Shown in pieces: positions 1 through 43,560 of a DNA stretch of 43,560 nt. Source of the DNA: a virus; the IMG/VR virus record IMGVR_UViG_3300021964_011721, positions 1 through 43,560 of that record; one strand, 5' to 3'. Position numbers and translations under genes: made by a program. Position 1 is the first letter of the stretch; every line of letters starts with the position of its first letter. Under the pieces are notes generated by a model. That model searched no databases. It had not been told where the DNA came from and saw only the letters and a program-made list of their open reading frames with translations.

Positions 1-2
1 GT

Positions 3-476
3 GATTGGTCGCGCCAGCTGAACAAACTTTGTAGCAACAAAAAGTACTTGGAAGCTATCGCTAATTTTGCAAAAAGTCAAATAGTAACTGGTCGTTGCCC
101 TTTAATACTCGGAGAACGAGTACAAATGCTAAAAGATTTACAAGCACTTATACCTGAAAGTATATGCTTAATAGGAGAATCAGATGAATCAACTAGAGAA
201 GACGTTCTTCAAAATGTTGGAGGAAAATACAAGTGTGTTCTCTCGACCAGACTCTTCGATGAGGGTATATCTTGTCATCGGTTGGATACTCTTTACCTTA
301 CTTGCCCTTCTAATAACCCTATTAAGTTAGAACAGCGTATAGGTAGAATTATTAGAGAGCACGAAGATAAACAAGTACCTATGATCGTAGACTGGTGGTT
401 ATCAGGAGGTATAGTAGCTAGACAACAAACTAATCGTTTAGAATGGTTTAAGAAACGTGGATATTACATACTTTAA
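3..476 (+). CDS. SF2 DNA helicase, C-terminal part (UvsW-like), 5'-truncated by window edge
   Basis: The reading frame is open from the window edge, so the gene begins upstream; the TTG at 48 is only an internal codon. What remains is the second RecA-like domain of a superfamily 2 helicase. Motif V is seen as STRLFDEGIS and motif VI as QRIGRIIRE with its arginine finger. Phage helicases with this C-terminus, such as T4 UvsW, unwind branched DNA and R-loops in recombination-dependent replication. The adjacent gp32-like gene and the later gp46/gp47 genes support that role. The ATPase motifs I-III lie outside the window, so the subfamily (UvsW, RecG-like or other) cannot be settled here. The 3' end overlaps the next gene by 20 nt. 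Confidence 0.8.
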   Translation, partial: DWSRQLNKLCSNKKYLEAIANFAKSQIVTGRCPLILGERVQMLKDLQALIPESICLIGESDESTREDVLQNVGGKYKCVLSTRLFDEGISCHRLDTLYLTCPSNNPIKLEQRIGRIIREHEDKQVPMIVDWWLSGGIVARQQTNRLEWFKKRGYYIL

Positions 477-903
477 TTTAAGTGAAATACGTAAAAAAGC
501 ACGACAAGATCAAGCGGCTATATTGATCTTGACGTTTGCTCAAACAAAATTATATAATGCATATACAACTACAGGTTTAATGAAGTCTCTTAAAATCAAT
601 CATGTTCCACCTTTTTTAATAATAAATGGAACACTTGAACAAAGAAGAGTATTAAAATGTAACTATAAGACGAAAGAGCCAATGAGTTATTTTAGAAATC
701 CTTGGTTTTTGACTCAAAATGTTAGTACAAAAGATAAAATTGATTATTTACAACTACTTTCTATGAGGAGGATTAGTGAAGACGTAGACTACATACCGCA
801 AGACTATGTTGCAGCTCAAATCACTAATCCGTTTATAGAGTATAAAGAAGATAAAATATATTTTACACAAGAGTCCTCGGTTTCGAGGAAATCCTACACT
901 TAA
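457..903 (+). CDS. Hypothetical protein
   Basis: I do not recognise this 148-residue protein. It is basic in its N-terminal half and has no signal peptide or membrane segment. The start is a GTG that overlaps the helicase end; no better start with a clear Shine-Dalgarno is visible and the first internal ATG is about 45 codons in. It sits between a helicase gene and a gp32-like gene. In T4 the neighbourhood of gene 32 carries the helicase loader gp59 and the late coactivator gp33, but I see no residues that allow either identification. Its last 30 bases contain a strong hairpin described separately. Confidence 0.6.
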   Translation: MDITYFNLSEIRKKARQDQAAILILTFAQTKLYNAYTTTGLMKSLKINHVPPFLIINGTLEQRRVLKCNYKTKEPMSYFRNPWFLTQNVSTKDKIDYLQLLSMRRISEDVDYIPQDYVAAQITNPFIEYKEDKIYFTQESSVSRKSYT

Positions 904-908
904 GAACC
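874..908 (+). promoter_or_regulatory. Hairpin with possible pseudoknot upstream of the gp32-like gene
   Basis: A perfect inverted repeat TCCTCG/CGAGGA (874-879 and 884-889) encloses a GTTT loop. Its centre is about 50 nt before the ATG at 933. The loop side GGTTT (879-883) can also pair with GAACC at 904-908, counting one T-G wobble, which would make an H-type pseudoknot at the cost of the top stem pair. T4 gene 32 mRNA is translationally autoregulated through a pseudoknot about 40-70 nt upstream of its start, so position and shape match. That it works this way here is inference. Confidence 0.4.
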
Positions 909-932
909 AACGTTCAACAAAGGAGAAACAAT

Positions 933-1595
933 ATGGTCTCATGGGATCAAGCCAAAGGTAAACAAGCCTCTGGAAACGGAAATAAATTAAGAGAAATTGA
1001 AAGACTATCTATGGGTATCGGAGATACAAAAGTAAGATTAGTCGGAGAAGTTATGCCTAGATATTGTTACTGGGTAGTAACTACTGAAGGTAAAAAAATG
1101 CCTGTTGAGTGTCTTCAGTTTAATAGACAAACTGAATCATTTGATAATTCAGCACAAGATCCTTTCAAAGAAATGGATGAAGCGATTTTTGCCGATAAAC
1201 CACAATTCTCATATGTATGTAATGTAATAGATAGATCTGATGGTAAAATTAAGTTATTTGATTTAAGGTCAACAATATACTCTCAGATAGTAGATTACGC
1301 TACAAATCCTGATTATGGTAATCCTGCAGGAGACGATGACGGGTATGATATTACTATTAAAAAAGAAAAGACAGGACCACTTCCTCAAAACGTAAAGTAC
1401 TCTTGCCTTCCTGCTCGTAATAACTCACCTTTGACTGCAGACGAAAAAGCATTAGAATTATATGATCTAAGTAAAATCTATAAACGCCAAACATATGAAG
1501 AGCAAAAAGAGTGGTTAATGAAAAATACAGCTTATTTTGCTGGCGAAGTCTCTGACGAGTTTAAACCAGCAGAGGATGTGGATGATTTAGCATGA
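933..1595 (+). CDS. gp32-like single-stranded DNA-binding protein
   Basis: A 220-residue protein with the layout of phage gp32-type ssDNA-binding proteins. It has a basic N-terminus (KGKQASGNGNK), a core with an RLVGEVMPRYCYWV strand pattern, and an acidic last segment ending EDVDDLA. Such acidic tails dock partner replication proteins. It would coat ssDNA during replication and recombination. Assignment rests on the overall pattern and on the helicase upstream; the zinc-binding cysteine/histidine set of T4 gp32 is not evident, so it belongs to a divergent branch. A good Shine-Dalgarno (AGGAG) precedes the ATG and a structured leader lies just upstream. Its stop overlaps the next start as ATGA. 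Confidence 0.7.
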   Translation: MVSWDQAKGKQASGNGNKLREIERLSMGIGDTKVRLVGEVMPRYCYWVVTTEGKKMPVECLQFNRQTESFDNSAQDPFKEMDEAIFADKPQFSYVCNVIDRSDGKIKLFDLRSTIYSQIVDYATNPDYGNPAGDDDGYDITIKKEKTGPLPQNVKYSCLPARNNSPLTADEKALELYDLSKIYKRQTYEEQKEWLMKNTAYFAGEVSDEFKPAEDVDDLA

Positions 1596-2389
1596 AAAAA
1601 TCACTCTCAGAAGTAGCATCAACTAATTCAGAAAATAAGTTTGGTGCTTTTAAATCTGTAGACGGTGATAAAGCAGTTATTGATCTTAACGAATTAAGAA
1701 AACATAACGTGTTCTTTGCGACTCCGTGTTATGGCGGTGTGCTTACTGATCAATACTTTTTAAGTATGTTTAGAATGTCACAAGCGTTTATGCAACATGG
1801 AATTAACTTTAGAATTACAACTTTACGTAATGAGTCTCTTATAACTCGTGCTAGAAACATACTAACTGCTATGTTTTTAGAAAGTGAGTGTACACATTTA
1901 ATGTTTATTGACGCTGATATTGAATTTCAAGCAGAGGATATAATGAGAGCACTTGCATATGATAAAGATATTATGGCTGCTGCTTACCCTAAAAAAGCTC
2001 TTCCAATTCAATACGCTATTAACTTTAAGTTTTTAAATCCAGAAACTAAACAGATTCGTACTGAGAACGGAGCGATTGAAGTTCTTGACGCATCTACTGG
2101 ATTCTTTTTAATTAAAAGAAAGGTAGTTGAAAAAATGATGCAAGCTCATCCAGAACTTCACTACCGCAATGATTCTAATATAGATCCAAAGTTTAACAAA
2201 TACTGTTATGCATTGTTTGATACTATTTTAGATCCTGATGACAATCGGTATCTTTCAGAAGACTATACATTTTGTAGAAGATGGCAAAAACTTGGAGGAG
2301 AAATATGGTTAGATCCTAATACTAAACTTAATCACGTTGGAGCATATACCTTTGAGGGTGATGTCTCTAAAATTATAAACCGTGGTTAA
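1592..2389 (+). CDS. GT-A fold glycosyltransferase (family 2/Anp1-like)
   Basis: This 265-residue protein shows the core of a GT-A nucleotide-sugar transferase. An N-terminal strand FFATPCYGG is followed by a helix and the metal-binding motif FIDADIEF near residue 110. A late SEDYTFCRRW acidic motif then precedes a LDP...NHVG segment carrying a candidate metal-binding histidine. It likely moves a sugar from an NDP-sugar to an acceptor. The acceptor may be DNA, a virion protein or host envelope sugar; the sequence does not say. It is translationally coupled to the ssDNA-binding gene by ATGA and overlaps the radical SAM gene behind it by 8 nt, so the three are probably made from one message. 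Confidence 0.7.
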   Translation: MKKSLSEVASTNSENKFGAFKSVDGDKAVIDLNELRKHNVFFATPCYGGVLTDQYFLSMFRMSQAFMQHGINFRITTLRNESLITRARNILTAMFLESECTHLMFIDADIEFQAEDIMRALAYDKDIMAAAYPKKALPIQYAINFKFLNPETKQIRTENGAIEVLDASTGFFLIKRKVVEKMMQAHPELHYRNDSNIDPKFNKYCYALFDTILDPDDNRYLSEDYTFCRRWQKLGGEIWLDPNTKLNHVGAYTFEGDVSKIINRG

Positions 2390-3308
2390 AGTTAAAAGTT
2401 TAGAATATAATAATCCTGATTTTCAGGTAGAGGTTGAGTGGGACATAACTCAGCGTTGTAACTATAGTTGTAGTTATTGCGAAAGTTATGACAATACTCA
2501 ACCTTTTTATTTTAAATCGTTAAAGGAATATATTTCTGCATTTTCATATTTAAAAGATTACTTTGGTAATAAAAAGATAAAATTAAGTTTTCTCGGTGGA
2601 GAGCCTACATTGTATAAAGACTGGCCAGAGCTTATGAATTGGTTAAATGAGAACGGTTTTATACCGCACCTTACAACAAATTTATCCGTTCCAGTAGAAA
2701 AATATATTTACCGATTAAATAATATGTCCCCATTTATTTCTGCTAGTTTTCACCCTGAGTATTCAGATAAAACTGAATTTATTAGGAATATTATGGCACT
2801 TGAAAAAAGAAAATTAATCAAAAACGTAAATGTTCTTGGTCTAAAAAATAAATGGCAATACTGTGTTGACGTTTTTAGTGATTTAAGCAAAATAAGAAAA
2901 ACAGGGATGACAAGAATTAAAGATGAGTTTACTGGAACCTTGAGTATTGCTAATAAATATGTAGAATATTCTAAAGACCAAGAAAAATATTTTAAAAAAC
3001 GAGATCAAACAGACAAGTTTATGACAATAGAATTAGATAATGGAGAGATTATGCATCCTTCAATTAATGCTATCAGATCTTCAAATATGATAAATTTCAA
3101 AGGAATGAGATGTGAGATTGGAGTACAAAGACTTCACATCAAACCAAACGGAGACACATACCCAAGTGCGTGTATGTTAAATTATCCAAAAGCCGTCATG
3201 GGTAATATTTATAAAGAGAATCTAAAAAAGGTTTCTAAAGCAGTAACTTGTCCGTTTAGTCTATGTTCTTGCGCACCAGATATAAGAATAAAAAAGACAC
3301 AATTATGA
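2382..3308 (+). CDS. Radical SAM protein with SPASM-like cysteine C-terminus
   Basis: The CxxxCxxC motif at C26, C30 and C33 (CNYSCSYC) binds the [4Fe-4S] cluster that cleaves S-adenosylmethionine. The LGGEPTL motif follows at about residue 70. The C-terminal 60 residues carry several more cysteines (MRCEIG, SACML, CPFSLCSC) spaced like a SPASM or twitch auxiliary-cluster domain. Enzymes of this architecture usually modify peptides or small molecules. The substrate is unknown. The start is GTG, overlapping the glycosyltransferase by 8 nt. It is the first of four radical SAM genes in the window. Confidence 0.85.
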   Translation: MVKVKSLEYNNPDFQVEVEWDITQRCNYSCSYCESYDNTQPFYFKSLKEYISAFSYLKDYFGNKKIKLSFLGGEPTLYKDWPELMNWLNENGFIPHLTTNLSVPVEKYIYRLNNMSPFISASFHPEYSDKTEFIRNIMALEKRKLIKNVNVLGLKNKWQYCVDVFSDLSKIRKTGMTRIKDEFTGTLSIANKYVEYSKDQEKYFKKRDQTDKFMTIELDNGEIMHPSINAIRSSNMINFKGMRCEIGVQRLHIKPNGDTYPSACMLNYPKAVMGNIYKENLKKVSKAVTCPFSLCSCAPDIRIKKTQL

Positions 3309-3323
3309 CGTGTTACTAAAACT

Positions 3324-3411
3324 GCGGAACTACGTTCCTCGCTGCGGCACTCCGTGCCAGCTCTAACAAACATATGTTCAAGTCTTGTTCAATAGCTATT
3401 CACCTACGGTG
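3324..3411 (+). repeat. Chain of short hairpins in a GC-rich intergenic patch
   Basis: The 156-nt gap between the radical SAM and methyltransferase genes holds several small inverted repeats. GGAAC-tac-GTTCC lies at 3326-3338, GGCAC-tcc-GTGCC at 3346-3358, the palindrome AACATATGTT at 3369-3378, AATAGCTATT at 3391-3400, and CACC-tac-GGTG at 3401-3411. The first two hairpins are imperfect direct repeats of one 16-mer, and the A-T pair in one stem is C-G in the other. The first 40 bases are far richer in G+C than the flanks. It could be a structured RNA leader, a processing site or a hairpin element. Confidence 0.55.
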
Positions 3412-3464
3412 TAACTCTGTTCACCAGCTACAAACTAAATTAGCATACTTTTTGGAAAGGTGCA

Positions 3465-4043
3465 ATGAGTAAAATTTCACTATCAGAGATATACAATAAC
3501 GGATTGAATAAAGAAATAGCTGGAAATAATGATAAAGGCTCTATTCATTCTTACATCATGATATATGAAAAACTGCTGTCTAGCTATCGCAGCTGTGCTT
3601 CAAAGTTTTTAGAGATTGGAGTAGCACAAGGATACTCACTTCGTATGTGGAATGAGTATTTTAATGAACAATGTGAAGTAAAAGGTATTGATATCTCTAA
3701 AGCAAAGCTATGCGATAACTCTTTAGATGTAACTTTAGGAGATTCAAAAGATGCTATTTTATGGCTTGATTGGGACAATTTTGATGTTATTATAGATGAT
3801 GGAGATCATAATTCAGAGGCACAAATGCAGACAGCTGAAATCTGGCTACCTAAAATTACTGATACAGGAATTTATATAATTGAAGATGTTTCTTATCTGC
3901 ATACCGATCTTTTAAAACAACTAATCGCTAAAACTGGTAAAATTGACTGGACGGTTGACGTATTTGATATGAGGGAGCTAAAAAGTAGAATTGACAACAT
4001 AATGGTAGTAATTACTAAATATGGTGTGAGTTATGAAAATTGA
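3465..4043 (+). CDS. Class I SAM-dependent methyltransferase
   Basis: A 192-residue Rossmann methyltransferase. Motif I is FLEIGVAQGYS at about residues 48-58, the ribose-binding acid lies in VKGIDIS, and DVIIDDGDHN is the motif IV region at about 105. This IDDGDHN-type pattern is shared with O-methyltransferases of sugar and antibiotic tailoring (the macrocin/CmcI-like and Methyltransf_24-like groups), so a sugar or small-molecule acceptor is likelier than DNA. It has an AGG-type Shine-Dalgarno and follows the hairpin-rich gap, so it may begin a new message. The next gene starts 3 nt after its stop. Confidence 0.75.
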   Translation: MSKISLSEIYNNGLNKEIAGNNDKGSIHSYIMIYEKLLSSYRSCASKFLEIGVAQGYSLRMWNEYFNEQCEVKGIDISKAKLCDNSLDVTLGDSKDAILWLDWDNFDVIIDDGDHNSEAQMQTAEIWLPKITDTGIYIIEDVSYLHTDLLKQLIAKTGKIDWTVDVFDMRELKSRIDNIMVVITKYGVSYEN

Positions 4044-4046
4044 AGC

Positions 4047-5891
4047 ATGAAAACAATAAGTTTAGTACAGCCAAACTTTCCTATGAGTATGAAAAATGAT
4101 AGATTTTTCTTTCCATATTCTGCAGGAACAATCTGGTCATATTTAGACAGTTTTAAAGACAATAATTTCACTTTGAATGAGTTAGTATTTAAACGTGACC
4201 CTGTAAATGAAGTAGTAAAAAAGTTAGAAGGAGATAGTGTAGTAGGTTTTTCTACCTATATGTGGAATAGGCAGTACAATCTTATTTTAGCTAAAAAATT
4301 AAAAGAGATAAGCCCAGATACTGTAGTTGTATTTGGAGGACCTGAGATGGAAATCTTAAACTATAAGTTTTTTGAAATGTTTCCTTTTATAGATATGCAC
4401 GTAATAAATGAAGGTGAGCTTACTTTTAAATCAATTGTTGATAATTTAGACAATTGGGATTCTATACCAAATATAATCTATAACAATAAAGGCAAGACCG
4501 TAAGTACTAAACCAGGTCCTAGAATTATGGACTTAGAGCTGATACCGTCTCCATATTTAACAGGAGTTTTTGACAACTTAATAAATTCTTATCCAGATTA
4601 CAAGTTTATAGCAAGTATAGAAACTAATAGAGGATGCCCTTATCAGTGTACTTTTTGTGATTGGGGATCGCTTACCTATAACAAAATAAGAAAGTTCCCT
4701 ATTGAAAAGGTGTTTTCAGAGGTAGAGTGGGTATTTAATAATCCTAATGTTGATAATATTGATATTGCTGATGCTAATTTTGGTATTTTCGTAGAAAGAG
4801 ATGAATCAATAGTTGATAAGTTTATTGACGAAACTCGAAGAACAGGTAGAAATATAACATTCAACTCAAACTACGCAAAAAATCAAAATGTAAGTGTTTT
4901 TCATATGATTAGAAAACTTGCAGAAGAGACAGGGGGTACTCGTAATGTGACGATCGCTCTTCAAAGTTTAGATGAAGAAGTACTAGAATCAATAAAAAGA
5001 AAAAACTTAGCTACTAATAGAATAGAAGAAATTTTTGAGGTACTTACTAAGTTTGAACTTATGCTAAAAATAGAAATAATTATAGGACTTCCATCTGATA
5101 CCCTAGATAAGTTTAAACAGACAGTATATGACTTATTTGATATATCTCCAGACATTCAAATTCATACTTATAAACTTATTGCACTTAACAATGCTGAACT
5201 AACTATTAAAGAGCAGGGCGGTGTTAAATGGAAAAACATCAAAAATTTTGTTGATAATAGTGTTGATAGCATAGATGAAACATTTAATTGGGTTTACAGT
5301 ACTAATACAATGAGTCATGATGATATAATTTCTGCTATAATATTTGCAATGTTTATTCAAACTTTTCACGTAAATGGATTTTCACAGGTACTTGCTATCT
5401 ATTCTCATCGTAAAGGGATAACTTATAAATATTTTTATGATACACTCCTTAAAATATGTTATAAGGATGATTTACTTGGTAGCTATTTGAACAATCTTGA
5501 AAAATCATATAAAAAATGGTATCAAACAGGAGAATCATGTTTAGAACCAATAAAAGATATTTTATTTGGGGCTAATAATGATATGTCCCATCTTACAGCT
5601 AAGATACACGCAGAAAATTTATATGATCATATATTTAGGATTCTTGAGGACTTCATGAAATTTCTTAACTTATATGACGAGGAGTTATTAAAAATTCAAC
5701 GAGCTGTACCAATTTACTTTAATAAACAAGATGATTACCCGTTAACTTTAAAGTATAATAATAAAGATATAAAATTTTTAAATTTAAATGCTACTGAAAA
5801 GAACCACTCTCACTTTATAAATAATTTACACTATAAAAGAGAATCAGGTTTTGGAAGAGCTAAACTTATAGGACTAGAACACATTCAATGA
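4047..5891 (+). CDS. B12-binding-type radical SAM protein
   Basis: A 614-residue protein in two parts. Residues 1 to about 150 form a Rossmann-like cobalamin-binding-type domain (VVGFSTYMWN, VVVFGGPEME), without the classical DxHxxG histidine that I could place. From about residue 190 comes the radical SAM barrel with C197, C201 and C204 (RGCPYQCTFC), followed by an IDIADANFGI strand and an IIIGLPSDT segment. The last 200 residues are unknown and helical. Family members use B12 for methyl transfer to unreactive carbons, or as a structural domain only. It lies between a methyltransferase and the gp47 gene and overlaps the latter by ATGA. The substrate is unknown. Confidence 0.85.
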   Translation: MKTISLVQPNFPMSMKNDRFFFPYSAGTIWSYLDSFKDNNFTLNELVFKRDPVNEVVKKLEGDSVVGFSTYMWNRQYNLILAKKLKEISPDTVVVFGGPEMEILNYKFFEMFPFIDMHVINEGELTFKSIVDNLDNWDSIPNIIYNNKGKTVSTKPGPRIMDLELIPSPYLTGVFDNLINSYPDYKFIASIETNRGCPYQCTFCDWGSLTYNKIRKFPIEKVFSEVEWVFNNPNVDNIDIADANFGIFVERDESIVDKFIDETRRTGRNITFNSNYAKNQNVSVFHMIRKLAEETGGTRNVTIALQSLDEEVLESIKRKNLATNRIEEIFEVLTKFELMLKIEIIIGLPSDTLDKFKQTVYDLFDISPDIQIHTYKLIALNNAELTIKEQGGVKWKNIKNFVDNSVDSIDETFNWVYSTNTMSHDDIISAIIFAMFIQTFHVNGFSQVLAIYSHRKGITYKYFYDTLLKICYKDDLLGSYLNNLEKSYKKWYQTGESCLEPIKDILFGANNDMSHLTAKIHAENLYDHIFRILEDFMKFLNLYDEELLKIQRAVPIYFNKQDDYPLTLKYNNKDIKFLNLNATEKNHSHFINNLHYKRESGFGRAKLIGLEHIQ

Positions 5892-6850
5892 CTAAAATAC
5901 TTTGTTCAGCTGACTGGCATATCATACTACATAAAAAGAAAGTTCCATATGAGTGGCAAGTGTCCAGATTTAAAGAAATGTTTCGTAAACTGATCTCACT
6001 TGAGCAACAATGTGATGTTCATATTATTGCTGGTGACATATTTGACAAAAAACCAGAACCAGATGAGATATGTTTATTTTTAAGTTATATCAATTCAGTT
6101 ACGATTCCTACTTATATCATACCAGGAAACCATGAAGCGACTAAAAAAGGAGAGTCATTCTTTGAGTATTTTACCCAAGAAAATGCGATCAAAAATGAAA
6201 ATGTACACGTCTTCACTAGAAATGGAAATGCAAGAGTGGATAACGCGTCTTTCTGTTTCTTCCCATATGGTGAAATGCAAAAAAATAATATCCCGCCTTA
6301 TGTTAGAGGCGAGATTCTTGTTACCCATATTCGTGGAGAAGTCAAGCCGCACATTACGCCAGAGTTCGATTTTGAGAGACTTAAAAACTGGAAACTCATA
6401 TTGCTGGGCGACTTGCATTTTAATCATCGTTACGGTGATACAAATGCTTATTATCCTGGTTCTCCTTTGAACACCACCTTTGATAGAGACGAAACTCGTC
6501 AATATGGAGTAGATATTTACGATTTCATAGACGATAGCAATTATTCTCGTGAGTTTTATAATCTAGACTTACCAAAACTCATTAGACGTAAAATTGGTGT
6601 GGGAGAAGAAATGAAATCAGATCCTCGTCACCATGTAGTTTATGAGGTAGCTGGTTCGCTTGATCAGCTTGCTAAAATAGAAAACTCAGAATTACTAGAT
6701 AAAAAGATGGTCGAAAAACCTCAAGAGGATAGCACTCTTGATCTCAAAAACAAGACACTACATGAAGAACTTGAAATTTATCTTAATCATATTAAAGTTT
6801 CAGATGTTAGAACAGTATTAGAAGAGTTCAAAGAATTAAATGTCGGTTGA
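5888..6850 (+). CDS. 47: SbcD/gp47-like recombination endonuclease subunit
   Basis: A calcineurin-like metallophosphoesterase of 320 residues with the full metal-binding series: ADWH (residues 8-11), GDIFD (about 50), GNHE (about 81), THIRG (about 146) and GDLHF (about 175). This is the Mre11/SbcD/T4 gp47 pattern. With its ATPase partner gp46 it resects DNA ends for recombination-dependent replication. The length fits phage gp47 (about 340). The partner gene lies one gene downstream instead of next door, because a PP-loop ATPase gene is inserted between them. Starts and stops overlap on both sides. Confidence 0.92.
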   Translation: MTKILCSADWHIILHKKKVPYEWQVSRFKEMFRKLISLEQQCDVHIIAGDIFDKKPEPDEICLFLSYINSVTIPTYIIPGNHEATKKGESFFEYFTQENAIKNENVHVFTRNGNARVDNASFCFFPYGEMQKNNIPPYVRGEILVTHIRGEVKPHITPEFDFERLKNWKLILLGDLHFNHRYGDTNAYYPGSPLNTTFDRDETRQYGVDIYDFIDDSNYSREFYNLDLPKLIRRKIGVGEEMKSDPRHHVVYEVAGSLDQLAKIENSELLDKKMVEKPQEDSTLDLKNKTLHEELEIYLNHIKVSDVRTVLEEFKELNVG

Positions 6851-7754
6851 TCTTTCTCTAAACCGTGTGTACTGGCAGTATGTTCAAAATAAAAGTCATC
6901 TTAGACCTCAAAAAGACTACTTATGTTCTAATAGGATACCTTCAATCGGAGTTAAAGCATCAGTGCCCATGTACCATCGTAGAGGGTCTTTTTTTAAAAA
7001 CGACTTGATGGTGTTAGTAAAAGAATTTGTTAAGCTTTATCCTGATAACAGATTTGTTATCTCTCTTAGTGGAGGCATAGATTCAGAAGTTACTGCAGAA
7101 GCATTTTACGAACTAGGAATTCCTTTTAGAGTGGTTACATTAAAACTTTTTGAGGGATCTAATTATCATGATATAATGTGGGCAGTGAAATACTGTAAAA
7201 TTAGAAAATTACAGCAAAAAATTATCAACCTATCGATTGATAAAATGTTAAAAGAGACTATCCCAGATGCTGTTAAATTTGGACAGTTCACTCATTCATA
7301 CTCACAAATAGCACTTACTGAACTTTTTAACCATATAGAAAAAGATGAAATATTAATTAACTCTGGACACAACCCTGATTTTCATCATGATATAGGTATT
7401 GGGTGGTGGGAAGACTCTCCTAATATTGTAAAGTATGCAATCGCTAAAAATCACAAATTTTTTACTTTTACATCTCTCGAATCTATTTTTTGTCACTACG
7501 CAGCAAACTACGATAAAAAGCAGCCCGGAGATAAAGATAATACTTTTTTATATAACTCTTTTCCTACCTTAGAAAAAAGAGAAAAACTAACTGGGTGGGA
7601 AAATAATGATAATTTAATAGGATTACTACAAAATAAGATACGTGAGTGTGCAGCATATAAAAGGCAATCGTTTATTACTTGGGAACAATTTACTCTTGCT
7701 TACATGAGAAAAATATTTGTAGAAAAAGGCTTAGAAGGAAAATACTATGAGTAA
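6840..7754 (+). CDS. PP-loop ATP pyrophosphatase-like protein between gp47 and gp46
   Basis: A 304-residue protein with the N-type ATP pyrophosphatase (PP-loop) signature LSGGIDSEV at about residues 77-85. It is followed by strand RVVTLKLF and a later NSGHNPDFHHD region where the family usually contacts the adenylated substrate. Such enzymes activate a carboxylate, amide or sulfur acceptor with ATP (asparagine synthetase, QueC, PAPS reductase, tRNA thiolation). No QueC zinc-binding cysteine cluster and no glutaminase domain is present, so the reaction is open. It overlaps gp47 by 11 nt and gp46 by 8 nt, which suggests coupled translation with the end-resection complex. Confidence 0.8.
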   Translation: MSVDLSLNRVYWQYVQNKSHLRPQKDYLCSNRIPSIGVKASVPMYHRRGSFFKNDLMVLVKEFVKLYPDNRFVISLSGGIDSEVTAEAFYELGIPFRVVTLKLFEGSNYHDIMWAVKYCKIRKLQQKIINLSIDKMLKETIPDAVKFGQFTHSYSQIALTELFNHIEKDEILINSGHNPDFHHDIGIGWWEDSPNIVKYAIAKNHKFFTFTSLESIFCHYAANYDKKQPGDKDNTFLYNSFPTLEKREKLTGWENNDNLIGLLQNKIRECAAYKRQSFITWEQFTLAYMRKIFVEKGLEGKYYE

Positions 7755-9573
7755 TATAACACTTTCAAATTTAGAGTTTTCTAATATGTTTTCATATGGA
7801 AAAGAAAATTCGTTAGATTTAAATAACTCAAGGATAACTCAACTTACAGCTCCAAATGGTAGTGGTAAATCATCTATTGCAATGATTATTCAAGAGATAT
7901 TATTTAATAAAAATGTTAAAGGAATTAAAAAAACAGATATTTTAAATAGATGGAGTAAAGATAAACAATGGACAGGATCATTAGAGTTTGATATTAGTGA
8001 AGTTACTTATAAGGTAAATGTTCAAAGAAGTGGATCCTCAACAAAGGTTCAGCTTCTTAAATCTGGAGTTGATATTTCAGACCATAAAGTTTTAGATACA
8101 TACAAAAAAATACAAGAAATATTAGGGCTAAACTTTGAAATATTTTCTCAACTTACATACCAATCATCGGTAGATCTTTTAGAATTTTTGAAAGCGACAG
8201 ATACTAATCGCAAAAAATTTCTAATTAATCTTTTTAATCTAGAAAAATATATCGCAATTGGAGATAAGATTAAGGTTCAAGCACAGACCCTTGATAAAGA
8301 ATTTAATATCCAAAAGGGTGAGTTAAAATCTGTTGAAGACTTTTTAAATTCAACAATTATCCCTGAGAAAAAAGACTTTTCAAAAGTTGAGGAAGTAGAT
8401 ACCTCCATTCAGCAGAGAATCGGTGTATTAGAGCAAGAAGTAAAAAACTATAAGCAAACTTGTATGACCATTGATAAAAACAACATGTATAAAGATGAAA
8501 TTGCTCAACTAACTTTTCATTCAGGTATGAGAAAACCAGCTGAGTTTCAATACTATGATGAATACCAGACTCTAAAAAGTGATTTAATAGTTCTTAGATC
8601 TCAAATCGAGACTGATAAAAAAAGTTTAAATGAAATAGACTTAACAGATGTATGTCCTTCTTGCAATCAACAAATGGATGTATCTCATTTAGAAAAGCTA
8701 AAAGAAGAACTGTCTGAAAAAATACAAAAATCTCAAACAACTTATGACTCAGCAATGGTTAAAGCTTCTATCTGGAGTTCGGAAATTACTGCAATTAATA
8801 ACGAACTTAAAATCTTTAATGAAAACGAAGAAACAATCAAAAAATTTGAACAACTATCACAACTCTTTGACAAATCACTTTCCTCTGAGTATCCAAACAT
8901 TAGTCAGATTAATGCAGAATTAGATGATTTAAATAATATTTACCTAAAACAAATCCAAAAAGCAGAACAAAATAATCGATACAACGAATCAATTGCTGCT
9001 CATAATGCTAAGGTTGATGCTCTAACAGAACAAAAAAATGAATTTTTAATTAGACAGAAAAGTCTAAAAGGTAGTATATTATCTAAATCAAATAAGATAA
9101 ATTCTTTAAATATTCTTAAAAAAGCTTTTTCAACCTCTGGAATTGTAGCTTTTAAGCTTGAGAATTTAACTAAAGAATTAGAAGTTTCTATTAATTTTTA
9201 CTTATCTTTACTAAGTGACGGTCAGTTCCAAGTAGAGTTTACTCTTGATAAAGAGAAGTTAAATATTTCCGTCATAAATAACGGTGTTAGTACTCCTATT
9301 GAAACTGTATCAGGCGGTGAATTTAGTAGGATACAGACTTCTATACTCTTAGCAATAAGATCACTACTCTCAAAACTAGGAGGAAGTAGTATAAATCTTT
9401 TATTCTTAGATGAGATTACAGGGGTATTAGACGACGAAGGAAAAGATAAGTTAATCGAAGTTCTTCAAAGCGAAAATGATTTAAACGTATTTTTAATTTC
9501 ACACGACTTTACGCATCCTTTAATCGATAAAATATCGATTGTTAAAAATGATAATATAAGTTCTATTCAGTAA
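7747..9573 (+). CDS. 46: SbcC/gp46-like recombination ATPase
   Basis: A 608-residue SMC-like ATPase. Walker A is APNGSGKSS at about residues 35-43. Two coiled-coil arms flank the zinc hook CPSCNQQM at about residue 302. The ABC signature SGGEFSR is near 521 and Walker B LLFLDE near 549, with a D-loop GVLDDEG and the H-loop ISHDF following. It pairs with gp47 (Mre11/SbcD) in DNA end processing. The coiled coils are short, as in T4 gp46 (about 560 residues), unlike the 1000-residue bacterial SbcC. It sits 8 nt before nrdA, linking replication and nucleotide genes in one transcription direction. Confidence 0.93.
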   Translation: MSNITLSNLEFSNMFSYGKENSLDLNNSRITQLTAPNGSGKSSIAMIIQEILFNKNVKGIKKTDILNRWSKDKQWTGSLEFDISEVTYKVNVQRSGSSTKVQLLKSGVDISDHKVLDTYKKIQEILGLNFEIFSQLTYQSSVDLLEFLKATDTNRKKFLINLFNLEKYIAIGDKIKVQAQTLDKEFNIQKGELKSVEDFLNSTIIPEKKDFSKVEEVDTSIQQRIGVLEQEVKNYKQTCMTIDKNNMYKDEIAQLTFHSGMRKPAEFQYYDEYQTLKSDLIVLRSQIETDKKSLNEIDLTDVCPSCNQQMDVSHLEKLKEELSEKIQKSQTTYDSAMVKASIWSSEITAINNELKIFNENEETIKKFEQLSQLFDKSLSSEYPNISQINAELDDLNNIYLKQIQKAEQNNRYNESIAAHNAKVDALTEQKNEFLIRQKSLKGSILSKSNKINSLNILKKAFSTSGIVAFKLENLTKELEVSINFYLSLLSDGQFQVEFTLDKEKLNISVINNGVSTPIETVSGGEFSRIQTSILLAIRSLLSKLGGSSINLLFLDEITGVLDDEGKDKLIEVLQSENDLNVFLISHDFTHPLIDKISIVKNDNISSIQ

Positions 9574-9581
9574 GGCACAAA

Positions 9582-11885
9582 ATGATTCAAGTAACTAAAA
9601 GAGATGGTTCTTCAGAGCCAATAACTATTGATAAGCTACATAAAGTAGTATCTTATGCATGTGATGGTATAGCAGGGGTTTCAGCAAGTGAAGTAGAAAT
9701 ACATTCTCAAATACAATTTTTTGACGGCATTAAGTCATCTGATGTACAAGAAACACTAATTAAATCAGCAGCGGATTTAATATCAGAGCAAACTCCTAAC
9801 TATCAGTGGGTAGCAGGTAGGCTTATTAATTATCATCTCCGTAAGATGGTTTATGGACAATTTGATCCATGGCACTTATCAGATTTAATAAAATTTAATA
9901 TAGATGCGGGATTCTATGACTCTGAAATTTTAAAATCATACAGCAAAAATGAGTTAGAAAAACTTAATTCTTTTATTAAGCACCAGAGAGATGATACACT
10001 AACCTATGCAGCTATGGAACAATTTAGAGGTAAATATTTAGTTCAAAATCGTGTTACTAAACAGATATATGAAACTCCTCAAATGGCCTACATGCTTATA
10101 GCTATGACCTTATTCCAAGCATACACAAAAGAAAATAGACTAAAATGGGTAAAGGATTACTATGACGCAATTAGCACCTTTGATATTTCTCTACCCACTC
10201 CTGTTATGGCAGGTGTACGGACTCCGCAGAGACAATTTAGTTCCTGTGTCCTTATTGAAACAGATGACTCTTTAGACTCTATTAATGCTACCACTAGTTC
10301 TATTGTTAAGTATGTAAGCCAAAAAGCGGGTATTGGAATTGGGGCAGGCAGTATTAGGGCACTTGGGTCTCCCATCAGAAGTGGTGATGCGTATCATACC
10401 GGTGTTATTCCTTTTTACAAGCTGTTTCAGTCAGCTACTAGATCTTGCTCTCAAGGAGGAGTACGAAACGGCGCTGCTACCCTTTACTACCCGATATGGC
10501 ATCTAGAAGTTGAGGATCTACTTGTTCTTAAAAATAATAAAGGTACAGAAGATAACCGAGTTAGGCATATAGATTATGGAGTACAGTTTAATAAACTTAT
10601 GTACGAAAGACTATTAGAAGGAGGGGATATAACACTATTTTCTCCAAGTGATGTTCCAGGACTATATACTTCTTTCTTCAATGACTATACAAGATTTAAA
10701 ATGTTATATGAAAGAGCAGAAAATAATCCTGATATCCGTAAAAAATCAATAAAAGCTATAAATCTGTTTTCTCAATTTATGGAAGAGCGTAAAAATACTG
10801 GTCGCATATATTTAATGAATGTTGATCATGCTAATACACATAGTTCTTTTGACGAAGCTATAGCCCCTGTAAAACAGTCAAATCTGTGTTGCGAGATAGA
10901 TTTACCCACCAAACCTCTTAATGATTTCAGTGACGATGAGGGGGAAATAGCTCTTTGTACCCTTTCAGCAATTAACTGGGGTAATATTAAAAGTCCTGAA
11001 GAATTTGAAAAACCTTGTGAATTAGCAGTTAGAGGACTTGATGCTCTTTTAGATTATCAGAACTACCCTGTTAAGGCAGCTGAACGAGCTACCATGTATA
11101 GAAGACCTATAGGAGTTGGAATAATAAATTTAGCGTATTGGTTAGCTAAAAATGATACGACATATCAAAACCCTAATTTAGAGTTAGTTGATGAGTACGC
11201 GGAAGCTTGGAGTTATTACTTAACAAAAGCATCTGTTAAACTTGCAAAAGAGCAAGGCGCGTGTACAGGAACTCAAGAGACTAAATACTCAAAAGGCATA
11301 ACTCCTAACATGACCTATAAAGATGACTTAAATGAGCTATTACCACATGTAGAAAGACTCCCATGGGATGAGTTAAGAACAGAACTTAAAGAATATGGAA
11401 TACGTAATTCAACTCTTATGGCTCTTATGCCTGCAGAAACTTCAGCACAAATTAGCAACGCAACAAATGGTATAGAACCTCCAAGATCTTTCGTATCCGT
11501 AAAGCAGTCTAAAGATGGTGTCTTAAAACAAGTTGTTCCTGGTATTCATAAGCTACGTAATAAGTACGATTTACTATGGGATCAGAAATCTCCACAAGGA
11601 TACTTAAAAATATGTGCAGTATTACAAAAGTATATAGATCAAGGTATATCAGTAAATACATCTTATAATCCTACCTTTTTTGAAGATGAAAAGATTCCCA
11701 TGAGTACTATGATACAAGACTTACTTATGTTCTATAAGTACGGAGGTAAGCAGCTATACTATTTTAATACTTTTGACGGTCAAGGGGAGATTGATCTTAA
11801 TAAAATGAATGGCATAGATAAAACAAGAGAAGAATTTGACACCGAAGAAGAGTATGATGAATATTGTGAAAGCTGTGTCCTATAA
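9582..11885 (+). CDS. nrdA: Ribonucleoside-diphosphate reductase, class Ia large subunit
   Basis: This 767-residue enzyme reduces ribonucleoside diphosphates to deoxy forms. An N-terminal ATP-cone (VTKRDGSSEPI) is present, so dATP allosteric control may persist. The redox cysteines are C222 (FSSCVL) and C459 (ALCTLS). The radical-site motif NLCCE gives N434, C436 and E438, and the tyrosine pair Y726-Y727 (LYYFN) relays the radical. The C-terminus ends in CESCVL, the mobile disulfide that a glutaredoxin or thioredoxin reduces. These match the E. coli NrdA set. It is followed at 11 nt by nrdB, and a glutaredoxin gene lies 4 kb on. Confidence 0.97.
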   Translation: MIQVTKRDGSSEPITIDKLHKVVSYACDGIAGVSASEVEIHSQIQFFDGIKSSDVQETLIKSAADLISEQTPNYQWVAGRLINYHLRKMVYGQFDPWHLSDLIKFNIDAGFYDSEILKSYSKNELEKLNSFIKHQRDDTLTYAAMEQFRGKYLVQNRVTKQIYETPQMAYMLIAMTLFQAYTKENRLKWVKDYYDAISTFDISLPTPVMAGVRTPQRQFSSCVLIETDDSLDSINATTSSIVKYVSQKAGIGIGAGSIRALGSPIRSGDAYHTGVIPFYKLFQSATRSCSQGGVRNGAATLYYPIWHLEVEDLLVLKNNKGTEDNRVRHIDYGVQFNKLMYERLLEGGDITLFSPSDVPGLYTSFFNDYTRFKMLYERAENNPDIRKKSIKAINLFSQFMEERKNTGRIYLMNVDHANTHSSFDEAIAPVKQSNLCCEIDLPTKPLNDFSDDEGEIALCTLSAINWGNIKSPEEFEKPCELAVRGLDALLDYQNYPVKAAERATMYRRPIGVGIINLAYWLAKNDTTYQNPNLELVDEYAEAWSYYLTKASVKLAKEQGACTGTQETKYSKGITPNMTYKDDLNELLPHVERLPWDELRTELKEYGIRNSTLMALMPAETSAQISNATNGIEPPRSFVSVKQSKDGVLKQVVPGIHKLRNKYDLLWDQKSPQGYLKICAVLQKYIDQGISVNTSYNPTFFEDEKIPMSTMIQDLLMFYKYGGKQLYYFNTFDGQGEIDLNKMNGIDKTREEFDTEEEYDEYCESCVL

Positions 11886-11896
11886 AGGAAATTTAA

Positions 11897-13075
11897 ATGA
11901 GTGTACTAAATACAAATAAAAATGATCATACAAAAGCAAAGATGTTTCTAGATCCAGAAGACCTGGGGATGCAGAGGTTTGATACCTTAAAATATAGAGC
12001 TTTTGACAAGTTAACTGATAAGCAACTAGGATTTTTTTGGCGACCTGAAGAAGTAGACATATTACGAGATGCTTCGGACTTTAAAAATTTATCTGAACAC
12101 GAACAGCATATATTTACGTCTAATTTAAAACGTCAAATTGTCCTAGACTCTGTACAAGGCAGATCTCCAAATTTAGCTTTCTTACCTTTAGTAACAATAC
12201 CAGAGTTAGAAACATGGATTGAGACTTGGGCTTTTTCTGAAACAATTCATTCAAGATCCTATACGCATATTATTAGAAATATCTATTCTAATCCTTCAAA
12301 AATATTTGATGAATTAATGGATATAAACGAAATTGTTGACTGTGCAGAATCTATCTCTAAACACTATGATGAGCTATTAGAACTTACTCAGTGGTATCAA
12401 CTATTTGGAGAAGGTTCTCATAAAGTTGTGTCAGAAGGAGATACACATCTTACTGACGGACAAGCAGAGCTTGTAGATATTAGACAACATAAAAAGAAAG
12501 TCGATCTTTATCAATTGAAGAAACAACTATATCTTTGCATGGCAAGTGTAAATATTCTTGAAGGTGTACGCTTCTACGTTAGCTTTGCATGTTCTTGGGC
12601 TTTTGCTGAACTTAAGAAAATGGAAGGTAATGCTAAAATTATTAAGCTTATTGCTCGTGATGAGAATGTGCATCTTGGATCTACTCAGCAAATCTTAAAA
12701 TTATTACCTCAAGATGACCAAGACTATATTAAGATAGCCAAGGAGTGTGAGCAAGACGTTGTTAACATGTTTATAGAAGCGGTTGATCAAGAAAAAGCAT
12801 GGGCTGACTATTTATTCAAAGACGGTTCTATGATTGGATTAAATGCTCAATTACTGCATGACTATATTGAATGGATTGCTAACAAACGTATTACAGCAAT
12901 CGGTATTAAATCACCGTTTAAAGTGCCTAGAGCTAACCCTCTTCCTTGGACACAAAAATGGATAAGTGGGGCAGAAGTACAAGTAGCCCCACAAGAAACA
13001 GAAATCTCTAGTTATATAATTGGAGGTACTAAACAAGACGTAACACAAGACACATTTAAAGGATTTTCACTGTGA
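11897..13075 (+). CDS. nrdB: Ribonucleoside-diphosphate reductase, class Ia small subunit
   Basis: The radical-generating subunit, 392 residues. D84 (VLDSVQGR), E115 and H118 (SETIHSRSY) and a later ARDENVH pair supply the diiron ligands. The tyrosyl-radical residue falls at Y122. The N-terminal half keeps the same numbering as E. coli NrdB for these residues and its sequence is strikingly close, which fits class Ia and not a tyrosine-less subclass. The tail ends FKGFSL, resembling the C-terminal peptide that docks on NrdA. Its stop overlaps the next gene's GTG start. Confidence 0.97.
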   Translation: MSVLNTNKNDHTKAKMFLDPEDLGMQRFDTLKYRAFDKLTDKQLGFFWRPEEVDILRDASDFKNLSEHEQHIFTSNLKRQIVLDSVQGRSPNLAFLPLVTIPELETWIETWAFSETIHSRSYTHIIRNIYSNPSKIFDELMDINEIVDCAESISKHYDELLELTQWYQLFGEGSHKVVSEGDTHLTDGQAELVDIRQHKKKVDLYQLKKQLYLCMASVNILEGVRFYVSFACSWAFAELKKMEGNAKIIKLIARDENVHLGSTQQILKLLPQDDQDYIKIAKECEQDVVNMFIEAVDQEKAWADYLFKDGSMIGLNAQLLHDYIEWIANKRITAIGIKSPFKVPRANPLPWTQKWISGAEVQVAPQETEISSYIIGGTKQDVTQDTFKGFSL

Positions 13076-13476
13076 TTGATTTAAATAAATATAAAGACTT
13101 TGTAAAAGAAGTAACTTCTAATGAATCTAATTTCACCAGTTTCTTTGGCGATAACCTTGTCAAACTTGAAACAGAGTCTAAAGTTAAAATGGCTCTTCTT
13201 TTGACAGGAGCAATCGGTTTATCCTCAGAAAGCGGTGAGTTTAGTGAGATTGTAAAAAAGTGTATATTTCAAGGAAAGCCCTTAAATGACGATTCTATAT
13301 TCCACATGAAACGTGAACTAGGAGATATTATGTGGTACTGGATTAGTGCTTGTAGAGCACTTGACTTAGATCCTAATGAGGTTGTAGCTGAGAATGTTAA
13401 AAAGTTAGAGTCTAGGTATCCTGGTGGGCAATTTGATGTTTTCTATAGTGAAAATAGACAAGAGGGTGACCTTTAA
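13072..13476 (+). CDS. MazG-like nucleotide pyrophosphohydrolase
   Basis: A 134-residue all-alpha NTP pyrophosphatase. The family's metal-binding acidic helices are seen as SSESGEFSEIVKK (about residues 44-56) and KRELGDIMWYW (about 83-93). Such enzymes hydrolyse (d)NTPs to monophosphates; phage versions have been linked to nucleotide recycling or to the host ppGpp response. The start is GTG, overlapping the nrdB stop by 4 nt, which places it in the nucleotide metabolism group. Single-domain length (bacterial MazG has two such domains) is usual for phage copies. Confidence 0.85.
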   Translation: MIDLNKYKDFVKEVTSNESNFTSFFGDNLVKLETESKVKMALLLTGAIGLSSESGEFSEIVKKCIFQGKPLNDDSIFHMKRELGDIMWYWISACRALDLDPNEVVAENVKKLESRYPGGQFDVFYSENRQEGDL

Positions 13477-13492
13477 GTAAGAGGATAGTAAA

Positions 13493-13978
13493 ATGCCAGA
13501 ATATGTAAAGACACTAGATAATTTTTGGAGAGAAGACCTTAAAAAACACACATATACTAAGCAAGTACCCTTCGTTGCAAAAAATTTTGATCACTTAGAT
13601 AGATCATACTATAATAAAGACTTCTTACTTCAAAGTTTTAATAGTGAAGTACCTTGTTACGTTAAGTTTAAGGATATTTTAAATGTCGTACACGCATCTG
13701 TTAGCTGGACTAATATATTACCTAATGTTATACTTCCTACTCATAAAGATACTTTTTATACCCTTAGACAAGAACATAATGTAGAATTTGATAATTGTTT
13801 CAGGTACTTAATTTTTTTAGATAATTGGGAATTTGGACATTATGTGGGTTTTGAAGCTGTAAACATTACTCATTGGAAAGCAGGAGATGTATGGAAGTTC
13901 ACGGGTCACGAAATGCATTATGGTATAAATGCAAGTAATAATCCTTTTCACACTTGCCAAGTAAGCACATTTAAATGA
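13493..13978 (+). CDS. Short 2OG-Fe(II) oxygenase-like protein (Asp/Asn hydroxylase type)
   Basis: A 161-residue double-stranded beta-helix protein. The iron-binding HxD pair is H84 and D86 (PTHKDTF), and a distal histidine is H139 or H142 (GHEMHYG) after the strand HWKAGDVW. FRYLIFL forms the middle strand. This layout matches aspartyl/asparaginyl beta-hydroxylase-like oxygenases. The arginine that usually holds 2-oxoglutarate near the end is not obvious; the position reads NPFHTCQ. It would hydroxylate a peptide, sugar or base; nothing identifies which. It resembles the protein at 16811 in the HxD and WKAGD segments. Its stop overlaps the UDP-sugar dehydrogenase start by ATGA. Confidence 0.6.
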   Translation: MPEYVKTLDNFWREDLKKHTYTKQVPFVAKNFDHLDRSYYNKDFLLQSFNSEVPCYVKFKDILNVVHASVSWTNILPNVILPTHKDTFYTLRQEHNVEFDNCFRYLIFLDNWEFGHYVGFEAVNITHWKAGDVWKFTGHEMHYGINASNNPFHTCQVSTFK

Positions 13979-14709
13979 CTTTTGGTATTTTAGGGTATGG
14001 CTACGTAGGGAAAGCAACGCACAAAGGATTGTTAAAAGACAGCAAAGTAATCATATATGATATTACCTTTGATATCGATAAAAATATTATATATAGTGCA
14101 GATACTGTTTTTATCTGCATCCCAACAACGAGTGACGAAGACATAGATATTCTTATTAAGGAAGCAGAAGATCTTAAAAGTCACAATCCTAGTGTAGAAA
14201 TAGTTATTAGAAGCACGTTACCTCTAGGAACTAGTAATAAACTACAAACAATACTTGGCCCTATCATTTATATGCCTGAGTTTTTAAGAGAAAGATATTG
14301 GGATACTGATTGTCATAATCGACCATTAATTTATGGTTTTGATAATAATTATATACCAGAATGGCTAAAGTCAGAAAAATTTTATAAGTGTTCTACAAAA
14401 GAAGCAGAGCTTCTTAAAATGTTTTCAAATAATTTTTCTGTAATGAGAATAGCTTATGCAAACGTATTTTATGATTTAGCTCAAAGTGTAGATGCGGATT
14501 ATGATACCGTAAAGAATTTATTCTTTAAGATTCAACAGACTCAAACTTACATGGAAATTCCTGGGCATGACGGCACTAGAGGGTTTGGTGGTAAATGTCT
14601 ACCTAAAGATTTAGATTTCCTAATTAACACGCTTGAGAAGCATAAAATAAATCAAAATTGGTTTAAACACATTAGAGAGTTAAATAAGGAATGGCAAGAA
14701 AAGTTTTAG
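13975..14709 (+). CDS. UDP-glucose/GDP-mannose dehydrogenase-family protein, short form
   Basis: The N-terminal GYGYVGKATHKG is the NAD-binding loop. STLPLGTS and MPEFLRE are typical of the family, and the catalytic cysteine lies in GFGGKCLPKD near residue 208. The enzyme would oxidise the C6 hydroxyl of an NDP-hexose to a carboxylate. At 244 residues it lacks the C-terminal UDP-binding domain of full-length enzymes (about 400 or more residues), a short form also seen in some large phages. It overlaps the epimerase gene by 19 nt, so both probably act on the same NDP-sugar. Confidence 0.8.
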   Translation: MTFGILGYGYVGKATHKGLLKDSKVIIYDITFDIDKNIIYSADTVFICIPTTSDEDIDILIKEAEDLKSHNPSVEIVIRSTLPLGTSNKLQTILGPIIYMPEFLRERYWDTDCHNRPLIYGFDNNYIPEWLKSEKFYKCSTKEAELLKMFSNNFSVMRIAYANVFYDLAQSVDADYDTVKNLFFKIQQTQTYMEIPGHDGTRGFGGKCLPKDLDFLINTLEKHKINQNWFKHIRELNKEWQEKF

Positions 14710-15584
14710 TAACAGGCGCTTGTGGACTTATAGGATCTGAGCTTTGTAAACAACTTAGAGAACAAGGTTACTTTGTTGTAGGAGTTGACAATGGCTTCAG
14801 GTCTTCTCATTTTACTAATTGTGGTGATTTTGTTAAAGAATCTATAGAAAAATTTGTGTTAACTGTTCCTAACGTTTTTGATTATATATTTCATATGGGT
14901 AATATAAATGGGACTAAGTATTTTTACGACATTCCTAATCAAGTACTAGAAAATAATATTGGAGCTGACTTTGCCATCTTCAATTATGCGAAGCAAAATT
15001 CTAAATGTAAGTTAATATATGCCTCATCCAGTGAAGTCATAACGGGTACAAGAAATTATCCTACAGATGAAGAAAAGGATGTTAATATAGCCAATATTCA
15101 CAATCCCAGATGGAGTTATAGAGTAGGAAAGATTGTAGGAGAGAATTATCTAATTAACTCTACTTTAAATTATCTAATTATTAGATTTTTTAATGTTTAT
15201 AGCGAAAACAGTGAGGGTGGACATTTTGTAAAAGATTTAATAGAAAAGATAAAAAGTAGTAATTTTGAATTAATCGGTGCTAAAGAAACAAGATGTTTTT
15301 GTTACGTGGCTGACGCAGTTGACGCTGTTATAAACATTAAGGATATCTCGAATGAGATTATTAATGTTGGATCAGATGAAGAGATTTATATTTTAGACGC
15401 AGCTAACATTATCGCTAATTCTCTTAATATTAAAAACATAAAATGGAAAACTAAAAAGAGACTTGAAGGTAGTGTCAAAAGAAGAAAGCCAGATTTAAGT
15501 CTTTTAAAAAAACATTATCCATGTTATGATCCAAGATCATTTGCTAAGGGGATAAGTAAAATAATAGAAATGGAAAAGAAATGA
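14691..15584 (+). CDS. NAD-dependent sugar epimerase/dehydratase (extended SDR)
   Basis: A 297-residue extended short-chain dehydrogenase. TGACGLIG (residues 8-15) binds NAD(P), YASSSEV supplies the catalytic serine, and Y143-x3-K147 (SYRVGK) is the catalytic pair. RFFNVYSE and the late region resemble UDP-glucuronate decarboxylases and UDP-glucose 4-epimerases. Following a UDP-sugar dehydrogenase, it may convert the uronic acid to a pentose or epimerise it; the precise product cannot be read. Its ATG lies inside the end of the dehydrogenase gene and its own stop overlaps the glutaredoxin start by ATGA. Confidence 0.85.
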   Translation: MARKVLVTGACGLIGSELCKQLREQGYFVVGVDNGFRSSHFTNCGDFVKESIEKFVLTVPNVFDYIFHMGNINGTKYFYDIPNQVLENNIGADFAIFNYAKQNSKCKLIYASSSEVITGTRNYPTDEEKDVNIANIHNPRWSYRVGKIVGENYLINSTLNYLIIRFFNVYSENSEGGHFVKDLIEKIKSSNFELIGAKETRCFCYVADAVDAVINIKDISNEIINVGSDEEIYILDAANIIANSLNIKNIKWKTKKRLEGSVKRRKPDLSLLKKHYPCYDPRSFAKGISKIIEMEKK

Positions 15585-15814
15585 ATAACATAGTTGTGTG
15601 GTCAAAAGAAAACTGTATGTACTGTGATATGGCTAAAAGACTTCTAAACAAAAAAGAAATAGTTTTTGAAGAGAAAAAAATAGGTTATGGTTACGAAAAA
15701 GAAGATTTATTAAAGGAAGTACCAAATGCACGAACGGTACCTCAAATAATAATTGACGGTAAGGTGATAGGTGGTTATAATGATCTTAACAATTACTTTA
15801 ACAAAGGAAATTAA
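15581..15814 (+). CDS. Glutaredoxin
   Basis: A 77-residue thioredoxin-fold protein with active-site C12-M-Y-C15, the cis-proline loop TVPQI and the glutathione-binding GGYNDL turn. It probably passes electrons to the C-terminal CESC pair of the phage NrdA, as phage glutaredoxins such as T4 NrdC do. It does not sit beside nrdA/nrdB but about 2.5 kb downstream of nrdB, after the sugar genes. It overlaps its upstream neighbour by 4 nt and PhoH by 1 nt. Confidence 0.92.
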   Translation: MNNIVVWSKENCMYCDMAKRLLNKKEIVFEEKKIGYGYEKEDLLKEVPNARTVPQIIIDGKVIGGYNDLNNYFNKGN

Positions 15815-16515
15815 TGCCAAACGGAAACGGTAATGGGAAAACCCACTTAAAAAGAGTTAGAATCGATGATTTACTAACATTCCAACCTATAACAGACAAT
15901 CAAACTTTAACTTATGACGCGTATAAAAACCATAAACACTTATTGTTACATGGTATAGCTGGTACAGGAAAAACATTTTTGAGTTTGTATCTTGCGTTAG
16001 AAGATGTTTTAGACCCCTCAACTGTATACGATGATGTTTTTATAGTAAGATCTGTTGTATCCACCAGAGACATTGGATTTTTACCAGGTGATGAACAAGA
16101 AAAAGTTTCTATTTATGAAGCTCCTTATAGATCAATATGTAGAGAGCTTTTTGGATTAAAAGATTCTTATGATTCTTTAAAGCAACAAAATAATGTAAAA
16201 TTTATGAGTACCTCATTTATTAGAGGAATCACTATAAATAATGCAGTTGTCATAGTTGATGAGTGTCAAAATTTAAACTTTCATGAACTTGATAGTATAA
16301 TTACACGTATAGGCAAAAACAGCAAGATTATATTCTGTGGTGATTATACTCAGTCAGATTTAACTCGTGAAGTTGATAAACGAGGAATAGTAAATTTTAT
16401 GAAGATCTTAAAAGAGCTTCCAGAGTTTACTACAGTTGAGTTTGGTATTAATGATATTGTAAGAAGTGATTTTTTAAAATCATATATTATAGCCAAGTAT
16501 AAACTAGGCTATTAA
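15814..16515 (+). CDS. phoH: PhoH-like ATPase
   Basis: A 233-residue P-loop ATPase. Walker A is GIAGTGKT at about residues 47-54, preceded by a conserved HLLLHG strand. Walker B VVIVDECQN is near 145, and a late FCGDYTQSD matches the PhoH sensor motif. PhoH-like genes are common in marine phages; the activity is ATP hydrolysis, with RNA helicase activity reported for some relatives, and the phage function is not settled. The N-terminal PNGNGNGK stretch is low-complexity and probably disordered. Confidence 0.9.
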   Translation: MPNGNGNGKTHLKRVRIDDLLTFQPITDNQTLTYDAYKNHKHLLLHGIAGTGKTFLSLYLALEDVLDPSTVYDDVFIVRSVVSTRDIGFLPGDEQEKVSIYEAPYRSICRELFGLKDSYDSLKQQNNVKFMSTSFIRGITINNAVVIVDECQNLNFHELDSIITRIGKNSKIIFCGDYTQSDLTREVDKRGIVNFMKILKELPEFTTVEFGINDIVRSDFLKSYIIAKYKLGY

Positions 16516-16526
16516 GGAGAAAAGAA

Positions 16527-16802
16527 ATGTCAGGAAATGTTTGGTCATGCGCTGATTATGAAATATTAAGAGTTGAGCAAAAAAGTGATAATACAGAGTA
16601 TAAAGTTACTTTACAAAGATTGCCAGAAAGCAGTTATCCTCAATACACTGTTATTAATATGCTTAGTAATGAGGTTGATGAAGATGGTATCATCAAATTC
16701 CCACATAGTCTAGCACTAAGTGATTTTTTAGCTAATGTTATCCCAAGTGTTAATGCAGCAATAGCAGCAGATGATGCTGAATCATTTACAAATTTATCTT
16801 AG
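16527..16802 (+). CDS. Small hypothetical protein
   Basis: A 91-residue protein that I do not recognise. An AAGGAG Shine-Dalgarno lies 6 nt before the ATG, so it is very likely translated. The first half is predicted beta strands (EYKVTLQRL) and the last third a helix rich in alanine and aspartate. No cysteine pair, signal or membrane segment suggests a function. It lies between phoH and a 2OG oxygenase-like gene. Confidence 0.65.
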   Translation: MSGNVWSCADYEILRVEQKSDNTEYKVTLQRLPESSYPQYTVINMLSNEVDEDGIIKFPHSLALSDFLANVIPSVNAAIAADDAESFTNLS

Positions 16803-16810
16803 AGGTTGAA

Positions 16811-17347
16811 ATGCTTTTTAAAAAAATTTTTTTAGAGTACGATTTTTCACACTTCACTGATAAAAATCATGAAGAAGTTGGAAAGCATTCCTGTACAACT
16901 CATCAAGAAAACGATAACCCAGAATTATATGAAAAGCTTGGAGGAATACCTGATTCCTATAACTTACATAATACAATCATCTACCAAATGTGGTATGACA
17001 ATGAAGAGTTAAAAAAAGAGTTAGGAAAACAATTAGGAATTGATGCGGTTTCTGTTTCAAGCATCATGCAGCCATGTGGTAATACCATAACTGTACACTC
17101 AGATCATTTTTATAAAATTAAGACAGCTTTCCCAAACGATAATAGAAAAAAGGTAAGAGCTAATATCTTTCTCAAAGATTGGGAGCCAGGGCACATCTTA
17201 CAGTATAAACATAAAGACAAATGGGAATCTCCTATATACTGGAAGGCCGGAGATGGATACGTTTGGGACAGCGATGTTTTACATCTATCTGGAAATTCTG
17301 GAATGATACCTAAATTTACTTTGCAAGTTTCTGGATTTATTGTCTGA
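16811..17347 (+). CDS. Second 2OG-Fe(II) oxygenase-like protein
   Basis: A 178-residue cupin-type protein. The HxD pair is H96 and D98 (TVHSDHFY), and H158 (VLHLSGN) is the likely third iron ligand. The strands RANIFLKDW and IYWKAGDGY correspond to FRYLIFLDNW and THWKAGDVW of the oxygenase at 13493, so the two are distant paralogues. As in that protein, no clear 2-oxoglutarate-binding arginine follows the last histidine (the segment reads PKFTLQVSG). It abuts the first member of the 17-25 kb paralogous family (the two share one base), which hints that it tailors the same product. Confidence 0.6.
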   Translation: MLFKKIFLEYDFSHFTDKNHEEVGKHSCTTHQENDNPELYEKLGGIPDSYNLHNTIIYQMWYDNEELKKELGKQLGIDAVSVSSIMQPCGNTITVHSDHFYKIKTAFPNDNRKKVRANIFLKDWEPGHILQYKHKDKWESPIYWKAGDGYVWDSDVLHLSGNSGMIPKFTLQVSGFIV

Positions 17348-18522
17348 TGACAATTAATTTTATTTACGATAATTTAGAAAACGTACAAAATCCAATTCCA
17401 AATGGTATTGAGCGTAAACATCTCAAAGAAATCTATGTCAAAAATTTTCAAAACTTTAGAAAATACTCTCCTTTAAGATCTGCTTCTTTTCTTAATCTCC
17501 CTAATATAAATAATACTAAAATTAAATACGATAGTAAAGGTATATATCCTATAGCTTTTGATAGTATATCAAATTCAATTGATGAGTATCAAGTAAGAAA
17601 TCTTGTAACATATGGAATATCTAATTTAGCTAAAAGACTAATAAACAACGAAAATTTAAAATTAATAGTTTTCTTAAAAGAGCCTATCTCAAAAAAAAGT
17701 ATATATTCTCTATACTATACCTTAAAAGAATTTTTCAATGAATTTATAATATACTCAGATTTCATACCACAAGATGATATGAGTGATCATTTAAGACACA
17801 ATCTTGCTTGGGAACACTTTACTGAAATTAATGAATTTAAATTTTCAAAACCATTTACTCAAGCTAATGATAAAATTAATACTGAGAAACATGAAAAGCT
17901 TATATTTGGAGTCCCTGGCTATACTAATAATCTTTTTGATTTTAAAGCAGCTGCTGCATTTAGCTTGATGGAACTCGGTTTAGACAAAAATTGCGCAATT
18001 TCTTTTATTAAAGATGTTGAGATTTGGGAAAACTATACAAGAGAATCTTCAATTAAAATAAATTATATTGTAGAATCGTTAAAATCAAAATATTCAGATA
18101 AAATGTACGGAAACTTATCCTATGATGATTTATTTATTAAACCTTTGATGAATTTAGTTGTTGGCCCTTATATGGAAGTTAATAACGTAGACGGGATTGA
18201 CTACCCTTGCATAGCTGATAAGATTTTTAAACCTATAAAACATAAATTGCCATTTTTATGTATATCACAAAAAGATACTTTAAAGGAATTTAAAAAAAGA
18301 GGATATAAAACTTTTCATCCTTATATAGATGAAAGCTATGATTCAATAGATAATAACGATGATAGACTATTTGAAGTTATTAAACAAGTTAATCATATTT
18401 GTAATCTAAGCGATCACGATCTAAGTTCCTTAATTGAAAAAATAAAACCAGTCTTAGATTATAATTATAATAATTTTAAATACAGGGTCAAAAGTGAAAT
18501 TGACTATCTATCAACACATTAA
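17347..18522 (+). CDS. Paralogous family member 1, glycosyltransferase-like
   Basis: A 391-residue protein, the first of five related genes. The family shares an N-terminal IYDN...PNGI, then KGIYPI (about residue 62), an LKLIVFL strand, an FDFKAAAAF helix (about 200), and a C-terminal block KIFKPIKHKLPF...TLKEFKKRGYKTF...DESYD. That C-terminal block resembles the sugar-nucleotide-binding half of GT-B transferases of the exostosin/fucosyltransferase sort (E/D-K, then K-x-P-F, then GYKTF). I infer a glycosyltransferase, without proof. In this copy the usual E-K is D-K. It is separated from copies 2-5 by the aminotransferase, amidinotransferase and SGNH genes. Confidence 0.5.
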   Translation: MTINFIYDNLENVQNPIPNGIERKHLKEIYVKNFQNFRKYSPLRSASFLNLPNINNTKIKYDSKGIYPIAFDSISNSIDEYQVRNLVTYGISNLAKRLINNENLKLIVFLKEPISKKSIYSLYYTLKEFFNEFIIYSDFIPQDDMSDHLRHNLAWEHFTEINEFKFSKPFTQANDKINTEKHEKLIFGVPGYTNNLFDFKAAAAFSLMELGLDKNCAISFIKDVEIWENYTRESSIKINYIVESLKSKYSDKMYGNLSYDDLFIKPLMNLVVGPYMEVNNVDGIDYPCIADKIFKPIKHKLPFLCISQKDTLKEFKKRGYKTFHPYIDESYDSIDNNDDRLFEVIKQVNHICNLSDHDLSSLIEKIKPVLDYNYNNFKYRVKSEIDYLSTH

Positions 18523-18537
18523 AAGAAATACTCGTTT

Positions 18538-19479
18538 ATGCCCGTAAATTATACAAACCTACCAGATAATAAAAATAAACCTTTTGGAGGTGCCTATAGT
18601 ATTTATGACAAAGAAACTTGTGATGTAAGAGACTATGCGATAAAGTCTTTTGACTCAACTATCTTCCGTGATAAAGATAAAATAGAAAAACTAAAGATTG
18701 ATTTTTTTAATGAATATAAAAAGTGGATGTTTTCTTCTCATAATATTACTGGATATGAAAGTTATAATACATTCTGTTTCACAAACGGTACTAGAGAATC
18801 ATTCTATAACTACTATTTAAGATATTTACCAACAAAACGATTAAGGCTGACGAGGGGAGAATACTATTTTAACCAAATGTTAAAAGGTATATACCCAGAA
18901 TATGTAAATTTTGAATGGCTTGAAGATTCCCCAATAAGAGAAAATGATTTTGTATTAATTAGTGTTCCATTTTCTGATACAGGAACAATCCCAAGCTTTT
19001 TAGAAGATATGCTTATCTCGTGTGATCTTCTTAAAGTGCCTGTTATGCTTGATTTAGCATATTTAAACATATCTAAAAATTTAAGCTTTAGTCTAGATCA
19101 TGAGTGTATAAAGTATGTTGTTACGTCTCTTTCAAAAGTGTTTCCTATAGAAAATTTTAGAATTGGATTAAGACTGCAAAAAGATGAAACCGAAGATCAA
19201 TTAAGTGTGGTAAACGAGCCTTACTATAACTACATAAACCTACTTAGTGCGCATGTAGGATTATCCTTAATAAGGGCTTTTCCTGCGAATTATATTTATG
19301 ACAAATATAAAAGTAAGCAATTAGAGTTTTGTGAAAAATTAGACCTAATACCCTCTGAATGTGTGTATTTTGGTATAGACCATAAAAATAAATATAATGA
19401 GTATAATCGAGGTAGAGATACAAATAGATTATGTTTTACTAGAATCTGGGATGGGAGGATGGATTATGAGCTGCAATAA
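18538..19479 (+). CDS. PLP-dependent aminotransferase-like protein (fold type I)
   Basis: A 313-residue protein with the fold-type I aminotransferase pattern. TNGTRESFYN is the cofactor phosphate loop, D172 in MLDLAY would hold the pyridine nitrogen, and K200 in SLSKVFP, followed by FRIGLRL, is the likely Schiff-base lysine. Class I aminotransferases usually have about 360-400 residues; here the C-terminal small domain is shortened. A sugar or cyclitol aminotransferase would suit the amidinotransferase that follows, since amidino groups go onto amines. The stop lies 14 nt inside the next gene, so the two are translationally coupled. Confidence 0.65.
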   Translation: MPVNYTNLPDNKNKPFGGAYSIYDKETCDVRDYAIKSFDSTIFRDKDKIEKLKIDFFNEYKKWMFSSHNITGYESYNTFCFTNGTRESFYNYYLRYLPTKRLRLTRGEYYFNQMLKGIYPEYVNFEWLEDSPIRENDFVLISVPFSDTGTIPSFLEDMLISCDLLKVPVMLDLAYLNISKNLSFSLDHECIKYVVTSLSKVFPIENFRIGLRLQKDETEDQLSVVNEPYYNYINLLSAHVGLSLIRAFPANYIYDKYKSKQLEFCEKLDLIPSECVYFGIDHKNKYNEYNRGRDTNRLCFTRIWDGRMDYELQ

Positions 19480-20488
19480 CGATTGGGATGATTTAAAAGA
19501 GATAATTGTAGGAGTAGCAGACTTTGCAAACATACCAATACCTAATATATCAGTTTTAAAATGTCAATTCCCTGAGTATGAGGAATCATATGTTAAACAA
19601 TATACAGGATTTTATCCACAACAAATTATTGATGAACAAAATGAGGATCTTAATATTCTTAGTGAAACCTTAGAAAAATTAGGTATAATAGTACACAGAC
19701 CTGATACAAGATTTGCTGAAAAAGAAATTTTATCGCCTTCTTGGAAAGGAAAAAATTGGCATTATCATTGCCCTCGTGATTTAACTTTAGTTGTAGGAAA
19801 AAACATAATTGAAACTCCCTCTCCTCTTTGGAATCGACAATTTGAGACATGGGCGTATAGAGATACTTTTTTTAAACTATTTAATGAAGGGTATAATTGG
19901 ATAAAAGCACCCATTCCTATACTAAGTGATGAAAACTATAAAAATGATACTAAAGGAGTTCCGTCACTAAATAATATTGAAATACTTTTTGAAGCTGCTA
20001 ACTGTGTAAGAGTAAACAAAGACATACTTTTTCAAGTAAGTAATACTGGTAATTCTTTAGGAGCAAAATGGTTACAGGCAGTTCTTGGTGATGAGTATAA
20101 AGTACATGAAGCTAAAAATTTATACTCCTACGCCCATTTAGACAGCACTATAATACCTCTTAAGGAAGGGCTCGTATTGTATAATGGGTCTAGAGTTAAT
20201 AGTGATAACGAACCTGATCTATTTAAGTCTTGGGAAAAAATTTGGATTCATGACATTGCAGGAGTTAGTGAAAAAGCAAAATTTAACTTACCTTGGGGAG
20301 CCAGTGAGTGGATCGGGTTAAACATGTTAAGTATAAATAGTAAATTAGCTATAGTTGATAAGAAACAAACACATGTTCATAAAGAATTAAATAAGCATGG
20401 AATTGACGTAATCCCTTTAGAATTAAGACACGACAGATTGATAAGTGGCGGATTTCACTGCGTAACCTTAGATCTTAAAAGAGAATAA
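19466..20488 (+). CDS. Amidinotransferase (StrB1/AGAT family)
   Basis: A 340-residue enzyme of the arginine:amine amidinotransferase family, which moves the guanidino group of arginine to an acceptor amine. The start is placed at the ATG preceded by GGGAGG at 19453-19458, giving N-terminal SCNNDWDDLKEIIVG. The catalytic cysteine is C332 (GGFHC) and the histidine H224 (YAHLDST). The acid is E176 (FEAAN), where StrB1 and AGAT have aspartate. Spacing of the three matches StrB1 (Asp179, His227, Cys332). NTGNSLGAKWLQ and STIIPLKEGLVL also match. With the aminotransferase it may make a guanidino-sugar, guanidino-cyclitol or guanidinoacetate-like compound. Confidence 0.88.
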   Translation: MSCNNDWDDLKEIIVGVADFANIPIPNISVLKCQFPEYEESYVKQYTGFYPQQIIDEQNEDLNILSETLEKLGIIVHRPDTRFAEKEILSPSWKGKNWHYHCPRDLTLVVGKNIIETPSPLWNRQFETWAYRDTFFKLFNEGYNWIKAPIPILSDENYKNDTKGVPSLNNIEILFEAANCVRVNKDILFQVSNTGNSLGAKWLQAVLGDEYKVHEAKNLYSYAHLDSTIIPLKEGLVLYNGSRVNSDNEPDLFKSWEKIWIHDIAGVSEKAKFNLPWGASEWIGLNMLSINSKLAIVDKKQTHVHKELNKHGIDVIPLELRHDRLISGGFHCVTLDLKRE

Positions 20489-20490
20489 TA

Positions 20491-21174
20491 TTGAATAATT
20501 TAGTAGTGTGTGGTGATAGTTTCTCTTTTGGAGACGATGAAACTGATTGGACAAAGATAGTAGCTAATAAACTCAATCTTAACCTCGTCAACCTATCTAT
20601 AATTGGTTGTAGTAATTTAGCTATTTGTTATCAAATAGATTACGCTATAAAAAATTTAAATTTTGATTTGATGGTTATAAATTTAACTACTGCTGAAAGA
20701 TTTGAAATCGATGACGATGATTTGAATTACCCTGCAAGTATCAAAGATTTTAGAACAAACTTAGATGAGTATGAACATAACAGATTTGACAAAACTCCAT
20801 CAATTATTTCTGGTAATATTATATTACATCTAAGAAATTCTAAACTTGATAGAATCAAAAATAAATTACAAAATTTGTCATTAAGATTAAGTGCTCAAAC
20901 TCAATCTTGGGCTTTACAACATCTTTTAAAAGGTTTAGGTAATAAATTTTTGCTATATAGAAATATTTTTCCTGTATTTTATCACGATTTGAAAAAATAT
21001 GAAAATGAGCATTACTTTGAGTTAGATGATATACTTATCAATTCAGGGGCACATGATTTTGAAGAAAATAAATCTAAAGAAGAAAAAAATTCAAATCACT
21101 TATCTATAAGTGAGAATAAAAATTTTGCAGAGAGAGTTTTAAAAGACTTCAATGAAACTAAATTTTGTCTTTGA
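20491..21174 (+). CDS. SGNH/GDSL hydrolase-like protein
   Basis: A 227-residue protein opening with VVCGDSFSFG, the GDSx nucleophile block of SGNH hydrolases. GCSNLA follows near residue 39 as a block II glycine, and a C-terminal NHLS supplies the block V histidine, with asparagine in place of the usual aspartate. Family members remove or transfer acyl groups on sugars and lipids. The start is TTG, 3 nt after the amidinotransferase; no nearby ATG fits. It overlaps family copy 2 by 23 nt. The missing acid may lower activity or be replaced elsewhere. Confidence 0.6.
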   Translation: MNNLVVCGDSFSFGDDETDWTKIVANKLNLNLVNLSIIGCSNLAICYQIDYAIKNLNFDLMVINLTTAERFEIDDDDLNYPASIKDFRTNLDEYEHNRFDKTPSIISGNIILHLRNSKLDRIKNKLQNLSLRLSAQTQSWALQHLLKGLGNKFLLYRNIFPVFYHDLKKYENEHYFELDDILINSGAHDFEENKSKEEKNSNHLSISENKNFAERVLKDFNETKFCL

Positions 21175-22321
21175 TAATGAAAATATTCCTAACGGTATTG
21201 AAGAAAAACTACAAAAAATTTACATTAAAGATTATGATACATTTAGCAATCTAACGGATATTAGGATGCCAAAAGTCTTAAAATTTTTTGATCACACAAA
21301 AGAAGTACTTAGTGAGTCAAGCAAAGGTATATACGCTATTGAACTTAATCCTGATAACCCTGATCACTTTAATATTAAAAATATAAAATGTATAATTGAA
21401 CTATATGTGTCAGACTTAGCCCGTAAAAAAATAAAAAATGGCAGTATAAAACTTATATTTTTTTTAAACTTTGAAACATATAATACTAATAAGCTTTTAC
21501 AAATTAGTGATCTGTTGTCAGAAAACTTTGAAGATTTTACTCTTTACACTAGGTCAACTTTACTTTGTAGCAGAGATAAATTTAGACATATTTGTTACGA
21601 TGAGATCTTGATATTACGTGAAAAAGAGTTTAATGTAGGCATAAGAAAAAATTATCCTTATATAACTTTAAATGATAAAAAACTTTTTAACATATTAGCA
21701 TATGGAAGAGAATTATTAGATTTTAGGGCTGCAGCAATACAAATACTTTTTAATTTAAATGCACATAAAAACTCCTTAATAACAGTTTCAAAAGATACAG
21801 GTATAGAAAAAAACTTTACAAAAAATACTTCAAATAAAATTAACCAATTAGTAGAGAAAACAAACTTTCAAGATGATACTTTTAATGATGCTTGGGGAGT
21901 TCCTTTACCGTTTACTGAAATATTTAAAAATACCAAGATAAGTTTTATTTTAGCTCCTTATTTTGATTTTTATGAATTTGATTATCCATTTTTAAACGAA
22001 AAAATAATCAGGGCAGCCTTTCATAAACAACCCTTTTTAATACTGTCGCAACAAGGAACTTTAAAAGCGTTTAGATCAAAAGGCTATAAAACGTTTCATC
22101 CTTATATTAATGAAAATTATGATAATATAGAAAACAATGATGAAAGATTTTTTGAGGTGATAAAACAATTTTTGTATTTAAATAGTTTATCTGATAAAAA
22201 ATTAAGTGAATTTTTTAAAGACGTAAGTCCTGTTCTTACTCATAATTTCAACATTTTTTATACCGTTATTAAAAATGAATTTGATTTTCTTATGAAAAAA
22301 CAAAATGACTGCATACTATGA
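21152..22321 (+). CDS. Paralogous family member 2, glycosyltransferase-like
   Basis: 389 residues with the family pattern: VFDN...PNGI at the N-terminus, KGIYAI near 60, LLDFRAAA near 185, and a C-terminal NEKIIRAAFHKQPF, GTLKAFRSKGYKTF, NENYD block. The DESYD motif has become NENYD, a loss of the acidic pair that sets this copy apart. The N-terminus is shorter than in copies 3 and 4. The ATG lies 23 nt inside the SGNH gene, and the stop lies inside copy 3. Function is inferred only from the C-terminal similarity to GT-B glycosyltransferases. Confidence 0.5.
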   Translation: MKLNFVFDNENIPNGIEEKLQKIYIKDYDTFSNLTDIRMPKVLKFFDHTKEVLSESSKGIYAIELNPDNPDHFNIKNIKCIIELYVSDLARKKIKNGSIKLIFFLNFETYNTNKLLQISDLLSENFEDFTLYTRSTLLCSRDKFRHICYDEILILREKEFNVGIRKNYPYITLNDKKLFNILAYGRELLDFRAAAIQILFNLNAHKNSLITVSKDTGIEKNFTKNTSNKINQLVEKTNFQDDTFNDAWGVPLPFTEIFKNTKISFILAPYFDFYEFDYPFLNEKIIRAAFHKQPFLILSQQGTLKAFRSKGYKTFHPYINENYDNIENNDERFFEVIKQFLYLNSLSDKKLSEFFKDVSPVLTHNFNIFYTVIKNEFDFLMKKQNDCIL

Positions 22322-23513
22322 TATAGTAAAAGGAAGCACCGTAATACCGAACGGTATCTACTCTAACAGACATATTGAAAAGTTTGTTACACAAAACCCC
22401 CATAGTGCTACTGGAATAGCATTTGGGCACTCTGAACTAATTAAAAAAGCAATCAAAATTGGAATGCAGTTCAAACTTAAAAAGCTCGATAAAAACAGCA
22501 AAGGTATTTACCCAGTTTCATTTCAAGAGCCTAGCGCCATTAATAAGATATACTGTAATTATTTTTTAAATGTGTGTATTTCCGAGTTAGCAAAAGAAAA
22601 AATACTTAATCATGACCTTAAGTTAATAATATATTTAGAACAAGAACCTGTCTCTGAAAAGCAATTTTTTGAACTATTTAATTGTTTGCAGAAAAGTGAC
22701 TATGATAATTTTCTTATATACTCTACATTTTTACCTAAAAATTATGAAAATGATGATATACTAAAAAAACATGTAAAGCCATCCTATAGAGGAGAAGTTG
22801 AGTGGTTTACAAGAGAAGATTATTTAAATCTTGTTCCAGAAATTATAGATAAAAACTTTTATACTCAACCAAATAATTCTCATCACGATAAATTAACTCA
22901 CAAAAATATTAAATCAGTTGTTTTTAATCATACTTGTAATAATTATGATTTTAGAGTTGCTACTGCATATTATCTTTTAAAAAATAATCTTAGTGAAGTG
23001 TGTGCTGTATCATACAACTCATCTTATCCTATATTGAAAAATTTCACATCAAAAAGTCCAAAAATTCAAGAGTTTATTCAATCGCCTGATATTAAAAAAA
23101 CTCTTGAATCAACTTATGGTTATTTAAGTAGAAGTGATTTAAAAAAAGGAGATATTCATTTAGCTTTGGAAGCATATTTTAGTAATGATTTAATAAGTTA
23201 CCCCTACGTTACTGAAAAAAGTATTAGGAGCATCACTTTAAAAAAACCTTTTTTAGTAGTAGGCCAAAAAGGAACACTAAATGAGATAAGGCGTAAAGGA
23301 TACAAAACTTTTCACCCAATTATTGATGAAAGCTATGATCTAATAGTTGATAACGATGAAAGATTTTTTACAGTTTTACAACAATTTTCAAACATAATTC
23401 GTCTACCGGAAAAGAAGTATAAAAAATTTTTAAGTAAGTTAGATGACATAGTAAATTACAATTATGAGATTTTTAAAAAAAAGTTTTACAGTGAAATAGA
23501 TTGGTATCTTTGA
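22305..23513 (+). CDS. Paralogous family member 3, glycosyltransferase-like
   Basis: 402 residues, the fullest example of the family: PNGIYSN, KGIYPVSF, NKIYCNYFLNVC, NYDFRVATAY, then TEKSIRSITLKKPF near residue 303, GYKTF near 330 and DESYD near 340. The TEK...KKPF...G..GTL order is what one sees in the nucleotide-sugar-binding domain of exostosin/fucosyltransferase-type proteins. Copy 4 is its closest relative in the window (both share PNGIYSN and TEKSIRS). The ATG overlaps copy 2 by 17 nt, and copy 4 begins directly after its stop. Confidence 0.52.
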   Translation: MTAYYDIVKGSTVIPNGIYSNRHIEKFVTQNPHSATGIAFGHSELIKKAIKIGMQFKLKKLDKNSKGIYPVSFQEPSAINKIYCNYFLNVCISELAKEKILNHDLKLIIYLEQEPVSEKQFFELFNCLQKSDYDNFLIYSTFLPKNYENDDILKKHVKPSYRGEVEWFTREDYLNLVPEIIDKNFYTQPNNSHHDKLTHKNIKSVVFNHTCNNYDFRVATAYYLLKNNLSEVCAVSYNSSYPILKNFTSKSPKIQEFIQSPDIKKTLESTYGYLSRSDLKKGDIHLALEAYFSNDLISYPYVTEKSIRSITLKKPFLVVGQKGTLNEIRRKGYKTFHPIIDESYDLIVDNDERFFTVLQQFSNIIRLPEKKYKKFLSKLDDIVNYNYEIFKKKFYSEIDWYL

Positions 23514-24707
23514 ATGAAAATACTTTTTGAAAAGACAAATGATTACTTCTTTATGCCTAATGGAATTTACTCAAATAACTTAAGTAATTGCTTTACCTCA
23601 AATTACAAAAAATTTAAGTATTATACTCCCATGAAAATACCAGAAATAATATCATGGGCATTCAAAGATGAAAGATATCTATTAGAGTTTGCTTTTGTTG
23701 CTGAACATAGTCGTGGAATATTTCCAATTTTATTTTCAGAGCCGTCTTTTTTAAGTGCAATCAATTGTAATTATTTTATCAATGTTTGTCTATCAGGTTC
23801 AATAAAAGAAAAGATAAATAATAAAGACATAAAACTTATTATCTTTATAGATGGTGAACCTATTAATAAAAATCAATTTTATAATTTATATAACTCACTA
23901 ATAAAGAATAGTATATCTAATTTTTTAATTTTTAGCAATTTTCTACCAACTGAATATGAAAAAAACTTTGAATTACAAAAAAAAGTTAAAAGAAGTTCAA
24001 GAAGCGAGTGTTGGAATCATTTTGTTAGCTTAAGTAATAGAGAAGTTACTAAGTTTAAGCATAATAAAAATATAATCGCAAATGCATTAGGTTTTAGTGC
24101 TAATTTTAATAACTATGATTTTAGAGCAGCAGCTGCATATGCATTATTTAAAAAAGGTCTGGATAAACATTGTTATATTAGTTACAATTCTGATGTAAAA
24201 ATAATTAAAAATTTTACAACTGGCTTTGAAAAAATAAATAAGTTACTTAATAATTCTGATGTAAACTTTGAGCTAAGTAAGAGTTATAAAAGATTAGATG
24301 AAAAATTAATTAGTAAAACTAAAATATCCTTAGTTTTAGAAGCCTATCTGGACTTTGAAATTGCAAAAGAAGTTTATCCTACTGAAAAGTCTATAAGATC
24401 TATAAAAAATAAACAAATATTTGTTTTGTTAGGACAAGCAGGAACACTAAAAGAATTAAAAAGAATGGGTTATAAAACTTTTGATAATTACATTGATGAA
24501 AGTTACGATAGTATCTTAGATAATAGCAATAGATTTCAAGCTGTAATTTCTGAATTTGTAAGAATAGTTTCTTTGCCATCAGATAAATTAGAAACGCTAC
24601 TTGAAGAGGTAGACCATATTTTAAAATATAATTATAATCTTTATTTAGAAAAGATTGAAAAACAGCTAAAGTTACTTCATATAAAAAAGCATGATCCTAA
24701 TCTATGA
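23514..24707 (+). CDS. Paralogous family member 4, glycosyltransferase-like
   Basis: 397 residues: PNGIYSN, RGIFPILF, INCNYFINVC, NNYDFRAAAAY near 200, then PTEKSIRSIKNKQIF, GTLKELKRMGYKTF and DESYD. The K-x-P-F motif of the other copies is altered to NKQIF here. It begins at the base after the stop of copy 3 and ends 17 nt inside copy 5. Nearness of copies 3 and 4 in sequence and position suggests a recent tandem duplication, now well diverged. The inferred role is sugar transfer. Confidence 0.5.
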   Translation: MKILFEKTNDYFFMPNGIYSNNLSNCFTSNYKKFKYYTPMKIPEIISWAFKDERYLLEFAFVAEHSRGIFPILFSEPSFLSAINCNYFINVCLSGSIKEKINNKDIKLIIFIDGEPINKNQFYNLYNSLIKNSISNFLIFSNFLPTEYEKNFELQKKVKRSSRSECWNHFVSLSNREVTKFKHNKNIIANALGFSANFNNYDFRAAAAYALFKKGLDKHCYISYNSDVKIIKNFTTGFEKINKLLNNSDVNFELSKSYKRLDEKLISKTKISLVLEAYLDFEIAKEVYPTEKSIRSIKNKQIFVLLGQAGTLKELKRMGYKTFDNYIDESYDSILDNSNRFQAVISEFVRIVSLPSDKLETLLEEVDHILKYNYNLYLEKIEKQLKLLHIKKHDPNL

Positions 24708-25176
24708 TAATATAGAAGACGGCGTACCCTTACCAAATGGGTTGGATTCTCCAAAGCTTAAAACTATATATTTAAATAATTTTTATGAATATACAAATTA
24801 CTGTGCTTTGAGATGCCCCAAGTTTATCAAAGCGCAAGACAAAAAATTAGAATTAGATACTAAAGGTATATATCCAATTTCAATTGACGCCTCTTTTAAC
24901 GATACTGTTAACTCATTTTTTGTTAGAAACTTAATTAATGTTGGTATATCTGAAATGTCTTTCAATAAAATAGTCAAAGGTGATCTAAAACTTGCAGTAT
25001 TTATTGAAAATGAACTATCTAACGGTAACTCATTTTTTGATTTATACTTTGTTCTAAGCGAGTATTTTAAAAATTTTTTAATTTATACAAGTAAAACATA
25101 TGATAATCTTAATAGTGAAATGAAAAATCATTACAATAGTGATTTTTTTAAAAAAATTGGAGATAAAAATTACTAA
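24691..25176 (+). CDS. Paralogous family member 5, truncated to the N-terminal half
   Basis: Only 161 residues, matching the first 40 percent of the family: LIYDN, PNGL, KGIYPISI, VRNLINVGISE, LKLAVFIE and FLIYTS. It stops just where the other copies go on into the central FDFRAAA helix and the C-terminal GT-B-like block. Its N-terminus is nearest to copy 1 (IYDN, VRNL, GIS). The reading frame ends inside the start region of the nuclease gene, so the missing half was probably lost in a recombination that joined the two. It may still be translated from its ATG, but it lacks the putative sugar-binding half. Confidence 0.5.
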   Translation: MILIYDNIEDGVPLPNGLDSPKLKTIYLNNFYEYTNYCALRCPKFIKAQDKKLELDTKGIYPISIDASFNDTVNSFFVRNLINVGISEMSFNKIVKGDLKLAVFIENELSNGNSFFDLYFVLSEYFKNFLIYTSKTYDNLNSEMKNHYNSDFFKKIGDKNY

Positions 25177-25615
25177 TAAAAGTAAGCTAAAAGGTTCTGC
25201 TTATGAACAAAAAATTGCAACCCGTCTTTCAAAGGAGTTAAACAAAGAGTTTAGACGAGTGCCCTTGTCAGGTTCTATAGACTATCTTAAAGGCGACATA
25301 TGGGTTCCCTCTGATACTGCTTGGTGGCCTTATTGTATTGAAGCTAAGCATTATAAAGATTTACAATGGAACAATTTGCTTACATCTAAGACTACCGATA
25401 TTCTTAATTTTTGGAAACAAACCTTAAGGGAAGCCGAAGTGATGGATAAAAAACCACTACTTATCTTTAGGTGGAACAGATCTAAAGATTTTATTGGTTA
25501 TATAGATAATTTTGACGAAATACCGTATATTGAGATAAAATCTTTTGGATATAAATTTAGGGTCTCACTATTAGACGAGTGGATAAATGCTTACAAAAAA
25601 GAATTTTTGCAGTAG
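25139..25615 (+). CDS. PD-(D/E)XK nuclease-like protein
   Basis: About 145-158 residues with the core of a PD-(D/E)XK nuclease: an N-terminal helix KGSAYEQKIATRLS, then GDIWV supplying the acid, and IEAKHY giving the E-x-K pair, followed by a helix with a glutamine (FWKQTL). Such small phage enzymes are structure-specific, Holliday junction resolvase-like or end-processing nucleases. The start is uncertain. A GTG at 25139 and a TTG at 25157 have no Shine-Dalgarno, while GGAG at 25159-25162 is well placed for an ATT at 25169. The gene overlaps truncated family copy 5 and runs 29 nt into the next radical SAM gene. Confidence 0.7.
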   Translation: MIFLKKLEIKITNKSKLKGSAYEQKIATRLSKELNKEFRRVPLSGSIDYLKGDIWVPSDTAWWPYCIEAKHYKDLQWNNLLTSKTTDILNFWKQTLREAEVMDKKPLLIFRWNRSKDFIGYIDNFDEIPYIEIKSFGYKFRVSLLDEWINAYKKEFLQ

Positions 25616-26687
25616 ACCTTTTAATGAACTTCATATAGAAGAAGATGGTAAAGTTACTCCGTGTTGTGTTATGCCTTCTAATAGATTCTATTTTGGAGAA
25701 AATTTAAAAGACTATACGCACAGTACTAAATTAAAAGAGATAAGAAAATCATTTTTATTAGATGAACGCCACCCATATTGTGAAAACTGTTGGGCTTCTG
25801 AAGACTTAGGAATAAGATCTCATAGAAAGCAAGATTACAGTGATTTAAAAAACACAAAGTACATACATTTAAGACTCAATAATGTTTGTAATTTTAAGTG
25901 TAGAATGTGTAATCCAAGCTTTTCATCTACTTGGGAAATTGAAAATAAAAAACACAATTATTTTAAGCAAGATAATAAAATAAATAAAGATATATTTTCA
26001 GATAATGCATATTTATTTGAATTTTTACGTCGAAACATTGTAGAAGGTAAGCTTGAATTCATTAATATTTCAGGGGGAGAACCTTTAATAACCGATGCTC
26101 ATGAGAAATTAATTACTTTTTTAATAGATAACGACCTTACTAATATAAATTTAGCATATTCAACAAACTTATCTAATTTAACGTATAAAAAACTCGATTT
26201 ACTAAAACTCTGGTCTAACTTTAGGCATGTTACCTTAGAAGCAAGTTGTGATGGTTGGGGAAATGCAGTTGAATACTCAAGAACAGGTTTTGACCTACAA
26301 ACCTTTAAAGAAAATCTTATCAAAACCTTAAACAGACCAAACTTAGTTACTAAAATTCATTGCATAGTTAACATTTATAGCGTTTGGTCAATTCCTACAC
26401 TCTTAAACATAGCTCGAAAACTAAATATTGATGTTATGTTTGATCCCCTATATTATCCAGAATTTTTGAACCCTCAAAGGTTAGGTAGGGAAGATAAAGA
26501 TAACTTACAAAAACTTTATGAAAATGATTCTACTTTGAAAAATCTATTTAAAAAGTATATTAACATTGATTTACCAGAAATGTATAAAGAATTTATTGAC
26601 TATAATACTATGTTAGATAGGTATAGAAATACAAGTTTTTTTAAAGTTTTTCCAATGTATGAAAAATATTATGATACTACTAGCTAA
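25587..26687 (+). CDS. Twitch-domain radical SAM protein
   Basis: A 366-residue protein in which the auxiliary-cluster part comes first: C8 (FCSRPF), C26-C27 (TPCCVM) and C65-x2-C68 (YCENCW) form an N-terminal twitch/SPASM-like unit. The radical SAM motif C101, C105, C108 (CNFKCRMC) follows. ISGGEPL near 160 contacts SAM. This reversed order is found in a group of phage and bacterial twitch-domain radical SAM proteins. The substrate is unknown; a peptide or sugar is plausible. It overlaps the nuclease gene at its start and the SGNH gene at its end, 29 nt each. Confidence 0.85.
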   Translation: MLTKKNFCSRPFNELHIEEDGKVTPCCVMPSNRFYFGENLKDYTHSTKLKEIRKSFLLDERHPYCENCWASEDLGIRSHRKQDYSDLKNTKYIHLRLNNVCNFKCRMCNPSFSSTWEIENKKHNYFKQDNKINKDIFSDNAYLFEFLRRNIVEGKLEFINISGGEPLITDAHEKLITFLIDNDLTNINLAYSTNLSNLTYKKLDLLKLWSNFRHVTLEASCDGWGNAVEYSRTGFDLQTFKENLIKTLNRPNLVTKIHCIVNIYSVWSIPTLLNIARKLNIDVMFDPLYYPEFLNPQRLGREDKDNLQKLYENDSTLKNLFKKYINIDLPEMYKEFIDYNTMLDRYRNTSFFKVFPMYEKYYDTTS

Positions 26688-27408
26688 TGGCTGTTCTCAC
26701 ACAGCTGGTGCAGAATTAGATGAAAAAAATACTGATTATTGCTATGAAAAAGCTTGGCCAGCAGAATTAAGTAATTTGTTAGGAAAAACTTCGATAAATT
26801 TAGCTAGGTCAGGAGCGAGTAATAATAGAATACTAAGAACTACAATTAATTGGATAAGTAAATACATAGCAGCAGGTAAAAAAGTAGAAAATTTATTCGT
26901 TGTAATTATGTGGTCTGGGGCATTTAGAACTGAAATAGCAACAGATAATAAATATGATGAGTCGTATTTTCATAATGGTTGGATGCCTTTAGTTGTTGGT
27001 AATGATGAATATTATAGAAAAAATTTAACTAAGATGGAGTACTTATATTATAAGTCTTGGACCTCTTTAAACTGTGTTCGCTATAGTTACACAAATTATT
27101 TATTAAATGTAATTAGCCTTCAATCTTTATTAAAAACACATAAAATTAAATATCTTTTCTGGAATAGTAGTCTTGCTGTAAAAAAGTATCCGGAAGAGCT
27201 AAGTAATTTTTACAACTTAATAGATGTCAATAGATTTCCTTATGTTAGAAATGAAGACTATAATTTTTCTGAATTAGCCAGCAAATATAACTATAAGTTA
27301 TCGGATATTTCTGCAAACGGTAATTTTAGATCTCACTTTGATGAACAATCGCAAATCCATTGGGCTAATTATATGTATGAACAAATCACTTCAAGAAAAC
27401 TATTATAG
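26659..27408 (+). CDS. SGNH hydrolase-like protein
   Basis: 249 residues opening with LLANGCSHTAG, an SGNH block I in which the nucleophile serine is in GCSHT, then RSGASNNRI as block II/III. HFDEQSQIHWANYM at the C-terminus offers the block V D-x(5)-H pair. Phage SGNH proteins of this NGCS type are common in marine phages, and their substrates are unknown; acetyl or acyl groups on glycans are the usual guess. An internal ATG at 26671 is an alternative start; neither has a strong Shine-Dalgarno. It ends the sugar/modification block; a 74-nt gap with promoter-like signals follows. Confidence 0.65.
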   Translation: MKNIMILLANGCSHTAGAELDEKNTDYCYEKAWPAELSNLLGKTSINLARSGASNNRILRTTINWISKYIAAGKKVENLFVVIMWSGAFRTEIATDNKYDESYFHNGWMPLVVGNDEYYRKNLTKMEYLYYKSWTSLNCVRYSYTNYLLNVISLQSLLKTHKIKYLFWNSSLAVKKYPEELSNFYNLIDVNRFPYVRNEDYNFSELASKYNYKLSDISANGNFRSHFDEQSQIHWANYMYEQITSRKLL

Positions 27409-27428
27409 ATAAAAGATCATAAAAGTTA

Positions 27429-27469
27429 TTGCTGAATACTCATTTCATTGATATTATATATTATAAATA
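27429..27469 (+). promoter_or_regulatory. Candidate promoter upstream of the FEN exonuclease gene
   Basis: The 74-nt gap before the exonuclease gene holds TTGCTG at 27429-27434 and TATTAT at 27452-27457, 17 nt apart, a moderate sigma70-like pair. TATAAATA at 27462-27469 is identical to the T4 late promoter element. A Shine-Dalgarno (AGGAG) follows at once. Either or both could start transcription of the exonuclease-thyX-glycosyltransferase group. The gap is one of the few real intergenic spaces on this strand. Confidence 0.4.
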
Positions 27470-27482
27470 ACAGGAGATATCA

Positions 27483-28331
27483 ATGTCTAATACAAAATCT
27501 TGGAATGATCTAGCTGATCTACAACAGCCTGATTATTCTTCATACAAAAATCTTTTAATTATAGATGCAAACAACCTCTCATATCGCTGGCTTCAAAGAC
27601 CTAACTATGGTTCTTTTGGTGCAGACTTTATACGTACTATACAATCACTTTCTAAATCTTATGAGGCAACCCGTACAATAGTATGCTTTGATTTTGGTAA
27701 AAGCTACTACCGAATGGATATGCATCCTGAGTATAAAGGCACACGTAAAAAACCTCAAGAGGAAGAAGAGATAAAAAAATATGAAGACTTTTTTGCTGTT
27801 TTAAATTCTCTTCCTGACGAGCTTGATGAAGAAGTGCTAAAATTTAGAGGTGTTGAGGCTGACGACATCTTAGCCTATATAACGCAAAACGTGTCTGACA
27901 GGTATGATCATACTTGGATTGTGTCCTCAGATAGAGATTTATATCAACTAATTAATGATAACGTATCTGTATTCAATATTTTTGGTAGAAAAGAAGTTAC
28001 AATTGATTCTTTAATAGAAGACTACGGAACTACTCCTTATGAATACATGCTATCAAGAATAATTGAAGGAGATAAGTCTGATAATATTTTAGGAATAGAA
28101 GGTATTGGCCCAAAACGTGCTCAAGGACTAGCTAAAGACCATAAAGAGTTTAATAACTTACTCGAAAGTTTACCACTTAAAGGTAGATCTAAATATATTC
28201 AAAATCTTAATGCGGGACGTGATACTCTTTTACGTAATGAAAAGTTAATAAATCTTAAAAAGTATTGTGAAGAAGCAATTCTCAGTGGCAAAGAAGGCGA
28301 AGAGTATCTTGCAAAACTCAAAAATTTGTAA
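27483..28331 (+). CDS. 5'-3' exonuclease/RNase H of the FEN family
   Basis: A 282-residue flap-nuclease. IIDANNLSYRW carries the first metal acid, the EADDILAY helix (about residue 124) and SSDRDLYQLI (about 149) the next acidic pairs. EGDKSDNILGIEGIGPKRA (about 197-215) is the last acid followed by the helix-hairpin-helix that binds the flap. T4 RNase H, the same family, removes RNA primers from lagging-strand fragments. A clear AGGAG Shine-Dalgarno precedes the ATG, after a promoter-like gap. The 3' end overlaps the dUTPase-like gene. Confidence 0.93.
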   Translation: MSNTKSWNDLADLQQPDYSSYKNLLIIDANNLSYRWLQRPNYGSFGADFIRTIQSLSKSYEATRTIVCFDFGKSYYRMDMHPEYKGTRKKPQEEEEIKKYEDFFAVLNSLPDELDEEVLKFRGVEADDILAYITQNVSDRYDHTWIVSSDRDLYQLINDNVSVFNIFGRKEVTIDSLIEDYGTTPYEYMLSRIIEGDKSDNILGIEGIGPKRAQGLAKDHKEFNNLLESLPLKGRSKYIQNLNAGRDTLLRNEKLINLKKYCEEAILSGKEGEEYLAKLKNL

Positions 28332-28899
28332 ACTTCATATAGAAAAAAGCTCACTTGCAAAAGCCTTAGAGAAAGATTACTCGCTTGAGTGGGGTTTTAA
28401 CCAATCTACTACATTTGATCCATACTTCCATCTTAGAGCTTGCATTATAAAAGATGTTATAGTAGAGCCTGGAGAAGTCATTATAATACCTACGGGGATT
28501 TATACTCAACTTATAAATCCTGGGTTTATAATAGAAGTATCTTCTGACTACGACCTTTTATTAGAGAATGGTCTGTCAGTATTTGATTCACCTATGCTTT
28601 TTGATTTTACGTTTACAAACGAAATACATGTTTTAATTAAAAATAATTTTAATCAAGCACAGAATATACAGCCAGGAAAAAAAGTTGCGATTCTTTCTAT
28701 TAGACAACTTCCACAAACAGTGATAAAATACGTTGATATGATAGAAGAATCTCCTTGGAAAAATAAAGGTAAAAAATTTATTCAAGAATTTAAGAAAAAA
28801 TTTAATCCAGAAATCTATGATCAAAAGAAATTTAAAACTTCAGAGTTTTACTCAAGAGAAGATATAGATAATTACATAAGGAAACACAATGGAAGTTAG
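28309..28899 (+). CDS. Degenerate dUTPase-like protein
   Basis: About 196 residues with the trimeric dUTPase/dCTP deaminase beta fold. PGEVIIIPTGI, then LENGLSVFDSP, a strand NEIHVLIKN, then PGKKVAILSI follow the dUTPase order. The catalytic motifs are lost. AGYDL is YFHLR, the phosphate-binding RSG is SSDYDL, the Y-RGE region is FTFTNE, and the glycine-rich C-terminal motif V is absent, replaced by a lysine-rich tail. It is probably not a working dUTPase and may be a structural or regulatory relative. The start is uncertain: TTG 28309 gives the least overlap with the exonuclease, but GTG 28285 and GTG 28267 are also in frame. Confidence 0.6.
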   Translation: MQNSKICKLHIEKSSLAKALEKDYSLEWGFNQSTTFDPYFHLRACIIKDVIVEPGEVIIIPTGIYTQLINPGFIIEVSSDYDLLLENGLSVFDSPMLFDFTFTNEIHVLIKNNFNQAQNIQPGKKVAILSIRQLPQTVIKYVDMIEESPWKNKGKKFIQEFKKKFNPEIYDQKKFKTSEFYSREDIDNYIRKHNGS

Positions 28900-29560
28900 A
28901 ATAATAAGTTATAGTCAGCCACCGAAAGATAATTTATACGTAGGTGAAGACGTTCAAGAATTAGTAGCATATTGTGCAAGAGTGTCAAATCCAGATAATC
29001 AAAACAGTGCTCAAACGTCAGATAAGCTTCTGAAGTACTTAATTAGGGAAAAACACTGGTCTCCTTTTGAAATGGTATCTGCTTGTCTAGAAATTACCAC
29101 TACCAGAGATATCGCAAGGCAGATACTTCGTCACAGATCGTTTTCTTTTCAAGAGTTTTCTCAGCGATATGCTGATCCCACTCAACATCTAAAGTCTGTT
29201 AGACGTGAAGCACGACTTCAAGACCATAAAAATAGGCAAAATTCTATTGAAGTTGAAGATAATTCTTTACAGCAACAGTGGATGGGTCAACAAGATGCTG
29301 TATATTTAGCAGCTATAAAAGCATATACATGGGCTATAGAAATGGGCATAGCAAAAGAACAAGCTCGTGCAGTATTACCAGAAGGTTTAATGGAGTCTAG
29401 GCTATATGTTAATGGAACTTTAAGATCTTGGATTCATTATATTGAGTTACGTCAAGCTAACGGCACGCAAAAAGAGCATAGAGAAATAGCAAATGCTTGT
29501 GCAAAGGTAATTACTGAAATATTTCCTATGGGAAAAGATTACTTAGCTCCTCCAAGATGA
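28889..29560 (+). CDS. thyX: Flavin-dependent thymidylate synthase
   Basis: A 223-residue ThyX. The signature RHRSFSFQEFSQRY at residues 81-94 is a perfect match to the RHRxxSxxxxSQRY motif that binds FAD and dUMP, and the later SRLYVNGTLRSW region is the usual substrate-binding segment. It makes dTMP from dUMP using methylene-tetrahydrofolate and FADH2 with no need for dihydrofolate reductase. It sits beside a dUTPase-like gene, so both are placed in dTMP supply, although that neighbour seems inactive. Starts and stops overlap both neighbours. Confidence 0.97.
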   Translation: MEVRIISYSQPPKDNLYVGEDVQELVAYCARVSNPDNQNSAQTSDKLLKYLIREKHWSPFEMVSACLEITTTRDIARQILRHRSFSFQEFSQRYADPTQHLKSVRREARLQDHKNRQNSIEVEDNSLQQQWMGQQDAVYLAAIKAYTWAIEMGIAKEQARAVLPEGLMESRLYVNGTLRSWIHYIELRQANGTQKEHREIANACAKVITEIFPMGKDYLAPPR

Positions 29561-30678
29561 CGATCGCTTTTTTAACACAATATTATAGAGGGCTTGGTCA
29601 TAGTCAAAGAATAAAGTTTATTGCAGAAAAAGTAGGAAAAACAGAACCTGTAATAATATTAGATCAGCTATTTCAACCACCTCTTACATATTCTGTCCCT
29701 CATATAGCCTTTTTAAAAGACTATAAGGTAGAGGATATAAATAATATGTTTCAATTTATTATGCAAGAGGATCTTATAAATTTTAGAATAAAAAAATTCA
29801 TTGAAGCGATAGAAAAAAATAAATGTACTATACTAGTCTGCGAAGGCTTTCCCTTTTGTAGGCATCAATTTGCACATGAATATATAAGATATTTTGAAGA
29901 GTGTAAAAGAAGAGATATTAAAATTTTAGTATCTGTAAGAGATTTTCCGTGGGACGAACCTCACGATGAATCTTTACAGGACTGGGTGCTATATACTCAA
30001 AACTTAGTGTGTAAATACTATGTAGACAAAATACTTGTGCATGGAGATCCTAATATCTTACCTCTTGTGAGTGATAGGATGAGACATTCTAATAGTAAAC
30101 AAATTATAGATGATATAAAAGATAAAGTTGTATATACTGGTTATGTTTGTGATAAGTCATTATCTGAGCATGTACAAAAAAATAATAAAATATATGTAAG
30201 TACTGGTCTGAATAAAGAAGAGGGTATGCTTTTATTTAAAAATTTAGTAAAGATTGCGCCAAAGTTTAAAGATTATGAATTTGTAATGACAATAGCTAAT
30301 AAGTATCTTAAAACAGGTAATATTACTAAAGGTAATGTGACTATGATTGAGTATATACCTAATCTAAGAGAAAAACTTGTAGACTGTGCTGCTTATATAA
30401 CTTATGGAGGTTACAACGCCACTGTAGAAATACTTCAAAGCGTTATACCATCAATAATTATTCCTAGACAGGATGGAAGAAAAATGGAACAATTTGTAAG
30501 AGCATACACATTTGAGCCTTATAATTTTTATAAAGTAGTAAATAATAAAGAAATAGACACTCTCGAAAAAACTTTAAGAGTTGTCTTAGAAACAAAACCT
30601 AATAAATTTAAGTTTGATCTTAACGGAACAGAGAAGTCAGCAGATGTCATCAAAACAACTTACAATGGAAGACATTAA
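29557..30678 (+). CDS. GT-B glycosyltransferase (MurG/GT28-like)
   Basis: A 373-residue GT-B protein. The N-terminal YYRGLGHSQR is the glycine-rich acceptor-side loop of MurG-like transferases. KVVYTGYV starts the second domain, and ITYGGYNATVEILQS with the following PRQDGRKMEQ segment is the nucleotide-sugar site, where the E and the final Q are typical. It would transfer an NDP-sugar to an unknown acceptor. It is unrelated in detail to the GT-A gene at 1592 and to the 17-25 kb family, so the phage encodes at least two, perhaps three, glycosyltransferase types. ATGA overlap with thyX. Confidence 0.75.
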   Translation: MTIAFLTQYYRGLGHSQRIKFIAEKVGKTEPVIILDQLFQPPLTYSVPHIAFLKDYKVEDINNMFQFIMQEDLINFRIKKFIEAIEKNKCTILVCEGFPFCRHQFAHEYIRYFEECKRRDIKILVSVRDFPWDEPHDESLQDWVLYTQNLVCKYYVDKILVHGDPNILPLVSDRMRHSNSKQIIDDIKDKVVYTGYVCDKSLSEHVQKNNKIYVSTGLNKEEGMLLFKNLVKIAPKFKDYEFVMTIANKYLKTGNITKGNVTMIEYIPNLREKLVDCAAYITYGGYNATVEILQSVIPSIIIPRQDGRKMEQFVRAYTFEPYNFYKVVNNKEIDTLEKTLRVVLETKPNKFKFDLNGTEKSADVIKTTYNGRH

Positions 30679-31204
30679 TAAAGCCAAACTTAAATGGCAA
30701 GAAGTACTAATAAAAGATGAAATAGGGCTTATTTCTATATTCGCTAAAAAGAATAGATTAATAGCTGCTTATGAAAGAGCAGAGCACAATGCTTGGATTG
30801 TAAGAACACTTAGAGATAAAAAACAACGATATCGTTTTCCAAAGTGTAAAAATTTAATAATGATTGGTAGTGGTGTATACCCCTATTCAATGTTCGATGT
30901 ACACAAACAGTACCCTCATATTAAACAAATAGGCTTAGAAATAGATGAAAAACGCGCAAAAATTAGTAGAAAAGTTATAGAAGTATCACCTGCAAAAGAT
31001 AATATTAAAATAGTAGCTTGTGATGCATACGACTTTGATTATTCATGGTTGGGAATAGATGATTTAGTTTTCATCTCTGTTGATGTAGAGCATAAACGCA
31101 TATTTTCAAAGATTATAGAAACAAGTAAGGCGCAACTTCATATATGTGCGCCTTACGATAATGTTTGGTTAGATCATTTTTTAAGATTCAAAGGTGTTAT
31201 TTAA
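30644..31204 (+). CDS. SAM-dependent methyltransferase-like protein (nicotianamine-synthase-like fold)
   Basis: About 186 residues with a Rossmann SAM-binding pattern: LIMIGSGVYPYS as motif I, then QIGLEIDEKRAKISRKV as the acidic-ribose and helix segment, and IKIVACDAYDFD as motif III. The GSG-x-P-x-S and EID pattern resembles nicotianamine-synthase-like proteins, which join or methylate with SAM. The substrate is unknown. The ATG at 30644, with GAGAAG upstream, is preferred; 30614 and 30665 are in-frame alternatives. It is the last gene on the + strand and overlaps the opposing small gene by 8 nt. Confidence 0.6.
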   Translation: MSSKQLTMEDINKAKLKWQEVLIKDEIGLISIFAKKNRLIAAYERAEHNAWIVRTLRDKKQRYRFPKCKNLIMIGSGVYPYSMFDVHKQYPHIKQIGLEIDEKRAKISRKVIEVSPAKDNIKIVACDAYDFDYSWLGIDDLVFISVDVEHKRIFSKIIETSKAQLHICAPYDNVWLDHFLRFKGVI

Positions 31205-31322
31205 AAAGTATTTTTTGGTGATAAATACTATTATAATTAACTTTTTCTTTTCTCTTTAGCTTTTTAATCTTTTTTTTACTCGGTGTTGTATTTGAACGTT
31301 GAAAAAAATCTGGAGCTATCAT
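31197..31322 (-). CDS. Small lysine-rich protein (41 aa), last gene of the virion strand
   Basis: A 41-codon frame starting in an ATGA overlap with the 66-residue gene before it, the same coupling used elsewhere in this block. The product is very basic (TPSKKKIKKLKRKEK) and could bind nucleic acid or be a small internal virion protein. Its stop lies 8 nt inside the convergent methyltransferase gene. I do not recognise it. The overlap start and the lack of other content support it, but it is short. Confidence 0.45.
   Translation of the reverse strand: MIAPDFFQRSNTTPSKKKIKKLKRKEKVNYNSIYHQKILFK
31207..31229. terminator. Weak bidirectional hairpin at the convergence point
   Basis: AGTATTT (31207-31213) and AAATACT (31223-31229) form a 7-bp stem with a 9-nt loop just after the + strand methyltransferase stop. 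Read on the - strand it is followed by TTTT. The stem has a single G-C pair, so it is weak. It lies at the only point where the two gene blocks converge, where terminators are expected. Confidence 0.3.
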
Positions 31323-31519
31323 TTTGTTTTAACAGTTTTGACTGTCTGAGAATTTGGATTTTTTACTTCCCTAACTGTTAATTGATCACCCCTACGATAG
31401 TAATCGTAAGTTCTCTCTTTTTCAGCAGGATCATACTCTTCTCTGAGTCCGTAACGGTTATCACCGATTACTACAGCCTCTCCTGATCTTTCTTCAACAC
31501 CTGATAGTGACTTTGCCAT
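31319..31519 (-). CDS. Small hypothetical protein, virion-block
   Basis: A 66-residue charged protein (REEYDPAEKERTYDYYRRGDQL) ending in a lysine/threonine repeat (QTVKTVKTK). An AAGG Shine-Dalgarno lies before the ATG. It is the second to last gene of the tail-module strand, directly behind a glycine-rich protein of 114 residues. I recognise no family. Confidence 0.6.
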   Translation of the reverse strand: MAKSLSGVEERSGEAVVIGDNRYGLREEYDPAEKERTYDYYRRGDQLTVREVKNPNSQTVKTVKTK

Positions 31520-31529
31520 AATATTAGCC

Positions 31530-31874
31530 TTACTTCATATCTTTGATAATACGACCACCAAAGTTTCCGTTTGACTCATTTGCGACACGAACTGCAGGAG
31601 ACATGCCTCCTCCAGCTTTAGGTCCAGTTGATTCATTGTTACCACCTTGGTACCCTTTTGTAATATCCATCATTTCAGGCCCTTGGTTTACATAACCTTC
31701 TGCATCTTTCATCATGTTGTTAGGTCCTGGTGCACCAGCTGCTCGAGAGTCGTTTGACCCAGTAAAGCTGGTTCTTGTTGTTCCACCCATAGCACTTTTT
31801 GGATAATTTTTTGCATTTTTTACGTACTTCATATCCTCTGCGCTTCCGGTGACTGTTTTTGAAATCATTGCCAT
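31530..31874 (-). CDS. Hypothetical glycine/asparagine-rich protein
   Basis: 114 residues with a low-complexity middle (TGSNDSRAAGAPGPNN, GGGMSPAV), a repeated NG/GG content and no hydrophobic segment. A strong GGAG Shine-Dalgarno precedes the ATG. It follows the beta-helix-like protein gene by 21 nt, so it is probably cotranscribed with it. The composition suggests a disordered linker or a virion decoration protein. I do not recognise a family. Confidence 0.6.
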   Translation of the reverse strand: MAMISKTVTGSAEDMKYVKNAKNYPKSAMGGTTRTSFTGSNDSRAAGAPGPNNMMKDAEGYVNQGPEMMDITKGYQGGNNESTGPKAGGGMSPAVRVANESNGNFGGRIIKDMK

Positions 31875-31895
31875 GATTATTCTCCTTTATTTAAA

Positions 31896-32534
31896 TTAGG
31901 AAATCAGTGCTAGCACTGTTTCTGTCATGTTACCTGCGTTAGAGCCGCCAGATGTGGAAGCACGAACTGTAACTGTATGAGCTGGGTCACCGTTTAGGGT
32001 GCTACTACCAACTAAGTAATATGTATTGCTTGAAATATTCAATGCTGAGTAATTGATTTCTGAATTAGCATTTGATACGATTGCACGATCAACACCTGAA
32101 GCATCACACCACCACATTTCAACTCCATTAGTACCAGCAGCTGCATGTGAGATTAAGTTTGCTTGTTGATTCACACCAAAGTCATTATTGGTAAAAATAC
32201 AGTTCTCAAATCTTAAAGTCACTGCTGTATTACCTTCTTTAGTAATACACGAAGCTCCTGTTGCTGTTGTACTAGCAGCACCTTGGAATGTGACATTCTT
32301 AAAACTGATTTGACCAGTTGAACCATCAGCAATGGTCATATCACCACTGATAATAATTTCTTCTGGATCACCAACACCGATGTATGCGTAATCAGACGCT
32401 ACAACACCTGTAGGTGCTGTGTATGTACCTGCGTACATGTGTACTTCGTTACCGCCTTGGGTAAGAGCAGTGGTCGGAATATCCGAAATTACTGCTGGAA
32501 ACCCGTCGGTTCCTCTTTTATCTACTATAGCCAT
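31896..32534 (-). CDS. Beta-helix-like virion protein (spike or decoration)
   Basis: A 212-residue protein of short strands with the turn pattern of a right-handed parallel beta-helix: ISFKNVTFQG, LRFENCIFTNND, then VDRAIVSNANSEINYSA. This pattern is shared by tailspike and pectate-lyase-like domains. No catalytic residues can be placed. The gene has its own strong promoter, a 7-nt-spaced AAGGAG Shine-Dalgarno, and 63 nt of upstream space, unlike the tightly packed genes around it. Abundant structural expression is inferred. Confidence 0.55.
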   Translation of the reverse strand: MAIVDKRGTDGFPAVISDIPTTALTQGGNEVHMYAGTYTAPTGVVASDYAYIGVGDPEEIIISGDMTIADGSTGQISFKNVTFQGAASTTATGASCITKEGNTAVTLRFENCIFTNNDFGVNQQANLISHAAAGTNGVEMWWCDASGVDRAIVSNANSEINYSALNISSNTYYLVGSSTLNGDPAHTVTVRASTSGGSNAGNMTETVLALIS

Positions 32535-32553
32535 AGTTTTTCTCCTTGAGGGT

Positions 32554-32594
32554 TATTTATGATTTATTATCACAAACAAACATTATAATGTCAA
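32554..32594 (-). promoter_or_regulatory. Strong extended -10 promoter with operator-like palindrome
   Basis: On the - strand a perfect TTGACA -35 (32594-32589) lies 17 nt from GATAAT (32571-32566). TGT just upstream of the latter supplies the TGn extended -10. This is close to a sigma70 consensus. The 12-bp perfect palindrome ACATTATAATGT (32580-32591) overlaps the -35 and spacer. CATAAATA (32561-32554), resembling a T4 late element, lies at the expected start site. The promoter would drive the beta-helix gene and the three small genes after it. Confidence 0.7.
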
Positions 32595-32597
32595 AAT

Positions 32598-32792
32598 TTA
32601 TTTTTTACGTTTCTTGCCTGCCGAGTTAAGTGCTATTGCCACTGCTTGTCGGCGTTGGGCCTCTTTACGTGAGATACCTTGTTTTTTTGCTAAAGTACTT
32701 ACACCTTTAGCACGAGCTTTTGAAGGCTTTTTCATTAGCTCTTTTATATTCTTTGAAACTGTTTTTTGAGACTTACCACGTTTAAGAGGCAT
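32598..32792 (-). CDS. Small basic protein, DUF6496-like
   Basis: A 64-residue protein: MPLKRGKSQKTVSKNIKELM at the N-terminus and RRQAVAIALNSAGK near the end. It matches a small family common in phages and bacteria (MPLKxGKS, then KQAVAIALxxAGK), usually annotated DUF6496, of unknown function. The TAATG overlap with the gene upstream fixes the ATG at 32792; a TTG two codons earlier is less likely. The strong basic charge suggests nucleic acid contact. Confidence 0.75.
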   Translation of the reverse strand: MPLKRGKSQKTVSKNIKELMKKPSKARAKGVSTLAKKQGISRKEAQRRQAVAIALNSAGKKRKK

Positions 32793-33451
32793 TAGCAATC
32801 TTCAGCTTGAACCATCTTAAATGAGGGGGGAGTCATATCGTCATTTGATTCTTCGTTGTCTATAAGAAGTTCTTTAAATTTAGCCATATGAACACTTTCT
32901 ATGTATTCATGTTCTTCTTCTAGATCCATCTCTTTAGCTAATTCCATGATCATATCAGCATAACTTTGAGCCTTGTTTACCATATCTTGATCAATAACCC
33001 CCATTGCGATTGCTTGTTTTTCAAGTTTGAAAAATACGTCTTGTAGCATAGCTGACTCTACCACAAGATGTGTCATAACAGTTCTATCTTCCATAGAACT
33101 GTATAGCTTCTGCGCTGAAGGACATATATCAAAATGCATTGTCTGATAATCACCAACTTTTATCTGACCTTCGGGAAGTATGTTCATCTCTCCCATATCT
33201 AATCCAGAATCAGACATTTCATCATCTTTTACATCTTCGCGAGGCTCTTCCATTGGAGCTTCTGAATATACTAAGTAGTCACGAGCACTGTTCATATATG
33301 CTGAACATTTAGCAAGTTTATTTGTCCACCATGTAGGAAGAGATGCTTCTGCATTTCTAGGAAGTGCTTTAAGAATATCTTCAGCATCCTCAATTATTGT
33401 CTGGCACATTCTACGCGATGAAGCTACATCTGTATGTCCGTCTTTTCTCAT
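32792..33451 (-). CDS. Hypothetical structural-region protein
   Basis: A 219-residue helical protein. The N-terminal DVASSRRMCQTIIEDAEDIL and LPTWWTNKLAKCSAYMNSA motifs recur, in my memory, in small proteins of marine phage structural gene clusters (the LPTWW-NK pattern); no function is known. The middle is acidic and the end has long amphipathic helices. It starts in an ATGA overlap with the basic 69-residue gene. Confidence 0.6.
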   Translation of the reverse strand: MRKDGHTDVASSRRMCQTIIEDAEDILKALPRNAEASLPTWWTNKLAKCSAYMNSARDYLVYSEAPMEEPREDVKDDEMSDSGLDMGEMNILPEGQIKVGDYQTMHFDICPSAQKLYSSMEDRTVMTHLVVESAMLQDVFFKLEKQAIAMGVIDQDMVNKAQSYADMIMELAKEMDLEEEHEYIESVHMAKFKELLIDNEESNDDMTPPSFKMVQAEDC

Positions 33452-33657
33452 CTTTTTTTCCTTTTAAAACCAATAGGTTTAGAATATTTTATAGGATATC
33501 CTAATTCTCGTTCTTTAATAATAAAATTCTCAAGATTACTATAAGTTAATTTTCCACCTGTGGCAAGTTTTCTAATCTTTTCATTTCTGCGAATACCTTG
33601 ATTAGGAAATCTTAAAAATTTAAATTTTCCAACTTTGCGTAGCACCTTAGCCGACAT
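33448..33657 (-). CDS. Small basic protein beside a radical SAM gene
   Basis: A 69-residue protein, strongly basic (KVLRKVGKFKFLRF, GFKRKKR), with glycine-containing turns. Its ATG immediately follows the radical SAM gene's stop and its own stop overlaps the next start by ATGA. It could be a virion protein, or the substrate of the adjacent radical SAM enzyme, since small peptides next to SPASM-type enzymes often are. No leader-peptide motif is visible, so the second idea is weak. Confidence 0.5.
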   Translation of the reverse strand: MSAKVLRKVGKFKFLRFPNQGIRRNEKIRKLATGGKLTYSNLENFIIKERELGYPIKYSKPIGFKRKKR

Positions 33658-34644
33658 TTAATTTCCTAACTGATTTGAAGAACTAAATACAGTTGTTTCT
33701 CCAGTTTTCAAATTTTCTTCTGTTTTTTCAATAGATGAAACTATTTTACCACACTGTGATTTACAAAGTGAAAAAGATCGCTCATAGCCTTGTAAAAAGT
33801 TTTGTAATTTATTCCAATAAGTATAATCTAAAATCTTTTCTATGGGAACCTCTAATCCATTAAAAAGACGAGTAAACTCTGGAGGGTAGTAAAATCGTGA
33901 ATTGTCCTGATCATAGTAGTGACCTCCCGTCCAACAACACCTGAAAACTAAACCTTCTGGAGAAATATACCATTTATTCCAGTTATCCCATACACAGTGT
34001 ATTTGTCTCTCTGCTTTATCATACTGTTTAGTCTTTTTAGAGTGAACAAAAGCTCCTGATTTAGGAGCAAAAACATCTCTAGAGGTTTTTACAGTAGAAA
34101 AAGTAGTAAAACCACACTTTTCTGCTACAGCACGAGCTTCCTCTACTTGATGACGATTATGCTCGAAAACTATATATTTCCAATGCACTTGTGGTCGATT
34201 AGTTTTGATCACCGAACAAGCGTTAGATAACACACTCTCATATTTGGTATTAATACGATAAATATGATGAGTATCAGAAAGACCATCTAAATCGAAATTA
34301 ATTATATCCTGATCATCAAGTATATTGCCTACATCTGTCCAATAATTATCGTCATGTATTCCACCGTTAGTATGTATTAAAATACGTGTGCCATGTGATT
34401 TAACATATGAGATAATTTCACGAAACTGCTTGTTCATAATAGAATCGCCAAAGTTTCCATTTAGAACTAACCACTCTAAATTATTAAGCAGTTTAGAATA
34501 AAAAAGTTGTTTAAAGTTATCTAAGCTTATTGTGTAACGAGCATCATTTAAATTTATTGAAAGAGGTTTTTGCCTATGACAAGCAGGGCATTTAGCGTTA
34601 CAACGAAATGTTAACTCTGTAGTAAGCTGTCTATATTTTCTCAT
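33658..34644 (-). CDS. Radical SAM/SPASM-like protein inside the virion module
   Basis: A 328-residue protein. C15, C19 and C22 (CNAKCPAC) form the SAM cluster site. The usual GGEP motif is replaced by NGNFGDS, a variation also seen in some radical SAM proteins. The C-terminal IHCVW, FRCCW and LCKSQCG cysteines resemble a SPASM auxiliary-cluster domain. It is embedded between a fibre-like protein and small basic proteins in the tail strand, joined by TAATG to the first. A role in modifying a virion protein or peptide is possible. Confidence 0.8.
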   Translation of the reverse strand: MRKYRQLTTELTFRCNAKCPACHRQKPLSINLNDARYTISLDNFKQLFYSKLLNNLEWLVLNGNFGDSIMNKQFREIISYVKSHGTRILIHTNGGIHDDNYWTDVGNILDDQDIINFDLDGLSDTHHIYRINTKYESVLSNACSVIKTNRPQVHWKYIVFEHNRHQVEEARAVAEKCGFTTFSTVKTSRDVFAPKSGAFVHSKKTKQYDKAERQIHCVWDNWNKWYISPEGLVFRCCWTGGHYYDQDNSRFYYPPEFTRLFNGLEVPIEKILDYTYWNKLQNFLQGYERSFSLCKSQCGKIVSSIEKTEENLKTGETTVFSSSNQLGN

Positions 34645-35291
34645 TATGTAGGTAAATATCTCACTACAAAAGCGTGTTCACCTGTTGATAAAGTACCGTC
34701 AGAGTGCTTAAATTGGAGCATTATTCTATCACCAGCCGCAAAGGTTGTGCTTATAACATTAGAGTTACCCGCATCGCCTGTTGCTGCACCACTTACTACT
34801 ACATTATTACCATTAGTAGCAACACTCGCTCCGTTTTTATATAAATCTACTTGTAGCACAGACCCTGAAGACTGAGTAGCTACGTCAAATTGGGCTGTTA
34901 CGTGTGTTGCTGTGCCTGCTACAGGAAGTCTCCAACCTTGTCCGTTTTGTGATCCGTTAGTAGTTTTAGCTTCTTGAAAAGACGTTTGTCCTGTTATAGT
35001 AGGTTCTGATCCGAAAACTAAAAATGTTGCTGAGTTAATCTCTAAAAATCCAACATTATTAGTTAAAGAAAAAACATTATCTTGTACTGTGTTAACATTA
35101 CTAGTAACAGTATTAACATTCGATATGACACCATCATTAAGAATAGTAGTATTCGCGCTATCGGCTAAGTGTTGTACCTCAATAGTTGCATTTGCTACAT
35201 GACCTGAGCGATTAACAGCCGAATTAGCAACAGTTGTGTTAGCAACAGCATTTGCATTTAAAACAGTAGTAGTAACTTTTGTAAGTGCCAC
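34644..35291 (-). CDS. Fibre-like virion protein
   Basis: 215 residues. The first third is a repetitive NANAVANTTVANSAVNR and SNVNTVTSNVNTVQ heptad-like stretch, typical of trimeric fibre shafts. The last half is a globular beta domain (VTAQFDVATQ, LQVDLYKNGASV) of the sort that forms phage fibre tips. The GTG start has a GGAG Shine-Dalgarno 6 nt ahead. The gene follows an acidic 153-residue protein and the collar-domain protein. Confidence 0.55.
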   Translation of the reverse strand: MALTKVTTTVLNANAVANTTVANSAVNRSGHVANATIEVQHLADSANTTILNDGVISNVNTVTSNVNTVQDNVFSLTNNVGFLEINSATFLVFGSEPTITGQTSFQEAKTTNGSQNGQGWRLPVAGTATHVTAQFDVATQSSGSVLQVDLYKNGASVATNGNNVVVSGAATGDAGNSNVISTTFAAGDRIMLQFKHSDGTLSTGEHAFVVRYLPT

Positions 35292-35293
35292 TT

Positions 35294-35755
35294 TTACTCC
35301 TTCGTCTCTGTCTCTTCTTCAAGTTCAGCAAAAAATTCCGCTAAAAAGTCTTTTTGTTCGACAGGCTCTTCTTCTTCATTCTCAAAGAATTCTTTTATAA
35401 AGTCTTCTACTTGTTGATCCACTGTTGGAGGTTTAAGTAGTTCATCAAACTCTTCATTAATACACGCACGTTCTATAAAACTATTTATAAAGTTAAGGGT
35501 CTCTTCATCTAAGGACTCACGGTGAGTTAAAAAAATTCGCTCTTTAACTTCAAGAATTCCTTTATCTTCATAATAAATACCAACTTCTTCACCTTCAGTT
35601 AGTTTTAAAACTTCAGGAGCTGCTTCTAAAATTTTATCAAGAGGAAAAGCTCGTTGAATCATTGGTGGTGAATTTTTACCTTGTGATAAGTCTCTATATT
35701 CACAAAAAAGCATTTTTTGATTTAATTCATCTATGCTAAATTTTTTATATATCAT
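35294..35755 (-). CDS. Acidic hypothetical protein
   Basis: A 153-residue protein, acidic throughout, ending in two copies of a DF-x2-EFF pattern (EDFIKEFFENEEEE and KDFLAEFFAELEEE). This acidic helix-helix tail might bind a partner such as a polymerase or a tail component. I recognise no family. An AAGG Shine-Dalgarno precedes the ATG. Confidence 0.55.
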   Translation of the reverse strand: MIYKKFSIDELNQKMLFCEYRDLSQGKNSPPMIQRAFPLDKILEAAPEVLKLTEGEEVGIYYEDKGILEVKERIFLTHRESLDEETLNFINSFIERACINEEFDELLKPPTVDQQVEDFIKEFFENEEEEPVEQKDFLAEFFAELEEETETKE

Positions 35756-35767
35756 TAATAGTATTCC

Positions 35768-36997
35768 TTAAGTTTTAATTATGTAATTTACAAACATTAC
35801 AGGCATTGTAATGCTATGAGTATGTGCAGCGGTAACTATACTCGTAACAACATCAACTCCTGAAGTGTCTTTAGAAGATACACCAATTGGGGTAAAGTCG
35901 GGTGTTACGGTTTGCGTTTCTGCATCTGTTGATATAACTGACAAAGCATTAAGAGCGGTGCCTGTTCCTTGGCCGAGAGCGTTAGTACCGTTAGTTCCTG
36001 CAGGTGTGACACCTCTCATATCTGGTAAATCAAATGTATCCGAACCGTCTCCAATTCCATAAGTTGTGCTTATAACTGCAAATAGCTCTGCATAAGTAGT
36101 TCTACTAATCTCATTTCCATTACACAGTAACCAACCTGTTGGTGCTGCTGCCGCTCCCCACGCTATTATAGATCCTGCAGGTAGAAGCGGTCCTTGTGTA
36201 GATGTTGCATCTCCTGTAATTGAAGATTGTGCAAGAACTCCTACTGCTAAGTTAGCGTATACTCCTGGAGTAGCCATTACATGAAGTCCATCAGTTGCCT
36301 CAGCAGCAGCAGTGCCGAGAGCTACATCGAGACGATGAACAATAGCAGCGTTAGATGAATTAAGTGACCCAATACCGATTGCAGAGTTTACACCTGCTAG
36401 AGCTGAAACTCGGAGTGTAGTGTTAGATTCCCACTCAGCTTTACCATCAAAAGCGTCAAGACGGTGACCTGCTTTTGCAAAGTCAACACGATCTATAGTA
36501 ATACCTTTTACAGCAATCATAGTATTTGTGACAGAACCGTTTGTCGGAGGTATTCCAACATCCACAACGTCAGCCATTGTACCATTGTTAGCAGTGATTA
36601 AATAGAGTCTACCATTTGCAGATAAACCAGCTGCAGCTGATACTGTAGCAGTTAACTCACCTATCTCATATGTAGCCACATTTGATGCTAAGGCTACGAT
36701 ACCGTTTTCAATACGGTTACCAATACCAACACGAGTAAAATTTCCCCCAACTGGAGAAGATTTTACATGTACAGAGTCAGAAATGTAAAGAGCATTAGTT
36801 GTAGCGCTACGATATAGCATACCGTCTTGTTCACCAATGCCTGCACCAGAAGCTGTAATATTATCAGCGTCAGGTATTGCTGGAGATTTAAAATTAGTTA
36901 ATAGAGATCTTAATGCGTTATTAAACTGTGAACGAGCAGCATTAAGAGACGTGCCTGCGGTAGGTTCAATAAAAGTATTTGAATCTACTAATGCCAT
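35768..36997 (-). CDS. Tail collar domain protein (short tail fibre type)
   Basis: A 409-residue protein. Residues 1 to about 250 are beta-rich, repetitive and glycine/alanine-rich (fibre or baseplate attachment). From about 270 comes the phage tail collar domain: LPAGSIIAWG, GWLLCNGNEISR, then YGIGDGSDTFDLPDMRG, ending VNYIIKT. This is the classic Tail_Collar module of short fibres that recognise the host. It follows the gpJ-like gene, with a Shine-Dalgarno AGGAG inside that gene's end. Confidence 0.9.
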   Translation of the reverse strand: MALVDSNTFIEPTAGTSLNAARSQFNNALRSLLTNFKSPAIPDADNITASGAGIGEQDGMLYRSATTNALYISDSVHVKSSPVGGNFTRVGIGNRIENGIVALASNVATYEIGELTATVSAAAGLSANGRLYLITANNGTMADVVDVGIPPTNGSVTNTMIAVKGITIDRVDFAKAGHRLDAFDGKAEWESNTTLRVSALAGVNSAIGIGSLNSSNAAIVHRLDVALGTAAAEATDGLHVMATPGVYANLAVGVLAQSSITGDATSTQGPLLPAGSIIAWGAAAAPTGWLLCNGNEISRTTYAELFAVISTTYGIGDGSDTFDLPDMRGVTPAGTNGTNALGQGTGTALNALSVISTDAETQTVTPDFTPIGVSSKDTSGVDVVTSIVTAAHTHSITMPVMFVNYIIKT

Positions 36998-36998
36998 A

Positions 36999-39900
36999 TT
37001 ATACTCCTGAAGCCGTAAACATTACGGTAGCTGTACTATTTGCCTGATATTCACCGGTACCATCTGCTGCAAAGAGTTTAAACGAAGCTTGTGTAGCAGA
37101 TGCTGCTGTAGTTACAACAATAGCTGGATTAGCTTCAGCATCTTCTTGTGTTAAAACAGTATAAGAAATAACAGGCCTGTTAATATATGCAGCACTGGTA
37201 TAATCTACAGTTTTTGGCGAACCATCATAAGTAATAGTATCTGTGAAAATTACTTGTTCTTTATCTACTGTATATCGAAATTTATCAATTGTAAAGTCAA
37301 ATTCATCTGGCTCATTGTTGGTTACGACAAATTTTATTTGGAACTGTCTAAAGGTTCGAGAACCTGCCTCGTAAGGAACATATCCTTCGTTAACAGTTCC
37401 TCCAATAAACTGTGTCACATCTACGTTCCCATTAGCATAGTATAGAGAAGAGTTATCAACGGTGGTAGTTCGTATAAATGTTTCAGTTGTCACAGCTCCT
37501 AAGTCTCCTGCAAATGTTTCTGCAGAGCCTGTATCTGAAAACTGCTTTAAGTCAACAAGAGCGTAAGTATTACTAGCCCCAAGAGTGATATTAGAAAATG
37601 CATTAGATCCAGTAGGATCACCATTTGCGTGATAGGTAGCTCCAAGCTCAATAGCTGTTGCATTGATAACGCCCGCTATTAGTGCATAAGAGTTTGAATT
37701 TGAGTCATCTCCTGCAAATTGTCCATCGTTCCATATAGCCCACACTTTTGCCTCAGAGCCATCAGAGGTGTAAATACCTGTTCCTGAAATAAGAGTTTGA
37801 TTATTGGAGTCAAAAACTGCATTAACTACAAGAGGATCTGTATTATTAAATCCAAGTACGTGACCAATACCACCAAAGTCTGTATCTACGAGTACGTTAG
37901 ATACTGTTGATTCTTCTGTAACGCCTGCGGCAATAAAATCTTCGTGCTGATCTGTGAATTGAGATCTAACAGTTTGAGAAGCTTCGATATCAATCTGTAT
38001 AGCACCAGTTAAAGTTGATCCAAGATCACGAATTGAAGTAAAGTAAGTTGAAGAAGATTCAGCTAATAAGTCAGTAGGAGACCCTCCAATCGCTGAAAAG
38101 CCGCTTGATGTACCGTTTGCGTTATCAACTATAGATGACGGATGACCGTCCCCTTTATCTGCAAAGGCTAGTCCTCCAGAATTCGAAGTTTCAAATGATG
38201 GAAAGTTTTCTTCATCTGCATTAGTGTTAGTAATATTTGTAAAATTAGTTCCTGGGTCATCTTCATTATACGCATTGATAACCGTATTACGATTTGGGCG
38301 CGTAGTTGTAAGAGTAATGCCTACAACAGATTCAGAGAAGTTACCGCTTGTGTCACGAGTTCTAGCTAAATAAGTAAACTCCCCAAAAGCGTCAATAGGA
38401 ATTGATTTACGAGAAGTTCCAGAGGACACAGTAATAAGAGGATCAGATGCTACAAAATTTGCAACAGTAGCTAATACCGAACCAGGGGCACGACGTATAA
38501 CTACTTCTTTTAAATCTAGATCCGCAAGCTGTTCATTAACACGGGCGTATGTCCAAAAAAGTGTTATTTGATCTGTTTGTTGACCTCCTGTAAAGTTTTG
38601 CACATTTTGCGGTTGAGCAGTTTTACCTATAATAGACTTAATGTTACTTACAGTAACGCCGCGAATATCTTTATTTAAAGGAGTAACGCGAATTGTAATA
38701 GAGGTTGACTCTGAAACTGTGCCTCTGTTTATACCGTTTATGGTAAATCTAATCTTTCCATCAGTGTCAACACCTGTTGCTGGAACTTTAACAGTGTTAA
38801 AAGATGTTAAATCAGCTCCACCATCGTTTGCGCCAACAGCTTCAACTTGGTCTAATTTATACGAAATTTCATAATCAGTTACCTCTTGGCCTTGAATATG
38901 ATCAAATTCTGCTGTTACACGAACGGCAACTCCTCCAGTTTGTTCTCTATATAATGACTCAATAATATTAAAATTTTGAACTTTTTGTATAGGAAGATCT
39001 TCAACTACTATACTTTTTGTTACGAAAGGAGAGAAACGCCCAAGAATATTTCTATTTCTTGCTCGTAGAGAAGTTATACCTGTTGATAAATTAGTAATTG
39101 TTAATGTATCATCAATGTTAGTACGCTCAAACTCATTACCAGTCTGTAAAGAATATGTCCTAGAGTTAGCAGTTCTAAAGTTGCCCGGAAATAAATTAGT
39201 ATCATATGTAAAGGTAATATCTCCCTCATTTACACTTGTTAGAGTTCCTACAGGGTCTGGGGAAATATTTGTAAAAGAAGAACCTAAAAGGTTGGCTCCT
39301 GGTTTCCTGTTTGTTGCTACTCCTGTAATTGGTGAAGAAAAATATGGAATGCTTATAGTGTCTTCGTTCTCAAGAGTAATTCGATAAATAGAGTTTGTTG
39401 TTATGGTTGAGTTATAAGAAGGACTTTCTAAGTCATAAGAAGTGCCCACTACACTAAAAGTATTACCAGAAGAAGTTTGAACATTATCACCTATTTCAAT
39501 AATAGGTGGTGCATAATAATCAACTTCAATTCTATATTTAGTTTCATTAGCTCCTGTTACATAAGAAATAGTTGAATTAGCTTCTATATCAAAATTTCTA
39601 GTGAAAGTGTACTGTCCTGCTGATTTTTCAATACCATCTATAAAAAGACGAGTAAAACCTTTAACACGAGGATCAACCTCGATTTCAATAGTTCCATCAT
39701 GATCTGCTAAATTACCTTCTTCAATGTAGGTAGTTTCAACACCTTTTACATAAAAACTTGTATTATTATAAGTTTTAGAATCTAACATCTGATTTATAGT
39801 TACGTAGAAAGGTGCTGGGGGTAAAAAAGATATTAAGTTAGTACCGTTTGTATTAGTGTTATCTATCTTAAGTTTACTATTAGCAATATCTGAAGATACT

Positions 39901-42830
39901 ATAGCTCGACTTAAATCTGTGACTATGGGAGCAAAACCTACAAAATTTAGAGCACTCTGCGCTTCGCTTTTTTCATTTACAGGTATAGTAACAAAATCAT
40001 CTCCCTTGAGTGTGGGAGCATCTTCAGTTCCATCATTAACCTCAGAAACATGCTTAAAAAAGTTTTCATCAAATACGTCTCCATACCCTAAAAGAGTAAA
40101 TTCAATATTACCATCATCAATACCGCCGTTAGTATCAGTCACTTCATATGAGGTGCACAATATTTTAATTTCTCCAGCAGGGGTAGAAAACCCATTTTTA
40201 CCTACTATAGAAGCTACTGTATCACCTTCAGTAACCGCAGTAGCGTCACTAACTTTAAATTCTAATGCCCCTGCAGATCCTCCTACGACATTTGCGATAA
40301 GAGTATCGGCATCAGGGGTGGCTAAAAAGAATTCTGTTCTAAAATCCTGATTATAACCTAGAGATTCTGTTGACTCTTCGATAATTCCATCAACTACTAC
40401 AGAACCATCAAGAGTTCTACGAGGAACAGGTCTAAAGTTTACTATAGGAACAGGAGGAACAGTTAGCGGAGATAAAATATCAGTATAAGCTGTTGGAGTA
40501 TAATCAATAAAAGTGTCAGAATCTACGTATACATTAGAAATATACTCTATACCAGAAATTGTGACTTCTTCATCTTGAGGCTCTCTAGTCATACTTGTAA
40601 TTTTAAATAGCTTACCTGCTTTATTAGTGTAATAATCCCCAGGGTTTTCAATCTCTCCAAGAGACCACAAATCTCCTTGTTTAGGTAGATTATTAGCGGT
40701 AAAAGTTGAATAGTTATCAAACCTTTTATTAATTGGATTAAATCTTTGAACAACTTTAACGCGGGCTTGATCAATACCTGTAGATACGTTGTCTGTAGCG
40801 GTCAAGGTAAAGTCAGAATCACTTAATATATAAAGATCAATCCTGTCTGAGTCCATTTTTATAACACGAAGAGCTATCGGACCAGTATTTGCCGTAAATA
40901 AACTAGAAGTAATTGCAGGTGATGTAAAATGTTCTAAATATATATTTGAGTTACCTGTTTGTAATAGTAAATTTGAATCTTGAAATAGCTTACCACTATA
41001 GCCATAAGCTATACCAGACTGTTGTTGTGCTACAGAGATAACATCCCCAGGAGCTAAGTTTAAAGCATCTGAACTAGTAGTAAAAGTAACATTACGTCTT
41101 TGAAAAGTTGAAGCAGCTATTTGGTACTGAGCAAAGCGAAGTGCTTGTGATCGCCTAGTAGTACCGAATAAATCAAGAGTTACAACATTTTCTACTATAC
41201 TAGGAGTTGAACCATCATTTCTATCTGTGGTATCAATACGCACAGTTTCACGTTTATAATGATTTGTAGGCTCGATATAACTTACGTCAACACCAGTAAT
41301 AATATCACTTTCTTTATTTCCTGATATTTGCAGGGATCCTTGTTTTATATTTGTTTCATTAAATACCATAGCTGGAAACTCATCAGGCATATCTACTGCA
41401 AGCGTAATCTTACCTAAAGAATATACAAGAGCAGCCCTAAAAGATGAAGCAAGGGTGTTAAGAGTGTCCATAACCTGAGACTGGTCGGCAATAACACAAT
41501 TTAAAGTAAATCTTCGTTCTTTGATTGCTGTACCCGCTGATACTCCTACAAGTGTTTGACGAACACTTGTAAATTTATCACGAGGTTTGTGTCTGAAAGA
41601 ACCGTCAGCTAAAGAATCTACACCAATAAAGTTACCCGTGGTAAAATCACAAGCATCACAAAACTGAGCTACTTGAAAAAACTTATATTTATCAATATTT
41701 TCTTCAGCTATACCCACTCCATAAGTTTTATTAGTTAAAATGTCGTATATAATCCACACAGGATTTTGTGTCCATGAGTATACAAAAGTACCATCCCATG
41801 TACCTACGTAAATTTGAGGATTTTGTGTTGTAAGTTTTGTGTCTGCACCAGTAAACTGTTGAGAATATCCTTGTGCAGCTCTAGTAACATCAGCTATCTC
41901 AACTTCTCTCCAATCAATCTCTCCATTTTCTAAAATTGGTTGGTTATAATTAGAAGGTACTTTTACAAGTAAACCTTTTACCATTGAAGTAAAAGTAGGA
42001 ACTCCTCCTTGATGTTCATCAACTGCTTTTAGGGCATAACCAATCACAGCAGTTCTGGGATAGGCTTGAGGAGATTCTTCAATCTCAAACCATCCAAGAG
42101 ATCTAATATCATCTGCTATTTTAGAACTAGCACTATCAGCAGAGGTTTTTGTAATCGTAAAGCGATAACCATTATTACTACGATTTTCAGTTGGAATATC
42201 AAGTCGTAAATTAAATCTAAAAGGTGTACCTGTTTTTCCTGATATTTTCTTCTCGATAGAAACAATCTCATCTTCTCCGTCTGCAGGAGCAGGAAATATT
42301 TGAATTTTAATTGTGAGAGAATTAGACTTAATATCGCCATTGTCTAAAACTTTTTGTAAGCCATTTATTTGGAAAATAAATTTAAGAGCGTCCCATGATT
42401 GTGCGCTAGTTTCTTGAAGAGTTATACCAGAAGAAGGAACTCCAGCAAGATTTCCTTTTTTTAAAGAGACAGGAGAGGCAAAATTTTGAGGGGTAATTAT
42501 ATTTTCCCCAAATACGTCAAGCCTATCTTGAGTAGTAGTTCCTGTTGTAGAAAGTGTTTTAAATTTAGAAGTATCCTCTCCACCATCTCCGTCTAGTAAA
42601 ACTAAATCATCGATAGAACTATCTGCTATTTCAATATCTTGAGGACCATTAGAGTTAATACGATACACAGGACCCTCGCTTAGACCTATAGTAGTAAAAA
42701 TAATATCAGTACCAAAAAGAGATTGAGCAGCCTCAGAAGGAGGACGACCAGAGCCGCCTTTACCTCCGCCTTTTGCTCCTTCAATTCTTGGAAGCGAAGC
42801 ATTGGTATGTCTTATATAATTCTTACTCAT
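36999..42830 (-). CDS. J: Lambda gpJ-like central tail tip protein
   Basis: A 1943-residue tail tip host-specificity protein. After a glycine-rich N-terminus, residues about 290-640 match lambda gpJ block by block: a YVGTWDGTF motif near 341-349, NPVWIIYDILTNKTYGVG near 356-373, QFCDACDF near 389, and the later RSQALRFAQY and LAPGDVISV. The remainder consists of fibronectin III-like beta domains and a long C-terminal receptor-binding region. It is longer than lambda gpJ (1132 aa). It starts by ATGA overlap with the gpI-like gene. It implies a flexible non-contractile tail. Confidence 0.93.
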   Translation of the reverse strand: MSKNYIRHTNASLPRIEGAKGGGKGGSGRPPSEAAQSLFGTDIIFTTIGLSEGPVYRINSNGPQDIEIADSSIDDLVLLDGDGGEDTSKFKTLSTTGTTTQDRLDVFGENIITPQNFASPVSLKKGNLAGVPSSGITLQETSAQSWDALKFIFQINGLQKVLDNGDIKSNSLTIKIQIFPAPADGEDEIVSIEKKISGKTGTPFRFNLRLDIPTENRSNNGYRFTITKTSADSASSKIADDIRSLGWFEIEESPQAYPRTAVIGYALKAVDEHQGGVPTFTSMVKGLLVKVPSNYNQPILENGEIDWREVEIADVTRAAQGYSQQFTGADTKLTTQNPQIYVGTWDGTFVYSWTQNPVWIIYDILTNKTYGVGIAEENIDKYKFFQVAQFCDACDFTTGNFIGVDSLADGSFRHKPRDKFTSVRQTLVGVSAGTAIKERRFTLNCVIADQSQVMDTLNTLASSFRAALVYSLGKITLAVDMPDEFPAMVFNETNIKQGSLQISGNKESDIITGVDVSYIEPTNHYKRETVRIDTTDRNDGSTPSIVENVVTLDLFGTTRRSQALRFAQYQIAASTFQRRNVTFTTSSDALNLAPGDVISVAQQQSGIAYGYSGKLFQDSNLLLQTGNSNIYLEHFTSPAITSSLFTANTGPIALRVIKMDSDRIDLYILSDSDFTLTATDNVSTGIDQARVKVVQRFNPINKRFDNYSTFTANNLPKQGDLWSLGEIENPGDYYTNKAGKLFKITSMTREPQDEEVTISGIEYISNVYVDSDTFIDYTPTAYTDILSPLTVPPVPIVNFRPVPRRTLDGSVVVDGIIEESTESLGYNQDFRTEFFLATPDADTLIANVVGGSAGALEFKVSDATAVTEGDTVASIVGKNGFSTPAGEIKILCTSYEVTDTNGGIDDGNIEFTLLGYGDVFDENFFKHVSEVNDGTEDAPTLKGDDFVTIPVNEKSEAQSALNFVGFAPIVTDLSRAIVSSDIANSKLKIDNTNTNGTNLISFLPPAPFYVTINQMLDSKTYNNTSFYVKGVETTYIEEGNLADHDGTIEIEVDPRVKGFTRLFIDGIEKSAGQYTFTRNFDIEANSTISYVTGANETKYRIEVDYYAPPIIEIGDNVQTSSGNTFSVVGTSYDLESPSYNSTITTNSIYRITLENEDTISIPYFSSPITGVATNRKPGANLLGSSFTNISPDPVGTLTSVNEGDITFTYDTNLFPGNFRTANSRTYSLQTGNEFERTNIDDTLTITNLSTGITSLRARNRNILGRFSPFVTKSIVVEDLPIQKVQNFNIIESLYREQTGGVAVRVTAEFDHIQGQEVTDYEISYKLDQVEAVGANDGGADLTSFNTVKVPATGVDTDGKIRFTINGINRGTVSESTSITIRVTPLNKDIRGVTVSNIKSIIGKTAQPQNVQNFTGGQQTDQITLFWTYARVNEQLADLDLKEVVIRRAPGSVLATVANFVASDPLITVSSGTSRKSIPIDAFGEFTYLARTRDTSGNFSESVVGITLTTTRPNRNTVINAYNEDDPGTNFTNITNTNADEENFPSFETSNSGGLAFADKGDGHPSSIVDNANGTSSGFSAIGGSPTDLLAESSSTYFTSIRDLGSTLTGAIQIDIEASQTVRSQFTDQHEDFIAAGVTEESTVSNVLVDTDFGGIGHVLGFNNTDPLVVNAVFDSNNQTLISGTGIYTSDGSEAKVWAIWNDGQFAGDDSNSNSYALIAGVINATAIELGATYHANGDPTGSNAFSNITLGASNTYALVDLKQFSDTGSAETFAGDLGAVTTETFIRTTTVDNSSLYYANGNVDVTQFIGGTVNEGYVPYEAGSRTFRQFQIKFVVTNNEPDEFDFTIDKFRYTVDKEQVIFTDTITYDGSPKTVDYTSAAYINRPVISYTVLTQEDAEANPAIVVTTAASATQASFKLFAADGTGEYQANSTATVMFTASGV

Positions 42831-43558
42831 GAGAATTGTTCCCCTACGTCAACAACATCATTTTTACCGTGTTGTTCTGATTCAATATACCCACTTAAGA
42901 ATTGTCCTGCAACCCTAAAATGACCATAAACAAGAGGAATAGGGGTACCACTTTGAGAAGTATTAGTAAGAGATCCAAACATACCATTTTCACGAGTAGA
43001 GTTGTCTGTCTCCATAGGCTTTGGTTTTTTAGTGAATAAAGAAGATACTACAGATAGAGCTAAGTTACCTAAGATACTTTGAGCAAAACTAGGCATACCA
43101 GCAAGAGAACTAAACAAACCTCCCCCAGCTTGTGCACTTGCGGAAGTAACGCCAGCAGCAGTAGCGGTAGAAGTAGTTGCAGTAGCGGTAGAAGTAGCGG
43201 CTATACTTAATCCTCCAGTAGCGGCTGCAAGGCCTACTATTGCAAGCATAGCAAATAGCCCGCCTCGTTTACCTCCTCCGCCAGTAATTCCAGGAACAAG
43301 GTATAATATTTCATCATCTTTAATGCGTCTGAGTTGCGCTTCGTCAGGCTCTATAATGCGGTAGTCCGAATCTAAAACAAAAACGTTTTCAGCAAAGTCA
43401 TTTTGTTCTACCTCTAACATATACTTTCTGAATTTAGGGTGCATAGAATTAAGATAAGGTATTATGTCAAAATAGGTGTGTAGATCTACAGAGTAGGAAC
43501 TATCGCTAAAAAATTTTTGAAGAGATGAGTGTATTTTAAGCTGCGCCTGCAAGGTGGC
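42827..43558 (-). CDS. I: Lambda gpI-like tail assembly protein, 5' end at window edge
   Basis: At least 241 residues. An N-terminal ubiquitin-like part (LQKFFSDSSYSVDLHTY, then LVPGITGGGGKRGG) is followed by two alanine/glycine-rich hydrophobic helices, then TPIPLVYGHFRVAGQF near the end. The order matches lambda tail assembly protein I (DLQRFG, HIVPRVAG, then LPVLYGEMRVG). The frame is open to the edge beyond the TTG at 43552, so the true start is probably a few codons upstream, outside the window. Like lambda, it is followed by the J gene. Confidence 0.85.
   Translation of the reverse strand, partial: ATLQAQLKIHSSLQKFFSDSSYSVDLHTYFDIIPYLNSMHPKFRKYMLEVEQNDFAENVFVLDSDYRIIEPDEAQLRRIKDDEILYLVPGITGGGGKRGGLFAMLAIVGLAAATGGLSIAATSTATATTSTATAAGVTSASAQAGGGLFSSLAGMPSFAQSILGNLALSVVSSLFTKKPKPMETDNSTRENGMFGSLTNTSQSGTPIPLVYGHFRVAGQFLSGYIESEQHGKNDVVDVGEQFS
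43159..43197. repeat. Two 18-nt direct repeats in the gpI-like gene, period 21
   Basis: The 18-mer CAGTAGCGGTAGAAGTAG occurs at 43159-43176 and again at 43180-43197. On the coding (-) strand it encodes the alanine/threonine/serine run STATA...STATA in the hydrophobic middle of the gpI-like protein. Such repeats expand and contract by slippage; two copies with 3 nt between keep the frame. Confidence 0.7.
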
Positions 43559-43560
43559 TC

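Follow-up and report, generated by a model that had tools for sequence, protein, structure and literature searches.

A described counterpart of the locus analyzed here comes from the Campylobacter phages CP220 and CPt10, where five radical SAM genes and one amidinotransferase gene form an exchangeable cluster to which no function was assigned (Timms 2010; PMC2853527). In the CP220 annotation, the module is placed after baseplate genes, and the two sugar-transferase-like genes that adjoin it are assigned a nucleotide-diphospho-sugar-transferase fold. The Synechococcus phage S-SCSM2R (PQ898602) provides a second parallel, with genes for a DegT aminotransferase, a radical SAM protein, an oxygenase belonging to the family of the window gene at 16811, an inosamine amidinotransferase and several glycosyltransferases (GTs) of other families in one gene run. 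At the level of a single enzyme, StrB1 of streptomycin biosynthesis (1bwd) matches the amidinotransferase of the present locus from end to end (E 2e-89). The parallel with the streptomycin pathway is limited to this step and an unrelated aminotransferase, and no streptidine product is indicated.

The window, that is, the whole stretch of DNA analyzed, is a 43,560-base IMG/VR virus fragment. It shares with CP220/CPt10 several radical SAM genes, an amidinotransferase, sugar-transferase-like genes and a swappable cluster, and with S-SCSM2R the enzyme types listed above. Neither phage yielded a member of the predicted GT-B family that is repeated in the window, in a search run without a positive-control genome. 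Hence, modules of this general type are already known, and the GT-B family and the wider island are undescribed to the extent searched; the open-licence literature gave no description of the gene set beyond the CP220/CPt10, S-SCSM2R and pelagimyophage parallels. The first-pass annotation knew of no phage system of this composition, which is correct for the transferase family within the searches made; the radical SAM/amidinotransferase module and the S-SCSM2R cassette, however, were already on record.

Organization of the locus

The gene cluster reaches past the limits first assigned to it, with members at 2382, 4047, 13975, 14691, 16811, 25587 and 26659. The window also encodes RNR, MazG, PhoH, ThyX, a 5'-3' exonuclease and a lambda-J-type tail protein. 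The features of the island are as follows (residue numbering is that of copy C).

2382..3308, + strand: radical SAM protein, related to the island rSAM2 family
4047..5891, + strand: B12-binding radical SAM protein, KedN5-type methyltransferase-like
13493..13978, + strand: second oxygenase-like protein, same family as that at 16811
13975..14709, + strand: short UDP-sugar dehydrogenase; GxGxxG and GFGGKCLPKD present
14691..15584, + strand: NAD-dependent sugar epimerase/dehydratase
16811..17347, + strand: oxygenase-like protein; HxD...H motif by eye; adjoins copy A
17347..18522, + strand: predicted GT-B family copy A, 391 aa; R217K, E289G, E304D
18538..19479, + strand: PLP aminotransferase (PF00155)
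19454..20488, + strand: StrB-like inosamine-phosphate amidinotransferase; ORF opens at 19397, homology from near 19460
20491..21174, + strand: SGNH-fold esterase/acyltransferase-like protein; TesA Z 15
21152..22321, + strand: predicted GT-B family copy B, 389 aa; E289A
22305..23513, + strand: predicted GT-B family copy C, 402 aa; all family residues kept; structure predicted
23514..24707, + strand: predicted GT-B family copy D, 397 aa; 40% identity with C
24691..25176, + strand: family copy E, 161 aa, N-terminal half only; equally short copy kept in the related fragment L010
25587..26687, + strand: twitch-domain radical SAM protein (NF033640, above its cut-off)
26659..27408, + strand: SGNH-like protein, DUF6071

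All five ORFs claimed as paralogs lie at the positions first given for them, and blastp confirms the relationship: 10 of 10 pairs match, with E values of about 1e-11 to 3e-84 (C-D 3e-84, 40% identity; A-B 9e-62, 34%; B-D 1e-37; E-A 5e-26). Copies A to D are full length (389–402 aa). The motifs said to be common to the five are so in part. PNG[IL] and KGI[YF] occur in every copy (as RGIF in D), whereas only A–D carry the DF[RK]xA helix and, at the C terminus, the EK...PF...GYKTF...ESYD block; E lacks both.

Two of the companion assignments were borne out. The amidinotransferase is a full-length homolog of solved amidinotransferases, and the protein at 20491 has the predicted alpha/beta/alpha fold of an SGNH protein, with a GDS-like serine and a late histidine. 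Its model is of moderate confidence (pLDDT 73), and G8, S10 and H203 are invariant or nearly so. The dehydrogenase at 13975 retains its N-terminal and central parts and lacks the C-terminal UDP-binding domain. No Pfam or NCBIfam profile matched the oxygenase-like protein at 16811.

Predicted fold and probable relationship to GT10

General libraries are silent on the repeated family. Searches of Pfam, PHROG and PDB sequences with the five copies produced nothing meaningful, and 27 diverse relatives and the 27-member profile gave no consistent Pfam or PHROG family and only helical chance matches in the PDB. An AlphaFold2 model of copy C, built from an alignment of 107 sequences (pLDDT 89.3, pTM 0.87), contains two Rossmann-like domains with the donor domain at the C terminus. 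Foldseek and VIA-align returned GT-B enzymes or their relatives throughout, as the first reading had anticipated, and the top PDB matches, each an enzyme of the nucleotide-sugar GT-B kind or a relative, align over residues 1–402. The best VIA-align match is an alpha-1,3-fucosyltransferase of family GT10 (PF00852; 2nzw, 2nzx, 5zoi), with Z 11.4 and rmsd 5.4 over 274 residues, followed by the phage HY126 transferase (Z 11.3), exostosin and T4 beta-glucosyltransferase (Z 10.3). The HY126 and T4 enzymes share with the family both the GT-B fold and a phage origin, but a sequence relation to either is undetectable; moreover, the T4 enzyme targets hydroxymethylcytosine DNA, whereas most records of the family lack PF00303. 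In BFVD, the best matches are uncharacterized proteins of uncultured Caudovirales phages, one of them fused to a UDP-glucose/GDP-mannose dehydrogenase.

Profile comparison agrees with the structural ranking. Against GT10 homologs gathered from bacterial genomes, hhalign gave E 4.1e-5 and a probability of 70%, pairing ET....TEK..kpI..khPF of the family with EN....YiTEKifd...aG.vP of GT10 (extended upstream, F.v.ET....TEK..kpi..k.PF with F.l.EN....YiTEK, E 4e-5). The asparagine of the donor motif is a threonine in the family and the spacing differs. The C-terminal motif had been read as a nucleotide-sugar site, and its tie to the GT10 donor motif agrees with that reading. As controls, 20 GT10 alignments with shuffled columns, together with GT4 and further neighbour families, all scored 0.033 or worse. 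Two further controls scored too well because fused proteins sat in their alignments: UDP-glucose dehydrogenase moved from 0.003 to 0.23, and the oxygenase-like family from 1e-41 to 0.02, once the fused rows were taken out. Clean controls were thus 0.02 or worse overall. Despite this match, identity to GT10 is about 12%, the PF00852 profile found nothing in the family regions of 10 records, which places the family outside PF00852, and a GYKTF..ESYD...R...N block extends beyond the GT10 motif. Taken together, the model and the profile match with clean controls indicate that the family has a GT-B fold, as predicted for copy C, and is probably a distant GT10 relative.

Across the 107 members, E114, R217, E289, E304, K305, P315, F316, G332, Y344, D345, R353 and N386 are near-invariant. 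The H. pylori fucosyltransferase presumably relies on a glutamate as base, an arginine and a Glu-Lys pair, in an order matching these residues. Copies C and D keep every charged family position (D carries I at P315) and, judged by their residues, look catalytically complete. Copy B has A289, and copy A, with K217, G289 and D304, may be altered.

Distribution and divergence of the family

A five-row alignment of the copies held no stretch conserved enough for scanning, and copy A as sole query recovered no relative; relatives emerged when two copies, or the C-terminal block, were aligned for the scan. Conserved-peptide scans identified at least 522 IMG/VR stretches encoding the family among the 598 matches listed, and 40 of 42 records searched whole carry two to six matches. 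By contrast with this abundance in uncultured aquatic phages, five tblastn queries produced only chance-level matches in 50,697 phage records. Search failure does not explain this absence, since the window amidinotransferase matched 13 of the same records and the radical SAM protein 40. Among 84,980 prokaryote species genomes, scanned non-exhaustively with short peptide patterns, one contig was positive. It belongs to a Pelagibacterales MAG, has three matches alongside island genes, and is probably phage. As far as searched, the family is restricted to phages and, unlike GT10, often multi-copy. One fragment (L009) has a single copy amid what look, by eye, like T4-like structural genes.

The neighbourhood was surveyed at 77 distinct loci, with neighbours clustered into families and labelled by profile. 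Recurrent neighbours are radical SAM/SPASM proteins, UDP-glucose dehydrogenase, SGNH proteins, B12 radical SAM proteins and carbamoyltransferase, together with epimerase, amidinotransferase, DegT or other aminotransferases and the oxygenase-like protein. Sugar or amine genes are present at 61 loci, SGNH genes at 57 and radical SAM genes at 56, counted per locus on fragments and not on whole genomes. The sugar-decoration gene set noted in the window therefore recurs in other phage contigs. Copies without sugar genes, which would speak against the pathway, account for the 16 loci that lack a sugar or amine label, many of them on short fragments. In nearly all of the 15 loci with an amidinotransferase, a family member lies within three genes of it, and most of the 15 hold a sub-cassette of B12 radical SAM protein, aminotransferase, amidinotransferase, oxygenase and GT. 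Its aminotransferase slot is filled by either of two families, the DegT type or the PLP type (the latter in the window, L010 and L023). Five contigs encode a family GT fused to a complete UDP-glucose dehydrogenase, and four a fusion to relatives of the 16811 oxygenase-like protein. Such multiple GT copies per genome, beside genes for unusual-sugar synthesis and decoration, indicate that phages with the family probably build a custom glycan.

Divergence is much faster in the GT and SGNH genes than in those for the precursor sugar. Between the window and L010, PhoH is 98% identical, the exonuclease 97%, the amidinotransferase 79%, the radical SAM protein 69%, the aminotransferase 68%, the oxygenase-like protein 62% and the SGNH protein 52%, while the GT copies reach only 32–39%. 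Between L014 and L025, the dehydrogenase (94%), carbamoyltransferase (98%) and a neighbouring core gene (99%) contrast with the GTs (30–71%) and SGNH (33%). Over 149 close but non-independent locus pairs, mean identity is 79.2% for sugar/amine enzymes, 73.7% for other genes, 72.0% for radical SAM proteins, 60.4% for SGNH proteins and 57.4% for GTs, with the GT below the median of the other genes in 138 pairs. Some pairs reverse the pattern (L085/L087, GT 96%, others 71%), which cassette exchange would lead one to expect, and part of the fast divergence could be cassette replacement. A precursor sugar that stays constant while its linkages and acyl groups change would be the pattern that surface variation gives. 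We regard this new, predicted GT-B family of phages, multi-copy, fast-evolving and set in a recurrent glycan-decoration island, as a real and sizeable find.

Proposed pathway and its acceptor

The products of the repeated genes are probably soluble GT-B glycosyltransferases that make up an unclassified family of phages, distantly related to GT10; they would form the linkages and constitute the fast-changing module of a phage sugar pathway. On our best reading, the window genes specify a phage pathway for a guanidino- and acyl-decorated glycan with swappable linkages; we infer its chemistry and acceptor as follows. The UDP-sugar dehydrogenase and epimerase, by family, would supply nucleotide-sugar donors. 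Radical SAM, oxygenase-like, aminotransferase and StrB-like amidinotransferase proteins would oxidize or aminate the sugar and attach a guanidino group, as their families and the conservation of gene order suggest. The GT-B copies, by predicted fold and profile-matched donor motif, would transfer the sugars to an acceptor or to each other's products, and the SGNH proteins, by predicted fold, may attach or remove acyl groups. The pathway proposed in the first-pass annotation is thus partly supported: the GT-B fold, donor-type motif, SGNH and amidinotransferase identities and recurrent gene set speak for it. Its notion of one transferase per linkage finds no such support, given that copy E is half a protein, copies A and B are altered at active-site positions and activity is itself a prediction.

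Membrane segments are hardly ever predicted in the island families, and the initiating transferase PF02397 is absent from 40 records, so that the genes do not add up to a complete pathway for a lipid-linked glycan. Given also the rarity of DNA-hypermodification markers, a virion protein or host-made glycans are the likeliest acceptors. A phage virion protein, modified in the cytoplasm, is the leading, if tentative, candidate; the structural-gene neighbours in L009 and CP220, with soluble enzymes, are a weak pointer in this direction. The host surface glycan comes second, as a possibility to be taken seriously: the pathway would remodel it during infection on host lipid-linked intermediates, leading to superinfection exclusion or escape from other phages. 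The fast divergence of GT and SGNH genes resembles serotype variation, and the host O-chain has been proposed as the target of pelagimyophage glycosyltransferases (PMC7029224), but with so few membrane proteins and no PF02397 this route would rely wholly on host machinery. Hypermodification of phage DNA with glycosylated or deazaguanine bases against restriction is improbable. It could draw on the fold likeness to T4 beta-glucosyltransferase (Z 10), the many radical SAM genes and the report of dADG in Campylobacter phages (PMC6884629). However, PF00303 (thymidylate synthase/hydroxymethylase) occurs in 5 of 40 records and QueC passes its cut-off in 3 of 40, possibly all fragments in both cases, a rarity that weakens DNA modification as a general role; the window has neither and carries ThyX, and modified DNA gives no motive for four to six diverged copies.

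A diffusible small molecule of aminoglycoside type, made by the island and acting on the host or competitors, is equally improbable. The StrB-like amidinotransferase, carbamoyltransferase, KedN5-like B12 radical SAM protein and aminotransferase are aminoglycoside or natural-product enzyme types, yet export, resistance or regulatory genes were not seen, lytic infection leaves little time, and surface variation better fits the GT and SGNH divergence. That the copies are non-catalytic GT-B-fold proteins with a binding or scaffold role would accommodate the family residues missing from A and B and the half-length E, but sits less well with E114, R217, E289, E304 and K305 being retained in more than 90% of 107 members and with fusion to a dehydrogenase that makes nucleotide sugars; we consider it unlikely. 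Within the preferred virion reading, an aminoglycoside-like, guanidinylated, carbamoylated and acylated virion glycan, with the phage-only GT-B proteins as the swapped linkage module giving serotype-like particle variation, is a speculative and rather doubtful extension.

A large protein family left blank by general libraries now has a predicted fold and a likely role. The pathway also suggests a reason for the shared occurrence of radical SAM, SGNH and amidinotransferase genes in phages, a peculiarity recorded for Campylobacter phages in 2010, and makes phage decoration of themselves or of their hosts with unusual sugars testable.

Copy E, an N-domain-only protein, perhaps serves as a partner subunit. 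An equally short copy (150 aa, 38.5% identity) occupies its slot in the related phage fragment L010, and the gene directly 3', at 25139, is orthologous (73% identical in L023), which rules out a recent frameshift product or pseudogene.

U544 family and variant GT-B family loci

U544, a protein family without a Pfam match, recurs next to GT-B family genes and is present at 36 loci in total. Its members carry VDAD-like motifs, are frequently multi-domain in length and look like GT-A transferases.

L061:2706-5244, U544 family protein
L094:6284-8213, U544 family protein
L020:5829-7880, tandem GT-B family fusion protein, 683 aa
L010:1939-3000, 2OG-Fe(II) oxygenase

The L020 product joins two GT-B family copies in a single protein. 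In L010, a phage fragment related to the window, the slot of copy A is occupied by the oxygenase, a relative of NCBIfam TIGR04324 (sporadic carbohydrate cluster). Another locus-bearing contig, L104 (VHCC01000006.1), is assigned to a Pelagibacterales MAG; it is probably phage, either bin contamination or an infecting virus.

Additional transferase and radical SAM genes

1592-2389, Anp1/GT2-like protein (phrog_1574)
3465-4043, methyltransferase (PF13578)
29557-30678, additional glycosyltransferase (PF04101, GT28 C-terminal domain)
33658-34644 (-), radical SAM gene (phrog_21308)

The Anp1/GT2-like protein is possibly a GT-A glycosyltransferase. The PF04101 gene follows thyX and has a counterpart in locus L023 at 65% identity. 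The methyltransferase gene adjoins the B12 radical SAM gene. The phrog_21308 gene is enclosed by the tail-fibre operon, with tail genes adjoining, and its product might modify a tail protein.
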